A DNA stretch of 64,000 nucleotides from Silvanigrella paludirubra. Lineage in GTDB: Bacteria; Bdellovibrionota_B; Oligoflexia; Silvanigrellales; Silvanigrellaceae. Position 1 is the stretch's first letter. Each line of letters starts with the position of its first letter. The DNA is taken from NCBI RefSeq assembly GCF_009208775.1, contig NZ_WFLM01000005.1:65168-129167 (forward strand). The letters run 5' to 3'. The notes beneath the pieces were generated by a model, which did not search any database, was not told the origin of the DNA, and saw only the letters and a list, made by a program, of their open reading frames with translations. Below, piece by piece: positions 1 through 64,000 of the stretch. The position numbers were made by a program, and so were the translations under genes.

Positions 1-318
1 TTCAATAATATCTGCTTTGGGTAATTCATTAATTAATTTTGTCAAAATATCAAATTCAAAACTCAATTTTGTAGATATTTTTTCTGCTGAGTTTTTTTTA
101 ATCCAAGGTCCAACATAGGGAGTTAATGGAGGTGAACTAATTTTAGTAAAAATACCGTATTTTTTTTCTAATAAAAAAGGTAATCTAGCTAAAGTCTCAT
201 TTTTATTTTTTATTTCTACAAAATTCCATGAACTATTTTCACAAATAGCATTAAACCAATCTGAAGAATCAAAAATAGAGCAGTATAATTCTTTAATTTC
301 AGCTACTTTTTCATTCAT
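1..318 (-). CDS. FemAB/GNAT-type acetyltransferase-like protein (partial, N-terminal 106 codons)
   Basis: The reading frame begins with ATG at 318-316 and runs off the left edge of the window, so only the first 106 residues are visible. The N-terminus carries a PPLTPYVGPW stretch around residues 62-71. This resembles the start of FemAB-like/GNAT proteins found in polysaccharide loci, which transfer acyl or aminoacyl groups. The start codon overlaps the stop of the GT9 gene by 8 bases (ATGAATGA), which implies translational coupling as the distal gene of the long minus-strand operon. Frame and coupling are seen directly; the family call is from memory of the motif and is moderate. Confidence 0.55.
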   Translation of the reverse strand, partial: MNEKVAEIKELYCSIFDSSDWFNAICENSSWNFVEIKNKNETLARLPFLLEKKYGIFTKISSPPLTPYVGPWIKKNSAEKISTKLSFEFDILTKLINELPKADIIE

Positions 319-1348
319 ATTTATTCCAAATTTTTAAAAATTCATTGTAAACATATTTAGGTTGTAATTCATGCATACATTTAACATTGTATTGACATGT
401 AAGATAAGCTTCTTTTTCCGACTTTAAAAAAGAACCAGAAGTACATGGGGAACAAGGTAAATTAAGAGAGACAAATTGTGTGTTAACACCGATTTGACGA
501 GATACAGCAAATGCAGTTGGCCCCCAAAGAACTAACGTATTTTTTGATAATGAACTACTTAAATGTGTAATTCCACTATCAGATCCTATAACTACTGATG
601 AATTAGCTAAAATACCCATTAAGTCTGAAATATTTGTTTTACCAATTAAATTTAAAACGCCTTCAAATTTATTAAAATCATTACTTTCTTCATTTTTATC
701 ACCAACTAAAATAATTTTAAAATTTTTACTAATTTCAGTTATTAGAAATAACCAATTTTGAATAGGCCATCTTTTTGGAGTCAAAGTATTATTTGCTGCT
801 CCTACTTGAATTGTTACAAACCTATCAGGTAAATTAAATTTTTGCTTCATTTCATTAGATAATTTTAAAATATGATTATTAGCAAAAGCTGGATTTAATA
901 TTAATTTATTTTCAGTAAAATTAAAAAATGTTAATAATGATAAATTATTTATAACTTGATGAATAGAAAACTTAAAATCATACGTTTTAATTCTTAAAAA
1001 AGTTAAAATATAACGAAATATAATATTACTAAATTTAGATTTAAAAACGAAATGAGTTATAAATTTTTCCCTAAAATATATCCTCTTAAAATATAAACCA
1101 ATTAATTTTATTAAACTTATGCCACCAAACTTAGGATTAATTATAAAATCAAATTTAATATTTGGAATATCATTATAAATACAATTTGCATGGCTTGATA
1201 AAACATCTCCTGATCCATATTTATTATCAGTTACAATAAAAATACAAGAATCTGGAAAATTTCTTTTAAGGGTTAATATTATTGGAATTAGCATAACTGC
1301 ATCACCAATTCCAGTATAAGCAAATATTAAAATATTTTTTGATTTCAT
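311..1348 (-). CDS. Glycosyltransferase family 9 (heptosyltransferase-like)
   Basis: A 345-residue GT9 protein. Members transfer heptose or related sugars from ADP-sugars to LPS core or other glycans at the inner face of the inner membrane. Visible family marks are the N-terminal glycine-rich FAYTGIGDAVMLIP segment (about residues 9-22), a mid-protein VQVGAANNTLTPKRWP acceptor/donor loop, and a C-terminal GSDSGITHLSSSL followed by LVLWGPT, the usual donor-binding region. A C-terminal cluster of Cys residues (CSPC and two more) is also typical of the family. It is downstream of the dehydrogenase with a 38-base gap. It probably attaches the sugar made by the neighbouring heptose-like genes; the exact substrate cannot be read from sequence. 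Confidence 0.85.
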   Translation of the reverse strand: MKSKNILIFAYTGIGDAVMLIPIILTLKRNFPDSCIFIVTDNKYGSGDVLSSHANCIYNDIPNIKFDFIINPKFGGISLIKLIGLYFKRIYFREKFITHFVFKSKFSNIIFRYILTFLRIKTYDFKFSIHQVINNLSLLTFFNFTENKLILNPAFANNHILKLSNEMKQKFNLPDRFVTIQVGAANNTLTPKRWPIQNWLFLITEISKNFKIILVGDKNEESNDFNKFEGVLNLIGKTNISDLMGILANSSVVIGSDSGITHLSSSLSKNTLVLWGPTAFAVSRQIGVNTQFVSLNLPCSPCTSGSFLKSEKEAYLTCQYNVKCMHELQPKYVYNEFLKIWNKYE

Positions 1349-1386
1349 TTATTAATTCTCATTTCAAAGAAAACAAAAAAGGAGTT

Positions 1387-2349
1387 TTATATCAATTTTA
1401 ATTCATTGTATTTATTTTTCAAATATTCTTCAACATGTAAAATAGATGCCATTCCCATATTTGTAATTGCCTCAATCGAATTACCACCAATATGAGGAGT
1501 GAGATACAAATTAGGCATATTTTTATACTTTGAAGTATCATATGGCTCGTGAGGAAAAACATCACAAGCTAATCCCCCAATTTTCTTATTTATAACAGCA
1601 TCACAACAAGATTCAATATCAATTATTTCTCCTCTTGCAGTATTAATTATAAGAGCATCTGGTTTTAATAATTTAATTTCATTATTACTTAACATAAATT
1701 TTGTTGAAGGATTTAAAGGAACATGAAATGAAATAATATCGCAATTTTTTAAAATATCTTCATAACCTCTGTAAGTTATTCCTAAGTCTTTTTCTATTTC
1801 ACTTTTATCTATTACATCACTATAATATATATCATTTAATCCTATTGCTTTTAATTTTTTTGCCAGAAGTGTTCCGATGTTACCTAATCCTACAATTCCA
1901 AACTTGCAATTAATTAATTCTTTTCCGCCGTTTTTAACCCATTGCCCAGCACTAAGAAGATTCATTGAATTAAACACATTTCTACTATGTCCCAAAGAAA
2001 ATGTCATAACTAATTCAACAACAGAATTTTTATTTACTCCACTAGACACACCTAACTTAACATCATATTTATTAATTATATTAAGATCAATATTATCTAG
2101 TCCAACTCCGTATTTACTTATTAATTTTAGTTGTGGATTTTTATCTAAAATTTGATCATTTATTTTCTCAAGTCCTACTATAACAGCTTCGGCTTTAATA
2201 GAGTTTAAATAATTTGCAAGAATTTCAGAACTAGCCTGTCTTTCTTCTTGATAGTAATGAACTTCAACAGGTAATTTCTGTAAAGCTTCTCTTAAATATT
2301 TATTTTTTGAAAAAGACGGTGAAGTTACAGCAACTACTAAATTATTCAT
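1387..2349 (-). CDS. D-isomer-specific 2-hydroxyacid dehydrogenase
   Basis: A 320-residue NAD-dependent dehydrogenase of the phosphoglycerate dehydrogenase superfamily, which interconverts 2-oxo and 2-hydroxy acids. The Rossmann motif GLGNIG lies at 154-159. The catalytic triad residues are visible as Arg239 (NTARGE), Glu268 (FPHEP) and His286 (TPHIGG). It lacks the ACT domain of biosynthetic SerA, so it is probably not the serine enzyme. Its start ATG shares one base with the TAA stop of the KdsB-like gene (TAATG), implying coupling. In this operon it may reduce or oxidise a sugar-acid intermediate; that role is inference. Confidence 0.88.
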   Translation of the reverse strand: MNNLVVAVTSPSFSKNKYLREALQKLPVEVHYYQEERQASSEILANYLNSIKAEAVIVGLEKINDQILDKNPQLKLISKYGVGLDNIDLNIINKYDVKLGVSSGVNKNSVVELVMTFSLGHSRNVFNSMNLLSAGQWVKNGGKELINCKFGIVGLGNIGTLLAKKLKAIGLNDIYYSDVIDKSEIEKDLGITYRGYEDILKNCDIISFHVPLNPSTKFMLSNNEIKLLKPDALIINTARGEIIDIESCCDAVINKKIGGLACDVFPHEPYDTSKYKNMPNLYLTPHIGGNSIEAITNMGMASILHVEEYLKNKYNELKLI

Positions 2350-3116
2350 TATATATATCTCTTTACTAATTCACATTTTTTAAGCATGAATTCAACTCTA
2401 ATGACATCATTCAAAACATCTACAGGATAAGACTCATCATCTATTTGAGGGCAATATATTTTGTAACCATTTTCAAGCACTCTTAACATATCAACCGATT
2501 CTATTTCTTCAAGTTCAGTAACAGGTAATGCACTATATAAATCTAAAAATTTTCTTTCAAAGGGAATCACACAAATCTGTTTGTAAGGTTTTATTGAAAT
2601 TGAACCTGAACATTTTGCAGGACTTGGAATAGGAGAACGACTAAAATAAAGAGCATTTTCGTTTTTATCACAAACAACTTTTACGCAATTAGGAGATTGA
2701 AATTCATCTTCATCTTTTATGATTGAACGTAAATTTACGATATTTGAATTTGTAGAAATAATTGAACTTACCGCTAATTTTAGCATTTCAAACGTAACGA
2801 GAGGCTCATCTCCTTGTACCATAGTTACGTAATTAAAGGATAAATTATTTTCACTTTCAATAATATTTGTTGCTTCTTGGACTCTATCAGAAGCTCTTTC
2901 ATGTTTAGAAGATGTCATAACTACCTGAATATTATTTTTTTTACAAAATTCTACAATTTCATTATCACAAGTTGCTACGTAAACTTGATCAAATACATTG
3001 CTTAATATACAGCGCTTTGCAACATGACCTATCATTGGGTAACCCATTATTGGATACAATGGTTTTCCTGGAAATCTGGAACTATTCATTCTTGCTGGTA
3101 TAACACATAAATGCAT
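2349..3116 (-). CDS. CMP-Kdo synthetase (KdsB)-like cytidylyltransferase
   Basis: A 255-residue nucleotidyltransferase of the KdsB/acylneuraminate cytidylyltransferase family, which couples CTP to an ulosonic acid to give a CMP-sugar. The N-terminal CTP loop PARMNSSRFPGKPL (7-20), the MVQGDEPL segment and the YFSRSPIP segment are hallmark KdsB motifs, and the length is normal. It lies 10 bases downstream of an HpcH/HpaI aldolase rather than next to KdsA. It may therefore activate a 3-deoxy-ulosonate made by that aldolase instead of core Kdo. I leave the gene symbol empty because a separate housekeeping kdsB may exist elsewhere. Confidence 0.85.
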   Translation of the reverse strand: MHLCVIPARMNSSRFPGKPLYPIMGYPMIGHVAKRCILSNVFDQVYVATCDNEIVEFCKKNNIQVVMTSSKHERASDRVQEATNIIESENNLSFNYVTMVQGDEPLVTFEMLKLAVSSIISTNSNIVNLRSIIKDEDEFQSPNCVKVVCDKNENALYFSRSPIPSPAKCSGSISIKPYKQICVIPFERKFLDLYSALPVTELEEIESVDMLRVLENGYKIYCPQIDDESYPVDVLNDVIRVEFMLKKCELVKRYI

Positions 3117-3126
3117 TTTACTACCT

Positions 3127-3876
3127 CTATCTTTTTATTTTTCTTAATTGATTTTGAACATTATGACCTAAAAATAAGGTATCAATACTGAATGCTAAAA
3201 AATTATATCCATTTTCAATATTTGATTCTAAAATTGATGAATCAGGCTGAATTATATGCATACCTAGTTTTTTTGAAGCTAATAATGCTTTTTTTTCAAC
3301 TATTTTTATACACTCAAGAAGCCTTGGGTGATCAAGTTGCCCAGGAATGCCTAATGAAGAGCTTAAATCATAGGGGCCAATAAAAACGCCAGCAATTTCT
3401 TGCACAGAAAGAATTTCATCAATTTCTTCAACAGCATTTACATGCTCTACTTGAACAATTAAGTCTAATTCATGAATATTTTTATTATAGTGAGAATTAA
3501 AGTCAAATCCAAATTTGTGAGCCCTTGCTAATCCAACACTCCTTTTACCTTTTGGAGGATAAAAACAATGCTGAACAGCTTCCATTGCTTCCTTCTTTGA
3601 ATTTACCATAGGAATAATTATGCCATCTGGACCAGCATCTAAAGGAAACTTGGTATGGTAATGGGAGTTTAAGGGAACTCTCACATAAGCTTTTTTACCT
3701 TTTCCTTGAATGATTTGAATAGCATTTTGCAACTCTAAGTAAGAAACTGGTGAATGCTCTAAATCTATACATAACCAATCAAAATCAAACGAAGACATTA
3801 ACTCTACAATTGTTGGATGTGGAACAGTAATCCAAGACCCAACACTTACTTTTGTTTTCCCTATTGAATTTTCCAT
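3127..3876 (-). CDS. HpcH/HpaI-type class II pyruvate aldolase
   Basis: A 249-residue metal-dependent aldolase of the HpcH/HpaI family, which condenses pyruvate with aldehydes (or cleaves the product) to give 2-keto-3-deoxy acids. Family signatures seen are GSWITVPHPTIVELM near the N-terminus, CIDLEHSP (acid metal region), DGIIIPMVNSKKEA, YPPKGKRSVG, QVEHVNAVEEIDEI and VFIGPYDLSSSLG, in the normal order. There are no aromatic-degradation genes nearby. The gene sits between a KdsB-like enzyme and a SIS isomerase, so I infer that it makes an ulosonic acid precursor for surface sugar synthesis. The aldehyde acceptor is unknown. Confidence 0.85.
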   Translation of the reverse strand: MENSIGKTKVSVGSWITVPHPTIVELMSSFDFDWLCIDLEHSPVSYLELQNAIQIIQGKGKKAYVRVPLNSHYHTKFPLDAGPDGIIIPMVNSKKEAMEAVQHCFYPPKGKRSVGLARAHKFGFDFNSHYNKNIHELDLIVQVEHVNAVEEIDEILSVQEIAGVFIGPYDLSSSLGIPGQLDHPRLLECIKIVEKKALLASKKLGMHIIQPDSSILESNIENGYNFLAFSIDTLFLGHNVQNQLRKIKR

Positions 3877-3942
3877 TGATGTATAGATCCTTTTATTTAT
3901 TAATTTAAAAAATGATATTTACAATATAATAATGATTAATAT

Positions 3943-4539
3943 TTATAATTTTTGATTAATAAATATAGTTTCTATAATTGCATGAATTAATGCTTCATGA
4001 CCAACTTCAACTATCCCATATAATTGAGAATTTAAATAAAAAGAGATATCAGAATAAGTATTCCATAATTTGTTTTCATTTGAAAAACCAGATAACGATA
4101 TAACTTTCATATCTTTACTTTTTGCCAATTGAACACAAGAAAGTATATTTTGAGAATTACCCGAACTAGAAATTGCAATAAGAATATCATTAGGCTCAGC
4201 CATTAAATTTAATGGTTTAGAATAGACATTTTCATATCCAAAATCATTTGCCATACAAGTAATTAATGCGGGATCATTTAAGAACAAAGATTTTATTTTT
4301 AATTTATTCATTAAGTCTTGTGAAAGATGCGAACACATTGCTGCACTACCACCATTTCCAACCCACCAAACCCTATTTCCGGAAGCTTTTACTTTTTCAA
4401 ATAAATTTAAGCAATAAAGATAAGACTCATCAAATGAACTAATGTTTCCTTCTATTTTAGTTTCTACTTTATTTAAAACAGTTGACAAACAATTCATCCA
4501 TTCACTTGGTTTATTAATATTGAAATTTTTCTGATTCAT
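3943..4539 (-). CDS. SIS-domain phosphoheptose isomerase-like protein
   Basis: A 198-residue single SIS-domain protein resembling GmhA, which converts sedoheptulose 7-phosphate to heptose 7-phosphate in the cytosol. Visible marks are NRVWWVGNGGSAAMCSHLSQ (sugar-phosphate loop, about residues 55-74) and ILIAISSSGNSQNIL (second phosphate-binding loop), followed by GHEALIHAI near the C-terminus, as in GmhA. It follows the nucleotidyltransferase-kinase gene by 16 bases, so the two are almost surely co-transcribed. Together with that gene, the HAD hydrolase and the SDR epimerase it reconstitutes the types of enzymes needed for a nucleotide-activated heptose. Substrate assignment is inferred. Confidence 0.85.
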   Translation of the reverse strand: MNQKNFNINKPSEWMNCLSTVLNKVETKIEGNISSFDESYLYCLNLFEKVKASGNRVWWVGNGGSAAMCSHLSQDLMNKLKIKSLFLNDPALITCMANDFGYENVYSKPLNLMAEPNDILIAISSSGNSQNILSCVQLAKSKDMKVISLSGFSNENKLWNTYSDISFYLNSQLYGIVEVGHEALIHAIIETIFINQKL

Positions 4540-4555
4540 ATAGATTTTTCCTTAT

Positions 4556-6070
4556 TTATTTTAGCATATGACTAACAGTTCTAATTAAATCAATCTTATT
4601 CACTGAAGATTTATTTCCAATAATTTTGGTTTTAAGTCCTGCAAAACAATTTCCAATAAAAGGAATTATTTTTTCATCGACATTTAATTTAACTAATAAT
4701 GTTGTAATCGCTAAATAAGCATCTCCTGCACCAGTTGTATCTATTGTCGAATCTTTAATAAATGTTGGACAATAAAATCTATCTTGAGATTTATTTAAAT
4801 ATAGACTTCCAGCAGTTCCTAATGTAATAGAATGAGTAGATTGTAAATTATTTTGTACAATTTTTTCAGCTAATACCTCTACATCACTTAAACGATCATG
4901 CGTTCCAATACGACATTCATTCTCATCTATTGACAAGTAGTCATACCTTTTATGTTTTGTAAATGGATTAAAACCAAAGTTACTTGAATTTGTTTGAACA
5001 TTTAGTGCTACAAATGTTTTTATAGAAGATAAAGACTCCAATAATTTCCCTTCAAACAATCCATGACCAAAATCTGCAATTAATACAATATCAAAATTAC
5101 TTGCTTCACTTCTAATAAACTCACAAATTTCATTTACAGAATTATTTGCCCACATATTATTAGAAATATTTGTGATTTCAAAAATTTTCTGTTGCTTAAA
5201 ATGAGATAAATACCTTGATTTGCGAGGCGTGATAAAGTCATTATATTTAAAATCATATAATTTAATTTTTTTATCAAGAGAAGTGTCAAGAAGCTTATTA
5301 AAATAAGCTTCATTTCCATTAGGAATTGCTAATGAAACTTTACAATTAAGAGCAGCTAAATGATTTGCAATAGCTAGAGTACCACCAGCATAATCTTCTT
5401 GATATAAATATCTTGCAGAAATAGATGGACTTTTAGAAGATACGCCTTCGGCTTTACAAAATATATATGTATCCACTATGGGTTCACCAATAACAAGCAC
5501 ATTTAAATTTGAAAATTCTTGTAAAATCTTTTCAAATGAGGAGGGATTTAATAATTTTTTTATGGACTCAATGGCATTTATTTGATTCAAATCAAATGGA
5601 TTAAAATATGAATTTATTAATTCCGTAGAGCTCATTGTATCGTCTTCTGTGAACACCATACTTCCTGAAACATGCTTAATTGCTGCTTCTTCCTCAAATA
5701 TTTTGCCCGTAATGTCTTTTTCTTGATCAATATAATCGGGTCCTTTGACATAAAAATCAGGTCTCAGCTCAAGAATAGGATTCACCGCTGTCGCTGAGTT
5801 ATTTAGACAAACATAATCAACAAAATCAATTGATGACAATATTTCAACTCGTTGAGCTGATGAGTAGCGAGGTCTACCAGGACCTTTATTTACAAATTCA
5901 TCAGGAGTAACTGTTACCACTAAAATGTCACCAAACTTTTTTGCAGATCTCAAATGTAATAAATGTCCAAAATGAAACAAATCAAAAGTTCCATGGCAAT
6001 GAACAATTTTAGATTCACTATGTTTTGCTTTTAAAGAAGAAAGATCATTGTAAAGAATTTTTTTTGCCAT
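4556..6070 (-). CDS. Bifunctional sugar nucleotidyltransferase / PfkB kinase with HldE domains in reversed order
   Basis: A 504-residue two-domain enzyme. Residues about 1-160 form a cytidylyltransferase-like domain with the motif GTFDLFHFGH (27-36) and GPGRPRYSSAQRVEIL. Residues about 180-504 form a PfkB sugar kinase with AGGTLAIANHLAAL and the terminal signature DTTGAGD (444-450). In E. coli HldE the kinase comes first and the nucleotidyltransferase second, so the order here is inverted. The enzyme should phosphorylate a sugar phosphate and then add a nucleotide, presumably a heptose given the adjacent GmhA-like gene. Both active-site motifs appear intact. The substrate and the nucleotide (ADP, CDP or other) are not determinable from sequence. 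Confidence 0.88.
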   Translation of the reverse strand: MAKKILYNDLSSLKAKHSESKIVHCHGTFDLFHFGHLLHLRSAKKFGDILVVTVTPDEFVNKGPGRPRYSSAQRVEILSSIDFVDYVCLNNSATAVNPILELRPDFYVKGPDYIDQEKDITGKIFEEEAAIKHVSGSMVFTEDDTMSSTELINSYFNPFDLNQINAIESIKKLLNPSSFEKILQEFSNLNVLVIGEPIVDTYIFCKAEGVSSKSPSISARYLYQEDYAGGTLAIANHLAALNCKVSLAIPNGNEAYFNKLLDTSLDKKIKLYDFKYNDFITPRKSRYLSHFKQQKIFEITNISNNMWANNSVNEICEFIRSEASNFDIVLIADFGHGLFEGKLLESLSSIKTFVALNVQTNSSNFGFNPFTKHKRYDYLSIDENECRIGTHDRLSDVEVLAEKIVQNNLQSTHSITLGTAGSLYLNKSQDRFYCPTFIKDSTIDTTGAGDAYLAITTLLVKLNVDEKIIPFIGNCFAGLKTKIIGNKSSVNKIDLIRTVSHMLK

Positions 6071-6098
6071 TTAAATATCACCTTAGCTTAATAGAGAA

Positions 6099-7346
6099 TT
6101 ATTTTAAAATATCATTTCCATATTTATTTAAAAAATCAGAAGAGCAAACTCCTACCATATGTCTAATAGGATGATCCAAAGGAAATTTATTTTTAAATTT
6201 CCTTTGATTTTCATCAAATTCATCATTAAATTTTTTATTTTTTATCCTAATTAACAATTCTTTAACCCCTGCTAAAATATCTTCCGATGCACTTTCTTCA
6301 GGTATCATATCATTCCATTTATAAAATTGGCTATTTTGAAACCTATCAGCCGATATCAATTTTAAAACACCACAATCATTAATCCATTCTTTCATTTGAA
6401 ATATTTTTGATAGACTCAAAATATCTCCCTTCGAATTTTTTATCAAAGATGGCACGATTACACAGTTTTCTGCGTTTGGCCCCTCACCCAAGGGAATAAA
6501 ATTATGATACAATATTGGTTTACCAAAATTCAATGGCGCAAATGCAATTCCACTAGATCCCATTATAGAAAATTCGACCTTGTAGTGTAAATAAATATCT
6601 AAAAATTCTCTGTCTTTAATATTAAAGTTTTGCATACTTATTATATTACTATCTTGAGAAATTTCATTTTCATCAAAATGTCCGCAGCGAATTATTTTAT
6701 AATTTAATCCTTGAAGATATTTAATAGTTGGTAACAAATTTGCAAAAGAGCTCATACGGTAAGTATCATGAGTAAAATGACACTTTCTTATTTTTTCCCA
6801 GTAGTAATTATCACGATTATTAACGGATACCAGACGATCGGATTCTGAAATACCCATTTTTTTTAATAAAATTTTACCCCTATTTTTTTCTTCTTCGGTA
6901 AATTTAAACAAAGAATTGAGATGGGAGTTATATATAATTCCATTTTTAATTAACTTATTTACAAGTAATATTTTTCTTTTTTTTAATAAAAAATTATTTG
7001 AGCTAATAATTAAATTAAACATAACAGGATCTTTTTGAATATTAAAACTTCTACTTATGAGATCAAAATAAAAGTTATTACAACTTACTCCATCATTAAT
7101 TATCAAGACGAGATCATTTTTAGGATCAATATTGTTTGCCACACATTTTCGATAATATATATTCGAATATAGGATAAAAGGACCAATTGCATCGAATGGC
7201 AAAATTGCAATAAATTTATCATTATATTTTTTTTCATATAAATTTACCAACTTAAAATAGTTAATAAGTTTTCCAAAATAATTGAATATATAATCTAAAA
7301 AATATTTGTAAAATAATTTAATTCTATATTTTAATTTAACTAACAT
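6099..7346 (-). CDS. Putative glycosyltransferase (TIGR04372-like)
   Basis: A 415-residue protein from the ATG at 7346-7344. I prefer this over the ATG 24 bases upstream because GGAG lies seven bases before it. With this start it overlaps the HAD gene by 11 bases. Recognisable stretches are FIAILPFDAIGPFI near the N-terminus, a central VNNRDNYYWEK segment followed by THDTYRMSS, then YKIIRCGHFDE and SIMGSSGIAFAPLNFGKPILYHN. This layout resembles the TIGR04372 family of putative glycosyltransferases and is distantly GT9/GT-B-like. It has a basic, hydrophobic N-terminus consistent with membrane association. Substrate is unknown, and the family call is from memory. Confidence 0.6.
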   Translation of the reverse strand: MLVKLKYRIKLFYKYFLDYIFNYFGKLINYFKLVNLYEKKYNDKFIAILPFDAIGPFILYSNIYYRKCVANNIDPKNDLVLIINDGVSCNNFYFDLISRSFNIQKDPVMFNLIISSNNFLLKKRKILLVNKLIKNGIIYNSHLNSLFKFTEEEKNRGKILLKKMGISESDRLVSVNNRDNYYWEKIRKCHFTHDTYRMSSFANLLPTIKYLQGLNYKIIRCGHFDENEISQDSNIISMQNFNIKDREFLDIYLHYKVEFSIMGSSGIAFAPLNFGKPILYHNFIPLGEGPNAENCVIVPSLIKNSKGDILSLSKIFQMKEWINDCGVLKLISADRFQNSQFYKWNDMIPEESASEDILAGVKELLIRIKNKKFNDEFDENQRKFKNKFPLDHPIRHMVGVCSSDFLNKYGNDILK

Positions 7347-7995
7347 TAATTTGCTCCAATAAGTAATCATAAGCCATTTTTAATTCATTAAAACAAATAT
7401 AATCTAAACGGGACCAATTACACTTATTGCCTATAAAACTTTCTATTCTAATAAATTTTATTTCATTTTTATTCGCTGCTAGCATATCAGAAGGCGTATC
7501 CCCTATAAAAATAATATCATTATTTTTATATTTTTTATCCATCATAATTTTTTTTAATACTTGTGATTTAGAAGAACCAGAAAACATTTCACTTCCAAAA
7601 ATTTCCTCTATTACTTCACTTGTATCTCCAATATATTTTTTAATTTCATTTATGGGAGCCATAGAGACTATATAGAGATTTATATTTTTAGATTTTAACA
7701 TGGTTAACATTTTTTTTACTTCATAAGAAAATGTTAACGAAGAAGTATTTAAATCTAATATTATTTGAAACTGGGTTAATAATTGTTCTTTAGTATATGA
7801 ATATTTATTTATTTCTTTCAAAATCCAATCACAAATATCGCCTCTAGTGGCACCCATCAAATCTGAATTTAATTTTTCACATAATTTCAAAGATAAACCA
7901 GATTGAGCAAATTCAGCTAATTCCAGCATTGAATCATATTTTGCCTTTGTTGTTTCTATTAACACACCATCAAAATCAAAAATTATACATTTCAT
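7336..7995 (-). CDS. HAD-superfamily hydrolase (phosphatase)
   Basis: A 219-residue HAD phosphatase of the phosphoglycolate phosphatase-like subgroup with a helical cap. Motif I is FDFDGVLIET with nucleophile Asp7 and Asp9, motif II is the serine of YIVSMAP, and motif IV is IFIGDTPSDM near residue 165. It lies 2 bases downstream of the cyclase gene and overlaps the next gene, so it is embedded in the operon. In this setting it could perform the dephosphorylation that GmhB performs in ADP-heptose synthesis, although it is not of the GmhB subclass by its motifs. That role is inferred from context only. Confidence 0.85.
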   Translation of the reverse strand: MKCIIFDFDGVLIETTKAKYDSMLELAEFAQSGLSLKLCEKLNSDLMGATRGDICDWILKEINKYSYTKEQLLTQFQIILDLNTSSLTFSYEVKKMLTMLKSKNINLYIVSMAPINEIKKYIGDTSEVIEEIFGSEMFSGSSKSQVLKKIMMDKKYKNNDIIFIGDTPSDMLAANKNEIKFIRIESFIGNKCNWSRLDYICFNELKMAYDYLLEQINVS

Positions 7996-7997
7996 AA

Positions 7998-8678
7998 TTA
8001 AACTTTTGCAATAATTGTTACTGGAGCGCCATCTCCATTTTCAATTCTTAAAGGAAGGCTAACTACTATAGAAGGAGTTTTTTGACACAATGGCTCAAAA
8101 TTCGCATCTTCAATTATAAGTATTGGATTATCATTTTTTAAAAACTCTTGATGAACCTTTCTTCCCAATTGGCGGTTAGAAAATGAAGAAATAGATATAA
8201 AATCAAGCGCTATAGTGGTTAAAAATGGGAAACGAGTTCTCAAAAATGCAGCAACTCCTTCAGAAACAGGAACTCCTATTGTTGAGTAACGAATATCATT
8301 ATTTCTAAAACGTGAAATTCCAGTTCTAATTAAAAGTAACGTTATGTTATTTGAAATAAAATTAATATTACCTTTAATTTTTTCAACATCTAAAGTATCA
8401 CCAAAATTTAAGTTTAAATTAATGAAGCCTATGTCATTATGTATAAATGAATTTGGTTGATAATCGGTTACAATTTTACCAAAATGATCGAAATGATTTG
8501 GAAAATCATAATGAGTTCCTATATGATTTGATGCTGTAAATTCATATGAATTACAAGAATCTCCTAATTCCATATTTCGAATTCTTGTCAACTGAATTCT
8601 TTTACCTTCCCCATAAGGTGGACAACTTTCACCCCATACATGAGATAAAAAAACCCAATTTCCTAATGAATTATCCAT
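7998..8678 (-). CDS. Cyclase-family (KynB/arylformamidase-like) metal hydrolase
   Basis: A 226-residue protein of the cyclase family that includes bacterial kynurenine formamidase. The metal-binding motif HIGTHYDFPNHF lies at 52-63, with His52, His56 and Asp58 as expected ligands, and the length is normal. No tryptophan-degradation genes are nearby. It overlaps the SDR gene by 8 bases and precedes a HAD gene by 2 bases, so it belongs to this sugar operon. A lactonase or amide-hydrolase step on a sugar acid is a plausible but unproven role. Family assignment is good; function here is unknown. Confidence 0.82.
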   Translation of the reverse strand: MDNSLGNWVFLSHVWGESCPPYGEGKRIQLTRIRNMELGDSCNSYEFTASNHIGTHYDFPNHFDHFGKIVTDYQPNSFIHNDIGFINLNLNFGDTLDVEKIKGNINFISNNITLLLIRTGISRFRNNDIRYSTIGVPVSEGVAAFLRTRFPFLTTIALDFISISSFSNRQLGRKVHQEFLKNDNPILIIEDANFEPLCQKTPSIVVSLPLRIENGDGAPVTIIAKV

Positions 8679-9570
8679 TTTCTGAAAAACCTTCTAAATG
8701 AGATATTTCTTGAATACAATCTAGAATGCCTTGTCCTAAATCAACAAACTCATTAATCATTATTTTTTTACCAACCTTGGAACTATAAGAATAAGGCGTC
8801 ATAGTGTAATGAGCATTGGAATCACAATTATTAAAATCTAAGGAAATTCTACCAGGTAACATCTCTGAAATCATTTTCATGATGTCCCTAATTTTATAAG
8901 ACTGAGTACCTGTCAGAATTAAATGTTTATTGCTATATTTCTCATCCTCTAAAATATTTACACTCATAATAGCTGCATCTACTGCATGAATATACTCTCT
9001 AAATTCATCCCCGGTTCCCGAGTAAGAAATGGAATTTTCTTTTAATGCCTGATAAATCATTCGAAAAATTGCATTTCTCTTATCCGCTCTTCTTCCATAA
9101 AGTGAACCATATCTTAGAATTGTAAATGGAAGAGAATATCTTTCCCAATATAATTCTGTAAATTTTTCGGCAGATTGTTTTGTTGCTCTATAAAATGATC
9201 CTGATTCACTGTAAACATATATTGAACTTGCAAAAACAAATCTTTTTATTCCATTTATTTTTGAAGCTTCTAGAGCATTTAAATTTCCAATAATATTTAG
9301 CTGAGCTGCCTTTTCAGGCTCATCAATAGCTTCATTTATATCAGATAAACCTGCAAAATTAAATACAAAATCTTTGTTTTCACATGCTTTAACTAGTTCT
9401 TCTTTTTTTAAGATATCTCCAATAATTAAGCTTTGAGAAGGTTGAAGAAACTTTGAAGGTTTATTATCAAAAATAGAAACTTGATATCCTTTATTTGTTA
9501 ACTCATCGGCAACATGACTTCCAAGAAAGCCAGCACCTCCAATAACCAATACATTTTTATTATTTATCAC
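8671..9570 (-). CDS. NAD-dependent epimerase/dehydratase (extended SDR)
   Basis: A 299-residue extended short-chain dehydrogenase that acts on nucleotide sugars. The NAD-binding motif GGAGFLGSH is at residues 11-19, a catalytic serine region is FASSIYVYSE, and the active-site YxxxK appears as YRATK. A C-terminal part with REYIHAVDAA is typical of sugar epimerases. It begins the enzymatic part of the operon, 48 bases after the ABC transporter gene. By analogy with HldD it might epimerise a nucleotide heptose, but sequence alone cannot separate epimerase from dehydratase or reductase. Confidence 0.85.
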   Translation of the reverse strand: MINNKNVLVIGGAGFLGSHVADELTNKGYQVSIFDNKPSKFLQPSQSLIIGDILKKEELVKACENKDFVFNFAGLSDINEAIDEPEKAAQLNIIGNLNALEASKINGIKRFVFASSIYVYSESGSFYRATKQSAEKFTELYWERYSLPFTILRYGSLYGRRADKRNAIFRMIYQALKENSISYSGTGDEFREYIHAVDAAIMSVNILEDEKYSNKHLILTGTQSYKIRDIMKMISEMLPGRISLDFNNCDSNAHYTMTPYSYSSKVGKKIMINEFVDLGQGILDCIQEISHLEGFSENG

Positions 9571-9618
9571 AATAATATTCCTAAAATTAATATTTAATCA
9601 AAAAAATATTCAACAAAT

Positions 9619-11394
9619 TTATAGTTTCACAATTTCATCTGCGTATCTCATTATACCTTCTCTATGAGAAACTAAAAGTATTGTACAATATTTATTTAAA
9701 CTTTTTAAACTTTCGGAAATTTCTAACTCAGTTTCAAGATCCAAATTTGCCGAAACTTCATCTAAAATAAGAATACAAGGCTTATTTAAAATTGCCCTTG
9801 CCAAACATAATCTTTGTTTTTGCCCTGTTGATAGCCCCGAATGATCCTCATTAATAAAATAGTTCAATCCAACGTCATTTATAAAATTATCTATTTTAGC
9901 AAGTCTTATAGCGTTATCTATATCTTCTTGGGTAGCTGATACCATAACGCCATATAACAAATTATCTAGAATTGAACCTTTGATTAAAAAAGGTTCAGAA
10001 CCAACATATCCTACTCGATTTTGAGAATTTTCAAAAAACTCTTTTGGCTCAATCCCATTCAGCAAAATCTTTCCAATACTTGGTTTATATAAGCCTAATA
10101 TTAAGCTTAATAAAGTACTTTTACCAGATCCACTGGATCCAATGATCGCACATTGTTTACCTGAATGAACCGTTAAATTAAACTTTGAAAATATTTCTTT
10201 AGCATCACGGGAATAAAAATAATGCATATCAATTATTTCTATTTTTGGAGATATCATGGAAGATTGAGACAATTGAGTATCTGTATTTCTTTTATTTAAA
10301 GATAATTGAGAAGATTCTGATTTTAAATTTATATTATTTTGATTTTTAAAAAAACCAAAAAAATTAACCTCTGTTTTTGATTTATTAAAATCCTTAATAT
10401 TAATGTTATCAAAAAAATCTAAAGACAATTTAAACTGCTCAAAGTATGTGTTCATTTGTCCTAATGCCCCTAAAACAGATGAAATATTTTGGACAAAACG
10501 AATAAATAAATAAATAAAAGAAAGAAGCACAACTCCCGGAATTGGAAATAAAATAGTAGCAGTGTAAATAATAACAATTAATAAAAATATGCCAAGAAAT
10601 GAAGTCAGCGTGGTAACAAAAATATTTAAAAATGACGATTTAATTGTCAGCGATGAATAATTCATAGCAGAATTTAATAATTCATTTTCTTCAACTTTAT
10701 TTTTTTTCATAACATTTATAAAAAAAATATTACGAGATACTCTTTCAATTCCTGAATTTAATTTGTACATTTCACTAGGAATTTTTTTAGAAACCAGCTT
10801 TACTTTTTTATTAATATATATAACAATTAAACCAACCATTAACATACCTATTAAACTAAAAAATAAGCAGGTAAAAGAAAGTTTAAACATAAAAAATAGG
10901 AGTATTAAACATTGAATAGAATAAGATGTAAAATTCATAAAACAGGATATAAAATAAGAAAACTTTGGAGCCAATTCAGATATTTGAAAATGAATTTCAG
11001 AAGAACTTGCCAAATTTCTTTTTCCAAAAGAAATTAAATTCATAATTGAAAGAGATTTAAATCTCAGATTAGAAACTTCGAGAACATAATTTGCACCATG
11101 CTGATTTAATACTGAAAACACAAATCTAATAAATCCAATTGACAAAAGTAAAATTAAAAAAATATTTGTTGATATATTTTCAACTTTAATTCCAAAAAAC
11201 ATTTCTTTCAACTGAATCATTCCAAGAGATGCTAAAAAAAATTGGATTAAAATAGCAATATTAATTTCAATTATTCCTAGCATAAATGAACTTATAATAC
11301 TTATAATCATCCATTTAATAATACTACTATTAAAAAAATTACCTAATATATTCAATCGAACTAAAAAATCTTTAAACTGTTTCATTTTATTCAT
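9619..11394 (-). CDS. ABC transporter, fused permease and ATPase (MsbA-like exporter)
   Basis: A 591-residue half-transporter. The first about 330 residues are strongly hydrophobic with several membrane helices. The C-terminal ATPase carries Walker A GSSGSGKST (419-427), signature LSTGQ (521-525), Walker B CILILDE (540-546) and the H-loop SH at 576-577, all intact. Residues about 340-390 form a polar, Ser/Asn-rich linker that is longer than usual. It is the first gene after a good promoter and heads the long sugar operon. It may export or flip the glycan intermediate made by the downstream genes, since no Wzx-type flippase is seen in the window. Substrate is inferred. Confidence 0.85.
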   Translation of the reverse strand: MNKMKQFKDFLVRLNILGNFFNSSIIKWMIISIISSFMLGIIEINIAILIQFFLASLGMIQLKEMFFGIKVENISTNIFLILLLSIGFIRFVFSVLNQHGANYVLEVSNLRFKSLSIMNLISFGKRNLASSSEIHFQISELAPKFSYFISCFMNFTSYSIQCLILLFFMFKLSFTCLFFSLIGMLMVGLIVIYINKKVKLVSKKIPSEMYKLNSGIERVSRNIFFINVMKKNKVEENELLNSAMNYSSLTIKSSFLNIFVTTLTSFLGIFLLIVIIYTATILFPIPGVVLLSFIYLFIRFVQNISSVLGALGQMNTYFEQFKLSLDFFDNINIKDFNKSKTEVNFFGFFKNQNNINLKSESSQLSLNKRNTDTQLSQSSMISPKIEIIDMHYFYSRDAKEIFSKFNLTVHSGKQCAIIGSSGSGKSTLLSLILGLYKPSIGKILLNGIEPKEFFENSQNRVGYVGSEPFLIKGSILDNLLYGVMVSATQEDIDNAIRLAKIDNFINDVGLNYFINEDHSGLSTGQKQRLCLARAILNKPCILILDEVSANLDLETELEISESLKSLNKYCTILLVSHREGIMRYADEIVKL

Positions 11395-11878
11395 TCATTT
11401 TTAACTTATATAATAAATTTTATAAGCTCTAAGTAAAAAATATATTTAACGCAATAGTATAACATTATTCTTGTTTTTGTCAACTTTCACAAACTCTTTC
11501 TAAAACAAAAATTACTATCAATTCGTTTTTTTAAAGATGATCATCTTATTTCAATTACTTACAATTTTTAAAGGGATGAAAATATTTTATTTACGAATAT
11601 TTGTCAACACTCATGTTATGTACTTTATCAAAATTTTATAATTTCATCGACCTTATTATGAGGTTGACGAAATTTTTTCAATAAATTTAACTTCGGCATT
11701 CACAAATGTAGTATATTCTAAATTAGTCGCAAGAACAATGAATAATACAATCTTTAAGTTTAATCTACTTGAATTTTATAAAATTATAAGAATAATAGGG
11801 ATGTGATTAAAATTTAGATTGTTTTATGGATACATTCTGAAAATAACTTAAGTTTAAAAATATGGAGATAAGAATATT
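11395..11878. other. Divergent intergenic region (484 bp) with a 14-bp palindrome
   Basis: No coding region is recognised between the ABC transporter and the divergent methyltransferase. The region holds the minus-strand promoter at 11456-11483 and a perfect palindrome AAGATGATCATCTT at 11534-11547 that could be an operator. The rest is AT-rich with no recognised RNA. Confidence 0.5.
11456..11483 (-). promoter_or_regulatory. Sigma-70-type promoter for the ABC transporter/sugar operon
   Basis: On the minus strand TTGACA (11483-11478) is separated by 16 bases from TATACT (11461-11456). This is a near-consensus pair, placing transcription start about 55 bases before the ABC transporter ATG. It would drive the operon running to the left edge of the window. 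Seen by eye, not tested. Confidence 0.6.
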
Positions 11879-12580
11879 TTGGAAAACAATAATATAAATC
11901 AAGAAAATTTATTAATAAATAAAGACTTAATTATAAATCATCAGCAATTATTTCGAGATGACAAAGGAACTATCAAACCAATGCTTTCAACACTAGAAGG
12001 CATTTCTTTTCAAGAAAGTCCTCTAGACTTTTTCATTTTATTGGCAAGATATAAATTTGCAGCTCGTTTTATTAAGAAAAATCATTCTGTTTTAGATGCG
12101 GGTTGTGGTCATGGCAACGGCAGTGTTTTTTTGAGCAAATTTGCAAAAGAAGTAAAGGGAGCTGATTTTGATCAAGACCTAATAAACTCAAATTCAGAGC
12201 AATACAAATCAATACCTAACTTATCCTTTTCAAGAATCAACTTACTAGATGTAAATGATTTTAATACTTTTGATGTCGTTGTTTCAATGGATGTGATAGA
12301 ACATTTCACTAAAGAACAAACAGAAATTGTTGCTTCAAACTATGCAAAACTTACATCTGACAATGGCTTTGCCATAATAGGGACTCCAAATATAGCCTCA
12401 CAACCATTCGCTTCAAAAAGACGCATTGAATCTCATATTCATGAATTTGAACCACAAGAATTCGAAACTTTATTAAAAAGACATTTCAAAAATGTTTTTT
12501 TATTTTCGATGACAGACGAAACCGTATCAACAAGCTTTTCGAAAATGGCCTGGTACCTTATGGCTATTTGCACTAAATAA
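11879..12580 (+). CDS. Class I SAM-dependent methyltransferase
   Basis: A 233-residue methyltransferase. The SAM-binding motif I is VLDAGCGHGNGSVFL (about residues 71-85), followed by VKGADFD (acidic motif II) and VVSMDVIEH (motif III region), matching the UbiE/Methyltransf_11-type fold. The start is TTG at 11879, preceded by GGAG about 11 bases upstream; an ATG just upstream is in another frame. It is a single gene facing the epimerase at 12594 and ends inside a shared hairpin. It probably methylates a sugar or a lipid-linked glycan, since all its neighbours are polysaccharide genes. The substrate is unknown. Confidence 0.85.
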   Translation: MENNNINQENLLINKDLIINHQQLFRDDKGTIKPMLSTLEGISFQESPLDFFILLARYKFAARFIKKNHSVLDAGCGHGNGSVFLSKFAKEVKGADFDQDLINSNSEQYKSIPNLSFSRINLLDVNDFNTFDVVVSMDVIEHFTKEQTEIVASNYAKLTSDNGFAIIGTPNIASQPFASKRRIESHIHEFEPQEFETLLKRHFKNVFLFSMTDETVSTSFSKMAWYLMAICTK

Positions 12581-12605
12581 AAAATACTTTTATTTAGTGC
12601 AAATA
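12565..12605. terminator. Bidirectional terminator hairpin shared by two convergent genes
   Basis: A perfect 18-bp inverted repeat: arm 12565-12582 (TATTTGCACTAAATAAAA) and its complement at 12588-12605, with a 5-base loop. The last codons and stop codons of both the methyltransferase and the convergent epimerase lie inside the arms, and each strand has a T-rich 3' side. Confidence 0.75.
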
Positions 12606-13577
12606 AAAGAACCAGTCCTTCGTTGCTGTTTTAATTTGTTCAGAATCCCAAACAGTTGCTGTTTTCCAGTAATCTATATGCTCAATCATTGACTTCACAC
12701 CATCTTCAAAAGATACTTGAGGTGTCCAATTTAATAATTGATTACTTTTTAATATGTCTGCATGAGTAATGTCTGGCTCACCCGGTCTTTTTGGAATATA
12801 TTCAACATCTCCTTGCAATAATTCAACTAAATTATTTATTGATTTAGGTTTTCCACTTCCTATATTTATTACTTCACCACTTAAATTTGATTGGCTTGCT
12901 TTTATAAAGGCTTCAACAACATCACTTACATAAATAAAATCTCGTTTTTGATTGCCATCACCCACAACAGTATAAGGTTTTTGAGCAAGCTTTTGAGCAA
13001 GAAAAACGCCAAAAACAGCTCCATAAGTCCCGTTTGTCCTCGATCTTGGACCAAATACATTGAATAATCTCAATGAAACTGTAGGTAATTTATAAATTTT
13101 TTCCCAATGTAAAACACACTGTTCTCCAATATACTTAGTCAATGCGTAGGGATATTGAGGATCAGTCATAGATAATTCATTTGTTGGCACAGAAGATGAA
13201 ATGCCATAACAACTTGAACTTGCTGCATATACAAACTTTTTTATTTTAGCTTCTACTGATTTAATCAAAACATTAACTGTAGCATCTACATTAGATTTGT
13301 GATATTCAAGAGGTCTTTGTATAGATGGCACAATATCAGCTAATGCAGCCAAATGAAAAACATTATCATATCCATCAAAACTTTCTATTGCATTAAACTC
13401 ACTCAAATCAACATTTTTTACTAATAGATTGGGATTGGATATTACAGAAGCTAAATTTTCTCTTCTACCATTTGAAAAATTATCTAAAACTAACACACTG
13501 TGACCAAGCTGCAGTAATTTAGTAACTAAATGACTACCAATAAAACCTGCTCCTCCAGTAACAATTGATTTTTTCAT
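12594..13577 (-). CDS. NAD-dependent sugar-nucleotide 4-epimerase-like SDR
   Basis: A 327-residue extended SDR of the GalE/WbpP-like epimerase class. The N-terminal NAD motif GGAGFIGSH lies at 8-16. AASSSCYGISS gives the catalytic serine region and YALTKYIGEQ the Tyr/Lys pair, and LRLFNVFGPRSR plus GDGNQKRDFIYVSDVV are typical for UDP-sugar epimerases. It stands alone, converging on a methyltransferase with a shared terminator. A UDP-Glc/UDP-GlcNAc C4-epimerase role is likely, but the substrate cannot be fixed from sequence. Confidence 0.85.
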   Translation of the reverse strand: MKKSIVTGGAGFIGSHLVTKLLQLGHSVLVLDNFSNGRRENLASVISNPNLLVKNVDLSEFNAIESFDGYDNVFHLAALADIVPSIQRPLEYHKSNVDATVNVLIKSVEAKIKKFVYAASSSCYGISSSVPTNELSMTDPQYPYALTKYIGEQCVLHWEKIYKLPTVSLRLFNVFGPRSRTNGTYGAVFGVFLAQKLAQKPYTVVGDGNQKRDFIYVSDVVEAFIKASQSNLSGEVINIGSGKPKSINNLVELLQGDVEYIPKRPGEPDITHADILKSNQLLNWTPQVSFEDGVKSMIEHIDYWKTATVWDSEQIKTATKDWFFYLH

Positions 13578-14048
13578 TTTGCTCCCATCATTCTATTTAA
13601 CTTAGCTGTTTATTCAATAATAGATATAAAAACACAAAGTTTACATAATATTAAAAAACTAGAATTCCTATAATCTTTTAATCTATAAGTTTGAATGCTC
13701 TTTAAGAGCTTACAACTCAAAATTACCAGAATTTAAACTCTATACAGTACTTCATATGCTAAGATATATATACTTTCAAGTGATGAACGATAATGCCCTA
13801 TTTTATAAAAGCCGAAAATCTTACTTAAATTTAATTAAAAATAAATTTCTATTTTTTGGATATTTTAATTTTAATTTATATATAAAATTAGTTATTTTTA
13901 CGGAAATTAAAATTTAATTTGATATTATCTTTTAAATATAAAATAAATTTCAGAAAATACATTACAAAAAAAAAGATAACTTTATATTTATAGATTTAAA
14001 AAAAACTAAAATTTTTATACTTAAGATTTACCTTAGAAATAGAAAAAA
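13578..14048. other. AT-rich intergenic region (471 bp), nothing recognised
   Basis: The region lies upstream of the epimerase and downstream of the zinc-ribbon methyltransferase, both on the minus strand. It is very A+T-rich with only a short hairpin (GCTCT/AGAGC, 13697-13709). I see no coding frame, RNA gene or convincing terminator. Confidence 0.5.
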
Positions 14049-15059
14049 TTAAGCCGGTGTAACAATGAAACTTACATGCGAGCTAAGTAAATTTTCCTGC
14101 AGAAATTTTTGAAAATTATTTCTAACATTAATTTCAGAATTACATAACATATTTGTGAAACGATCTGAAATTAATGAAGGGTTTTTAATGTAAGCATTTC
14201 TAACTATATCGAGATCTAATTTTCCAGGTGTCTTAAAATCTAAAACTTTTAATCCAGCTCTTTCAATGAGAACTTTTAAACCCTTAAAAGAAAGTAAATT
14301 AATATGGTGAGGAGGGTAAATACTATTTGAATTCTCCCAAAGCGTTTGAAGATCAAAACCAGAACACGTGAGTGTTGTAAATTGAATTATTCCACCTTTT
14401 TTTATAATTTTTTTTGCTGAAGTTAAAAAAAGGAAAGGATTATACAAGTGTTCAATAACCTCAAATGAAGTTGCATAATCTATAGAAATCTCATCATAGT
14501 CAATATTCTCCATTGTTTTTTCTAAAATTTTAAATCCTTTTTTACGACAATCATTTGCTAGAGCCGGTGAAGGCTCAATTCCTAAAATATTATTAAAAAT
14601 GTTATGTCTGCCTAGCTCTTCCAATAATATTCCATATCCTGAACCTATATCACAAAATGATAGATTATTACTTGAAGATAAAAACTTTTTCACATTTTCT
14701 ATAATCTCATTTGCCTTCGGGCGTATCAAATACTCTCTTCTAGCCTCAGCAGTATTTTTAAAAAAATGGGTACTCCAATATTTTACAGATGAGCCATTTT
14801 TATAAAAAGTATTTATCATATCTTCACTGGGGCGAGGCGATAGATATAAAGATAAGCAATCTAAACAAGTCTTATATTCAAAACTGTGTTTTATAAAAGA
14901 AATTTCTTTTCTAGTTGACAAACAAGCCGGACAATCTACTTCAATATATTTTTCTTTTTCATGAAAAAAACTTGAAATATCTTCTTTAGCTAGCTCAAGG
15001 TATTTATTAAAAATCTCAGCTGGACGAATGTTTTCTTCGTTAAATAAAATTTTATCCAT
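14049..15059 (-). CDS. Class I SAM methyltransferase with N-terminal zinc-ribbon-like segment
   Basis: A 336-residue protein. Residues about 43-70 contain two Cys pairs, CPAC and CLDC, resembling the small zinc ribbon before Methyltransf_23/12 domains in sugar C- and O-methyltransferases. The SAM motif I is FCDIGSGYGILLEELG, followed by ILGIEPSPA and then YATSFEVIEHLYNPF. A good ribosome site AGGAGCAATAA precedes the ATG at 15059. Gaps of about 470 and 920 bases on either side make it a single transcript. A role in decorating a polysaccharide sugar is inferred from the locus. Confidence 0.85.
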   Translation of the reverse strand: MDKILFNEENIRPAEIFNKYLELAKEDISSFFHEKEKYIEVDCPACLSTRKEISFIKHSFEYKTCLDCLSLYLSPRPSEDMINTFYKNGSSVKYWSTHFFKNTAEARREYLIRPKANEIIENVKKFLSSSNNLSFCDIGSGYGILLEELGRHNIFNNILGIEPSPALANDCRKKGFKILEKTMENIDYDEISIDYATSFEVIEHLYNPFLFLTSAKKIIKKGGIIQFTTLTCSGFDLQTLWENSNSIYPPHHINLLSFKGLKVLIERAGLKVLDFKTPGKLDLDIVRNAYIKNPSLISDRFTNMLCNSEINVRNNFQKFLQENLLSSHVSFIVTPA

Positions 15060-15369
15060 TTATTGCTCCTAATTTTTACTGCTTGCTTTAATCCTTAGGT
15101 CGAGGTCTTAATCATACACTTAAGCAATTAATAAAAAAAGTGAAAATGTGTTATAAAATTATAATTATATCTCTTTCCCCAATTTTATCTTCAAATTGGC
15201 AAATTTTCTCTTGAATTAAATAATATAAAGATAAATCTAAAATTCTAATTTAAAATATTTTATAAAAACATAGTTTATGCTAATTTTTTTTAAATTTATG
15301 TCGAAAAATCTAAATTTTACCAAAAGAATTCAAAAATAAAAAAACGATTTCAATGATTTTTTTTATTAT

Positions 15370-15402
15370 GAGTTTCTTTAATTTGTTAAATTAAAGAAAC
15401 TC
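15370..15402. terminator. Orphan perfect hairpin (15-bp stem, 3-base loop)
   Basis: Arm GAGTTTCTTTAATTT (15370-15384), loop GTT, and the exact complement at 15388-15402. On the plus strand it is followed by a moderately T-rich stretch. No recognised gene ends here, so it may terminate a small RNA or be left from a lost gene. Confidence 0.5.
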
Positions 15403-15647
15403 TATATTTTGATTTTATTCAATTAAAATGTAGAAATTTTTACTCAAAAATAAGGTTTATAATAATAATGAATAATATTGATAGAAGTAAAAACTTAAAT
15501 TAATAAAGAAAATTCCAAGAGATTGGATCTAAATCAAAATATTTAATTTTAGCAATATCATAAATCAATTAAACTCTATAAATTCATCCAAAAATAAATT
15601 ATCGTATTGAAGTATCTATTTTTATTTTTACTAAAGGACTGATTGTA

Positions 15648-15776
15648 ACCCCATTTCAAGTTGACACTTTCTAACAAGAAAAGGAGGATTAATGGATAAA
15701 TTAAAATCGGTAAAGAAAAGATTTGAATATCACGAAAAAAGAGCAGTATTTGACTTTGGATCAAATATGGGCTAAT
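15648..15776 (+). mobile_element. Possible insertion-sequence remnant (end plus truncated transposase start)
   Basis: The stretch TGTAACCCCATTTCAAGTTG at 15654, followed by ACAC, looks like the terminal repeat of an IS3-type element. Close behind are a strong ribosome site (AAGGAGGATTA) and an ATG at 15693. This opens a 27-codon basic frame rich in Lys/Arg that stops at a TAA near 15775. The layout matches the left end of an IS with a truncated first transposase frame. I found no matching right end, so this is a tentative call. Confidence 0.35.
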
Positions 15777-15863
15777 CGATCACTTTCAATAAATCATTTA
15801 AAATGAATCAAAAATTTATTCGTTGAAAAATGTCAGAAAATTTTAGGACTTATTGCCTAGAAG

Positions 15864-15872
15864 TGATATAAT
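15864..15872 (+). promoter_or_regulatory. Extended -10 promoter for the TylF-like gene
   Basis: TGATATAAT gives a perfect TATAAT preceded by TGn, an extended -10 element that needs no strong -35. Transcription would start near 15879, about 100 bases before the preferred start codon at 15983. Confidence 0.5.
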
Positions 15873-15982
15873 GCGGACGAAAGTTAATGAGAATTTATTG
15901 TTCTTATTTAATATTAATTTTAAAGTATAATTATTTAAAATGTAATTTACGATTTATACACCAAAAAGAAAGAGTACAAAAT

Positions 15983-16816
15983 ATGTCTAGTAACAATTTA
16001 ATCATAATTAAAAAAAAACCTATATTAATAAAATTCATTTCTTTATTTAAAAAACCTCGGAATGAAATTAAAAATATATTAAAAAATAATATCCTTCATT
16101 ATATAAATACAATTATCCTTTCTAAGCCTCATCTTTTAGATTTTTCCATTTCTTACCAACCCGACAGTCAAATTTATTATAAATCTTATCCTGACTTTCC
16201 TATATTATTTAAAAAATTTACTCAGTATAATAAAATAAATAATGGAGGTGACACCCCAAGATTATGGGCATTTATTTTAAATATTAATCAAATTATAGAA
16301 GAAAATATTGAAGGTGATTTCGCAGAATTAGGTGTTTGGAGAGGAAATACAGCATCTGTACTCGCACATATAGCATCAAAATATAATAAAAAAGTATATT
16401 TATTTGATACATATGAAGGATTCGATGTCCGTGATTTAAAAAATATAGATTCTCAAGCGAGTCAAAGTGATTTTAGCGACACATCATTAAGTCTTGTCAA
16501 AAATGTGATTGGTGAAAACATAAAAAACTGTGAGTTTATTAAAGGTTACTTTCCCGAATCTATTCAAGACAAACATAAATCAATAAAATACTCTGTAGTT
16601 AGTTTAGATTGTGATTTATACGAGCCAATGAAAAAAGGACTTGATTTTTTTTACCCTTTATTATCAAAAGGAGGACTTCTTTTATTACATGACTACTCCA
16701 GCAAATGTTGGTCAGGAGCTAAATTGGCTATTGACGAATTTTGTAAAGAAAATAACCAATTTGTTATTTTAATGCCTGATAAATCTGGAAGCGCTTTTAT
16801 ACGTAAGTCTCAGTGA
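15983..16816 (+). CDS. TylF/MycF-family O-methyltransferase
   Basis: A 277-residue protein from the ATG at 15983, chosen because AAAGAG lies 8 bases upstream. An in-frame ATG at 15887 would add 32 residues of low-complexity sequence with no good ribosome site. The core motif GDFAELGVWRGNTASVL followed by YLFDTYEGFD is characteristic of the macrocin O-methyltransferase (TylF) family, and LDCDLYEPMKKGL and LLLHDYSS carry the metal-binding acidic residues. These enzymes are Mg-dependent sugar O-methyltransferases. In this locus the substrate is probably a glycan sugar. It converges on the aminotransferase gene, with 5 bases between them. Confidence 0.85.
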   Translation: MSSNNLIIIKKKPILIKFISLFKKPRNEIKNILKNNILHYINTIILSKPHLLDFSISYQPDSQIYYKSYPDFPILFKKFTQYNKINNGGDTPRLWAFILNINQIIEENIEGDFAELGVWRGNTASVLAHIASKYNKKVYLFDTYEGFDVRDLKNIDSQASQSDFSDTSLSLVKNVIGENIKNCEFIKGYFPESIQDKHKSIKYSVVSLDCDLYEPMKKGLDFFYPLLSKGGLLLLHDYSSKCWSGAKLAIDEFCKENNQFVILMPDKSGSAFIRKSQ

Positions 16817-16821
16817 TAATA

Positions 16822-17994
16822 TTAGTTACTATTTAATAACATTTTCAAATATTCAGTAACATATAAAGCACTTTTTTCATCAATATAACCGCTCATTGGT
16901 AAACTTAATACATCCTCTGAAAGAACGTCACAGATCTCCAAACTTTGTTGACCAGCAACTGGATATGTTTGATAAGCTTTTTGCAGATGTAATGGTTTTA
17001 CATAATAAATCATTGAAGGAATTCCAAAAGCTTTTAAATCGGTCATAAGTTTTGAGCGATTACATTTTTTAGGCAATCTAATTGTGTATTGAGCCCAAAC
17101 AGAACTCACATTTTCTAACACATGAGGGATTTGAACAATATTTTTTAATTCTTTATTGTATAAGTCAGCAATAAATTGTCTGTGTTCAATTTCTTTATTA
17201 AAAATCTTTAATTTTTCTATTAAAATAGCTGCTTGAATTGTATCTAATCTTCCATTCATACCAATTCGCACATTATCGTATTTATCTGTTCCTTGGCCAT
17301 GCACGCGAAGTGACTTTATAATAGCAGCAATTTCATCATCATTTGTGAAAATAGCCCCCCCATCACCATAACAACCTAATGGTTTAGCTGGAAAAAAACT
17401 TGTAGTTGCAATTTCACCAATATTACCAACATATTTATCTTTATATTTTGCTCCAAAACTTTGCGCACCATCAGCTAATATCCATAAATGATATTCATTA
17501 GCAATTGCTTGAATGGCATCATAATCTGCAGGTTGCCCAAAAAGATCTACTGGTATAATTGCACTCGGTCTTAACCCCAACTTTTTTGCAGTATGAATTC
17601 CGATTTCTAGACTTCTTGGATCCATGTTGTATGTATCTGGATGTGAGTCAATAAATATTGGTGTTGCTCCCGTCCAAGCAACAACTTCCGCAGTTGCAGC
17701 AAATGTAAAACTTGGCACAAAAATAGCATCACCTGGCCCAACATTTTTTGCCATTAAAGCAATACCAAGCGCATCAGTGCCATTTGCACAGCTAATAACA
17801 TGCTTAGCTCCACAAAATGAGCTAAGTTGTTTCTCTAGCTCATGGACTTCTGGTCCCATAATATACTGACCATGATCTAAAACTTTTTGAATTGCCAAAT
17901 CAACATTTGAGCGAATAAGCTCTTGCTGAGTTTTTAAATCAATGAAAGGAATCGACGGTATTTGATTGAGTATCTGGTTTTGAGATTGATTCAT
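16822..17994 (-). CDS. DegT/DnrJ/EryC1 aminotransferase, WbpE-like
   Basis: A 390-residue PLP-dependent sugar aminotransferase. The N-terminal PFIDLKTQQ, the [18 protein letters not shown] cofactor loop, [21 protein letters not shown] and the Lys-bearing [14 protein letters not shown] motif are all intact, and the length is normal. It overlaps the fused dehydrogenase-acetyltransferase gene by 56 bases. In the WbpA-B-E-D-I pathway, WbpE aminates UDP-3-keto-GlcNAcA made by WbpB, and this gene pair fits that pattern exactly. I infer it makes UDP-GlcNAc(3NH2)A; no start with a better ribosome site was found. Confidence 0.87.
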
Positions 17995-19546
17995 TGTTTA
18001 TGATCTCTTCTAAATAGCCTTTGTGATTAACACTATAGCGACGACCTTCTTTAGGACATATGAGATCATCACCAAGTTTTTCTCCTGCATGACTCATCCA
18101 TCCAATTTGTTTCGCCGCGTTGCCAACAACTAAAGCATGTGGTTTAATATTTTTAGTAACAACAGCACCTGCGCCAACAAAACAGTAAGCGCCAAGTCGA
18201 ACACCACATACGATTGTAGCATTCGCACCAATTGTAACGCCTCTTTCTACATATGTTAACCTAAACTCATCTTTTCTTTCTATTTCAGCTCTAGGATTAT
18301 GAACATTTGTAAAGACACAAGAAGGTCCGCAAAATACTCCATCTTCTAGAATGACTCCTTTATATAGACTTACGTTATTTTGGATTTTGCATTTATTTCC
18401 AATAGTAACATCAGGACCTATCATTACATTCTGACCAATGACACAATGATTACCTAATTTAGAACCTTTTAAAATATGAGAAAAATGCCAAATTTTTGTA
18501 TCATTTCCTATTTCACAACCGTCATCAATCAAAGCAGATTCATGCTTATAAAATGGCAAATCTTCATTTATTACATTAGTAGCTGATTGAGTTTTTAATG
18601 ACTTTTGAGCTGCTTCTAATACCTGAAGGACTCGAATTCCTTCAGAAGAATCTGTTCTAGGTACTATTTTATTTTGAATACAATCTATAAAATGTTCACA
18701 TTCAATCTTTAATGGCTCAGAACTTACTAAATTAATTTTTGTCGCCTCAGATTTTGATGGCTGAGGAAAACCGTCAACCCAATTTATTTGATTAGGATAT
18801 ATTGTTAATTTATCATTCCAAGATAAACTATCATCGAAAACAGCCATTCCACGCTCACCAATTACGACTAATTTTTGTTCCTTAAATGGATGAAGCCATG
18901 AAACAAATATATGAGCATGAATACCATTTTTAAAGGTCATATGAGTAGTTGTCACATCGTGAATATTTGGATTTAAATGACATGATCCTGTAGCGTATAC
19001 TTTATCAGGTAAAGAGCCTGCGAGGCCTAAAATCATAGAAATATCATGAGGAGCAAAACTCCAAAGAATATTTTCTTCATTACGGAATTTTCCAAGATTT
19101 AATCTATTTGAACAAAGATACTGAAGTTTTCCAAGGCTACCTTCAGATATTAATTGCTTTAGCTTTAAGAAAGCAGGATGGTACTGAAGCAAATGACCTA
19201 CCATCAAGATTTTTTTTGATTTTATAGCTAACTCATGAAGATTTTGAGCATCTTCTATTCTAAGTGATATTGGTTTTTCAACAAAAACATTTTTACCTGC
19301 AAGCAAAGCTTTTTTGACCAGAGCAAAATGCTGAGCCGCAGGAGCCGCTATAACAACTCCATCAACATCACTTTGCAACACTTGATCAAAAGAAAGTGAA
19401 GGGACATTATATTTTTTTTGCATTTCATCCGCTAATTCGGAATGAGAATCACATACAGAGTCTAAAACTCCAAGATCAAAAAAATTCCGAACAAGATTTT
19501 TTCCCCAGTACCCACATCCAACTACCGAAATTTTTATATTGCTCAT
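17939..19546 (-). CDS. Fused Gfo/Idh/MocA dehydrogenase and left-handed beta-helix N-acetyltransferase (WbpB-WbpD fusion)
   Basis: A 535-residue fusion starting at the ATG 19546. An upstream ATG at 19579 has no ribosome site, and the Rossmann fold begins directly after the chosen start with [13 protein letters not shown]. Residues about 1-320 are a Gfo/Idh/MocA oxidoreductase with VFVEKPISL and [10 protein letters not shown]. Residues about 340-510 are a left-handed beta-helix acyltransferase with hexapeptides, the segment [20 protein letters not shown] and the NVHNPRAEI motif typical of WbpD/WlbB. WbpB oxidises C3 of UDP-GlcNAcA, WbpE aminates it and WbpD acetylates it. Fusing steps one and three around the adjacent aminotransferase suggests channelling. 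Confidence 0.88.
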
Positions 19547-20068
19547 ATGTTTTAACTTTATCCTTAAAAGGTTTATCATATAATCAAAAGATTTTATATA
19601 TCAACAATCAAATCTCTTTTCATCTAGAGGATATACTTAATATACCCAATTTGAAAAATAAAGAGACAAAGTGACTGAATCGAGGCAACTAGCTAAAATT
19701 TTAGATTTTATAAATATCATGATACAAATATTTATATTTTAATATTCTCATAAATTTAATTCAATAACTCCAATTTTAAAAAGTTCAAATTGGTATTAAA
19801 AAACATCTTGCTTCTTAATTATGAAAATAATGTGCAGATTATCAAATAACTTAATAATAAATTCATTCACCTTGATTTATTACAAAAATCGTTGCATATT
19901 GAAAATTTTATTTAATAAGCTAATCTATATTAGCCCCCCTTCCTTGTAAAAAGTAAGCCTTAGAAGTTGCTTATTATTATCATAATCTGATATTTTTATT
20001 TGACAGCGAAGTTTTATTTAATACAATATTTCTTCATTTTACAAATATTCGTTCATAGGTCAAAGCTA
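19547..20068. other. Divergent intergenic region (522 bp)
   Basis: It separates the minus-strand WbpB/D-E genes from the plus-strand glycosyltransferase operon and must contain promoters for both. A short hairpin GCTAAT/ATTAGC sits near 19918-19934, just before a run of six C. I see no convincing gene, and no JUMPstart/ops element. Confidence 0.45.
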
Positions 20069-21391
20069 ATGAAAATTGTTTTGGTAACATTGTTTTTTCC
20101 TCCCACTAACTCAATCGCTTCTTTAAGACTTTATTCATTTGCAAAACAATGGGAAAAAGAAGGACATGAAATAACAATTATAACTTTCCCTAAAAATGAT
20201 AAAGATAATTATGATTTAAACTTAGATATTAAAAACTTTAAAATAATTGAAATGTATTCTATATTTAATTCAATACAAAATTTCTATAGAAAAAAAATTA
20301 AAAAAAACTTCACTTCAAACGTAACATCAGCTTCTACAAATAAAAATAATTATATAAGCACCCTCAAAAATAGATTTTTGAACTTTATTAAAAATAAATT
20401 TATCCAAATATCTCATAAAAAGGGGATCCTAGGAATATATCGAATGCCAGATCCTAAGGATTTTTGGATTCGTAAAGCAAGCAAATTCATAACAAATGAA
20501 ATAAAACCTGATTTAATTGTAAGCTCATGCGGACCATATTCAACTCATTTAGTAGCTTATTTCGCAAAAAGAAAAAATAAAAATATAAAATGGATTGCTG
20601 ATTACCGTGATTTATGGACCTCAAATCCCTTCTATTCTGGTATTTTTCCATTCAATAGAGTAGAAAAAATTATTGAAAAATATATTTTAAAAAAGGCAAA
20701 TTTAATTACAACAGTTAGCCATGGCTTAAAGAATGAACTTGAAATCATGCTTGATCAAAACGTTTATGTTGTTGAGAACGGGTTTGATGAAGATGATTCA
20801 AAAAATATTTCTAATACACCTTTTTACCCTAATGATGACATAATTAGATTAATTTACACAGGAACTATTTATGAAAAATATTATCAATCTATTGAATTAT
20901 TATTCAACTTAATCGCAGAATCTGTTAAAATAAAACCCTTGTTAAAAATAAATTTAATATTTTACTCAAAATATTCACCTACATTAGAAAGTCTTATTAA
21001 AAAACATAATTTAAGCAATTATGTTTTTCAATCAGGTTATTTATCAAGAGAAGAATGTCTTATGGCACAAAGAGATTCTACTATTAATATTTTATTAGGC
21101 TTGAATGATTATAAATTTAATGGAGTTTTATCTGGAAAAATATTTGAGTATATATATTCAAAAACACCAATTTTATGTATTAATTATAATACAAATTCAG
21201 AAATTTTTAAGATTTTTAAAGACACAAATGCAATATACACAAATATTAATAGCATTAATGAATTTAGCTTATTTAATAAAAAATTACTAGAATATAAAAG
21301 CATAAATAAAAAAGAATTTAGCGAAAATGAATTTCCCTATTCAAGAGCAACTTTAGCTTCAAATTTATTAAAAAAAGCTTTAACAACATAA
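20069..21391 (+). CDS. Glycosyltransferase family 4
   Basis: A 440-residue GT-B transferase. I start it at ATG 20069 (AGGT 8 bases upstream) because the preceding in-frame TTG at 20000 would add a stretch with no family match, and GT4 proteins begin with this MKIVLVTLFFPP pattern. Seen are WIADYRDLW (acceptor domain), ANLITTVSHGL, VVENGFDED and the donor-domain segment LSGKIFEYIYSKTPIL with the conserved Glu. It is the first of six plus-strand O-antigen genes. It adds a sugar from a nucleotide donor on the cytosolic face; the donor is unknown. Confidence 0.85.
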   Translation: MKIVLVTLFFPPTNSIASLRLYSFAKQWEKEGHEITIITFPKNDKDNYDLNLDIKNFKIIEMYSIFNSIQNFYRKKIKKNFTSNVTSASTNKNNYISTLKNRFLNFIKNKFIQISHKKGILGIYRMPDPKDFWIRKASKFITNEIKPDLIVSSCGPYSTHLVAYFAKRKNKNIKWIADYRDLWTSNPFYSGIFPFNRVEKIIEKYILKKANLITTVSHGLKNELEIMLDQNVYVVENGFDEDDSKNISNTPFYPNDDIIRLIYTGTIYEKYYQSIELLFNLIAESVKIKPLLKINLIFYSKYSPTLESLIKKHNLSNYVFQSGYLSREECLMAQRDSTINILLGLNDYKFNGVLSGKIFEYIYSKTPILCINYNTNSEIFKIFKDTNAIYTNINSINEFSLFNKKLLEYKSINKKEFSENEFPYSRATLASNLLKKALTT

Positions 21392-21410
21392 AGTTATCGA
21401 GAGTCACAAA

Positions 21411-22361
21411 ATGAATTTAAATGATTTAGTAAGTATTTGTATTGTCAATTGGAACTCTGGAGATTTATTAAACAACTGTTTAAAATCAATTTCAAATCAA
21501 ACCCCAAATATTGAGGTAATTATATTCGATAATGCATCCAGTGACAAATCAATTATTAATATAGAAAATAAATTTCCAACATTAGACTTAAAAATAATAA
21601 AAAGTGATTTAAACTTAGGTTTTGGAAAAGCTTGTAACATATTATCTAAAAACAGTTCAAAACCATATATATTATTTTTAAATCCCGATACTGAAATCAA
21701 TAAAAATGCGTTAACTAAACCAATTCAGTTTTTATTAAATAATCAGAATGTTGCCGTTTGTGGTATTATGTTATTAAATAATGCAAATGAAGTTTCTCGT
21801 TCCTGTGCTAGATTTCCTAAATTTCTTAATCTTATTTTTACATCTTTAGGATTGAATAAATTATCTGGAAAACTATTTAAATCTTTTCATATGCATGAAT
21901 GGGATCATAAAACAAGTTCGTATGTCGACCATGTAATTGGAGCTTTTTATTTAATTAAAAAAGATATATTTGAAAAATTGCAAGGATTTGATGAAGATTA
22001 TTTTCTTTATTTTGAAGATCTAGATCTTTCAAAAAGAGTTCAAAAAAGTGGTTATAAAATATTTTATATGACTGATGCATGCGCATTTCATATAGGAGGA
22101 GGAACGACTGATAAAATAAGAGATAAAAGACTCTATTTATCGATTAAAAGTAAATTGTTATACTCAAAAAAGCATTTATTTAAAATTGAATATTTTACAG
22201 TCCTCTTTTTCACTTTAACAGTTGAGTTTTTAGTACGAATATTAATCCTAGCACTTACTCTTAAGTATAAAGAAGTAATTCATACTATTAGAGGTTACAA
22301 AATGCTATATCGTGACTTCATAAAAGCATTTTATTTTAGGTTTATCAAAAATGAAAAATAG
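21411..22361 (+). CDS. Glycosyltransferase family 2 (rhamnosyltransferase-like)
   Basis: A 316-residue GT-A transferase. The N-terminus VSICIVNWNSGDLL and ILFLNPDTEIN (metal-binding DxD-type region) are typical. The segment GAFYLIKKDIFEKLQGFDED with YFLYFEDLDLSKR is the conserved C-terminal half of WbbL/rhamnosyltransferase-like GT2 enzymes. A hydrophobic segment near residues 260-285 may anchor it to the membrane. It lies 19 bases after the first GT4 gene and overlaps the next by 11 bases, so it is translationally coupled. A deoxyhexose donor is possible but not shown. Confidence 0.88.
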   Translation: MNLNDLVSICIVNWNSGDLLNNCLKSISNQTPNIEVIIFDNASSDKSIINIENKFPTLDLKIIKSDLNLGFGKACNILSKNSSKPYILFLNPDTEINKNALTKPIQFLLNNQNVAVCGIMLLNNANEVSRSCARFPKFLNLIFTSLGLNKLSGKLFKSFHMHEWDHKTSSYVDHVIGAFYLIKKDIFEKLQGFDEDYFLYFEDLDLSKRVQKSGYKIFYMTDACAFHIGGGTTDKIRDKRLYLSIKSKLLYSKKHLFKIEYFTVLFFTLTVEFLVRILILALTLKYKEVIHTIRGYKMLYRDFIKAFYFRFIKNEK

Positions 22362-23436
22362 ATATAATATTTTATTACTAAGTAAATACGATAATTTAGG
22401 ACCAAGCTCTAGAGTTAGATTTTTTCAATATATTAAATATTTAGAAGAGAATGGCCTCAAAATTACAATACAGCCATTGATGCCTAATTCATATATTGAA
22501 AGTATTATGTCCGGAAAAAAATTTAATAAATTTAAAGTTTTTTACTACTATTTTAGAAGGTTTATATTCTTATTATTTTATCAAAAAAAATATGACTTAA
22601 TATGGCTTGAGAAAGAATTATTTCCCTATAGCCCTTATGTTATAGAAAAATTTTTATTAAAAAAAGATTATATTTTAGATTATGACGATGCCGTTTTTCA
22701 TTTATATGATAAAAATAAATCTTCTCTAATTAGATTTTTTTTATCCAAAAAAATCTCAAAAATCATGTATTCTTCAAAACTAGTTATTTGCGGTAATCAA
22801 TACTTAAGAGAATACGCAGAACAAGCAAAAGCTAAAAATATTATTACTATACCTACTGTCGTTTCAAAGAAAAAATATGATATTCAAGAATTAAAAGAGA
22901 ATGACAATGATAATATAATTATTGGTTGGATTGGTTCTTCTACAACAGAAATATATTTGAAAGACATTGAATCCGTTTTTTCTAAACTATCAAAGGATTT
23001 TAAAATTGAACTTCATTGTATAGGTGCAAAAAATTTAAAAATAAATAATGTCAATTTAAAAATTATTCCCTGGTCCGATAGCACAGAGGTAGAATTACTG
23101 AGGAAAATTGATATAGGAATAATGCCTTTACATTTTGGACACTTTGAACAAGGCAAATGCGGTTATAAGCTTATTCAATATATGGCTTTATCAAAACCTG
23201 TTATTGCATCTCCTGTTGGAGTTAATAAAATGTTAGTTCAAAATAATATCAATGGATTTTTAGCCAATAATTTAGATGAATGGTATAATTTTTTAACTAT
23301 ACTTCTAAAAGATAAAGAAAAAAGATTAGCCATGGGAGCTGAAGGAAAATCATTGTTTTTAAGTAGTTTTACAAAAGAAATTTATGAAGATAAATTATTA
23401 AATTTATTTTTTAATATTTTAAATACTAATAATTAA
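22351..23436 (+). CDS. Glycosyltransferase family 4/1
   Basis: A 361-residue GT-B transferase. Seen are LGPSSRVRFFQYIKYL near the N-terminus, LDYDDAVFH, IIGWIGSSTTE (start of the donor domain) and KCGYKLIQYMALSKPVIASP, the donor-binding segment with its conserved Glu position altered to Gln. Its start overlaps the GT2 gene by 11 bases. The order GT4-GT2-GT4-polymerase is that of a repeat-unit assembly operon. Sugar donor and linkage cannot be read from the sequence. Confidence 0.82.
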   Translation: MKNRYNILLLSKYDNLGPSSRVRFFQYIKYLEENGLKITIQPLMPNSYIESIMSGKKFNKFKVFYYYFRRFIFLLFYQKKYDLIWLEKELFPYSPYVIEKFLLKKDYILDYDDAVFHLYDKNKSSLIRFFLSKKISKIMYSSKLVICGNQYLREYAEQAKAKNIITIPTVVSKKKYDIQELKENDNDNIIIGWIGSSTTEIYLKDIESVFSKLSKDFKIELHCIGAKNLKINNVNLKIIPWSDSTEVELLRKIDIGIMPLHFGHFEQGKCGYKLIQYMALSKPVIASPVGVNKMLVQNNINGFLANNLDEWYNFLTILLKDKEKRLAMGAEGKSLFLSSFTKEIYEDKLLNLFFNILNTNN

Positions 23437-23462
23437 ATATTTTTGTAATATTGAGGAGCAAA

Positions 23463-24788
23463 ATGAATTTAATAAATGATAAAAAAAAATATATAAGTTT
23501 TAATTTTGAAAATATACCGTTTGTATGTTTTTTAACCTTAATTTTTTTAATGATGTTTGCTCCAACTATTTATACTGAACAAAAAACAATTTTGCTTTTA
23601 ATCATATTTCTATTTGAATTTTTCAAAATTCTAAACAATAAATTCTCAATTAGTATAAGAACTGCAATTTTAGCATGTATTCTTTCTATATTAGGAGCAT
23701 TCAGTTTACTTTATTCATTGAATTATGGAAATACAAGAATAAGTGAAGTATTATCACTTTATGTTTTATACCCAACATTAATAACATTTATTTCAAACTC
23801 AATAAATAAACCCAATAATGTCATTATAATTATTAAATCCATTTTTATATTTACATTAGTCATTAATTTGTATCAATTATGGTATGTTTTTCATATATTA
23901 AGCATTATTAAATATTTTTATTATTTCCCATTGAATTTAAGATCAAGTTATGTAGATAATATATTTATGTTTTTTAGTGATAATACCGCTCAAAATTACT
24001 TTATGTTTCCTTTTTTAATAAGTTTTTTTATTTATTCATTAATTTACAAAAAATATCTTATTAATAAAATATTTATTTTAATAACTATATTCATTCAAAG
24101 TTTAACATTAATTTTAGTTGGTCAAAGATCAGCTTATCTTTTGGTTTTTCTAACATTATTTTTTTTATCTTTAACATTATTATTTAAATATAAATCAAAG
24201 TTTATTTTCCTAATTTTTAATCTCAAGTTTTTATCTTTAAGTTTTATATTTTGTTTAATTTTTTATTTTTCAAATTTTTTTAAATATATCAAAATAATTT
24301 TTGATATAAAAATGGCTCAAAATCAAACAAACTCCTATAGCGATCGCTTTTTTCAAATAAATAGACTTTTTGAATGGTGGAAAGAAAAACCTTTGCTAGG
24401 ATGGGGATTAGGTAATTCAGACCTCAATACAATACGTGATAGAGGCAATCCATGGGCATATGAATCTTACTTTGTTTATTTAATTGGAGCTATTGGAGTA
24501 ATTGGTTTGTTAACTTATATAAGCACTTTTTTATATTTAATTTATAATTTATTAAATGAAAAAAATTATAATACAGAACAATATTTTAAAGAGTTTAATA
24601 TATTTGGTAAATCTATTGCAGTTGCGTTATTATCTTTTATGGGACCATGCTTTTTTAATCCATATCTACCAAAATTTGATATGATGTGGATTTTCATTTT
24701 ACCTTTACTATTATTAAATCAATTTGGTAGCAAATTATATTTAAATATAGATCTCAGAAAAATTTTATTTTTGTATAAAAGGACTTAA
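23463..24788 (+). CDS. O-antigen polymerase/ligase family membrane protein (Wzy/WaaL-like)
   Basis: A 441-residue polytopic inner-membrane protein with about 10-12 hydrophobic segments. The start is ATG 23463, with GAGGAG immediately upstream; an in-frame TTG at 23451 overlaps that ribosome site and is unlikely. The family hallmark is the periplasmic loop near residue 300 with FEWWKEKPLLGWGLGNSD, preceded by GQRSAYLLVFLT, as in the Wzy_C/O-antigen ligase domain. It probably polymerises the repeat units built by neighbouring transferases or ligates them to lipid A-core. Wzy and WaaL cannot be told apart here. Confidence 0.82.
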   Translation: MNLINDKKKYISFNFENIPFVCFLTLIFLMMFAPTIYTEQKTILLLIIFLFEFFKILNNKFSISIRTAILACILSILGAFSLLYSLNYGNTRISEVLSLYVLYPTLITFISNSINKPNNVIIIIKSIFIFTLVINLYQLWYVFHILSIIKYFYYFPLNLRSSYVDNIFMFFSDNTAQNYFMFPFLISFFIYSLIYKKYLINKIFILITIFIQSLTLILVGQRSAYLLVFLTLFFLSLTLLFKYKSKFIFLIFNLKFLSLSFIFCLIFYFSNFFKYIKIIFDIKMAQNQTNSYSDRFFQINRLFEWWKEKPLLGWGLGNSDLNTIRDRGNPWAYESYFVYLIGAIGVIGLLTYISTFLYLIYNLLNEKNYNTEQYFKEFNIFGKSIAVALLSFMGPCFFNPYLPKFDMMWIFILPLLLLNQFGSKLYLNIDLRKILFLYKRT

Positions 24789-24795
24789 TAATTTA

Positions 24796-24819
24796 GTAAA
24801 CTTCAAATTTGAAGTTTAC
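24796..24819. promoter_or_regulatory. Perfect 24-bp palindrome upstream of the 2-epimerase gene
   Basis: GTAAACTTCAAA at 24796-24807 is followed without a spacer by its exact complement at 24808-24819. It lies between the polymerase stop and the 2-epimerase start, 48 bases before the ATG. No T-run follows, so it looks more like a protein-binding site or RNA-processing hairpin than a terminator. Confidence 0.5.
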
Positions 24820-24867
24820 CTAGTATTAAAATCATAATTTTTAATTGCACTTTGAAAAAGGGGATTT

Positions 24868-25947
24868 ATGAAAAAAATAATCACAGTAATTGGAGCAAGA
24901 CCTCAATTTATCAAAGCCGCACCAGTTTCAAAAACATTTGAAGAATCTAATAAAATTGATGAAATAATAGTTCATACAGGACAACATTATGATGAATCTA
25001 TGTCTAATTTATTTTTTAATGAGCTTAAAATAAAAAAACCCTTATATAATTTAGAAGTAGGATCTTGCTCTCATGCAGAACAAACTGGGAAAATATTAAA
25101 TGGAATTGAAAAAATAATCATAAAAGAAAAACCAGATCTTTTATTAGTATATGGCGATACCAATTCTACAATCGCTGGTGCTTTAGCTGCTTCTAAATTG
25201 CATATACCAGTAGCACATGTTGAGGCTGGGCTAAGATCTTTTAATAGAAATATGCCTGAAGAAGTAAATAGAATAGTTACAGATCATCTTTCAGAATATC
25301 TTTTTAGCCCTACCGAAATAGCAACTAGTAATTTAATAAAAGAAGGATTAAGCAACAGAAAAATTTTTAATATTGGCGATGTAATGCATGACTCTTGTAA
25401 AGAATTTATAAAAGAAGAATATATTACTTATGACATATTAAAAAAATACAATCTTGAAAAGAAAAAATATGTTATTTGTACTATTCATAGAGCAGAAAAT
25501 ACGGATAGTGAAGAAGTGCTATCAAATATTCTAAAAAATTTAGATAAAGTTTCTGACACAATAAATATAATATTTCCTTTACATCCTCGAACTAAAAAAA
25601 TAATTGAATCCAAAAATTTACTTAATAAAACTAATATAAAATTTATTGATCCTGTAGGCTATATTGAAATGTTAAATTTATTGAAAAATGCTGAATTTAT
25701 TATTACTGATTCAGGTGGCATTCAAAAAGAAGGATACTTTTTAGGAACGCAAGCAATTGTTCTTAGAAATGAAACTGAATGGACAGAGCTTGTAGATATT
25801 AATTGGAATATTTTAGTACCTCCAAATACACAAAATTTTTATCAAAAAATATTAAATTTTAAAACAATAGAGAATCAAAAAAGATCCTCATTTTATGGAA
25901 ATGGCAATTCATCTCAGCAAATGTTAAATTATATTTTAGAAAACTAA
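24868..25947 (+). CDS. UDP-N-acetylglucosamine 2-epimerase family, WbpI-like
   Basis: A 359-residue non-hydrolysing 2-epimerase. The N-terminal GARPQFIKAAPVS is the form seen in WbpI/WlbD rather than the GTRPEAIKMAP of WecB. HVEAGLRSFNRNMPEE, NRIVTDHLS and ITDSGGIQKEG carry the usual catalytic acids and His. With the WbpB/D-E genes and a UDP-sugar dehydrogenase in the same locus, I infer it epimerises UDP-2,3-diacetamido-glucuronate to the mannuronate. It is last in the plus-strand operon, and its stop overlaps the convergent GT4 stop (CTAA). WecB activity is the alternative. Confidence 0.85.
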   Translation: MKKIITVIGARPQFIKAAPVSKTFEESNKIDEIIVHTGQHYDESMSNLFFNELKIKKPLYNLEVGSCSHAEQTGKILNGIEKIIIKEKPDLLLVYGDTNSTIAGALAASKLHIPVAHVEAGLRSFNRNMPEEVNRIVTDHLSEYLFSPTEIATSNLIKEGLSNRKIFNIGDVMHDSCKEFIKEEYITYDILKKYNLEKKKYVICTIHRAENTDSEEVLSNILKNLDKVSDTINIIFPLHPRTKKIIESKNLLNKTNIKFIDPVGYIEMLNLLKNAEFIITDSGGIQKEGYFLGTQAIVLRNETEWTELVDINWNILVPPNTQNFYQKILNFKTIENQKRSSFYGNGNSSQQMLNYILEN

Positions 25948-27086
25948 ATATTTAATAATTTGGTATAGATACTAATAATTTTATTAACAATAGCATTTGA
26001 AGTAAATTCATTCAGATAATCATTATAAGCCTGCCGCCTAAGAACTTCCATTTTATTTTGATCAATTAAAAGATTTTCAATAGCAATGCTTAAATCTAAT
26101 GCTGAAGCAACTTTAACTAATATTCCTGTTTTTTCATGTGAAACAATTTCACGACAACCAGGAACATCTGTTGTTATAATTGCTCTTCCACAAGCAGCTG
26201 CTTCAATTAAAGCTTTTGGAAGTCCTTCCCTATAAGAAGGAAGACAAACGATAGTGCATTTACTTAGTAATAATGCAATGTCATTTCTAAAACCCAAAAA
26301 TTTTAATGAAGGATTATCTTTTTTTAATGCCTCAATTTCCAAACTTTTTAAAGAAGATGGATTACCAGGGTCTACATCTCCTGCAATCCAGATTTCGTGT
26401 AAAAAATTTTTTTTATTTAAAATTCTAGAAGCATTAATTATTTCATGAATTCCTTTTTCTTTTATCAATCTTGCTGGAAATAAAATGATGGGGCATTCTG
26501 ATTTTGGTAATTCAGAATAATAAGGATAATTGTTAGGATCCACACCACTACCTTTAATTAATTCAATATTATTTTCTTTTATTTTTATAACATCTTTGAA
26601 AAAAAAGTAATCATCCATGTTCTGTATAATAAGTTTAGATTTTTTTCCATTAAATAAAAATCTGTATATAATCATTACTAAGTATTTTAATAGTTTATAT
26701 TTATATTTTTTAGAAATAAATACTGTACCCAAACCCGAAACAGAAAAGATACAACATTTATTTAAAATTCTAAGGGGAATTCCACATAATATTATTGGAA
26801 TTATTGTTACTAAATGAAATATTGAATTATTCTTAATTCCAAGTTGAAAAGACATTAAGAACGTTTTTATTATCCCAGAAAAAGCAATTTTTTCTCTACT
26901 AAAAGGTAAACTAAATACTTTTATATTCTTTTCTAATAAGTAATTATAGCTTTTAACTGAAGGGAATGGCGCATACAATTCCACAGTATCGCCATTTTTT
27001 AGTAATTCATTAGCAATATTTATCCTATGAGATATAAAATAATCAGCATTATTTACTATAAAACATATATTTTTTTTCATTTTCAA
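25944..27086 (-). CDS. Glycosyltransferase family 4
   Basis: A 380-residue GT-B transferase with the classical GT4 donor domain. The segments IILFPARLIKEKGIHEII, CLPSYREGLPKALIEAAACG (containing the conserved E-x7-E) and GRAIITTDVPGCREIV are intact. The N-terminal half contains CIFSVSGLGTVF, as in PglA/WbpH-like transferases acting on undecaprenyl-linked acetamido sugars. A second Met at 27080 is an equally plausible start. It ends the minus-strand AsnB-epimerase-dehydrogenase operon, 15 bases after the dehydrogenase stop. Confidence 0.88.
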   Translation of the reverse strand: MKMKKNICFIVNNADYFISHRINIANELLKNGDTVELYAPFPSVKSYNYLLEKNIKVFSLPFSREKIAFSGIIKTFLMSFQLGIKNNSIFHLVTIIPIILCGIPLRILNKCCIFSVSGLGTVFISKKYKYKLLKYLVMIIYRFLFNGKKSKLIIQNMDDYFFFKDVIKIKENNIELIKGSGVDPNNYPYYSELPKSECPIILFPARLIKEKGIHEIINASRILNKKNFLHEIWIAGDVDPGNPSSLKSLEIEALKKDNPSLKFLGFRNDIALLLSKCTIVCLPSYREGLPKALIEAAACGRAIITTDVPGCREIVSHEKTGILVKVASALDLSIAIENLLIDQNKMEVLRRQAYNDYLNEFTSNAIVNKIISIYTKLLNI

Positions 27087-27101
27087 CCAAATAATAAAAA
27101 A

Positions 27102-28448
27102 TCACAATCTCCAATATGTTATATAGCTCGATAACATATTTATTTGCTCCCTTTTTAGTTTTGATTTAATATCAATCAAAACAATATTATGAGCCAATCT
27201 ATCTTTTAAGCTTATAATATTCTCAATAGTAGAAGAAAACTCATCATGAGGTACTGCTAAAAATATAACATCATAATCTATAAAATCTGTTTTTAAGGAA
27301 GATAATTCTATTCCATACTCCGAAATTGCTTCTTCTTTATCTGCAATAGGATCAATTACGTCAACATGAAAATTAAAATCTTTCAATGTATTAATAATAT
27401 CAATTATTTTTGTATTTCTAACATCAGAAACATTTTCTTTAAAAGTAAAACCTAAAATTAACGATTTATAAAACTCACCATTTATAGGTTTATTTTTTAA
27501 TGTTAACTTAACCGCTTCAGAAGCTACAAACCCTCCCATAGAATCATTAATAGCTCTACCAGAAAGTATAACTTTAGGAATATAACCTAATGTCTCAGAT
27601 TTATAAGTTAGATAATAAGGATCAACTCCTATACAATGCCCCCCTACTAAACCTGGAACAAAATTTAAAAAATTCCATTTAGTAGAAGCTGCTGCGAGGA
27701 CATCTGAAGTGTCTATTTTTAATTTAGAGAAGATAACTGACAATTCATTAATAAGCGCAATATTAATATCTCTTTGAGTATTTTCAATTATTTTTGCTGC
27801 TTCTGCTACTTTTATACTTGGTGCTATATGAATTCCTGCTTCAACAACGGAACCATATAATTGCGCAAATAACTCTTTTGAATTTTGACTACATCCAGAA
27901 ACAACTTTTACAATATTTTCGAACTTATGTTTTTTATCGCCTGGATTTATTCTTTCAGGAGAATAACCAAGATGAAAATCTTTACCATATTGTTTTGAAG
28001 AAATCTTCTCTATTACTGGCAAGCAATCCTCTTCAGTACAACCAGGATAAACAGTTGATTCAAAACATATATATCTTTTTTCATTAGTCGTTTGTAATAC
28101 TTTTCCAACTATTTTACACGCTAATAATAAATATTCTAGATCAGGTTTATTACCAATATTAACTGGGGTAGGAACAGCTATAATTATGACAGAACATTGA
28201 ATTAATTCTGAATACTCTGATGTAAAAAATATATTATCATTTTTTAAAACAGATGGATCTTCTATCTCTCCAGTATAATCTTGACCATGATTTAATTTTT
28301 CAATTTTATTTACGTTCGTATCAAAACCAACAACTTTATATTTTCTTGAAAATGATAAAGCTAATGGCAGACCAACATACCCTAGCCCAACAACGCCAAT
28401 TTTTGTTGAACCATCTTCTAATGCAATAATAATTTCATGTTTTTCCAT
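27102..28448 (-). CDS. UDP-N-acetylhexosamine 6-dehydrogenase (TviB/WbpO/WbpA family)
   Basis: A 448-residue nucleotide-sugar dehydrogenase that oxidises C6 of a UDP-HexNAc to the uronic acid with two NAD+. The Rossmann motif GLGYVG is at 21-26, FESTVYPGCTEE and GYSPERINPGDKKH are the TviB/WbpO-type signature, and the catalytic Cys lies in GGHCIGVDPYYL near residue 270. Length is normal. The product, UDP-GlcNAcA, would feed the WbpB/D-E-I-like enzymes in this locus. It is flanked in the operon by a uronate epimerase upstream and a GT4 downstream. UDP-GalNAc is the alternative substrate. Confidence 0.88.
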   Translation of the reverse strand: MEKHEIIIALEDGSTKIGVVGLGYVGLPLALSFSRKYKVVGFDTNVNKIEKLNHGQDYTGEIEDPSVLKNDNIFFTSEYSELIQCSVIIIAVPTPVNIGNKPDLEYLLLACKIVGKVLQTTNEKRYICFESTVYPGCTEEDCLPVIEKISSKQYGKDFHLGYSPERINPGDKKHKFENIVKVVSGCSQNSKELFAQLYGSVVEAGIHIAPSIKVAEAAKIIENTQRDINIALINELSVIFSKLKIDTSDVLAAASTKWNFLNFVPGLVGGHCIGVDPYYLTYKSETLGYIPKVILSGRAINDSMGGFVASEAVKLTLKNKPINGEFYKSLILGFTFKENVSDVRNTKIIDIINTLKDFNFHVDVIDPIADKEEAISEYGIELSSLKTDFIDYDVIFLAVPHDEFSSTIENIISLKDRLAHNIVLIDIKSKLKREQINMLSSYITYWRL

Positions 28449-28462
28449 AGCAAACCTACATT

Positions 28463-29500
28463 TTATGTTTTAATTTTTATATTATTATATTCAGAAAACC
28501 AATTTAAAAAATAAACCAAACCATCATCAATCGATGTTTTAGGCTGAAATTGAACAGCATCATAAAGCTTTTTTACATCAGCATAAGTTGCATATACATC
28601 TCCTGGCTGAATTGGTTCATTATTAATAATTGCTTTTTTCCCAAAGTAATTTTCTATTTTAGAAATAACATCTTTAACTAATATCGGAGTGTGATTACCT
28701 ATATTATATATTTTATATGGGCTTGAGCTTGAAGAAGGTTTGGGGTTTAATGGATCCCAATTTTTATCAGAAGTTGGAGTTATGCCACATAAACGCACAA
28801 TGCTTTCACTTACATCTTCAACATATGTAAAATCTCTAAGCATATTTCCCTCATTAAATAAATTTAATGATTTTTCATTTAAAATTGCTTCAGCAAATAA
28901 ATATAGCGCCATATCTGGACGTCCCCAAGGACCGTACACAGTAAAAAATCTTAATCCTGTTACAGGAAGATTAAATAAATGTGAGTAAGTATGTGCCATT
29001 AACTCATTACTTTTTTTAGTTGCAGCATATAAACTTATAGGATGATCAACTGTATCATCTTCATTAAATGGAAGCTTTTTATTATTCCCATAAACACTAC
29101 TACTAGAAGCATAAATTAAATGCGAAGCATTATAATATCTACAACATTCCAATATATTTAGAAAACCTTCAACATTTGATTTTATATATATATCTGGATG
29201 TGTAAGACTATATCGAACACTAGCTTGAGCTGCTAAATTGATTACTATATCAAAAGATTTATTTTCTTTAAAAATCTCTATTAATTTTTGTTTTTCTATT
29301 ATATCAAAAGAATGAAATGAAAAAGAATTATTTTTATCTAATTTTTTTAGCTCTAAAATTCTTTGTTTTTTTAAGTTTACATCATAATAATTATTTAAAT
29401 TATCAATTCCAATAATCTCGTAATTTTCTAATTCTAATAATTTTTTTATAACATGAAAGCCAATAAAGCCAGCAGCCCCAGTTAATAATATTTTTTTCAA
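28463..29500 (-). CDS. UDP-glucuronate 4-epimerase-like SDR (CapI/LspL/WbnF type)
   Basis: A 345-residue epimerase. I start it at TTG 29500, because GGAG sits six bases upstream and the protein then begins MKKILLTGAAGFIG as its relatives do. In-frame ATGs at 29512 and 29539 lie inside the upstream gene without better ribosome sites. Family marks are GIDNLNNYYDVNLKK, AAQASVRYSL, YASSSSVYG, ISLYAATKKSNELMAH (Tyr-x3-Lys) and TVYGPWGRPDMAL, all diagnostic of the UDP-uronate 4-epimerase group. It probably makes UDP-GalA or UDP-GalNAcA. It starts right after the AsnB stop, which implies coupling. Confidence 0.88.
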   Translation of the reverse strand: MKKILLTGAAGFIGFHVIKKLLELENYEIIGIDNLNNYYDVNLKKQRILELKKLDKNNSFSFHSFDIIEKQKLIEIFKENKSFDIVINLAAQASVRYSLTHPDIYIKSNVEGFLNILECCRYYNASHLIYASSSSVYGNNKKLPFNEDDTVDHPISLYAATKKSNELMAHTYSHLFNLPVTGLRFFTVYGPWGRPDMALYLFAEAILNEKSLNLFNEGNMLRDFTYVEDVSESIVRLCGITPTSDKNWDPLNPKPSSSSSPYKIYNIGNHTPILVKDVISKIENYFGKKAIINNEPIQPGDVYATYADVKKLYDAVQFQPKTSIDDGLVYFLNWFSEYNNIKIKT

Positions 29501-29501
29501 C

Positions 29502-31370
29502 TTACACTCCATTATATGAAAAAAGTTTTTTCCATTCATTCTCTATAAAAATATTCCAACTGGATGTTAAATTTGCTCCTTTAGGAAGATTTAAAGGTAA
29601 AGGAACGCCAAATCCTTTTTTTTGTAACTTCGTTATATTACCAGTCAAACGTATCGATAAGGAATCTCGAAGTATTCTTTTATAGATTCCATCTTTAATT
29701 TTAAAATCTAATGGTAATGAAGTTCCAAATTCAATTATTCTATAATCTAGTAATGGACTTCTAGCCTCTAACGAATAAGCCATAGTACCTCTATCTACTT
29801 TTACAAGCACATCATCTCTTAAATAAGAAACTAAATCTAGTGCGGCTAACTTTTCTTCAATACTACGGTCTTCAAGGGATTGCCAAGAATAATTAGGATG
29901 CCATTTCATATTATATGAATATAAATCAGGTAATTCTGATAATTCTAATTGATCTATTTCTAATAAGTCTTTTTTTGGATTTATTGATAAAATAGTATCA
30001 TATAATTGATATAAATTTTGAGACTTTAAAATTTGATTTATTTTGTAAATTTTAGCATCTATATTAGTTGAATTAATTGAAAACGATTTCAAAATAAATT
30101 GAAAAATTTTCTTTCCTAGATTTGAAGAAATTCCATATTTTATCAATTTATCACAACCATAAATAGATCTAATAGCACGATTTATATTATTTAATTTTTT
30201 AGTATATGAAAATCTTGGATAACCTAAAAACACCTCGTCACCACCATCTCCAGTTAATACAACAGAAACATATTTTTTTGCTGCTTCTGAAATAGCCATA
30301 GTTGGAATTTGTGAACTGTCAGAAAAAGGTTCATCATAATAAAATGGAATTTTAGATATTTGATTATGATAATCAGACTCTTTTAAATGTATCAAGTTTA
30401 AAGGAAAGTTCAATTGCTTACATGTATTTTGTGCTATGCTAGATTCATCAAAATTACTATCATCAAACTTTACAGTAAAAGCTTTAACATCTTGTATATT
30501 CAATTTTTTGATACTTGATAACACAAGACTTGAGTCTATCCCTCCTGAAAGAAAAGCACCTACAGGAACATCTGCAATAAGCCTGATTTTAGTGGCATCA
30601 TCTAAGAGTTCTAAAAATTCATCAATAGCATTTTTATAAGAATATTTATATTTATTTTTGTATCCATTAAAAGGATCCCAATACTGTTGCTCTTTTAAAT
30701 TTTCTAAATAATCATTCCCTAAATTTAATTCAGCAAAAGAGGCTGCATTTAGTTTTTTACATTCGTTATAAATACTTAAATTTGAAGGTATATAGCCCAA
30801 CCAACGATAAAATGCTAAACTCTGCTGATTAACAGTAAGTTTTAAATTTAGATTGACAATTGCTTTTAATTCAGAAGAAAACACCAAACAATCTTTTGTT
30901 TCATACAAATAAAGTGGTTTTTTACCTAAACGATCTCTTGCAAATATAATTTTATTATTTGATGAATCTAAATAAGCCAAAGACATCATACCATTTAATT
31001 TCTTACAATAATTTACTCCATATAAATTTAGTCCAGCAAGAATAACTTCTGTATCCGTATTAGATTTGAATTCCCATTTATCAGATAATTCTTTTTTTAA
31101 ATCAATAAAATTATAAATTTCTCCATTAAAAACAATGGAATTAAAATTGCCATTTAAAAACTGTTTGTTCATAGGTTGGTGTCCCATTGAACTTAAATCA
31201 AGAATTGACAATCTTCTTTGACCAAACCAAACATCCCATTTATCAGAGATGTTAAACTTTTCTAATCCCCAATCATCAGGACCTCTATGCGATAGCATAT
31301 TTAATGCATTTTTTAATGTTTTTTCGTTAAAACGATTTGGCTTAGAAATAACACCAAATATTCCACACAT
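29502..31370 (-). CDS. Glutamine-dependent asparagine synthetase-like amidotransferase (AsnB family)
   Basis: A 622-residue enzyme with an N-terminal class II glutaminase (catalytic Cys2 in MCGIFGVI, NGEIYNF, TDTEVILAG) and a C-terminal ATP-pyrophosphatase domain with GAFLSGGIDSSL. VVLTGDGGDEVFLGYPR and SLEARSPLLDYR are also present. The family makes asparagine, but WbpS-type members in O-antigen loci amidate hexuronic acids. Its position at the head of an operon with a UDP-uronate dehydrogenase, a uronate epimerase and a GT4 favours the second role. Sequence cannot exclude true AsnB activity. Confidence 0.87.
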   Translation of the reverse strand: MCGIFGVISKPNRFNEKTLKNALNMLSHRGPDDWGLEKFNISDKWDVWFGQRRLSILDLSSMGHQPMNKQFLNGNFNSIVFNGEIYNFIDLKKELSDKWEFKSNTDTEVILAGLNLYGVNYCKKLNGMMSLAYLDSSNNKIIFARDRLGKKPLYLYETKDCLVFSSELKAIVNLNLKLTVNQQSLAFYRWLGYIPSNLSIYNECKKLNAASFAELNLGNDYLENLKEQQYWDPFNGYKNKYKYSYKNAIDEFLELLDDATKIRLIADVPVGAFLSGGIDSSLVLSSIKKLNIQDVKAFTVKFDDSNFDESSIAQNTCKQLNFPLNLIHLKESDYHNQISKIPFYYDEPFSDSSQIPTMAISEAAKKYVSVVLTGDGGDEVFLGYPRFSYTKKLNNINRAIRSIYGCDKLIKYGISSNLGKKIFQFILKSFSINSTNIDAKIYKINQILKSQNLYQLYDTILSINPKKDLLEIDQLELSELPDLYSYNMKWHPNYSWQSLEDRSIEEKLAALDLVSYLRDDVLVKVDRGTMAYSLEARSPLLDYRIIEFGTSLPLDFKIKDGIYKRILRDSLSIRLTGNITKLQKKGFGVPLPLNLPKGANLTSSWNIFIENEWKKLFSYNGV

Positions 31371-31501
31371 AAATTCTTTCCTTAATGAGTAATTGGATTA
31401 ATTACAGTTTTATTTTAAATTTTATAAGAAATTATGCTATAAAGCTATATTTAGTAGCATAAAAAATTATTTTTATAGTATAATATTAAAATAAATAAGT
31501 A

Positions 31502-31526
31502 AATTAGAATAATTTCATTTCTAATT
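31502..31526 (-). terminator. Possible terminator of the signalling operon
   Basis: An 8-bp perfect stem (AATTAGAA / TTCTAATT, 9-base loop) lies 42 bases after the stop of the PAS-His-receiver gene on the minus strand and is followed by a T-rich stretch. Weak because the region is AT-rich overall. Confidence 0.35.
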
Positions 31527-31567
31527 TTTAAACTTTAATTATAAGATTTTTAAAAAAATAAAATTGA

Positions 31568-33145
31568 TTACCCACTCACTTTAGGCATAAACTTTGCAAC
31601 CGCTTTTTTCACTTCATCAAGCCCAGCTTCTTTTGTAATATAAAATACATTTTCATATTTGAAGCCGTTTTCACCACCTTGATTCACTAAATTACTGCTA
31701 AAAAAGATAAAAGGAGTTTGAATTTTTTCTTCGCGCAATGCAACTAAAAAGTGCGGTCCTGTCATACGTGGCATACGAACATCACATACGATAGCTACAA
31801 TTCTTTCACTGATTGGCTTTTTCTCTTCTTGCTGAAAGTACTCTAATGCTTCTAAACCATCACCGGCCTCTATAGATTCCCAGCCAGATTGTTTCATTGC
31901 TCTTTTTACAAGACGACGAATATCTTGCTCATCATCAACAATAAGTACAAGTGGTTTATCTTTTCCAGAAAATACTGCAGATGAAACGTTTGCATTATCA
32001 GATGAAGATTCATCTTTATCTGATTCATCTTTATGATCTTCTGTTTCTTGGAAACAATTTAATCCTAAGCTAAACATTATATGCGAATCTTGTAAAATTG
32101 CTTCAAACTTTGCACTTCCAGGCATTTTATTTGCAAATTTTTCAAGAGTATTAGTCGCAATTTTTTGTTTACCACCAGGAATACAAGCACATTGTGCAGA
32201 TATCGTAACAAACTCTTCATTTCCATTTATATCAATATAAATAACACTGTTACCTTGTGGAATCACATTACAAAGCTCAGCAAAAGCTGCATTTAACCAC
32301 ATTATAAAGTTAACAGGGTTTGCTAAAACAGCGGGATCATAATTTTCATCTTTGCGTATTTTATTAATAACACCTTGAGTAGTAAAACGATGCACATTTA
32401 ACATTAATGCATCATCTACCATACTCATTATTTTAGTAATTTGAGTTTCAGAAAGTTTTGGATTTGAAAATTTTCTAAACCAAACAGCAAGGTCTTGGAT
32501 GTCCTGCATATACTGTAAAGCTTTTTTCATATCTTCTTGTGCAGTAGCATCAGCAAGAGTTGGTGTAATTTGAGTTTGTAAGATTCCGCGGCACATTGTA
32601 ATAGGATTTATCAACTGATGTGCAATATCTGCACCAATTTCTGATATGGTATTCATGCGAACAGAATAATGTAATTCAGCCTGAGCAGACATTAAGTCCG
32701 CCATTTTTTCTCTCATTTGTGCATGTGTACTTTGGAGTTCATCATACATTTTAGTTAAACTAAGATCTGCAATTTCCATACAGATCAATATTTCTTCTCC
32801 ATTCGGATTAGCAATAACAATTTTATGTAATTTAACTTCTGCAGGAAAAGAACCAACAGGGCCTCTTCTTACTTGCCTTTGAAAGTCGTAAGCCTGCCCT
32901 AAACTCATTGCAATATTGAAAAGATCATAAATTAATTTATGATCTTTTTTATCAAAAAGATCGCTAATATTAACTTTTGCTGCCGATTTTCCTGCTCCAC
33001 CAAACCAAGTTTGTTTTTTAAAAGTAGCATTGCACCAGCGCATAAAATGATCGTCGGGACTGAATAAAGCAATCCCTGTTGAAACATTTTTTAGAATTTG
33101 TGCGGCAAGGGCTTTATCTAAATCCTTGCTGAATTCAGCTGACAT
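31568..33145 (-). CDS. PAS / DHp-like / degenerate-ATPase / receiver signalling protein
   Basis: A 525-residue soluble protein. Residues about 10-140 look like a PAS domain. The segment IGADIAHQLINPIT (about 170-183) resembles a histidine-kinase H-box with its His. The next about 150 residues keep an N-box-like NAAFAEL but lack the DxGxG and GxG lid motifs, so the ATPase domain appears degenerate. Residues about 400-525 form an intact receiver: acidic DDE, phospho-acceptor in CDVRMPRMTG, and Lys in ITKEAG. It is last in an operon with a separate intact ATPase and a STAS protein, 2 bases after the ATPase gene. The output is unknown, as there is no DNA-binding domain. Confidence 0.75.
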   Translation of the reverse strand: MSAEFSKDLDKALAAQILKNVSTGIALFSPDDHFMRWCNATFKKQTWFGGAGKSAAKVNISDLFDKKDHKLIYDLFNIAMSLGQAYDFQRQVRRGPVGSFPAEVKLHKIVIANPNGEEILICMEIADLSLTKMYDELQSTHAQMREKMADLMSAQAELHYSVRMNTISEIGADIAHQLINPITMCRGILQTQITPTLADATAQEDMKKALQYMQDIQDLAVWFRKFSNPKLSETQITKIMSMVDDALMLNVHRFTTQGVINKIRKDENYDPAVLANPVNFIMWLNAAFAELCNVIPQGNSVIYIDINGNEEFVTISAQCACIPGGKQKIATNTLEKFANKMPGSAKFEAILQDSHIMFSLGLNCFQETEDHKDESDKDESSSDNANVSSAVFSGKDKPLVLIVDDEQDIRRLVKRAMKQSGWESIEAGDGLEALEYFQQEEKKPISERIVAIVCDVRMPRMTGPHFLVALREEKIQTPFIFFSSNLVNQGGENGFKYENVFYITKEAGLDEVKKAVAKFMPKVSG

Positions 33146-33147
33146 AG

Positions 33148-34083
33148 CTAATTTTTTTCCTCAGCTTCAAAAAAATGAAAACTTCTTAACCGACTGTCAA
33201 AATCTTTAAATCTTTTTTCAAATCTCATTAAACAAACTATTTCTGTCTTTTTTCCTGGCTGAACTGTTACTATAAAATGATGAAGTCTATCAAAAATAAG
33301 TTTAATTCCTAATCCACCACTCGCTCTTTTTCCCATGGATTCCGTTTTTTGATTTTCGTCCATATATTGCATAACTGTTTTTTTAGTTAAAGTACCAAAT
33401 GGATCACTCACAGAAACACCAAATACTTCACCATCAAATCCCCATTTTACTTTTACTGATTCTTTTTCTTCTAATTCAAAAGACTCATGACGAGCCATAG
33501 TTTTTAATCTTGGATTTGCATCAAAAACCGCATTTAATAAAAGCTCATCAGTAAGTTCACAAACTCTTTGAGCATATTGGTGAAAACGCTCTGTATTACC
33601 ACCTATTTTTAATACAAAGCCTTCTAAATTTGTCAAAGCTTCTCTTTTATCAATTTGATTTTTAATTTTTTTTTCATTAAATATATTAGGAAATCCTAAA
33701 TGTTTGTCTAAACCAGGATAATCTTTTGTCTCAAACTTTTTTAAAAGTAATATTAATTCGCGTGCATCAAATTCGCCATTGTTTGTAGCAACAAAACATT
33801 GAATATTTACACATTCGATAAGGCTTGGAATTACTTTTTGTAAGGTTTCTTGAAGAATAACGATAATTCTACTTTCAGGATAAGCAAAAGAAAACTCTTT
33901 TAAAAAATCGACTTTTTTAGCATCTGCAAAAAGAAAAAAACGTTCTTTTTTTTCTTTAGATGCAAATAGTTTAGCATCTTCTTCACTATTACAAGGCTGA
34001 AAATCTACTCCTGCTGAACGAGTTAACATTCCAAGTTTATTTTGAAAGGCTATGGAATCAGGCAAAAAGCAGACAACTTTCAA
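33148..34083 (-). CDS. HATPase (RsbW/SpoIIAB-like) protein with pseudo-receiver N-terminus
   Basis: A 311-residue protein. The first about 120 residues have an alternating strand-helix pattern like a receiver domain but without its phosphorylation aspartate set. The C-terminal half is a GHKL ATPase of the anti-sigma kinase type: N-box TDELLLNAVFDA, G1-like VSDPFGTL, and lid MGKRASGGLGIKLIFDRL. It overlaps the STAS gene by 4 bases (ATGA) and precedes the PAS-His-receiver gene by 2 bases. By analogy it would phosphorylate or bind the STAS partner, but it could also supply ATPase activity in trans to the neighbouring His-domain protein. That is inference. Confidence 0.75.
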   Translation of the reverse strand: MKVVCFLPDSIAFQNKLGMLTRSAGVDFQPCNSEEDAKLFASKEKKERFFLFADAKKVDFLKEFSFAYPESRIIVILQETLQKVIPSLIECVNIQCFVATNNGEFDARELILLLKKFETKDYPGLDKHLGFPNIFNEKKIKNQIDKREALTNLEGFVLKIGGNTERFHQYAQRVCELTDELLLNAVFDANPRLKTMARHESFELEEKESVKVKWGFDGEVFGVSVSDPFGTLTKKTVMQYMDENQKTESMGKRASGGLGIKLIFDRLHHFIVTVQPGKKTEIVCLMRFEKRFKDFDSRLRSFHFFEAEEKN

Positions 34084-34586
34084 GCAGCTTCTCCCTTAAA
34101 TCTTTTTATATTTGAAGAAATAAAATAAAAATATTCATTGGGTTCAAAATCAATTTCTAAATCAAGACCATCTTTGCTTTTCATGATTAAATTAAAATCA
34201 TCATAGCTATCTAAAATTGGTATTTCTTTTCCAAGAGTAAGCAACAAAGTTTCATGTGTATCGTTAGAAGGACAATAAAAATTTGCTTGAATGCTTTCCA
34301 CTCTTGTTTTTTCACTTAAAAAATCACTTATATTAAATTGCTCAACCAACCAGCGTGGTACGTTTATGTAGACACACATACCATCTTTAAAACTGTCAAG
34401 AATTTTATACCAAGCTAAAATGCCGCAAGAGTTTGCTCTTTTCACTTTTGAAAAATCAAGACGTATTACTTTGTCCTTTGAATTAGCAAAAGCTTGTTCC
34501 AGTCCCTTTTTGATATTATCAATTGAGGACTCTTCATTTAAGAGACCTGAAAACTCAATAGTTGTATTATTTACTACCACTTCCAT
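34080..34586 (-). CDS. STAS-domain protein (anti-sigma-antagonist-like)
   Basis: A 168-residue protein from ATG 34586, preferred because GAGG lies 8 bases upstream and the STAS fold begins at once. An in-frame ATG at 34625 would add 13 residues with a distant ribosome site. The STAS core is visible as IEFSGLLNEESSIDNI, KVIRLDFSKVKRANSCGI and a following amphipathic helix, with an additional about 70-residue C-terminal part of unknown fold. In SpoIIAA-type proteins the loop reads DSSG and its second Ser is phosphorylated. Here the loop is NSCG, so that residue appears to be Cys. This argues against ordinary phospho-switching. Confidence 0.7.
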   Translation of the reverse strand: MEVVVNNTTIEFSGLLNEESSIDNIKKGLEQAFANSKDKVIRLDFSKVKRANSCGILAWYKILDSFKDGMCVYINVPRWLVEQFNISDFLSEKTRVESIQANFYCPSNDTHETLLLTLGKEIPILDSYDDFNLIMKSKDGLDLEIDFEPNEYFYFISSNIKRFKGEAA

Positions 34587-34665
34587 CCCTTGCACCTCAA
34601 AAGCAGACGACATATTGATGTTCATTTATCGGTCTTAAAAATGACCTCTTTAGTTTATCCAGAAC

Positions 34666-34694
34666 TTGCTACATTTAACGCCCAATCCTATAAG
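34666..34694 (+). promoter_or_regulatory. Candidate promoter for fumC
   Basis: TTGCTA (34666-34671) and TATAAG (34689-34694) are separated by 17 bases, giving a start site about 75 bases before the fumC ATG. A bulged hairpin (CCAA-T-CCTA with TAGGTTGG, 34682-34703) overlaps the -10 region. Assigned by eye. Confidence 0.4.
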
Positions 34695-34774
34695 TATTAG
34701 GTTGGCCTTTTTGGGCTCTCTTTCAAAAGATCATCTCATCTTACTTTATTATTTCCCTTTTAGGAGATTCTACT

Positions 34775-36169
34775 ATGTCTACACGGATAGAAACAGATAG
34801 CATGGGCGAAATTGCCGTGCCACAAAATGCATACTGGGGAGCTCAAACCCAAAGAAGCTTTCAAAATTTTAAAATCAGCGGCGAAAGATTTCCACGAGTA
34901 TTTATAAGAGCTTATGGTCTAGTCAAAAAAGCGGCGGCACAGGTAAATAGCCAATTAGGGGAACTCGACTCACAAAAAGAAAAATTTATCAGTCAAGCCG
35001 CTGACGAAGTTATTGCGGGTAAACATGACGACCATTTTCCGTTAGTTGTTTGGCAAACAGGATCCGGCACTCAAACAAATATGAATTTTAATGAAGTCAT
35101 TTCAAATAGAGCGATTGAAATAGCTGGCGGCGAAATTGGTAGCAAAAAACCAATTCATCCAAATGACGACGTAAATAGAGGTCAAAGTACCAATGATAGT
35201 TTTCCAACAGCAATGCATGTTGCTGCTGCCATTGCTATTTATGAAAACTTTATTCCATCAATAGATAAAATTATTGGAACCTTTGAGAAAAAAACAAAAG
35301 AATTTGAAAAAATTATTAAAATTGGAAGAACACATCTTCAAGATGCAACACCTTTAACTCTTGGTGATGAAGTAAGTGGCTGGGTTATGCAGCTTAAAAT
35401 GTGCAAAAAAGCAGTCTTAAATTCTATGGAAATGGTTTGTGAGCTTGCAGCAGGGGGGACAGCCGTTGGTACAGGCCTAAATTCACATAAAGATTATGCT
35501 AAAGGCATAGCAAAAAAACTATCCGAATTTACAAAAATTCAGTTCGTAACAGCTCCAAATAAATTTCAAGCTTTGGCAGGACAAGAAGCTCTTGCAAATT
35601 TGTCTGGCGCTCTTAACACAACTGCAACCGCATTTATGAAAATTGCAAACGACATTAGATGGCTTGCAAGTGGTCCTCGTTGCGGAATTGGTGAAATATC
35701 TATTCCAGAAAATGAACCCGGAAGTTCTATTATGCCAGGCAAAGTGAATCCGACTCAAAGCGAAGCTGCCACTATGGCTTGTTGCCAAGTTATGGGGAAT
35801 CACGTTGCTGTTACGATAGCTTCAAGCCAAGGTAACTTTGAACTTAATGTCTTCAAACCTGTGATTATTCATAATGTACTTCATTCTATTCGATTGCTTT
35901 CAGATTGTTTTATTGGCTTTGAAGAACATTGCGCTTCAGGGATAAAAGCAAATCAAGAAAGAATTAATGAATTAATGCAAAAATCATTAATGCTTGTTAC
36001 AGCACTAAATACACATATTGGGTATGATAAAGCAGCTAAAATTGCTAAGACTGCTCACCATAATGGAACAACTTTAAAAGAAGAAGCCATTGCACTCGGC
36101 TATTTAACAGCCGAACAATTTGATGCATGGGTTGACCCAAGTAAAATGCTTTCTCCTCATGGAAAATAA
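34775..36169 (+). CDS. fumC: Fumarate hydratase, class II
   Basis: A 464-residue class II fumarase, which interconverts fumarate and malate in the TCA cycle in the cytosol. Family features are [20 protein letters not shown] at the N-terminus, [44 protein letters not shown] and the signature [16 protein letters not shown] near residue 320. All are intact and the length is normal. The ATG has AGGAG 8 bases upstream. It is a single-gene transcript with its own promoter and a strong terminator. No nearby TCA genes are present, so regulation is probably independent. Confidence 0.97.
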
Positions 36170-36180
36170 ATAAACTTTAA

Positions 36181-36209
36181 GGCACTAATGATAATTTAGT
36201 GCCTTTTTT
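36181..36209 (+). terminator. Intrinsic terminator of fumC
   Basis: GGCACTAA (36181-36188) pairs with TTAGTGCC (36196-36203), with a 7-base loop, followed by six T. It ends at the stop codon of the convergent lipoprotein gene and may serve both strands. Confidence 0.85.
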
Positions 36210-37155
36210 ATTTACCAATCCATTGAATGTATAAGACCCCAGGCTTGCCCGCTTGGCTATTTGTCCCTTGGTTTCCATTTGTACCGTTCGTACCAAAAGA
36301 GCCACTTTGACCTGATGTCACCTGAGCACTTCCATTTCCGCCTAATCCTCCTTGCCCAACTTGAACGTCGATGGTTTCTCCAGGAGTTACTTTAATTGTT
36401 ACTTCCTCAACAAGAGCATGAAATCCTGTTTGACCATTTCCTCCATCACCACCTTTTCCTCCAAAATAAGTTTCAGTAGAACTATCTCCAATATTATCAA
36501 CAACTGCTTTACCACCGTTCCCGCCAGTTCCTCCATTACCACCTACAGCGCCTAAACAAACATCTGTATCTGTATAAGGACTTATTTTAATATTATTATT
36601 TAAATTACTTTTATTTTCATTTGCTACAGAAAACTTATAACTTCCAAAATAAGATTGTTCACCTAATCCACCAGCTCCACCAGATACAGTTGCACTTTCA
36701 GCTTGTGGATATCCTCCGTTAGAATGAAGTGCATTATACCAAGTATTATTGATAGAATACCTTCCTAAAAACCCTTGTTGACCTGAATTCCCAGACCCGT
36801 TATTTGCAGATCCTCCATTAGATCCATTTCCACCCCAAGAAGCTCCGCTCCAATTTCCATCATAAAATTTTGCGCCAGCACCACCAGCTCCACCGCCTCC
36901 ACCACCATTTCCGCCAGAACAACCAATAATTTTTACTGAAGTGACAAGTTCTGGAACTGTCCAACTTCCTTTAAAAGTTGAATAACTCCCATCTTTGTTT
37001 TTAGTAGCCATAAATAATTTTGAATTTAGATTATTTGGTATGGAAGGTGAATTTACTTCTGGAGGTTTTACAACCAGCTTATCATCTTTACCTTGAACAC
37101 AACTTGTTAATAAAAAAATGGTTACAGAACTTAATAAAATACTATTTTTAAACAT
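36208..37155 (-). CDS. Glycine-rich lipoprotein
   Basis: A 315-residue predicted lipoprotein. The signal peptide ends in the lipobox LLTSC with Cys19. A strand-like SWTVPELVTSVKIIG precedes a run rich in Gly, Asn and Ser from about residue 85 onward, with several GGxGGxGG repeats and a final PGVLYIQWIG. A W-x-VP-x-x-V-x-x-V opening followed by polyglycine resembles the glycine-rich domain of phage tail fibres and some surface proteins. It would be anchored to a membrane by the lipid; function is unknown. It is monocistronic and converges on fumC across a terminator. Gly-rich length suggests a flexible or polyglycine-helix surface protein. Confidence 0.8.
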   Translation of the reverse strand: MFKNSILLSSVTIFLLTSCVQGKDDKLVVKPPEVNSPSIPNNLNSKLFMATKNKDGSYSTFKGSWTVPELVTSVKIIGCSGGNGGGGGGAGGAGAKFYDGNWSGASWGGNGSNGGSANNGSGNSGQQGFLGRYSINNTWYNALHSNGGYPQAESATVSGGAGGLGEQSYFGSYKFSVANENKSNLNNNIKISPYTDTDVCLGAVGGNGGTGGNGGKAVVDNIGDSSTETYFGGKGGDGGNGQTGFHALVEEVTIKVTPGETIDVQVGQGGLGGNGSAQVTSGQSGSFGTNGTNGNQGTNSQAGKPGVLYIQWIGK

Positions 37156-37340
37156 AAATTACCTCCAGAATGCTTTGACAAAACAAAAAAATAGTTAATT
37201 TGATTCATCAAAAAAAACCGCAGACAATATTTTAATCTTCTTTTTAATTGGATGAATTGATTATAAAAGAAAATGGATTCCTTTTTTTACAGATTGCTAT
37301 TTAGAAGAGTAAGTATATAAACTAATTGTCATAAATTGAA

Positions 37341-37373
37341 GCTGAAAATTAATTTTTTGCTTTTATTTTCAGC
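37341..37373 (+). promoter_or_regulatory. Leader hairpin upstream of pheS
   Basis: GCTGAAAAT (37341-37349) pairs perfectly with ATTTTCAGC (37365-37373), with a 15-base loop containing a T-run. It lies 41 bases before the pheS start. It has no following T-tract of its own and may be a leader or mRNA-stability structure. No T-box features were found. Confidence 0.4.
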
Positions 37374-37413
37374 AGGATTTAAATCGGATTAAATATCAGG
37401 AGAAGATAAAGTT

Positions 37414-38538
37414 ATGTCTGGAACAGATGAAATTAAGCATATTTTAAACACCCCATCATCGACTACTTATCAAAACCTAGAGGAACTTAAATCAATCATC
37501 CATAAAGAAAGAGAAACTTTTTTTAACATGGTTGGCGTGGACGGCAATAGGGTACCTGATCTGAACATATTTACACATGAAATTATTGAAGAAATACGCA
37601 TTCGTTTTAGTGGTAAAAAATCACCTTTACAAGAATGGTTAAAGTCTCTTCGTAATATATCGCCTGAAGAGCGCAAAAATGCAGGCGCTTTTATTAATGA
37701 ATTAAAAAATGAAATAGAAAGTAGTTTAAAAAACTTCTTAGAAACATGGCGCAGTGAATCCGAAACAAAAAAATTATCCTTAGAAATAGATGATATTTCT
37801 CTTCCATTACCAAAATTAAATATTGGTTCACGACACCCTGTTTCTGCAGTCATGCGCGATCTAATGGAACCATTTCAAAGAATGGGATTTTCAATAGTAG
37901 ATGGGCCTGAAATTGATAATGATCTTTATAATTTTGACACTTTAAATGTGTTAAAAGATCACCCCGCTCGTGAAATGCAAGATACTTTCTTTTTAGCAAG
38001 TGAATGGGTTTTAAGAACACACACAAGTAACGTGCAAAGCCATGCCATGATGGAAAGAAAACTTCCTTTAAAAATTGTATGCCCAGGATGCGTTTATCGA
38101 AACGAATATGATATGACACACCTTCCTTCTTTTAGACAAATTGAATGCCTTGTTGTTGATAAAGGTATTCATATGGGTCATTTAAGACATACTATTAATG
38201 AAATGCTCAATGCCGCATTTGGTCGTCCTGTTAAGTTACGTTTTCGTTCAAGTTACTTTCCTTTTACTGAACCGAGCGCCGAAGTTGATGTTGAATGTCA
38301 ACAATGTTTTGGAAAAGGCTGTAGAAGCTGCAAGAATACAGGCTGGTCTGAAATTGGAGGCTGTGGTCTTGTAAATAAAAAAGTGTTGGAAAGCTGCGGA
38401 ATTGATTCTTCAGTTTATAGCGGATTTGCATTAGGATTTGGAATTGATCGAATGGCAAAAGATCGATTTGCCATTGCCGATTTACGGTCTATGCTTGACG
38501 GGGATGTTTCCTTTTTAAAATCATTTTCCTTGTCTTAA
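37414..38538 (+). CDS. pheS: Phenylalanyl-tRNA synthetase alpha subunit
   Basis: A 374-residue catalytic subunit. It activates phenylalanine and charges tRNA-Phe as an alpha2-beta2 complex with PheT. The N-terminal coiled-coil arm is followed by HPVSAVMRDL (motif 1), PSFRQIECLVVDKGIHMGHL (motif 2 region) and FALGFGIDRMAKDRFAI with ADLRSML (motif 3). A Cys-rich CQQCFGKGCRSCKNTGW segment occurs in many bacterial PheS proteins. It is followed by pheT with 33 bases between them, the usual pair. Confidence 0.95.
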   Translation: MSGTDEIKHILNTPSSTTYQNLEELKSIIHKERETFFNMVGVDGNRVPDLNIFTHEIIEEIRIRFSGKKSPLQEWLKSLRNISPEERKNAGAFINELKNEIESSLKNFLETWRSESETKKLSLEIDDISLPLPKLNIGSRHPVSAVMRDLMEPFQRMGFSIVDGPEIDNDLYNFDTLNVLKDHPAREMQDTFFLASEWVLRTHTSNVQSHAMMERKLPLKIVCPGCVYRNEYDMTHLPSFRQIECLVVDKGIHMGHLRHTINEMLNAAFGRPVKLRFRSSYFPFTEPSAEVDVECQQCFGKGCRSCKNTGWSEIGGCGLVNKKVLESCGIDSSVYSGFALGFGIDRMAKDRFAIADLRSMLDGDVSFLKSFSLS

Positions 38539-38571
38539 CACTATAAACAGATTAATAAAAAGGTAACAAAC

Positions 38572-41400
38572 ATGCTAGCAAGTTTAAAATTTGTCGAAAA
38601 ATTCATCTCCCTTCCTAAAGTAACAAAAAATATAAATATAAATGGTATCCCTACAGCTATATCTTCATACGATATTGAAAAAATAAATCCACTTTTAACA
38701 AGACAAGGGTTTGAAGTGGATAGTGTTATTAAAAAAGGAGAAGGTTTAGAGACTGTTGTTGTTGGTAGAATTGAAAAAACAGAACCACATCCTAATGCCT
38801 CAAAACTTCAAATTTGCCAGGTTAATGTTGGCAATAATATAATAAATCAAATTATTTGTGGCGCTAAAAATGCAAGGCAAGGATTGTATGTTGCTGTTGC
38901 TTTGCCTTCAACTAAACTACCAAATAATCTAGAAATAAAATCATCTAAAATTCGCGATATTGAAAGTAACGGAATGCTTTGTTCTCGTGAAGAATTAGGC
39001 CTACCAATAAAAGCAGATACAGATGGTGATGGAATTTGGGAAATTGAAGAAGATAGTCAAGGAGGAGTATCTAGCTCTGTATTAATTCATCAATTAGGAA
39101 AACCTATTTTTGAGGTTCTTGGCATTTCAGACACTATACTAGAACTCAGCGTTACACCAAACAGACCAGATATGTTATGCCATGAAGGTGTCTCGAAAGA
39201 ACTTAAAGCTGCTTTCACTTACGCAAATATTCCCTTTAAATTAAACGAAGATAATAGTTATTCAAATAAAATATCTATTACAGAAGAAAAAATTAAAAAT
39301 GACGCGATAAATCATTCCTCAGTAAATTGTGCGGGAATTTCATTTTCTGCAGAAAATCATTTAGGAACACCAGCTTTTTTTATGCTTATAGATTCAACTC
39401 AGGTAAAACCAAGCCCTGCTTGGCTTAGAATTTTACTTGAAAATTTAGGACAAAATTCAATAAATAATATTGTTGATGCTTCAAATTATATTCTTTTAGC
39501 TCATGGACAGCCTAGCCATGCTTTTGATCTTGAAAAATTATCTTCGCAAGATCCAAAATCAAAAAAATTAATATTAAGAAAAGCAAAACAAGGTGAAAAA
39601 TTTACGGGATTAGATGGCAAAGAGAGAGAGCTTAACGATACTGACGAAATCATAAGTGATATTGAAGGAACTCAAGGTTTACTTGGTGTATTAGGCGGTG
39701 AACATTCTAAAGTAACAGAAACAACAAAAAAGATAGTTGTTGAATTTGCGAATCCAAACCCTGTTTCTGTAAGAAGATCATCCCGACGCCATGCACGACA
39801 AACAGATGCAAGCTTTATGTTTGAAAAAGGAATCGATGCTTCTGCTCGTTATCAAGCAGCCGCTGAATATCTTGGTCTAATATCAAGTGAGCAAAGTATA
39901 AAACCAATTTATTGCGGAACAGTTCACTCACAAAATTTGAATAAAAAACCCGAAATTAAAACTGAATTTCCTAAAATAGAAATTGAATTTAATTCGCTCG
40001 CACAAGAAAAAATATTAGGTGCCCATATAATAGATTTCGATAAACAATTGAATATTTTAAAATCCCTAGGTTTTGAATTATCTTCTATTGCATCTCAAGC
40101 TTTTAAAGTAACAGTCCCAAGCTGGAGGTCTCATGATATTGTTGGTGAAGCAGATCTTGTAGAAGAATTCATTCGTGTTGTCGGAATTGATAATGTTCCT
40201 TCTACCCCAATGATATCTCCAACAAATGTAAGTTACGATGACCCTCATTATAAATATTTAGAAAAAATAAGCGCTCGGTGTACCTCTTTAGGTTATAATG
40301 AAGTCATTAGTTTACATTTTATGAGAACAGATGATTACGAAAAATTAGGTTTAAAATCTATACTTTCTCTTGGAGAACCTGTAGCATTATTAAATCCAAT
40401 TATTGGCGATGAACCTTTATTGCACAACACTCTTATTCCTGATTTATTACGTAAAGTAACTCGAAATTTAGGTTACGGAACAAAAAGTGGACAACTGTTT
40501 CATTCTTGTAGAACATTCCAAAATTATGATGTTTCAGGAAAAAGAGTTTTTGTACAAAACGGGGAAAGCATTGGATTACAAAAAGAATTCAATCAAAAAA
40601 TAGAAGACAATTTAGAGTATCATTATTCTCAAGGCTATGCTTACTCTAGAGAAAAAACCCAAGAGGGAAGGCCAGTAGAAACACCACGCTTAGCAGGGGT
40701 TGTTTTTGGAAATAAAACTGAGAAAACATGGCAAAATTCTTCTGAAACAAATTGGTCGTTACATGACATTATTGCCCATGTAACTGATTTAGTGACAAGC
40801 CTTGGAAGCGAAATTAGTGTCGTAAAAATATCTGATACAATTGATAATTCCACAGAATGTAAATTTCATCCTTTTGCAAAAGCATTACATCCTGGCAGAA
40901 GAGTTGGTTTCTATATTTTAGATGAAAACAATCAATCTATTTCTCTAGGTTGGGCAGGGGAATTGCATCCTAAAACAATGAGAAATTATGATATTGATGT
41001 TTCCTGTTTTGTTTTTGAAATAAATATAGCTGTTTTAATACGTTCCTTAAGCAAACCTAAAAATGTGAAAAGACGCGTTGCTATAACACAAAGATTCCCA
41101 ACAATATCTCGTGATTTTGCTTTTTTAATAGACGATAGTGTAACAGCAAAAGAATTAAATGAAGTTGTTATAAAATCTTTGGAACCTTTAATTATCAATG
41201 AAACTCCTGCTTTAATACAAGCAGTAAATATTTTTGATATATACAAAGGTAAAAACATTGCTGAAAACAAAAAATCAGTCGCTTTTCATATTTCATTAGA
41301 GCCAACGGAAAGAACATTTAACGATAAAGATATTCAAAAAATTACAAACACGGTAATTAAAGCTGTAACCTCTGAATTAAGAGGAGAATTAAGGGGATAG
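38572..41400 (+). CDS. pheT: Phenylalanyl-tRNA synthetase beta subunit
   Basis: A 942-residue subunit, longer than the roughly 790-residue E. coli form. Domains in order are an EMAP/tRNA-binding domain (about 60-170: HPNASKLQICQVNVG, ESNGMLCSREELGLP), B3/B4 editing region with SVTPNRPDMLCHEG, B5, a catalytic-like core with WRSHDIVGEADLVEEF, and a C-terminal ferredoxin-like anticodon domain (FPTISRDFAFLID to the end). An acidic DTDGDGIWEIEED stretch near residue 145 resembles a calcium loop but sits where other PheT proteins are also acidic. It is co-transcribed with pheS and ends within a terminator. Confidence 0.95.
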   Translation: MLASLKFVEKFISLPKVTKNININGIPTAISSYDIEKINPLLTRQGFEVDSVIKKGEGLETVVVGRIEKTEPHPNASKLQICQVNVGNNIINQIICGAKNARQGLYVAVALPSTKLPNNLEIKSSKIRDIESNGMLCSREELGLPIKADTDGDGIWEIEEDSQGGVSSSVLIHQLGKPIFEVLGISDTILELSVTPNRPDMLCHEGVSKELKAAFTYANIPFKLNEDNSYSNKISITEEKIKNDAINHSSVNCAGISFSAENHLGTPAFFMLIDSTQVKPSPAWLRILLENLGQNSINNIVDASNYILLAHGQPSHAFDLEKLSSQDPKSKKLILRKAKQGEKFTGLDGKERELNDTDEIISDIEGTQGLLGVLGGEHSKVTETTKKIVVEFANPNPVSVRRSSRRHARQTDASFMFEKGIDASARYQAAAEYLGLISSEQSIKPIYCGTVHSQNLNKKPEIKTEFPKIEIEFNSLAQEKILGAHIIDFDKQLNILKSLGFELSSIASQAFKVTVPSWRSHDIVGEADLVEEFIRVVGIDNVPSTPMISPTNVSYDDPHYKYLEKISARCTSLGYNEVISLHFMRTDDYEKLGLKSILSLGEPVALLNPIIGDEPLLHNTLIPDLLRKVTRNLGYGTKSGQLFHSCRTFQNYDVSGKRVFVQNGESIGLQKEFNQKIEDNLEYHYSQGYAYSREKTQEGRPVETPRLAGVVFGNKTEKTWQNSSETNWSLHDIIAHVTDLVTSLGSEISVVKISDTIDNSTECKFHPFAKALHPGRRVGFYILDENNQSISLGWAGELHPKTMRNYDIDVSCFVFEINIAVLIRSLSKPKNVKRRVAITQRFPTISRDFAFLIDDSVTAKELNEVVIKSLEPLIINETPALIQAVNIFDIYKGKNIAENKKSVAFHISLEPTERTFNDKDIQKITNTVIKAVTSELRGELRG

Positions 41401-41429
41401 TTTATTTTTTATAAATAAACTATCTTTTT
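41396..41429 (+). terminator. Intrinsic terminator of pheS-pheT
   Basis: GATAGTTTATTT (41396-41407) pairs with its exact complement at 41413-41424, with a 5-base loop, followed by TTTTT. The pheT stop codon is inside the first arm. Confidence 0.85.
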
Positions 41430-41524
41430 CAGTTACCAAAATTCCGTCATAAGCTCATCTCTTTTTTTTTATAAATAAATAGTAATATTATTATATTCTT
41501 TTTTTTATTTATTTTATTTATTAT

Positions 41525-43117
41525 ATGGAAATGAAATTGAAAACTGAAAATAATAATTCTATTTTAAAAAAATGGGAAATATATCCATTATTAATTTTAT
41601 TTCTTATTATTCATTTTCTATGGAGTAAACATTTTCCTATAGCAGATGTTGAAGCTTATTATTGGGATTGGTCAAGAAATTTAAGCCTTTCTTATTTTGA
41701 CCATCCTGGTGCTGTTGCCTGGATTTGTCGTTTAGGAATTTTTATTACTCAAAATGAAAATAACTTACGTTTTTTTGTCCCTATTTTTAATTTAATTACT
41801 ATAATATTTTTAATTTTATCCTTGAATAAAATTTTAACAATAAAAAACAAAGAAACAACAATTAAACAAATTTTATATTTAGAAATTTTATGGAATATAA
41901 TACCTGTATTTAGTATGCAAAGCTTTATTCTTATGCCAGACTTTGCGCTACTGACATGCCTATCTATAGTGTTATTTTTATCTTTAAAAATTTTAGAAAT
42001 TATTCATTACGAAAATAGAATTCCTATCAAATATGTTATTTTATTAGGGGTATTTTCAGGGCTTGGTTTCAATTCTAAATATCACATGATACCAATTACT
42101 TTTTTAATTATTTTTACATTAACTCAAATAATTAATCTTAGTAGAAAAAATTTATTTACTTTTTTATCTATTTTTATAACAAGTTTAATAATTACATCTA
42201 TGCCAACAATTTATTGGAATCTAAATAACAAATTTATTTCTTTTATTTTTCAATTAAATCATGGTTTTGGTGTTTTTGATTTTTCTTTTAAAAATTTATT
42301 TCTTTACATAATAGAATCATCAATCTATATTACTCCCATTTTATTTTTTTATGGTATAAAAAATATATATTTTATCAATAAAAAAATAAATAAAATTGAA
42401 TTTCATGAAAAAATTATTTTAATTGCGCTCTCTCCTATATGTGGAATTTTTATAATTTTTTTAATTGCTTCTCTTTTTGATTATGTAGCTCCATATTGGA
42501 TTTCACCAGCTTTTTTGTTACTTTTACCGTTTTTTGCAATAGAAATGAGCGATTGGAAGTTTAATAAAATATTCATTCCACTATTTCTAATACCTTCTTT
42601 TCTTATTCCAAGTAGTCTTTGTTTTAAAGAAGTCAGAAAAAAAATTGTGAGTATTTCCGATGGAAATGCAGGATATAAATTGTTCTTTTGGTATTTAATT
42701 AATAATGACAAGATAGATAAGCTTGCAGGGATAAAGCTGCCAAAGTCTATTACACCAGAAGAGTTAAATAACAGAGGGTGTAATCAAAATGACAATATTT
42801 TAGCTTCATTAAATTGGACTTGGACATCCCAGCTTGCTTATCACCTAAAAGGTCATCCTTATGTGTACAATTTAAACTTTGAGCAAAAATCATATTATTC
42901 TATTAGGGATGACTTTAAAAAATTTAAAAACTGCAAAATTACATTAATTACAACAGAAGAATTAATGACAAATAATTTATATAAAATAGAAGAAATTGAT
43001 TATTTAAATGTCATTAAAATCAAACAATTTGAAAAAAAAGAAGAATATGGAAAAATAAATATCCTAAAAGGAATATTTGTAGGTGATGATGAAAGCCTTT
43101 CCACAGCCGATAATTAA
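41525..43117 (+). CDS. GT39/ArnT-like membrane glycosyltransferase
   Basis: A 530-residue polytopic protein with about 10-12 membrane segments. The first periplasmic loop IADVEAYYWDWSRNLSLSYF followed by DHPGAVAW is characteristic of the GT39/ArnT/PMT-2 family, which uses polyprenyl-phosphate sugars to glycosylate lipid A or proteins in the periplasm. The acidic DVEAYYWDW is the expected catalytic region. The C-terminal about 130 residues are soluble. It has no close operon partners and converges on the S9 peptidase gene with a shared TTAA stop. Acceptor is unknown. Confidence 0.8.
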   Translation: MEMKLKTENNNSILKKWEIYPLLILFLIIHFLWSKHFPIADVEAYYWDWSRNLSLSYFDHPGAVAWICRLGIFITQNENNLRFFVPIFNLITIIFLILSLNKILTIKNKETTIKQILYLEILWNIIPVFSMQSFILMPDFALLTCLSIVLFLSLKILEIIHYENRIPIKYVILLGVFSGLGFNSKYHMIPITFLIIFTLTQIINLSRKNLFTFLSIFITSLIITSMPTIYWNLNNKFISFIFQLNHGFGVFDFSFKNLFLYIIESSIYITPILFFYGIKNIYFINKKINKIEFHEKIILIALSPICGIFIIFLIASLFDYVAPYWISPAFLLLLPFFAIEMSDWKFNKIFIPLFLIPSFLIPSSLCFKEVRKKIVSISDGNAGYKLFFWYLINNDKIDKLAGIKLPKSITPEELNNRGCNQNDNILASLNWTWTSQLAYHLKGHPYVYNLNFEQKSYYSIRDDFKKFKNCKITLITTEELMTNNLYKIEEIDYLNVIKIKQFEKKEEYGKINILKGIFVGDDESLSTADN

Positions 43118-45009
43118 GATAATAACGATTTAAAAAACTCTAACTCTTTATTCAATGAAGTAATAATACTTTCAGCCTTTTTAAAGCCATGACCTTCTCC
43201 TTCAAAAATATAAACTTCATTATATATTTTATTTTTATTTAATTCATTTACAATTTTATTTGTTTGACTAACATGAACAACAACATCTTTATCACCATGG
43301 AAAAATATAATGGGAGATTTAATATTATTGGCAAAGTTTAAAGGGGAACGATTAAAATATTTTTCACGCTCTTTTTCTACAGAACCACCAATTAAACCTT
43401 GATCATAATATGCTTCAAATTTATGAATATGTTCTGTCATAGCAATAAGATCGGCAATGCCATAGGTACAAGAACCGCATTTATAAATATTATGAAAAGC
43501 GAGTGAAGAAAGTACTGTTAATCCTCCAGAACTACTTCCAGCGATTATCAATTTATTTTTATCAACTTTATTATTATTACAGAGATAAAGAGCCGCATCA
43601 ATACAGTCTTCTACATCTCTAATACCCCATTGCCCTTTTAATTGTTCCCTATAATTCCTTCCGTACCCTGTACTTCCCCTGTAATTTACTTCTAAATAAG
43701 CAAAACCTCTGCTGGTATAATATTGAACTTTTGGATTAAACATAAAATCAGCATTTGCAGTAGGTCCACCATGAACTTTAACAATTAAAGGTGGTAATTG
43801 ATCATCTGAATAAGAATAATTTGGATTTTTAGGTTTATAATAAAATGCATATGCTACTTGATCATCTCTTGTTGGAAATTCAATCAATTCAGGCAAGGAA
43901 ATAAAATCTTTTTGAAAAATATCACCAATAGAATTTCTCAATACCTTAGTTTTTTGAATTGATTCATAATTAGATAAAATAACTGCTAAAGGTAATGTTT
44001 CAGACCCTCCAAAAAAAGCAACGCAGTTATTTTTTGCTACAATATTATATATGCATGTTAATGAATTACTTACTTCGCTAAATGATTTTTCATTTATATG
44101 AATTACTCCCGTTTTCCAAATTCCTTTCTCACAATAACTTGAAATTATTTTATTTTCATCAATAAAATCAAAACATCGAGTTCCAGAAATCCACATTGGC
44201 CTCCCAAAATCAGCCTCTCTAGTATATATATTCTCTAATTTAGAATCTGTTACTTTATAAATATTCCAAAAACCTGTAATATCTGAAGAAACAAATAATT
44301 CATTTTTAGAACTCCAGGTAGGCTGATAAAATGATTGTTTTGATTCAATTGAAATCCGCTTTTTATTTGAAATAATTCCTTGTAAATTAACATCTGCAAT
44401 CCACAACTCAGTGGCATCCCAAGGCATATTAGGATGATCCCATTGCAACCAACTTATTTTAGTTCCGTTAGGACTTATTGTTGGACTGCTGTAAAAATCA
44501 GAGCCTGTAAATAATACAGTTGTTTTTTTGCTCTGTAACGATATTTGAACAATTTCTGTTGGTGGAAATTGAGACTTTTTAGAATCATCTTTTCGAATAC
44601 AATATAAATATTCATGCCTTGGATCAGCATGAAAATCAGCAAATCGTCCTTCAAAATATTCAGTAATAGGTTTAATTACATTTGATTTTAAATTTTTATG
44701 ATAAACAATTCCATCTTTAGAATTAGAAAAATAAAGTTGTTGATCTCTTACAAAAAAAGCACCACCACCGTAACCATGAACGGATGTACCAATACTAAAT
44801 TCTTCTGGTGTTTCATCTTGATAAGTGCCATTTTGATGATAGGACACAATGACAGATCGCCCTTTTTCATTTGGTCGTGATTCAATCCAGTAGATTATTC
44901 CATTATCAATATGTATATCTGTAAAAGAAAGTGATTTACTAGCAATGATCTCTGATGTGATAGGAGATATCCAAGAGCCAAAATTAGCATGAGTTCCAGA
45001 TGCTATCAT
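43114..45009 (-). CDS. S9-family (prolyl oligopeptidase-like) serine peptidase
   Basis: A 631-residue peptidase from ATG 45009, with AGGA 6 bases upstream. An ATG at 45105 would add 32 residues of basic sequence and overlap the divergent gene. The first about 370 residues form a beta-propeller with repeated WSSKNELF and SPTISPNGTKISWL-type blades. The C-terminal alpha/beta hydrolase has VKVHGGPTA, NYRGSTGYGRNYRE, the nucleophile Ser in GSSSGGL, an acid in HGDKDVVVH and the catalytic His in GEGHGF. It resembles dipeptidyl aminopeptidase/acylaminoacyl-peptidases that cleave short peptides. No signal peptide is visible, so it is probably cytosolic. Confidence 0.88.
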   Translation of the reverse strand: MIASGTHANFGSWISPITSEIIASKSLSFTDIHIDNGIIYWIESRPNEKGRSVIVSYHQNGTYQDETPEEFSIGTSVHGYGGGAFFVRDQQLYFSNSKDGIVYHKNLKSNVIKPITEYFEGRFADFHADPRHEYLYCIRKDDSKKSQFPPTEIVQISLQSKKTTVLFTGSDFYSSPTISPNGTKISWLQWDHPNMPWDATELWIADVNLQGIISNKKRISIESKQSFYQPTWSSKNELFVSSDITGFWNIYKVTDSKLENIYTREADFGRPMWISGTRCFDFIDENKIISSYCEKGIWKTGVIHINEKSFSEVSNSLTCIYNIVAKNNCVAFFGGSETLPLAVILSNYESIQKTKVLRNSIGDIFQKDFISLPELIEFPTRDDQVAYAFYYKPKNPNYSYSDDQLPPLIVKVHGGPTANADFMFNPKVQYYTSRGFAYLEVNYRGSTGYGRNYREQLKGQWGIRDVEDCIDAALYLCNNNKVDKNKLIIAGSSSGGLTVLSSLAFHNIYKCGSCTYGIADLIAMTEHIHKFEAYYDQGLIGGSVEKEREKYFNRSPLNFANNIKSPIIFFHGDKDVVVHVSQTNKIVNELNKNKIYNEVYIFEGEGHGFKKAESIITSLNKELEFFKSLLS

Positions 45010-45126
45010 TTTTAATCCTATTCGAATGCTGTTTAAATTAAAGCCTTTGTATAAAATAGACTTTGAAGTTCTTAATATACAATTTAGAATCTTTCTTTGC
45101 ATCAAATTTTTTTAAAAGGGATTTAT

Positions 45127-45849
45127 GTGAAAAAAAACATAATATTTATAATAATTATTCTAACTATATTTGGATTATCTAGTCTCATAAACTTAAGTCA
45201 AACAAAAGATAACCCAACAGATGCAATCATTATGAATTTAATTCAGTTAAATATTGAAACAATTAAAAATCTCAACATAACTTATCCAATTTTATCCCCT
45301 ATTTTATTTTCTCTTTTATTTTTTATATTAACCATAGCTTATATCCCTTTTATTGGTCCTGTTTTTGTTTTATGTTCAGGTGCTCTTTTTGGTCCTATTT
45401 TAGGGGCCATTTTATTTTCTTTTGTAGTGAGTTTATCTTATACAGCATCTTTTTTAATATCTAGACAACTTTATTTAAAATATAAGAAAAATAAAAAAAA
45501 GAACCCAAAATTACAAAAAATAATTCATGGCTTTGAAAAAGACGGCTGGTTATATTTATTATCTGTTCGATTTGCTGGGGTAATTCCAGCAATTGCTGTC
45601 AATTTAGGTATGGGTTTAACAAATATTCCCGCTTGGCAATTTTATATTGTCACACAAATTGGTACCTTCCCTATTATACTTGTTTATTCATTTGCAGGAA
45701 GCAAAATTGAAAGCTTAAAGAGTTTAAATGATTTTATCTCCCCATATTTTTTATTATTTATGATTTTTTTATCTATATGCCCCATATTAATTAAGATAAT
45801 AAGTGACTATGCAATTGTAAAACTAAAAAAACGTTCAAAAAAAACTTGA
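45127..45849 (+). CDS. TVP38/TMEM64 (DedA/VTT-domain) membrane protein
   Basis: A 240-residue membrane protein starting at GTG 45127, with AAGGG 6 bases upstream. An upstream TTG at 45097 would overlap the divergent peptidase's long form. It has about 5-6 hydrophobic segments and the VTT signature FVLCSGALFGPILGAILFS, followed by SVRFAGVIPAIAVNLGMGLT. Relatives move lipids such as undecaprenyl phosphate or act on membrane homeostasis. It shares a 117-base divergent promoter region with the peptidase. Confidence 0.85.
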   Translation: MKKNIIFIIIILTIFGLSSLINLSQTKDNPTDAIIMNLIQLNIETIKNLNITYPILSPILFSLLFFILTIAYIPFIGPVFVLCSGALFGPILGAILFSFVVSLSYTASFLISRQLYLKYKKNKKKNPKLQKIIHGFEKDGWLYLLSVRFAGVIPAIAVNLGMGLTNIPAWQFYIVTQIGTFPIILVYSFAGSKIESLKSLNDFISPYFLLFMIFLSICPILIKIISDYAIVKLKKRSKKT

Positions 45850-45875
45850 CAGAAGGCATTTAATAATGCAATTAT
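45846..45875 (+). promoter_or_regulatory. Promoter for the carA-carB-argF operon
   Basis: A consensus TTGACA at 45846-45851, overlapping the end of the upstream gene, is followed after 18 bases by AATTAT (45870-45875). Transcription would begin about 85 bases before carA and would include the GC-rich hairpin at 45892-45912. Confidence 0.5.
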
Positions 45876-45891
45876 AGTCCAATTTTTGGCT

Positions 45892-45926
45892 CGGCGACGA
45901 TGCATCTCGCCGTACCTTCAATTTTT
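45892..45926 (+). promoter_or_regulatory. GC-rich leader hairpin with T-run, possible carA attenuator
   Basis: CGGCGA (45892-45897) pairs with TCGCCG (45907-45912) around a 9-base loop that is itself a near-palindrome. A U-rich segment ending in TTTTT (45922-45926) follows. It sits between the promoter and the carA start and looks like an intrinsic terminator in an unusually GC-rich setting for this region. Confidence 0.5.
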
Positions 45927-45966
45927 CCTATTATGTTTTAAAATTCAATATTGTAATGGAGAAGAT

Positions 45967-47079
45967 ATGCGGGCATCTCTTTTATTAGAGGATGGCACGG
46001 TTTTTCACGGCCAAGGTTTAGGAATTAAGACTGATATTGTTGGTGAAATTGTATTTAACACCGCAATGTCTGGTTATGAAGAAGTCATTTCAGACCCTTC
46101 TTACTTAGGTCAGATTGTCTTATTTACTACAAGTTATATAGGAAATACGGGAATAACACGTGAAGATTTAGAATCTCATAAAATGTTTGCAGAAGGAATG
46201 ATCTGTAAAAATATTTCCTTAATCCCAGATAATCATCGTTCTAAAATTTCATTAGACTGTTACCTAAAAGAGCAGAATAAATGTGCTATTTATGATATAG
46301 ATACTAGACTTATTACTCATAAAATAAGAGAAAAGGGATGCATGTCAGCAATCCTTTCCACAGAAGATCACGACATTTTATCATTAACAAAAAAATTAAA
46401 TAAATTTCAAAAATTATCTCAGACCAATGCTGTCGAAATATACCATCAAGAAAACCCCATCCCAAAGGTTCCCTATTTTAATAAAAATATTTCTAAAAAA
46501 TATAAGGTTGCTGTATTAGATTTTGGTATAAAGCAAGGAATATTAAATTCTTTAACAGAGCTTAATTGTGAGCCTGTATTTTTTTCTCCTTCAAGTTCAA
46601 TTGAAGATATTAAAGCCATCCAACCGGATGGCATTTTTTTTAGCAATGGACCAGGAGATCCCACCATCTTAGCTAAAGAAACAAATATCATTTCTGTTAT
46701 GAAAGAATTACTCGCAAGTTATCCTTGTTTTGGAATTTGCTTAGGACATCAATTAATTGGTCTTTCATTTGGTGCTTCCATTGAAAAACTAAGATTTGGC
46801 CATCATGCCATAAATCATCCAGTAAAGTCTTTAAATCCTGAATCACCTAAAGTTTTAATAACATCTCAAAATCATAATTATATTGTCAATATTGAAAATA
46901 TTTCAAATATATTTGAAGCAACCTATATTCATTTAAACGATGGTACTTTAGCTGGTATGAAACATAAAAATCTACCCATATATTCTGTGCAATTTCACCC
47001 GGAATCAAACCCAGGGCCTCGAGATGCAGAACCTATTTTTAATGATTTTATAAACTCTATGCAAATGAACAGAATATAA
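45967..47079 (+). CDS. carA: Carbamoyl-phosphate synthase small subunit
   Basis: A 370-residue glutaminase subunit. It supplies ammonia to CarB to make carbamoyl phosphate for pyrimidines and arginine. The start ATG 45967 is preceded by GGAGAAG; an upstream in-frame TTG would extend into the leader hairpin. Features are ASLLLEDGTVFHGQGLG at the N-terminus, YEEVISDPSYLGQIV, the glutaminase nucleophile in CFGICLGHQL and the HPE triad residues in QFHPESNPGP. It is followed 11 bases later by carB and then argF in one operon. Confidence 0.96.
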   Translation: MRASLLLEDGTVFHGQGLGIKTDIVGEIVFNTAMSGYEEVISDPSYLGQIVLFTTSYIGNTGITREDLESHKMFAEGMICKNISLIPDNHRSKISLDCYLKEQNKCAIYDIDTRLITHKIREKGCMSAILSTEDHDILSLTKKLNKFQKLSQTNAVEIYHQENPIPKVPYFNKNISKKYKVAVLDFGIKQGILNSLTELNCEPVFFSPSSSIEDIKAIQPDGIFFSNGPGDPTILAKETNIISVMKELLASYPCFGICLGHQLIGLSFGASIEKLRFGHHAINHPVKSLNPESPKVLITSQNHNYIVNIENISNIFEATYIHLNDGTLAGMKHKNLPIYSVQFHPESNPGPRDAEPIFNDFINSMQMNRI

Positions 47080-47090
47080 CGGAGAAAGTC

Positions 47091-50000
47091 ATGCCAAAAA
47101 GAAATGATATAAATAAAATTCTCATTATTGGTTCGGGTCCAATTCAAATAGGTCAAGGCTGCGAGTTTGATTACTCTGGAACTCAAGCATGCTTAGCTCT
47201 TAAAGACGAAGGGTATGAAGTTGTTCTTATCAATTCAAACCCTGCTACCATTATGACTGATAAAGAAACAGCAAATAAAGTTTATATAGAACCATTAACA
47301 ATAGAATCAATTACAAAAATAATTGAAATAGAAAAACCCGATGCTATTTTACCAACTATGGGTGGTCAAGTTGCTTTAAATTTATTTATGGATCTTTATA
47401 AATCCGGAATTTTAGAAGAACATAACGTAAAAGCGATTGGAGTGAACCCTAAAACAGTAGACTTAGCTGAAGATAGAAGAGAATTTAAAAATCTTGTTAC
47501 CTCTATGGGCTATGACGTCGTGCGTGGGGACTTAGTTTCAAATAAAACAGATGCATTTAAAGTTGCAGAAGAACTTTCTTATCCTTTAATCATTCGAGCC
47601 TCATTTACTTTAGGAGGAACGGGTGGTGGAATCGCATTCAATTCAACTCAATTTGAAGAGCTTGTCGATGCCGCATTTGCTGCCAGTACGCACGCAGAAA
47701 TCTCTATTGAAGAATCTATCATTGGCTGGAAAGAATACGAACTTGAAGTCATGAGAGATAAAAATGGGAATTTTGTTGTTATTTGCGGAATAGAAAACGT
47801 AAATCCAATGGGAGTTCACACTGGAGATTCCATTACAGTCGCTCCTTGTATGACACTTACAGATAGAGAATATCAACAATTACGTAACAGCTCAAAAAGA
47901 ATTTTTGAAGAAATAGGAATGGAAACAGGTGGAGCAAATATTCAATATGCCATTCATCCTGATACAGGAAGAGTTGTTGTCATTGAAATGAACCCACGTG
48001 TTTCTAGAAGTTCTGCCCTTGTTTCTAAGGCAACAGGATACCCTATTGCACGCATCTCTGCGAAATTAGCAGTTGGCTTAACTCTAGATGAAATTAAAAA
48101 TGAAATTACTAAAGTAACAAGCGCTGCTTTTGAACCTTCGATAGATTATGTCGTCGTAAAAATACCCCGCTGGGATTTTGAAAAATACAAAGAAGCTGAC
48201 AACAGGCTTGGAATTCAAATGAAATCCGTTGGCGAAGTTTTAGCTTTTGGCTGTTCTTTTAAAGATGCCTTTCAAAAAGCCTGGCGTTCCCTTGAAAAAA
48301 ATATTGATGGTTGGTCTCGTAGTAAAAAAGAATATTCCATTTCTGAGCTAAAAATTCTTTTAAAAACACCTACACCTGCTTTATTTGATTATATAAAAGA
48401 AGCATTTTATAAAGATATGGATATAGAAGAAATTTATTCTTTAACTGGTGTTGGAAAATGGTTTTTGTATCAATTATATGATTTGTATCTATTAGAAAAA
48501 GATCTTTTAAAAGAAAAATATCCGCTTTCAATTGATAAATTAACAAGAGCAAAAAAAGATGGATTTAGTAACACACAAATAGCAAAATTAATTTCAACAG
48601 ATAAAAAATTAATAGAACAACAACTTAATGATTTTAATATTAAGCCAACATTTAAAATGGTTGATACCTGTGCTGGTGAATTTGAAGCCAAAACCCCTTA
48701 TTATTTTAAAACTTATGAAACTCAAAATGAAAATCGAATTTCTAATAATAAAAAAATTGTAATTTTAGGAAGTGGACCAAATCGAATAGGACAGGGCGTC
48801 GAATTTGATTATTCTTGTGTTCATGCTGTTAAAGCGGCACAAGAATTAGGATTTGAATCCATTCTCGTTAATTCAAATCCAGAAACAGTAAGTACCGATT
48901 TTTATATTTCTGATAAATTATATATGGAGCCTTTAATTGAAGAAGACGTATTAGATATTTTAAATCAAGAAAAACCATATGGTGTTTTTATTCAATTTGG
49001 CGGCCAAAGCCCTTTAAAGCTTGCAAAGTGCATTGAAAAAGCAGGATATAAAATTTTAGGAACTTCTTTTAATTCACTTGAGCTTGCTGAAGATAGAGAG
49101 TTATTCGGAAAAGTATTAAGTAAACTAAATATTAAAGCCCCCCCGTTTGGAACAGCAAAAAGTATAGAAGAAGCTTTAAAAATTGCAAACGACATTTCGT
49201 ATCCCGTTTTAGTACGCCCTTCTTTTGTATTAGGCGGTAGAGGAATGGCAGTTGTTTATAATAAAAATCAATTATTAAATTATTTTGAAAAAGCATTAAA
49301 GATAGATACCACAAAACCCGTTTTAATTGACAAATATTTAGAAGGGGCTATTGAGTTTGATATCGATCTTTTATGCGATGGCAATGATGTATATATTCCA
49401 ACCGTAATGGAACACATAGAAGAAGCAGGAATTCATTCTGGCGATAGTTCATGCATTATCCCCTCAATCAGCGCAAAAGAAATGCATTTAAATAAAATAA
49501 AAGAAATTTCCAAAAATTTAGCTTTAGAATTAAATACAATTGGCTTGATGAATATACAAATTGCAATTTATCAAGACGAAGTATATGTTCTTGAAGTAAA
49601 TCCAAGAAGCTCAAGATCAATTCCATTTGTTTCAAAAGCCACACAAGTTCCTATGGCTAAATTAGGTGCATATCTTTGTTTAGGAAAAAAATTAAACGAA
49701 TTAGTTATACAAAATGAAATATTAAATACCGAAAAATATTTTATTAAGGTACCTGTTTTTCCTTTTCAAAAATTCCCAAATTTTACACCAATACTTGGCC
49801 CAGAAATGCGTTCTATTGGTGAAATAATGTCAAATGCAAATAACTTAGGTGAATTATTTGCAAAAGGATATATATCTGCAGGTCTTAATTTGAATAAAGA
49901 TGGGCATATTTTATTATGTGCAAATGAAAATTATTTAAGTAATTTAAAAGAAAATATCGGTTTAATTTCAGAAATATCTAACAAAATTATTCTTGTTCAA

Positions 50001-50219
50001 TCAAAAAATAATTCTGATCAAAACATCATAAATCAAATAAAAAATAATCAAGTATTAATGGTGATTGCTCCCTATGAAGATGCATTTTTAGAGAATAATA
50101 ATGATTATTCATTTATTACAAAACTTGCTGTTCAATATAAAATTCCAATTGCTTCAACAATAAGATCCATAGAAGCCTTAATACAAGCCGTTCTATTTTT
50201 AAAAAGAGGTTCTTTATGA
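47091..50219 (+). CDS. carB: Carbamoyl-phosphate synthase large subunit
   Basis: A 1042-residue synthetase with two homologous halves, slightly shorter than the roughly 1070 residues of E. coli. Each half has a nucleotide-binding opening (IIGSGPIQIGQGCEFDYSG and ILGSGPNRIGQGVEFDYS) and an ATP-grasp domain (for example ASFTLGGTGGG and VLGGRGMAVVYN). Between them lies an oligomerisation region, and the C-terminal MGS-like regulatory domain (about residues 930-1042) is short and divergent. This suggests altered allosteric control by UMP or ornithine. It follows carA closely and overlaps argF by 4 bases. Confidence 0.95.
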   Translation: MPKRNDINKILIIGSGPIQIGQGCEFDYSGTQACLALKDEGYEVVLINSNPATIMTDKETANKVYIEPLTIESITKIIEIEKPDAILPTMGGQVALNLFMDLYKSGILEEHNVKAIGVNPKTVDLAEDRREFKNLVTSMGYDVVRGDLVSNKTDAFKVAEELSYPLIIRASFTLGGTGGGIAFNSTQFEELVDAAFAASTHAEISIEESIIGWKEYELEVMRDKNGNFVVICGIENVNPMGVHTGDSITVAPCMTLTDREYQQLRNSSKRIFEEIGMETGGANIQYAIHPDTGRVVVIEMNPRVSRSSALVSKATGYPIARISAKLAVGLTLDEIKNEITKVTSAAFEPSIDYVVVKIPRWDFEKYKEADNRLGIQMKSVGEVLAFGCSFKDAFQKAWRSLEKNIDGWSRSKKEYSISELKILLKTPTPALFDYIKEAFYKDMDIEEIYSLTGVGKWFLYQLYDLYLLEKDLLKEKYPLSIDKLTRAKKDGFSNTQIAKLISTDKKLIEQQLNDFNIKPTFKMVDTCAGEFEAKTPYYFKTYETQNENRISNNKKIVILGSGPNRIGQGVEFDYSCVHAVKAAQELGFESILVNSNPETVSTDFYISDKLYMEPLIEEDVLDILNQEKPYGVFIQFGGQSPLKLAKCIEKAGYKILGTSFNSLELAEDRELFGKVLSKLNIKAPPFGTAKSIEEALKIANDISYPVLVRPSFVLGGRGMAVVYNKNQLLNYFEKALKIDTTKPVLIDKYLEGAIEFDIDLLCDGNDVYIPTVMEHIEEAGIHSGDSSCIIPSISAKEMHLNKIKEISKNLALELNTIGLMNIQIAIYQDEVYVLEVNPRSSRSIPFVSKATQVPMAKLGAYLCLGKKLNELVIQNEILNTEKYFIKVPVFPFQKFPNFTPILGPEMRSIGEIMSNANNLGELFAKGYISAGLNLNKDGHILLCANENYLSNLKENIGLISEISNKIILVQSKNNSDQNIINQIKNNQVLMVIAPYEDAFLENNNDYSFITKLAVQYKIPIASTIRSIEALIQAVLFLKRGSL

Positions 50220-51160
50220 AATTAAAAGGTCGTTCTTTATCAACATTACTTGATATTTCTCAAAATGAATTCTTTTATTTGCTAGAACTATCTCATAAAG
50301 TAAAAAAAGAAAAACGAGATCGTATTTTTCCAAAAAGACTGATCAATAAAAATATTGCTTTAATTTTTGAGAAATCAAGCACCCGAACAAGATCTTCTTT
50401 TGTTGTAGCCGCTCATGATGAAGGAGCGAATGCAGAATTTTTAAACAGAAACGATATTCATTTTGGAAAAAAAGAATCTGTTAAAGATACAGCACGTGTT
50501 TTAGGAAGATTATTTGACGGAATTATGTTTCGTGGCTTTGAACAAAAAACTCTCGAAGATCTCATTCAATATTCAGGAGTTCCTGTTTGGAATGCTTTAA
50601 CAGATGATCATCACCCAACCCAAGCATTGGCAGATATTATGACTTGCCAAGAAAAACTTGGAAACTTAAAAGGAAAAAAAATTGTTTACTTAGGTGACGG
50701 AGCCAATAATGTTGCACATTCACTTATGATTGCATCTTGCTATGCAGGAATGCATATTGTTATTTGTTCTCCAGAATCAAGAAGACCAAATGATTTTATT
50801 ATAAAAGAATGTTTGAAAATAAATAAAGAAACAGGTTCCATTCTTGAATTTGAAACCTCTCCCATGAACGCTATCATTGATGCAGATTGTTTATATACTG
50901 ATGTTTGGATATCAATGGGAGAAGAAGAAAATAAAGAAGCTAAAGAGCGTATAGAATTATTAAAACCATATCAAATTAACAGTGAAATAATGGCAGCAAC
51001 AAAAAACAAAAATACTTTATTTTTACATTGTTTACCTGCAATCAAAGGTATGGAAGTTACAGAAGAGATTTTTGAATCAATGAATAGCGCTGTATTTGAT
51101 CAGGCAGAAAACAGAATGCACACAATAAAGGCTCTTTTAATTGCAACGATGCAAGATTAA
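50216..51160 (+). CDS. argF: Ornithine carbamoyltransferase
   Basis: A 314-residue transferase forming citrulline from carbamoyl phosphate and ornithine. The carbamoyl-phosphate loop STRTR is at 55-59, with DDHHPTQALADIM, and the ornithine-side HCLPA motif near residue 270 is present. Its ATG overlaps the carB stop (ATGA), so translation is coupled and the operon couples carbamoyl-phosphate production to arginine synthesis. The stop shares TTAA with the convergent lepB stop. No arginine repressor box was recognised. Confidence 0.95.
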   Translation: MKLKGRSLSTLLDISQNEFFYLLELSHKVKKEKRDRIFPKRLINKNIALIFEKSSTRTRSSFVVAAHDEGANAEFLNRNDIHFGKKESVKDTARVLGRLFDGIMFRGFEQKTLEDLIQYSGVPVWNALTDDHHPTQALADIMTCQEKLGNLKGKKIVYLGDGANNVAHSLMIASCYAGMHIVICSPESRRPNDFIIKECLKINKETGSILEFETSPMNAIIDADCLYTDVWISMGEEENKEAKERIELLKPYQINSEIMAATKNKNTLFLHCLPAIKGMEVTEEIFESMNSAVFDQAENRMHTIKALLIATMQD

Positions 51161-51870
51161 TTTTTAATTGGTTGAAACCATCTTTCATTTCGAAATGATG
51201 GTAAAAAGGATCCTTCTTTATCATAAGTTGAATAAGAAATTAAAAATGCTCTACCATAGATACGATCTTGATCCATAAATCCCCAGAATCTACCATCTGA
51301 AGAATTATCTCTATTGTCACCTAATACAAGCAATTTATTAGGTGGTACAACCCAAGTTTGTGTTTCAGCATCCGTTAAGCTGTTCCATTTTCTTTTTAAA
51401 ATATAATGAGGGTATTTGCTAAATCCAGATTCAACAAAAAGGTTAAAACTATCAGCTGTTTCTCCACCACCCAAATTTTCGAGCGGAGTTCTGTCAATCT
51501 GAAGTTCTTGTTTTGCTAAAACACCATTTATTGTTAAAATACCGTTTGCAAATGTTATTTTATCTCCAGGAAGGCCAACAACTCTTTTAATTAATGTCAA
51601 TTGATTTTCGGACTCTGGGCCCTGAAATACGACAATATCTCCACGGTCTGGCTGACTCCAACTAAATATTCTTGTTTGCATAAATGGTAACATTATTCCA
51701 TATGATAACTTATTAACAACGACGTGATCCCCAATTTTTAATGTAGGCAATAATGAACCTGTAGGTATTACATACCAGTTTAAAAAAGTTGATCTAAATA
51801 TAAAAATTGCAGTAACTATGAATAATATGGATTTCAATTCATTTATAAGTCTGTTCATAAAAAAAATCAC
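51157..51870 (-). CDS. lepB: Signal peptidase I
   Basis: A 237-residue membrane-anchored serine protease that removes signal peptides from exported proteins. One N-terminal membrane helix (about residues 12-32) is followed by the catalytic Ser39 in YVIPTGSLLPTL (normally SGSMxP, so Met is replaced by Leu). The general base Lys95 lies in TLIKRVVGLPGDKI, and LGDNRDNSSDGRFWG closes the active site. It is short, consistent with a single-helix type. It is monocistronic and converges on argF with a shared stop. Confidence 0.94.
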   Translation of the reverse strand: MIFFMNRLINELKSILFIVTAIFIFRSTFLNWYVIPTGSLLPTLKIGDHVVVNKLSYGIMLPFMQTRIFSWSQPDRGDIVVFQGPESENQLTLIKRVVGLPGDKITFANGILTINGVLAKQELQIDRTPLENLGGGETADSFNLFVESGFSKYPHYILKRKWNSLTDAETQTWVVPPNKLLVLGDNRDNSSDGRFWGFMDQDRIYGRAFLISYSTYDKEGSFLPSFRNERWFQPIKN

Positions 51871-51943
51871 CTCGTTTACAAGAGCCCATTAGGGTATATC
51901 ATAGAATGTCATAAATGCGAGAGGAAGTAAAAGGAGGTTTCTT

Positions 51944-54001
51944 TTGAAAATATTAAAAAAGTTCATAAATGGAATAGATAAATTTATTCATGCTGGAAAT
52001 TATAAGTATGATTTAAACTCTATCCTCTCAAGCGCAAATCCTAAATTATCACTTGAAGAAAGAGTAGAATGGATTCAAAAACTGATGTTTTGGATACGAT
52101 CCACAGAAAAAATTCCAATTCAATTTGATCCAACTATTGGCCAAATTCATACTGCGCGAGTAAGCTTTATATTACAACTTCTTGATAGAAATATAGAGTG
52201 GAAAAAAGCGGTATCTCAAACATTTCGATCCGTAATTTTAGAAACAAATGCACTTCAGTTATTTAGTCACACTGGACTACCAAAAGAAGCTGGTTTTCTT
52301 CAAGAAGCTACTGATAGAATCATGAATAAAATCATCCCCACCCCTCCGGATGACAAAGAACTTTCAGAATTATTTTTAAAAATTTTTCCGAGAGAAGAAG
52401 ATGCTATTTGGATTGAAAATCTTAGCCAAGAAACCATAAGTAAAATTCATGAACTCATTACATTTGAATCCGATAAAAATGAATTATGGTATAAAATGAG
52501 AGATGATATTGCTGATGCTATATATATTTTAACAAGCCAAATTCATGCTATTGGATTATCAGATGCCATCCGAACAAGAACAAATATAAAACATATAAGA
52601 GATTCCCCTTTTATTACATTGAGTGATTGTATTGATAAATTTTTAAATTCTTATATTGAAGCAAATTCAACAGAACTCCAACATTTAATCTTATTATGTG
52701 ATTCAAATATAATTGAATGTAAAAAATCTTTACAAGAAGTATTCCAACACCTTGATGAGTTTGGTGTAAGTGTGACTTTAGTGTATCAGCTTGAAAAAAT
52801 TTCTTATCACCTTGCTAGATTAGAAATTCTTTTAACATTTTTACACTCTCGTGACAAAATTGTTAAATCAAATATTATATCTTTATTTATTTCTAAATTA
52901 ATTCGAGAAAGTCTTGATAAAAAAAGCGTTATAGCATTAATTCAAACAAACTTAAACCAATTATCTAGAAAAATTGCTGAACGATCTGGAACAACAGGAG
53001 AACATTACCTAACAAATAATAAAAAAGAATATTTTGATATGTTTAAATCTGCTGGAGGAGGCGGTATTATTACCGCATTTACAACATTATTAAAATTTTT
53101 TATTGTTTCTTTAAAACTCCCGCATTTTTTTGAAGGTTTTTTTTCCACAGTAAATTACGCAGGAAGTTTTATATTTATTCAATTATGCGGTTTTACATTA
53201 GCAACCAAACAGCCTTCAATGACCGCTTCTTCATTAGCTGTAAAGCTTCATAACACCCAAGACGAAGCTTTGCTAAAAGACTTTGTAGATGAAGTAACAA
53301 AACTAACTCGATCCCAATTTGCTGCTATATTTGGAAACCTTGCCCTTGTTATACCTAGTGCTTTTATTATTGATTTTATCTTTAAATATTTTACAGGACA
53401 TAGTGTATTAACTCCCGATAAAGCGATATCAACTGTAAAATCAATTTCTATATTAGGACCCAGTATTTTTTATGCTATTTTTACTGGATTTTTACTTTGG
53501 ATATCAAGCCTTGCCGCAGGCTGGCTTGAAAACTGGGCTGTTTATAGAAGAGTTCCAGAAGCATTAGCCAAAAATAAAAGATTGATTTTTGTATTTGGAA
53601 AAGAAAAAGCGGAAAAAATATCATCCTTTTTTGCGCATAATATTTCGGGATTTGGTGGTAATATTTCACTTGGATTTATGCTTGGCATGATTCCACAGTT
53701 TGGAATATTTTTAGGTCTTCCCATTGACGTTAGGCACGTTACTTTATCTACAGGTTCATTTTCATTTGCCATTTCTTCTATTGGCATTTCTGGGATAGGA
53801 AAATTCGAGTTTATATTAGCATTTTTTGGAATTATTATGATTGGACTTTTAAACCTATCTGTTAGCTTTTGGCTTGCTATGTCTGTAGCTATTCGAGCAA
53901 GAAAAATTCAAAGCGTTGGAAGAAAAAAATTAAGAGCGGCTATATTTAAACGTCTTATTACTTCCCCACTCGAATTTTTCTATCCTACTTCTAAAAAATA
54001 A
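51944..54001 (+). CDS. PF10136-type membrane protein, annotated in relatives as site-specific recombinase Gcr
   Basis: A 685-residue protein starting at TTG 51944 with an excellent AAGGAGG upstream. The N-terminal about 350 residues are soluble and helical. The C-terminal half has about six hydrophobic segments, including NYAGSFIFIQLCGFTLATKQ and LGFMLGMIPQFGIFLGLPID, followed by a final segment near FFGIIMIGLLNLSVSFWLAM. The family is named after a Neisseria gonorrhoeae recombinase claim, but no catalytic motif of a recombinase is visible and the protein looks like an integral membrane protein. Function is therefore unclear. It is monocistronic with its own terminator. Confidence 0.7.
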   Translation: MKILKKFINGIDKFIHAGNYKYDLNSILSSANPKLSLEERVEWIQKLMFWIRSTEKIPIQFDPTIGQIHTARVSFILQLLDRNIEWKKAVSQTFRSVILETNALQLFSHTGLPKEAGFLQEATDRIMNKIIPTPPDDKELSELFLKIFPREEDAIWIENLSQETISKIHELITFESDKNELWYKMRDDIADAIYILTSQIHAIGLSDAIRTRTNIKHIRDSPFITLSDCIDKFLNSYIEANSTELQHLILLCDSNIIECKKSLQEVFQHLDEFGVSVTLVYQLEKISYHLARLEILLTFLHSRDKIVKSNIISLFISKLIRESLDKKSVIALIQTNLNQLSRKIAERSGTTGEHYLTNNKKEYFDMFKSAGGGGIITAFTTLLKFFIVSLKLPHFFEGFFSTVNYAGSFIFIQLCGFTLATKQPSMTASSLAVKLHNTQDEALLKDFVDEVTKLTRSQFAAIFGNLALVIPSAFIIDFIFKYFTGHSVLTPDKAISTVKSISILGPSIFYAIFTGFLLWISSLAAGWLENWAVYRRVPEALAKNKRLIFVFGKEKAEKISSFFAHNISGFGGNISLGFMLGMIPQFGIFLGLPIDVRHVTLSTGSFSFAISSIGISGIGKFEFILAFFGIIMIGLLNLSVSFWLAMSVAIRARKIQSVGRKKLRAAIFKRLITSPLEFFYPTSKK

Positions 54002-54040
54002 AACAATTCTTAAAAATTGATTTTTTGAATTGTTTTATTT
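53996..54040. terminator. Bidirectional terminator between the Gcr-type and PhnD-like genes
   Basis: AAATAAAACAATTC (53996-54009) pairs perfectly with 54027-54040. The loop can extend the stem through AAAAA/TTTTT. T-rich sequence follows on the plus strand and the element lies just past the stop of each convergent gene. Confidence 0.75.
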
Positions 54041-54044
54041 TAAT

Positions 54045-54947
54045 TTATTTTTTACTAAAAATACTAGATATATCTAATCCTGAACTTTCAACTTCTTTCA
54101 CAAATTCTGCATAATCTTTATTATCTGATTTAACAGGTGTTAATTCTTGCATATTATTAATATGGTTTGGATATTCTTTAATACAAGCCGGAATGGCAAG
54201 AGTTAATTTATCTTTCATTTCTTTTGTCAACCCTTTACGAACATAAACAGGTTCATTTGGAATGGATTTAGATAGCCATAATACTCTTGTTTCTTTAGAA
54301 ATATTTGGATAAATATTTTCCACACGACTTCTTGCATCATTTATTTTACCCGTTTTGGCATCGGGACCATTATAATAAGCAGCCGTGGCATCGACTTGTC
54401 CTTGCATTAAAGCAATGATTGATGCATCCATACTTCCCGTTGGTACTTCTTGTGAAAACTTTTTATTATTTTTTTTCATTAAAATAGAAGGGAATATATA
54501 ACTTGAAGCAGAACTTGCATCTGAATAAGCAAACTTTTTTCCATTTAAGTCATTGACATTTTTAATAGGAGAGTTTTCTTTTACAAAAATTGCGGATTGA
54601 TAACTATTTGAACCATAGCGAATAATTTGTAAAATTGGTTCAACACCAAACTTATTTTTTGCTATTAAATAACTAACAATATCTCCAAATGCCATATCTA
54701 CTTTTTGAGCGCCAATTGCTTCAACAACTGCAATATAGCTATTTGGAACTTGTATATCGACAAATATTTTTGCTTTATCTTCAATACATTTTGCTACTGG
54801 TTTTGCATTATCTAAAGCTTTTGCCGCATGCCCTGAGGGTACAATTGCAATTTTAAATGGATTATTTCTAGTACCTAATGAATCTGCAGCATAACAATTT
54901 GAAATCGTAAAAAAAGCATAAATGGAAGCTAACAATTTTAATTTCAT
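54045..54947 (-). CDS. PhnD-like phosphate/phosphonate ABC transporter substrate-binding protein
   Basis: A 300-residue exported binding protein of the PhnD/SsuA/transferrin-like family. The start ATG 54947 has GAGGG 8 bases upstream; another ATG 15 bases earlier overlaps that site. A signal peptide ends at CYAAD. The ligand-binding core includes KIAIVPSGHAAKALDNAKP, DMAFGDIVSYLIA, NDLNGKKFAYSDASSASSY and GSMDASIIALMQGQVDATA. No permease or ATPase gene of a phosphonate transporter is nearby, so it is an orphan binding protein here and its ligand (phosphonate, phosphite or other oxyanion) is unknown. Confidence 0.82.
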   Translation of the reverse strand: MKLKLLASIYAFFTISNCYAADSLGTRNNPFKIAIVPSGHAAKALDNAKPVAKCIEDKAKIFVDIQVPNSYIAVVEAIGAQKVDMAFGDIVSYLIAKNKFGVEPILQIIRYGSNSYQSAIFVKENSPIKNVNDLNGKKFAYSDASSASSYIFPSILMKKNNKKFSQEVPTGSMDASIIALMQGQVDATAAYYNGPDAKTGKINDARSRVENIYPNISKETRVLWLSKSIPNEPVYVRKGLTKEMKDKLTLAIPACIKEYPNHINNMQELTPVKSDNKDYAEFVKEVESSGLDISSIFSKK

Positions 54948-54990
54948 AAAGAAAACCCTCATTATTTCTCTATTTAGTATAAACTACGCT

Positions 54991-55019
54991 CATATAAATT
55001 ATTTATTTTTATTTGTCAA
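54991..55019 (-). promoter_or_regulatory. Candidate promoter for the PhnD-like gene
   Basis: On the minus strand TTGACA (55019-55014) is separated by 17 bases from TATATG (54996-54991). The spacing is optimal and the position about 45 bases before the start codon is suitable. Confidence 0.5.
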
Positions 55020-55203
55020 AACCAAAATATTTTTGAAATTAAAAATAGAAATTAATAATTTTAATTAGTTATAAGATATTGAAAAATCTTAAGATACAAA
55101 TCAAAGTTTGATAATTATATGGTTGAATGATATCAAAAATTGTTTTTCTGTCAAATCGAAAGGGAAAGAAAAATATTTTTAAAAATATATGAGGATTTTA
55201 TTC

Positions 55204-56091
55204 ATGTTATCTCAATATAAAATAAAAAAATTATTTAAAATATTCATTATTTATTATTCCATACACGGTTCAATTTATCCCGTTTTTGCTAATCCATTAA
55301 ATAACGAAAATAGTTTTACAAATTATCTTAAATTAATTGAAAATAATTCAATAGAACTTGGCAAAAGTATAAACGGTGAAATAGAAATTATAAAAAATGT
55401 AAATGAGATTTTAAAGATTGAGAAAAAAAGAAAACAAAGTTTTATAAAAAAAGGATATACTCCTGAAGAAGCTCATTCTTTTAGTAAGGTAGGTATTGTT
55501 TTTGAAGATCCTTACTGGCTTATAATTCGAGATGCCACAAAGACAGATAAAGGAACAGGAACATATAACCGACTTTTGTGGAAAAACTCTTTAGATGGAG
55601 GTTCACCAGGAGTTGCTATTTTACCATTGCTTCCTGATGGAAAGTTTTTATTTATTTCGACATTTAGACATGCAACCCGTTCATGGGAGTTAGAACTTTC
55701 TAGAGGAGGTCGGGAAAAAAATGAAGATAATATCGAAGCAGCAAAAAGAGAACTTCAAGAAGAGACTGGTTATAAAATAAAAGAAAATAAAGAAAAAGAA
55801 TCTATTTTATTTTTAGGAAATATGACACCTGATTCTGGTACTTTAAATTCTGTAATTCCGATATATTTAATTCAAAACTTAGAAAAAAGCAAAAAATCCA
55901 TTGAAGAAATGGAGGCTATTAATTCAAATATTTCATTAACCTGTAAAGAAACTTTAAATGTATTAAAAAATGGTTTTTATGAGTATACTGATAAAAATAA
56001 TAAAATTAAAAAATTAATGGTAAGAGATTCTTTTATTAACTCTGCTATTTTGCAATATATTATTCATAGTCCAAAAAATAATTGCTTTTAA
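55204..56091 (+). CDS. Exported Nudix hydrolase
   Basis: A 295-residue protein starting at ATG 55204, with AGGA 8 bases upstream; the ATG 15 bases earlier lacks a ribosome site. The N-terminus (KIKKLFK followed by IFIIYYSIHGSIYPVF and then a VFA cleavage site before NP) looks like a signal peptide, so the enzyme is probably periplasmic or secreted. The Nudix box at about 168-190 fits the consensus GX5EX7REUXEEXGU exactly (GGREKNE through REL to EETGY), so it should hydrolyse a nucleoside diphosphate-linked substrate. The preceding RDATKTDKGTGTYNRLLW is typical of ADP-ribose pyrophosphatase-like proteins. It is a single gene between two exported binding proteins. Confidence 0.82.
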   Translation: MLSQYKIKKLFKIFIIYYSIHGSIYPVFANPLNNENSFTNYLKLIENNSIELGKSINGEIEIIKNVNEILKIEKKRKQSFIKKGYTPEEAHSFSKVGIVFEDPYWLIIRDATKTDKGTGTYNRLLWKNSLDGGSPGVAILPLLPDGKFLFISTFRHATRSWELELSRGGREKNEDNIEAAKRELQEETGYKIKENKEKESILFLGNMTPDSGTLNSVIPIYLIQNLEKSKKSIEEMEAINSNISLTCKETLNVLKNGFYEYTDKNNKIKKLMVRDSFINSAILQYIIHSPKNNCF

Positions 56092-56123
56092 TGTATAAAT
56101 AAATTTAAATATTAAAAGCAATT
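56080..56123. terminator. Bidirectional terminator between the Nudix gene and metQ
   Basis: AATTGCTTTTAAT (56080-56092) and its perfect complement (56111-56123) flank an 18-base loop. The Nudix stop is within the first arm and the metQ stop lies just beyond the second. Confidence 0.7.
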
Positions 56124-56130
56124 TTAAATC

Positions 56131-56928
56131 TTACCAAGCAGGAACAGCCCCTGGAAAAAGTTCTTCCGTTTTTTTACGAACTTCGTCAGAATTCATAATA
56201 CTCTTTAAATTTTGAAATACTTTTTTCTCTTTTTCAGATTCTTTAACTACAATAACATTAATATAAGGTTTTGCTGTTTTAGGATTTTCTTTAAACAGGG
56301 CTTCAGATGGTTTAAATCCAGCATTTGTTACAAAGTCATTATTTAAAACAACCGCTGTTACATCTAATGCAGAACGAGCTGCTTGTGCTGCATCCACAGA
56401 TTTAATATCTAAATGTTTTGGATTAGAAATGATATCTTTAGGGTTTGGAATTTCACCTACGCCATCTTTTAATTTAATAAGACCAGCAGTTTGTAATAAA
56501 ATTAAAGCTCTTCCCTGATTACTTGCATCATTTGGAATAACAATTGTTGCTTTATCTCCAATTTCAGAAATATTTTTTATTTTGCGAGAATATACTGCCA
56601 TTGGATAAATAAAAGTGTTCCCAACGATAGCTAATTTATATCCCTTTTTTAATTTTGCTTGTTCTAGAAATGAGATTGTTTGAAATATATTTGCATCAAT
56701 ATCGCCAGCGTTTAAAGCTTCATTTGGAATTTGATAATCTCCAAAAGTAATAACTTTCAAAGTTAAATCATATTTTTCTTTTGCTAGTTTTTGAGCAACC
56801 TCTAGAACTTTTACAGAAGGGCCTGCTGTAATACCAACTTTTATGGTTTCACCCGCATTTGCTATATTTGCTGAAGTAACACCTAAAAATAATGAAGAAA
56901 ATAAAGTAACTATTTTAACAAATTTCAT
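56131..56928 (-). CDS. metQ: Methionine ABC transporter substrate-binding protein
   Basis: A 265-residue NlpA/MetQ-family binding protein that delivers methionine to MetNI. The N-terminal signal peptide ends at NIANAGE and, unlike E. coli MetQ, has no lipobox Cys, so the mature protein is probably free in the periplasm. Ligand-domain features are KVGITAGPSVKVLEVAQK, ALNAGDIDANIFQT, VIPNDASNQGRALILLQTAG and VLNNDFVTNAGF. It is last in the metN-metI-metQ operon, downstream of a SAM-II riboswitch. Confidence 0.92.
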   Translation of the reverse strand: MKFVKIVTLFSSLFLGVTSANIANAGETIKVGITAGPSVKVLEVAQKLAKEKYDLTLKVITFGDYQIPNEALNAGDIDANIFQTISFLEQAKLKKGYKLAIVGNTFIYPMAVYSRKIKNISEIGDKATIVIPNDASNQGRALILLQTAGLIKLKDGVGEIPNPKDIISNPKHLDIKSVDAAQAARSALDVTAVVLNNDFVTNAGFKPSEALFKENPKTAKPYINVIVVKESEKEKKVFQNLKSIMNSDEVRKKTEELFPGAVPAW

Positions 56929-56954
56929 ACCAAATTCCTTTCGAACTAAGATGC

Positions 56955-57605
56955 TTAATGAGAAACTTTACGAGTAATAAAATCACCAACAAACTGAATA
57001 AATAAAACCAATGCTACTAAAGTAACGAGAGCTTGCATCATAACAGGAGTATTAAATTGATAATACCCATATTGTATCGCCATATTTCCTAGTCCACTTC
57101 CACCAACAGCTCCTGCCATTGCAGAATATTCTGTTAAGCTTACAAACAAAATAGTACAGGCATTCGCTATTCCAGGAATGGCTTCAGGTAACAAAACTTT
57201 TCTAATAATTTGCATTGGAGAAGACCCCATTGCTTGAGCTGCCTCAATTAAACCACGATTTATAGTTGCTAATTTACCTTCAACAATTCTTGCAAAAAAT
57301 GGAATAGCAGCAACACTTAACGGAACCATTGCTGCAGCTGTTCCAATAGAAGTACCAACAATAAATCGAGTAAAAGGAATAATAGCAACCATTAATATAA
57401 CAAAAGGAACAGATCTTCCAATAGTAACTATACTACTTAATATTTTATGAATTACTGGATTTTCATAAAACATTCCTTTTGAGGTAACTGTTAAAGCAAT
57501 AGCAATTGGTAAACCAAATATAAATGCAGATAATCCAGCTACAAGCACCATATAAATTGTTGCTAATGTAGAATCAAGCAGTGTACTTAATGTTTCCAGA
57601 AACAT
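56955..57605 (-). CDS. metI: Methionine ABC transporter permease
   Basis: A 216-residue inner-membrane permease with about five membrane helices. The EAA loop is visible as EAAQAMGSSPMQIIRKVLLP, the coupling helix that contacts MetN. Other family features are GRSVPFVILMVAIIPFTRF and SAMAGAVGGSGLGNMAIQYG. The start at 57605 overlaps the metN gene by 32 bases and has GAGG 9 bases upstream. It is the middle gene of the methionine importer operon. Confidence 0.93.
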   Translation of the reverse strand: MFLETLSTLLDSTLATIYMVLVAGLSAFIFGLPIAIALTVTSKGMFYENPVIHKILSSIVTIGRSVPFVILMVAIIPFTRFIVGTSIGTAAAMVPLSVAAIPFFARIVEGKLATINRGLIEAAQAMGSSPMQIIRKVLLPEAIPGIANACTILFVSLTEYSAMAGAVGGSGLGNMAIQYGYYQFNTPVMMQALVTLVALVLFIQFVGDFITRKVSH

Positions 57606-58629
57606 AACCTAAAACCTCAGTCTTAATATTTGAATTACTTAAAAATTCAATTCCTAAATTAATTTGCTCTTGAACTCCAGATACTTGGCAAAGCATGATA
57701 CCAATTGGAGAATTGCTAACAACATCGATATGAGCTTGTAATATATTTATACGAAGTCCAAATTTCATAACTAAATCAGAAATAATAGTCTCTGTAGCTA
57801 CATCACCTACAAAAGAAATTTTTAAAATTGGATTTAATCCTTCTGTAGGAATTTGTATTAAGTTTTTTTCAATACTTTCAGGTAATGAAATATGAAAAGC
57901 TGATCGTACTAAAGCTTTTGTTACGTTTGCCTTTGGATTGCTAAACATTTCTACCATAGAAGATGATTCCACAATTTGACCATTTTCTATAACAGCAACT
58001 CGATCACAAATCGTTTTTACAACTTCCATTTCATGAGTAATTAAAAGAATAGTAACACCAAATTTTTTATTAATTTCTTTTAATAATTCTAAAATGGATT
58101 TTGTTGTTTCTGGATCTAAAGCTGAAGTGGCTTCATCACATAAAAGTACTTTTGGATTTGATGCAAGAGAACGCGCAATCGCAACACGTTGCTTTTGCCC
58201 ACCACTTAACTGATGAGGATAATGATTTTCTTTATCAGACAACCCTGTTACTTCTAATAAATATTTAACTCTTTCATTAATTTCTTTTTTATCTACACCA
58301 GCAAATTCTAATGGCAAGGCCACATTTTTGAATGTAGTCGCAGACGAAAGAAGGTTAAAATGCTGAAATATCATTCCAATATTTCTTCTTTGTTTTCTTA
58401 AATCTACTTCTTTGAGAGATGTTAAAGAAACACCATCTAAAATAACTTCACCTTCGCTCGGTCTTTCTAATAAGTTAACAGTGCGCAGTAAAGTACTTTT
58501 CCCTGCACCACTTTTCCCAATAATACCAAAAATTTCACCTTTTGATACTTCAAGATCGATGCCTTTTAAAGCGTGGGAAATGCCAAGCTTTGTTTTAAAG
58601 TACTTTTTAATACCAATAAGTTTGATCAT
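57574..58629 (-). CDS. metN: Methionine ABC transporter ATP-binding protein
   Basis: A 351-residue ATPase of the D/L-methionine importer. Walker A GKSGAGKST is at 38-46, signature LSGGQKQ at 141-147, Walker B VLLCDE at 161-166, all intact. The C-terminal about 75 residues form the NIL regulatory domain (ISFVGDVATETIISDL onward), which binds intracellular methionine to inhibit transport. The ATG has AGG 8 bases upstream. The gene is about 170 bases downstream of the SAM-II element, so both transcription and translation could respond to SAM. Confidence 0.94.
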   Translation of the reverse strand: MIKLIGIKKYFKTKLGISHALKGIDLEVSKGEIFGIIGKSGAGKSTLLRTVNLLERPSEGEVILDGVSLTSLKEVDLRKQRRNIGMIFQHFNLLSSATTFKNVALPLEFAGVDKKEINERVKYLLEVTGLSDKENHYPHQLSGGQKQRVAIARSLASNPKVLLCDEATSALDPETTKSILELLKEINKKFGVTILLITHEMEVVKTICDRVAVIENGQIVESSSMVEMFSNPKANVTKALVRSAFHISLPESIEKNLIQIPTEGLNPILKISFVGDVATETIISDLVMKFGLRINILQAHIDVVSNSPIGIMLCQVSGVQEQINLGIEFLSNSNIKTEVLGYVSGNIKYTA

Positions 58630-58702
58630 AAAAATTGCCTAAAATAATATAAACGATTAAAAATTTATAAATATGATACTTATTTACAAGATAAATTCAT
58701 TA

Positions 58703-58792
58703 TTATAAATAACAACAACAATATTTTTTATTTTGCATTGATTGATTTATAAAGAGGGAAATTATGACGAATAGATTAAGATAAATGTTCAT
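58703..58792 (-). CDS. Putative 29-codon leader/small membrane peptide downstream of the SAM-II element
   Basis: An open frame of 29 codons from ATG 58792 to a TAA ending at 58703, with a hydrophobic stretch (IYLNLFVIISLFI, residues 3-15) and three consecutive Cys codons (TGT x3) at residues 25-27. Its start lies 8 bases after the GCGGG that closes the SAM-II element, the position where a SAM-II-controlled ribosome site is expected. Whether it is translated is unknown. It may be a leader peptide for metN expression or a microprotein, or a chance frame in AT-rich DNA. Confidence 0.35.
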   Translation of the reverse strand: MNIYLNLFVIISLFINQSMQNKKYCCCYL

Positions 58793-58799
58793 TTAAGAA

Positions 58800-58870
58800 T
58801 CCCGCTTTAGCTGAATTTACGTAGTAAATATGAACGCCCGCAAGCTGACTATCAAATCGGCATTCATGGA
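58800..58870 (-). promoter_or_regulatory. SAM-II (SAM-alpha) riboswitch upstream of metN
   Basis: Read on the minus strand. Stem P1 is ATGAATGCC (58867-58859) with GGCGTTCAT (58838-58830), nine pairs with one G-U. The P1 loop holds GATTTG near its start and GCTTGC near its end. The 3' part reads TAAATTCAGCTAAAGCGGGA and matches the SAM-II core TAAATxxAGCTAAAxxGGG. GCUU in the loop can pair with AAGC in the tail, consistent with the pseudoknot. An extra hairpin (ATTTAC/GTAAAT) lies between P1 and the core. SAM-II elements bind SAM and mask the ribosome site; here the target is metN-metI-metQ. Confidence 0.82.
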
Positions 58871-58891
58871 ATGTAAAACATATTATGCTGT

Positions 58892-58921
58892 TTGAGTCAA
58901 TAATAAAATGGGAACTAATTA
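58892..58921. promoter_or_regulatory. Overlapping divergent promoter core for lysC and the SAM-II/met operon
   Basis: TTGAGTCAA (58892-58900) is palindromic around its central G and provides TTGAGT on the plus strand and TTGACT on the minus strand. On the plus strand TAATTA follows after 18 bases. On the minus strand AT-rich -10-like sequence precedes the riboswitch. Assigned by eye. Confidence 0.35.
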
Positions 58922-58980
58922 TGCTGACAAGATAAACTTGTTATGTTAAGTTTAAATTTCATATTTTCTAGGAGTTTATT

Positions 58981-60222
58981 GTGGCAACAAAGTCAATGTT
59001 ATCAAGTAATAGTTCCTCACAAATCAATACTATCGGACCTGTATTTAAATTTGGTGGTACAAGCATGGGCACCATCGAACGAATTGAACACGTTGCCGAA
59101 CTTTGTTTAAAATTAAAACCTTCCGCAGTTGTTGTATCTGCAATGTCAGGTGAAACAAATCGTCTTGTCTCATTAGCAAGTGAAATTTCAAATCGAATCG
59201 ATGTGCCAGAATATGACATGTTAGTTGCTAGCGGTGAGCAGGTCTCTGTTTCCTTATTAAGCTTAGCTCTCCGAAAAAGAGGCATAGAACCCTGCCCCAT
59301 GCTTGCTCCTACAGCAGGAATTTTAACGGACTCCCAATTTTCTAGGGCAAGTATTTTAAAAGTTAAGGGTGATGCCATTAAAACAGCTCTTGAAAAGGGA
59401 CAGCTTCCCATCATTGCTGGATTCCAAGGGGTAACAGAAGATGGTCGATTAACCTCTTTAGGAAGAGGGGGTTCTGATACATCGGCAGTCGCAATTGCCG
59501 CTGGAATTGGAGCAAAAGAATGCATAATTTATACAGATGTGGATGGTGTTTTTACAACAGACCCTCGTATTTGTAAAGATGCACGCATTATTCGCACCAT
59601 TAATTACGAAGAAATGCTTGAAATGGCAAGTCAAGGAAGTAAAGTTTTGCATATTAGAAGCGTTCAACTCGCTGCAAAATGGGGAATTAGACTTGTTGTT
59701 AGAAATACTTTTTCAAATGATGAAGGAACAGAAATGAGCACAATAGATAGTCCTATTGAAGGAGAAGTCGTTTCCGGGGTTGCGGCCACTCAAAATGAAG
59801 CCTGGATACAAGCTGGTTCCAGTAAAAATCCAAAATTTAACTTGGCTAATGTGTTCACAATTCTTGCGCAAAAAGGTGTTAATGTCGACATTATTACACA
59901 GTCAGAGCATGAAGGCGGGATGAAAATCAATTTTACCGTTTCTCAACCTGACGCAAAACTTGCTATGGAAACCCTAAAAAATGAATTTAAAGATTTAAAG
60001 TTAATCCTCAGGGAAGATGTATCAAAAATATCCATTGTTGGCGTTGGCATGCGAACTCATGCAGGTGTAGCGGCTAGAATGTTTCAAACTCTAGCGGAAC
60101 AAAATATTGATATTCTTTTAGTAACAACTTCTGAAATAAAAGTAGGTTGCTTAATACCAAGAGAAAAAATGAATCAGGCCGTCCAAGCATTGCATAAAGA
60201 ATTTATTTCATTCAGCCTTTAA
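58981..60222 (+). CDS. lysC: Aspartate kinase
   Basis: A 413-residue kinase that phosphorylates aspartate in the first step to lysine, threonine and methionine. The start is GTG 58981 with AGGAG upstream. The signature KFGGTS is at 23-28, with VVSAMSGETNRLV, LGRGGSDTSAVAIA and DVDGVFTTDPR in the kinase domain. Two ACT domains at the C-terminus (about 265-413) are the feedback-binding region. It is divergent from metN across a SAM-II-containing region, which places two methionine-linked genes back to back. Gene ends overlap the convergent membrane-protein gene by 15 bases. Confidence 0.94.
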   Translation: MATKSMLSSNSSSQINTIGPVFKFGGTSMGTIERIEHVAELCLKLKPSAVVVSAMSGETNRLVSLASEISNRIDVPEYDMLVASGEQVSVSLLSLALRKRGIEPCPMLAPTAGILTDSQFSRASILKVKGDAIKTALEKGQLPIIAGFQGVTEDGRLTSLGRGGSDTSAVAIAAGIGAKECIIYTDVDGVFTTDPRICKDARIIRTINYEEMLEMASQGSKVLHIRSVQLAAKWGIRLVVRNTFSNDEGTEMSTIDSPIEGEVVSGVAATQNEAWIQAGSSKNPKFNLANVFTILAQKGVNVDIITQSEHEGGMKINFTVSQPDAKLAMETLKNEFKDLKLILREDVSKISIVGVGMRTHAGVAARMFQTLAEQNIDILLVTTSEIKVGCLIPREKMNQAVQALHKEFISFSL

Positions 60223-60933
60223 TATTTCTGCCGCATTTAAGCCAGTTAGTTTTTTAAGCTGAGAAATAAACCACCATAAACCAAAAATAGAAATAACAAA
60301 TTTTGGAAGAGCAATCACAATATAACTTTTCCAGGTCATTTCAGCTAATTCTTTATTAAAAGCTTCAGTACCTGCAGGACTAATAATAATATTAATTGCT
60401 AAAATATAATTTAAAACGCCGCCTAGAAAAAACGCAAAACCAAAAACCATTGTTACTTGCCACATTAATATTTTAAATTGTCTTTCTGCATTATTTTGGC
60501 GTAACTTAGATTCTAAAAGATCAATTTTAAATATATTTTCGTTATAAATAAAGTAATTTACAAATGGCTTGCCAATCCAAGCAGAAACTATAGTAAATAC
60601 ACCTAAAAATGTTGGAATTGCTGCTTCTTGAATAGCAAACCAAAAGCCATCGACCTTATAAAAGGCAAATATTCCTTTTATAAGTACGCTAGTAATCCCT
60701 AATATTGCGATAGGGCTTGCTTGTTTTCTTTTTGCAAAGTCATAAATCCCAAAAACCAAGGGAAAAGAGAGAGCAAGAAGCAAGGTTTTCAATGGTCCAA
60801 GTGTTGAATTTAGCTTAGACAAAACCAAAACAGGGATTAAAACATAGAATATGATCGACGCCCAAAGATTTTCCTTTGGTTTTTTTATATCAGAGGGGGT
60901 TTCAACTGCCACCTCAACCTTTTTATTTTCCAT
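60208..60933 (-). CDS. VC0807-like integral membrane protein
   Basis: A 241-residue protein with a polar N-terminus (about 25 residues) and about five to six membrane segments. The pattern FPLVFGIYDFAKRKQASPIA followed by ILGITSVLIKG resembles the VC0807/intracellular septation protein A-like membrane family. No catalytic motif is visible and function is unknown. The last 15 bases overlap the lysC end. It follows the NsrR-like regulator gene on the same strand with a 122-base gap and could be under its control. Confidence 0.6.
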   Translation of the reverse strand: MENKKVEVAVETPSDIKKPKENLWASIIFYVLIPVLVLSKLNSTLGPLKTLLLALSFPLVFGIYDFAKRKQASPIAILGITSVLIKGIFAFYKVDGFWFAIQEAAIPTFLGVFTIVSAWIGKPFVNYFIYNENIFKIDLLESKLRQNNAERQFKILMWQVTMVFGFAFFLGGVLNYILAINIIISPAGTEAFNKELAEMTWKSYIVIALPKFVISIFGLWWFISQLKKLTGLNAAEILKAE

Positions 60934-61055
60934 AAAAACTTTCTATAAGCTTAAAATGACTCAAATGACAAAGAACAATAACATATCATGCATAGGGACG
61001 AAAAGCATATTGTATCGTTTTCAATGAATAAATCACTAAAAAAACCACTAAATCT

Positions 61056-61472
61056 TTAAAGAAAGATATTTTTATTCACCGCAATATCAGCTAAGGTTTT
61101 GTTTTCTAAGACTTTAAAAAAAGCTTGCCTTGCTTCATATAAAATTCCCTTTAAAGAACAATATGGTGACAGCATACATGTATTTTTTTCAGGATTAAAA
61201 CATTCTACCAACTCAAAATTGCTTTCCATTTCTTTGATTATTTTGCCCAAATTTATATCTTTAGGGGAATGAGCTAAACAAATACCACCGCCTTTTCCAC
61301 GGATAGTTTTAATGACCCCTTTTTCACCCAATTTATGCACAACACGAGTTAAATGATTTTTGGAAATGTTAAATTTGTTAGAAATTTCATCTATTGTAGA
61401 TAAATCATCCTTTTTTGTAGCTAAATAAATAAGCACTCTTAAAGAATAATCTGTATATAAGGTTAATTGCAT
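61056..61472 (-). CDS. nsrR: Rrf2-family NO-sensing repressor (NsrR-like)
   Basis: A 138-residue Rrf2-family winged-helix regulator that binds DNA with its N-terminal half (MQLTLYTDYSLRVLIYLA, then IRGKGGGICLA in the wing). The Fe-S cluster ligands Cys91, Cys99 and Cys105 fit the NsrR pattern (CF-x5-N-x-C-x5-C-x-LK). These proteins repress nitric-oxide detoxification genes until their cluster is nitrosylated. No NO-detoxification gene such as hmp or norB is next to it; the nearest downstream gene on the same strand is the membrane protein at 60208-60933. IscR is excluded by the different Cys spacing. Confidence 0.85.
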   Translation of the reverse strand: MQLTLYTDYSLRVLIYLATKKDDLSTIDEISNKFNISKNHLTRVVHKLGEKGVIKTIRGKGGGICLAHSPKDINLGKIIKEMESNFELVECFNPEKNTCMLSPYCSLKGILYEARQAFFKVLENKTLADIAVNKNIFL

Positions 61473-61582
61473 AAAATGATTTTCCTATTTCATAAAAATA
61501 CAGAATACGTTGATCTTATAATTTAGAAAATCAAAAAATTAAACTGAAAATCTTACATATTATAAAATAAATGATTTTAATC

Positions 61583-61611
61583 TTGACAAATCAACTATTT
61601 ATTTTTAAATA
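61583..61611 (+). promoter_or_regulatory. Promoter for the O-methyltransferase operon
   Basis: TTGACA (61583-61588) and TAAATA (61606-61611) are separated by exactly 17 bases. Transcription would start about 90 bases before the methyltransferase start at 61711. It lies in the gap beside the divergent nsrR-like gene, so that protein might regulate it. Confidence 0.5.
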
Positions 61612-61710
61612 AACAGAATAATTTTTTTCATTTTCCTGTGATTTCTTAAAGAAAACTTCGAATATAACGATAGTCTAAATGTAAATAAATATATTAAATG
61701 AGGTATATTC

Positions 61711-62310
61711 ATGTTCGAATTTAATTTAGAAGATTTTAATTCAAGTAAAATAAATGAAGTAATTCATTTTATAAATAATAAAACAAAAGAGCTTGGTTTT
61801 GATATGGCTTCGAGGCCAGAAACAGGTGCATTATTAAGGGTACTTGCTGCCTCAAAACCGAATGGAAGATTTTTGGAAATTGGAACCGGAACAGGATTAG
61901 GAACCGCATGGTTATTAGAAGGTATGGATAAAAATTCTAAATTAATTAGTATTGAATGCGATAAAAATGTTCAATCAGTTGCAAAAGAAGCCTTTCTTAA
62001 TGACGATAGACTTGAACTCATTTATGATAATGGTAGTGATTTTTTAAAAAACCAAATTCCTAATAGCTACGATATGATTTTTGCAGATGCTTATCCTGGT
62101 AAATATGAATTTTTAGATGAAACTTTGAACTTATTAAAACCAGGTGGAATTTATATTGTGGATGACATGCTTCCACAAGCAGATTGGCCTGAGGATCATT
62201 TTCCATTAGCAAAAGGCGTATTAGATAGTTTAAAAAATTTAAAAAACGTTGTCTCAGTTGGTTTAAATTGGTCAAGCGGATTAATTATTATTGTACCTAA
62301 AAGAAATTAA
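61711..62310 (+). CDS. Class I SAM-dependent O-methyltransferase
   Basis: A 199-residue methyltransferase of the catechol-O-methyltransferase-like type. SAM motif I is GRFLEIGTGTGLGTAWLLEG (about residues 50-69), followed by KLISIECDKN, then DMIFADAYPGKYEF and GGIYIVDDMLP with the acidic metal-binding residues. It is the first gene of an apparent operon with a class V PLP enzyme (27 bases downstream) and an FAD-dependent protein. Substrate is unknown; the context suggests a small molecule rather than a polysaccharide. Confidence 0.85.
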   Translation: MFEFNLEDFNSSKINEVIHFINNKTKELGFDMASRPETGALLRVLAASKPNGRFLEIGTGTGLGTAWLLEGMDKNSKLISIECDKNVQSVAKEAFLNDDRLELIYDNGSDFLKNQIPNSYDMIFADAYPGKYEFLDETLNLLKPGGIYIVDDMLPQADWPEDHFPLAKGVLDSLKNLKNVVSVGLNWSSGLIIIVPKRN

Positions 62311-62337
62311 TTAATAAAAAATAATAAGAGGTTTTTT

Positions 62338-63615
62338 ATGAATTCTCTCAATAATAAAAAAATGAGCTTAAATGATCATGATGAAACTTGGAATATTTTT
62401 AGAAATAATTATATTTTGGATCAAAAAATAATTCATTTTACATTAGCAATTCATGTGCCACATAGTTTATCATTAAATAAAGAAATAGATTATTATAGAA
62501 AATTAATAGATACGAATCCAGATTTAATGAGAAGAGAAAGACATAAATACACCACAGAAACTCTCGAAGCTGCTGCTCGGTATTTAGGTACAGATAAAAG
62601 CTTAATTGCTTTAACAGATAGCTCTACTATGAGCTTATCACTTATTTTAAATGGATTTGAATTTCAAAATGGAACAGAAATATTAACTACTGATAGTGAA
62701 CATTATTCATTAGAAAAGCTTTGTGAAAGTTCTGCTAAAAAATATAATTTAACTTTAAAAAAAATAGACATTTCAAACATATTACATAATATTTCTAAGA
62801 AACAAATAGTAAAAAGTATTGTTGATAATATTAATGATAAAACCTGTCTTATTGCTATTTCTTGGGTAAATTCAAAATATGGTATTAAATTTCCTTTAAA
62901 AGAAATATCAAAAGAATTAAAAAAAATAAATTTTTCTCGTGAAGAAAATAAAAAAATTCTTTTGTGTGTAGATGGTGTTCATGGTTTTGGTATTGAAAAT
63001 TTAAATTCAATTCATGATCTGGGAGTCGACTTTTTTGCATCAGGATGCCATAAATGGTTATTTGGACCAAGAGGAACGGGATTATTATGGTGCAGTGAGA
63101 GGGGTTGGAAAAAATTAAATCCCATAATTCCTTCGTTTGAAAAAATTGCATGGGATCATTATTTAGAATGGGATAATAAAAAATATAATGAAGACGAATT
63201 AATCAAGTCGCGTATGTGTACACCGGGCGGTTTTAAAACTTTCGAATATTTTTGGGCACTAAAACATGCTTTTGAAACACATGAAAAAATTGGTAAAGAA
63301 AATATTCAAGAAAGAGTTCATTATTTTTCTCAAATTTGCAAAAACGAAATTAAAAAAATTCCCAATGCAATTTTATTAACACCTATTTCTTCTTCTCTAT
63401 CGTCAGGTTTTGTTTGTTTTAATATAAAAGGGATAAACCCTTCAGAAATTGTTACTAAAATGGGTGAGCATAATATCATAATCGGACAATCACCATACAA
63501 AGACTCTTGTCTCAGAATAACTCCTAGTATTTATAATACAGAAGAAGAAGTTTTATTTGCTTGTAATAAATTATTTGAAATTGTTAATGAGTTAAATCAT
63601 GAAGATAAAAAATGA
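62338..63615 (+). CDS. Class V aminotransferase / isopenicillin N epimerase-like PLP enzyme
   Basis: A 425-residue PLP enzyme of the aminotransferase class V family. Seen are ALTDSSTMSLSLILNGF (cofactor phosphate region), LIAISWVNSKYGIKFP, CVDGVHGFG (Asp holding the pyridine nitrogen) and the Schiff-base Lys in SGCHKWLFGPRGTGLLW. Such enzymes act as epimerases, desulfurases or lyases on amino acids or peptides. It overlaps the next gene by 17 bases, so the two are coupled. It differs from NifS/IscS in lacking their C-terminal catalytic Cys loop pattern. The substrate is unknown. Confidence 0.85.
   Translation: MNSLNNKKMSLNDHDETWNIFRNNYILDQKIIHFTLAIHVPHSLSLNKEIDYYRKLIDTNPDLMRRERHKYTTETLEAAARYLGTDKSLIALTDSSTMSLSLILNGFEFQNGTEILTTDSEHYSLEKLCESSAKKYNLTLKKIDISNILHNISKKQIVKSIVDNINDKTCLIAISWVNSKYGIKFPLKEISKELKKINFSREENKKILLCVDGVHGFGIENLNSIHDLGVDFFASGCHKWLFGPRGTGLLWCSERGWKKLNPIIPSFEKIAWDHYLEWDNKKYNEDELIKSRMCTPGGFKTFEYFWALKHAFETHEKIGKENIQERVHYFSQICKNEIKKIPNAILLTPISSSLSSGFVCFNIKGINPSEIVTKMGEHNIIIGQSPYKDSCLRITPSIYNTEEEVLFACNKLFEIVNELNHEDKK

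Positions 63616-64000: not shown

Follow-up and report, generated by a model that had tools for sequence, protein, structure and literature searches.

To our knowledge, the known routes to CMP-activated sugar acids (Kdo, sialic, legionaminic and pseudaminic acid, and Kdn) all proceed via a PEP-dependent synthase. The known members of the HpcH/HpaI aldolase family (HpaI, GarL, RhmA/YfaU) are catabolic, and HpaI and GarL accept acid aldehydes. Here, we analyzed a 64,000-nucleotide stretch of Silvanigrella paludirubra DNA (hereafter the window) in which an HpcH/HpaI-type aldolase gene lies beside a gene for a KdsB-like CMP-transferase. An earlier note on this DNA had tentatively read the surrounding genes as one pathway to an activated heptose and/or a 3-deoxy-ulosonic acid. 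The gene families that it named were found to be present and intact when assigned by Pfam and NCBIfam profiles, with the FemAB-like match just short of its cut-off:

1..318, minus strand: FemAB-like gene, 5' part only (PF02388, 23.5 bits, Pfam cut-off 24); the gene crosses the window edge and encodes 316 aa at full length (L007:17536-18486)
311..1348, minus strand: GT9-family (heptosyltransferase-type) glycosyltransferase (PF01075, 65 bits)
1387..2349, minus strand: D-2-hydroxyacid dehydrogenase, PGDH/hydroxypyruvate-reductase-like, module B (PF02826, 155 bits)
2349..3116, minus strand: KdsB-like CMP-transferase, 255 aa, module B (TIGR00466, 160.5 bits, narrowly over the cut-off of 155.2)
3127..3876, minus strand: HpcH/HpaI-type aldolase, 249 aa, module B (PF03328, 113 bits, cut-off 25)
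3943..4539, minus strand: SIS-domain isomerase, GmhA-like, module A (SIS_2, 54 bits)
4556..6070, minus strand: fusion of an N-terminal HldE-type nucleotidyltransferase and a C-terminal PfkB kinase, 504 aa, module A (profiles, alignment)
6099..7370, minus strand: TIGR04372-family glycosyltransferase (99.7 bits, cut-off 45)
7336..7995, minus strand: HAD_2 hydrolase, beta-PGM-like phosphatase, module B (profile match)
7998..8678, minus strand: cyclase-family metal hydrolase, kynurenine-formamidase-like, module B (PF04199; HxGTHxDxPxH motif)
8671..9570, minus strand: extended SDR, NAD epimerase/dehydratase family, module B (PF01370)
9619..11394, minus strand: exporter-type ABC transporter combining membrane and ATPase domains in one protein, encoded at the head of the operon (profile match)
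14049..15059, minus strand: SAM-dependent methyltransferase, possible tailoring enzyme (PF13489), with relatives in 12 other aldolase loci (cluster C8)

The operon genes are near-contiguous, with overlaps of at most 35 bp and gaps of at most 66 bp. A good match to a promoter-like site lies at 11483-11456, 62 bp upstream of the ABC transporter gene, in line with a single transcription unit. In line with the note, no KdsA/NeuB-type PEP-dependent synthase was found by family profiles among the gene products of the operon. The region is best read as a mobile surface-glycan operon with two separate activated-sugar modules, of which module B is best taken to comprise the aldolase, the KdsB-like enzyme, the dehydrogenase, the SDR, the cyclase-family hydrolase and the HAD protein.

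A KdsB-like gene was found within 1 kb of 24 of the 25 aldolases that are at least 45% identical to that of the window, compared with 2 of 21 among the distant aldolases (Fisher p ~1e-9, with shared ancestry left uncorrected); in the sole exception (L027), the aldolase gene is 620 bp from the contig end. The pair recurs in more than 12 bacterial and archaeal phyla, and its carriers include Bacteroidota, SAR11-type marine bacteria and one archaeal bin. Of 396 Bacteroidota genomes drawn independently, ten carried the aldolase, and nine of the ten also had a nearby KdsB-like or NeuA/PseF-like CMP-transferase and other module genes. The pairing to which the note had drawn attention is thus a real and widely conserved unit. 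HAD and SDR genes accompany it in several relatives (L022, L024, L030, L035, L045, L046 and L101). Some relatives have a NeuA-like CMP-transferase in place of the KdsB-like one, and several such clusters adjoin NeuB genes. Type II clusters carry Gfo/Idh, SIS, an AroB-like enzyme or inositol monophosphatase instead of the SDR and HAD. These exchanges suggest that the product may differ among clusters. On plasmids, the fusion was found at two loci and the aldolase in one cluster. Among phage and viral contigs, the aldolase gave only two short hits, 30% identical, in Staphylococcus phage records, and no relative of the fusion was found. A literature search, for which subscription papers were mostly out of reach, returned no description of this cluster. 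The recurrent pair points to a putative sugar acid that is undescribed and widespread. If true, an entire class of surface sugars would have gone unnoticed in more than 12 phyla, in part, we suggest, because the activating enzyme is annotated as an ordinary KdsB.

We propose, with moderate confidence, that module B makes a non-Kdo CMP-activated 2-keto sugar acid and that module A makes a second, NDP-activated sugar. In the reaction order, with the donor, acceptor, product and polymer that we infer for module B, the SDR and the HAD protein, together with the hydrolase, would prepare an aldehyde acceptor, and the metal-dependent aldolase would join a pyruvate-type enolate to it. The KdsB-like enzyme would then use CTP to attach CMP at the C2 hydroxyl of the aldol product, after which a glycosyltransferase of the operon would use the CMP-sugar acid and the ABC transporter would export the product. 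The dehydrogenase may make or recycle a 2-keto acid within the pathway. Module B would in this way take on the roles of both KdsA/NeuB and KdsB/NeuA, its reversible pyruvate-type aldolase replacing the PEP-dependent synthase; since such an aldolase is reversible, flux in the synthetic direction is an assumption of the model. Dha (3-deoxy-lyxo-heptulosaric acid) was considered as a candidate product and would fit. In module A, the SIS isomerase and the swapped nucleotidyltransferase-kinase would provide an NDP-activated heptose-like sugar.

The aldolase retains the catalytic residues His41, Arg66, Glu144 and Asp170, which are invariant in 43 module aldolases, and a comparison of these 43 with 16 distant aldolases identified His145, Tyr169 and His207 as subfamily-specific. 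Its nearest solved structure is E. coli YfaU/RhmA (126 bits). Nevertheless, it scored far under the equivalog cut-off of every characterized HpcH/HpaI activity (HpaI, 150.5 against 368.8 bits; GarL, 133.5 against 406.75; RhmA, 132.1 against 441). The dehydrogenase also retains its catalytic Arg239, Glu268 and His286. A simple route from pyruvate and an aldehyde offers no evident step for this enzyme. The 8-epi-legionaminic gene sets of Acinetobacter were tried as a precedent for it and set aside, as the texts found describe no such enzyme. Four loci (L034, L043, L047 and L088) encode the dehydrogenase and a NeuA/PseF-like CMP-transferase as a single fused protein, which ties the former to CMP-sugar chemistry.

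What, then, might the donor be? Instead of pyruvate, the aldolase might use hydroxypyruvate that the dehydrogenase forms by oxidizing D-glycerate or a related 2-hydroxyacid, giving a CMP-activated 2-ulosonic acid with the 3-hydroxyl kept (Ko-like). We regard this as unlikely, albeit the best placed of the alternatives. It would give the dehydrogenase a direct role, in keeping with its nearest families (PGDH, 184 bits; glyoxylate/hydroxypyruvate reductases, 177 bits) and its presence in 22 of the 25 closest aldolase loci, and some solved HpcH/HpaI enzymes bear the name hydroxyketoacid aldolase (6r62, 7nuj). However, none of the tested aldolase residues tells hydroxypyruvate from pyruvate, and a few clusters (L049) are without the dehydrogenase. 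Less likely still is the wider claim of a widespread class of CMP-2-ulosonic acids, built by the aldolase from dehydrogenase-supplied hydroxypyruvate, that would keep the 3-hydroxyl, unlike Kdo and sialic acids, and undergo AroB-like ring closure in some clusters.

Module A travels independently of module B. The fusion was absent from 80 of 80 aldolase loci, and the fusion and SIS genes were found without the aldolase in L009, L013, L014 and approximately 20 Pseudomonadota loci; aldolase-free carriers include Azospirillum, Solidesulfovibrio and G019, the last with a full-length fusion relative (51% identity). The SIS gene adjoins the fusion in L009, L013 and others, and further partners of module A in other loci are transketolase-like enzymes and radical SAM proteins. 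The domains of the fusion (nucleotidyltransferase, residues 15-152; PfkB kinase, residues 183-487) stand in the reverse of the HldE order, and it did not reach the cut-off of the HldE equivalog PRK11316 (134 against 521 bits); nor did the SIS protein reach that of the GmhA equivalog TIGR00441 (91 against 209 bits). We also considered the SIS protein as the missing GmhA of this genome; this is unlikely, as several congeners are without any GmhA-like SIS_2 protein.

These distributions bear on the possibility of one integrated pathway, in which SIS, fusion, HAD and SDR would together supply the aldolase with an activated heptose or a heptose aldehyde to extend. All the genes lie in one apparent operon, and a GT9 protein, of the heptosyltransferase family, is among their products. 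Such a pathway is nonetheless improbable given the separate occurrence of the fusion and SIS genes, and HAD and SDR remain linked to the aldolase module: the HAD protein is 37% identical to the one adjoining the cyclase gene in L024, and the SDR is 56-61% identical to SDRs in the module loci of related genomes, while scoring 38 bits against the HldD equivalog (cut-off 274.6). The parallel that the earlier note drew between these four enzymes and ADP-heptose synthesis is therefore not supported, and its single pathway gives way to two modules. By the note's own account, failure of the genes to be conserved together would count against its proposal; such failure was found for the full set, whereas the aldolase-KdsB core is conserved. 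We thus retain two modules as the preferred reading.

Next, we consider the CMP-transferase. In a tree with 31 canonical KdsBs, all from one phylum, the KdsB-like proteins grouped in a single clade of their own (support 100/94). At five positions the window protein has Cys50, Gln180, Ile184, Asp209 and Met210, which are kept in 42, 45, 40, 46 and 43 of 49 relatives, respectively, whereas canonical KdsB has Asp50, His180, Tyr184, Glu209 and Gln210 (31 of 31). By contrast, the CTP-loop and metal residues Arg9, Arg14, Lys18, Asp103 and Asp233 are kept in 49 of 49 KdsB-like proteins. Alignment placed five Kdo-site residues, of which three are replaced (His to Gln, Glu to Asp and Gln to Met). Positions 180, 209 and 210 align with His185, Glu214 and Gln215 of the solved structure 3DUV, which are listed as active-site residues from that structure (PMC12058783). 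The C-terminal domain of KdsB binds Kdo, and the roles of its CTP-loop and metal residues have been described (PMC3149649). Elsewhere in the genome there are KdsA (on another contig), a canonical KdsB and an HldE of canonical order, hence the KdsB-like protein of the window is not needed for Kdo, nor is the aldolase a replacement for KdsA. Judged by its clade and its Kdo-site residues, the KdsB-like protein is predicted not to be an ordinary Kdo enzyme. The five-residue signature offers a simple means to re-annotate such genes.

E. coli group 2 capsules have a second CMP-Kdo synthetase, KpsU. That the KdsB-like protein is another, with the aldolase a catabolic neighbor, is very improbable: it did pass TIGR00466, narrowly, but the Kdo-site changes are clade-wide, the clade is separate, the linkage to the aldolase is tight in many phyla, and the genome has its canonical KdsB.

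The remaining module B enzymes are also intact, and, as in the aldolase and the dehydrogenase, their catalytic residues show little or no variation: Tyr127 and Lys131 are retained in the SDR, the motif Asp residues of the HAD protein are invariant in 26 sequences, and His52, His56, Asp58 and His62 of the hydrolase, which matches kynurenine formamidase 4cz1 (33 bits), are invariant in 21. The least credible of all is an oxidative route, in which the SDR or a Gfo/Idh enzyme would give an aldonolactone, the cyclase-family hydrolase would open it, the dehydrogenase would yield the 2-keto acid for CMP activation, and the aldolase would serve solely to break this acid down or recycle it. Such a route accounts for the dehydrogenase and the hydrolase together, and opening of amides and lactams is known for enzymes of the kynurenine-formamidase type. 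However, the CMP-transferase is accompanied most constantly by the aldolase and not by the hydrolase, which many clusters are without.

How does the proposed two-module operon compare with described systems? Like the Kdo pathway (KdsD-KdsA-KdsC-KdsB), module B would make a CMP-ester of a 2-keto sugar acid with a KdsB-fold enzyme, and has a HAD phosphatase nearby; unlike it, module B has an HpcH/HpaI aldolase rather than the PEP-dependent KdsA, and the Kdo site of its KdsB-like enzyme is changed. With the sialic, legionaminic and pseudaminic acid pathways (NeuB-NeuA) it would share the addition of a C3 unit to an aldehyde followed by CMP activation, and several related clusters have a NeuA/PseF-like transferase beside NeuB genes, whereas the window operon has the HpcH/HpaI metal aldolase instead of NeuB. 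The aldolase itself has the fold and catalytic residues of HpaI, GarL and RhmA/YfaU but differs in its subfamily residues and in the adjoining CMP-transferase gene. Lastly, module A resembles the ADP-heptose pathway (GmhA-HldE-GmhB-HldD) in its SIS isomerase and its HldE-type kinase and nucleotidyltransferase domains, and departs from it in reversed domain order, in scores far under the GmhA and HldE cut-offs, and in its other partners.

The gene inventory that the earlier note had read at 1-11394 was borne out, as all of the enzyme types that it named were present. Twelve genes follow one another on the minus strand, with overlaps of at most 35 bp and gaps of at most 66 bp, and a good promoter-like match lies directly upstream of the ABC transporter gene. 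Because of this spacing and the promoter-like match, they likely constitute a single transcription unit.

Genes of the operon (1-11394), in reading order
Gene 1, minus strand: ABC transporter
Gene 2, minus strand: SDR
Gene 3, minus strand: cyclase-family hydrolase
Gene 4, minus strand: HAD hydrolase
Gene 5, minus strand: TIGR04372 glycosyltransferase
Gene 6, minus strand: nucleotidyltransferase-kinase fusion
Gene 7, minus strand: SIS isomerase
Gene 8, minus strand: HpcH/HpaI aldolase
Gene 9, minus strand: KdsB-like transferase
Gene 10, minus strand: D-2-hydroxyacid dehydrogenase
Gene 11, minus strand: GT9 glycosyltransferase
Gene 12, minus strand: FemAB-like protein

An aldolase profile run over 84,980 species genomes returned 80 loci, in which genes were called as simple open frames. 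A KdsB-like gene lay within 1 kb of the aldolase in 24 of the 25 close loci (aldolase at least 45% identical to the window's), and KdsB-like genes occurred in 2 of the 21 most distant loci (Fisher p ~1e-9, treating loci as independent and ignoring shared ancestry). The close loci also carried the dehydrogenase (22/25), SDR (16/25), hydrolase (16/25), and HAD (15/25); the fusion was found in none of the 25. In genomes of the same phylum, an aldolase 54-61% identical sits alongside the KdsB-like, dehydrogenase, SDR, hydrolase, and HAD genes (loci L022, L023, and L024; L025 in part), and the fusion and its closely related SIS are absent from these four loci. Genome G019 has a fusion relative (51% identity) and its SIS without the aldolase, as do Azospirillum and Solidesulfovibrio plasmids with more distant fusions. 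Rather than one four-enzyme ADP-heptose-like route, as had been proposed, these neighbor counts indicate that HAD and SDR belong with the aldolase (module B), and that the fusion and SIS form a separate module (module A).

The fusion retains the HxGH (nucleotidyltransferase) and GAGD (kinase) motifs, and module A plausibly makes an NDP-activated heptose-like sugar. Its relatives comprise loci L009, L013, L014, and L179-L199. The fusion was detected in 49/399 Pseudomonadota genomes (E <= 1e-60). There it often lies beside pairs of transketolase or E1-type TPP enzymes, a HAD hydrolase, and radical SAM proteins, and SIS and a kinase-like protein are further neighbors; module A would thus represent a second, uncharacterized surface-sugar pathway. 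The window's genome encodes no GmhA-like SIS_2 protein besides the window's SIS, and three near-complete congeners have only the MurQ type among SIS_2 proteins. An NAD epimerase (window 12594-13577) may travel with module A, since genes 56-61% identical to it adjoin the fusion, or lie close to it, in distant genomes:

L009:8247-9293: similar NAD epimerase
L013:10840-11850: similar NAD epimerase
L011:5948-6949: similar NAD epimerase

A SAM methyltransferase (window 11879-12580) is 71% identical to that at L009:9283-10026, the G019 fusion locus; this value, above the fusion's 51%, suggests recent exchange of island parts. The surroundings (L007, the window's locus with its flank) include a DUF7033 protein just outside the window (L007:16132-17520, 72 bits) and, by sequence, two asparagine-synthase-like genes (L007:11764-13722 and window 29502-31370), typical content of surface-sugar islands.

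Aldolase loci of at least 39% identity span at least 13 phyla, assigned by record title and mostly from metagenome bins, so that single assignments can err; they include Bacteroidota, Ignavibacteriota, Campylobacterota, Pseudomonadota, Nitrospirota, Omnitrophota, and one Woesearchaeota bin. Because the scan's peptide patterns favor some relatives, 396 Bacteroidota genomes were drawn independently of it: ten carried the aldolase, nine of these with a CMP-transferase (KdsB-like or NeuA/PseF-like) and further module genes close by. Type I clusters, including the window's, have SDR and HAD. In type II clusters, Gfo/Idh/MocA and SIS are accompanied either by SDR together with an AroB-related enzyme (TIGR04425) or by an inositol monophosphatase. 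The TIGR04425 enzyme, a "sugar phosphate phospholyase" and a regular type II member (L041:14865-15953, 420.7 bits against a cut-off of 400), hints at a carbocyclic product. No description of the cluster was found in the mainly open-access literature searched, so it may be published.

Catalytic residues are intact in the aldolase, dehydrogenase, SDR, hydrolase, and HAD. The aldolase belongs to a distinct subfamily marked by His145, Tyr169, and His207; in distant aldolases the corresponding positions are Thr, Ala/Gly, and a gap. We infer that it would join a pyruvate-type donor, by aldol addition, to an aldehyde supplied by the module's other enzymes, and that the product would then be CMP-activated, transferred, and exported. 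Pyruvate, yielding a 3-deoxy acid, is favored only slightly because hydroxypyruvate, which the dehydrogenase could produce, would better account for that enzyme. Four loci naturally fuse the dehydrogenase to a CMP-transferase:

L034:11537-13297: NeuA/PseF-like and D-2-hydroxyacid dehydrogenase fusion
L088:11511-13289: NeuA/PseF-like and D-2-hydroxyacid dehydrogenase fusion
L047:12405-14177: NeuA/PseF-like and D-2-hydroxyacid dehydrogenase fusion
L043: NeuA/PseF-like and D-2-hydroxyacid dehydrogenase fusion

Ordinary Kdo synthesis does not depend on the window's KdsB-like copy, since canonical KdsB, KdsA, and HldE (the last, in canonical domain order, at L113) are encoded elsewhere in the genome. 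A tree parted 49 KdsB-like proteins of aldolase loci from 31 canonical KdsBs, all from one phylum (support 100/94). Asp50, His180, Tyr184, Glu209, and Gln210 are present in 31/31 canonical KdsBs; at the same positions, 40-46 of the 49 KdsB-like proteins carry Cys, Gln, Ile, Asp, and Met, with the CTP loop and two metal aspartates retained. KdsB binds Kdo through its C-terminal domain (PMC3149649), and six active-site residues are listed for 3DUV (PMC12058783). Five of these, Gln98, Arg157, His185, Glu214, and Gln215, align with window positions 101, 160, 180, 209, and 210, and three of the five are altered in the window's protein; the remaining listed residue, Lys74, could not be matched to a position in 3DUV. 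By clade and by Kdo-site residues, the CMP-transferase of module B is thus not an ordinary KdsB.
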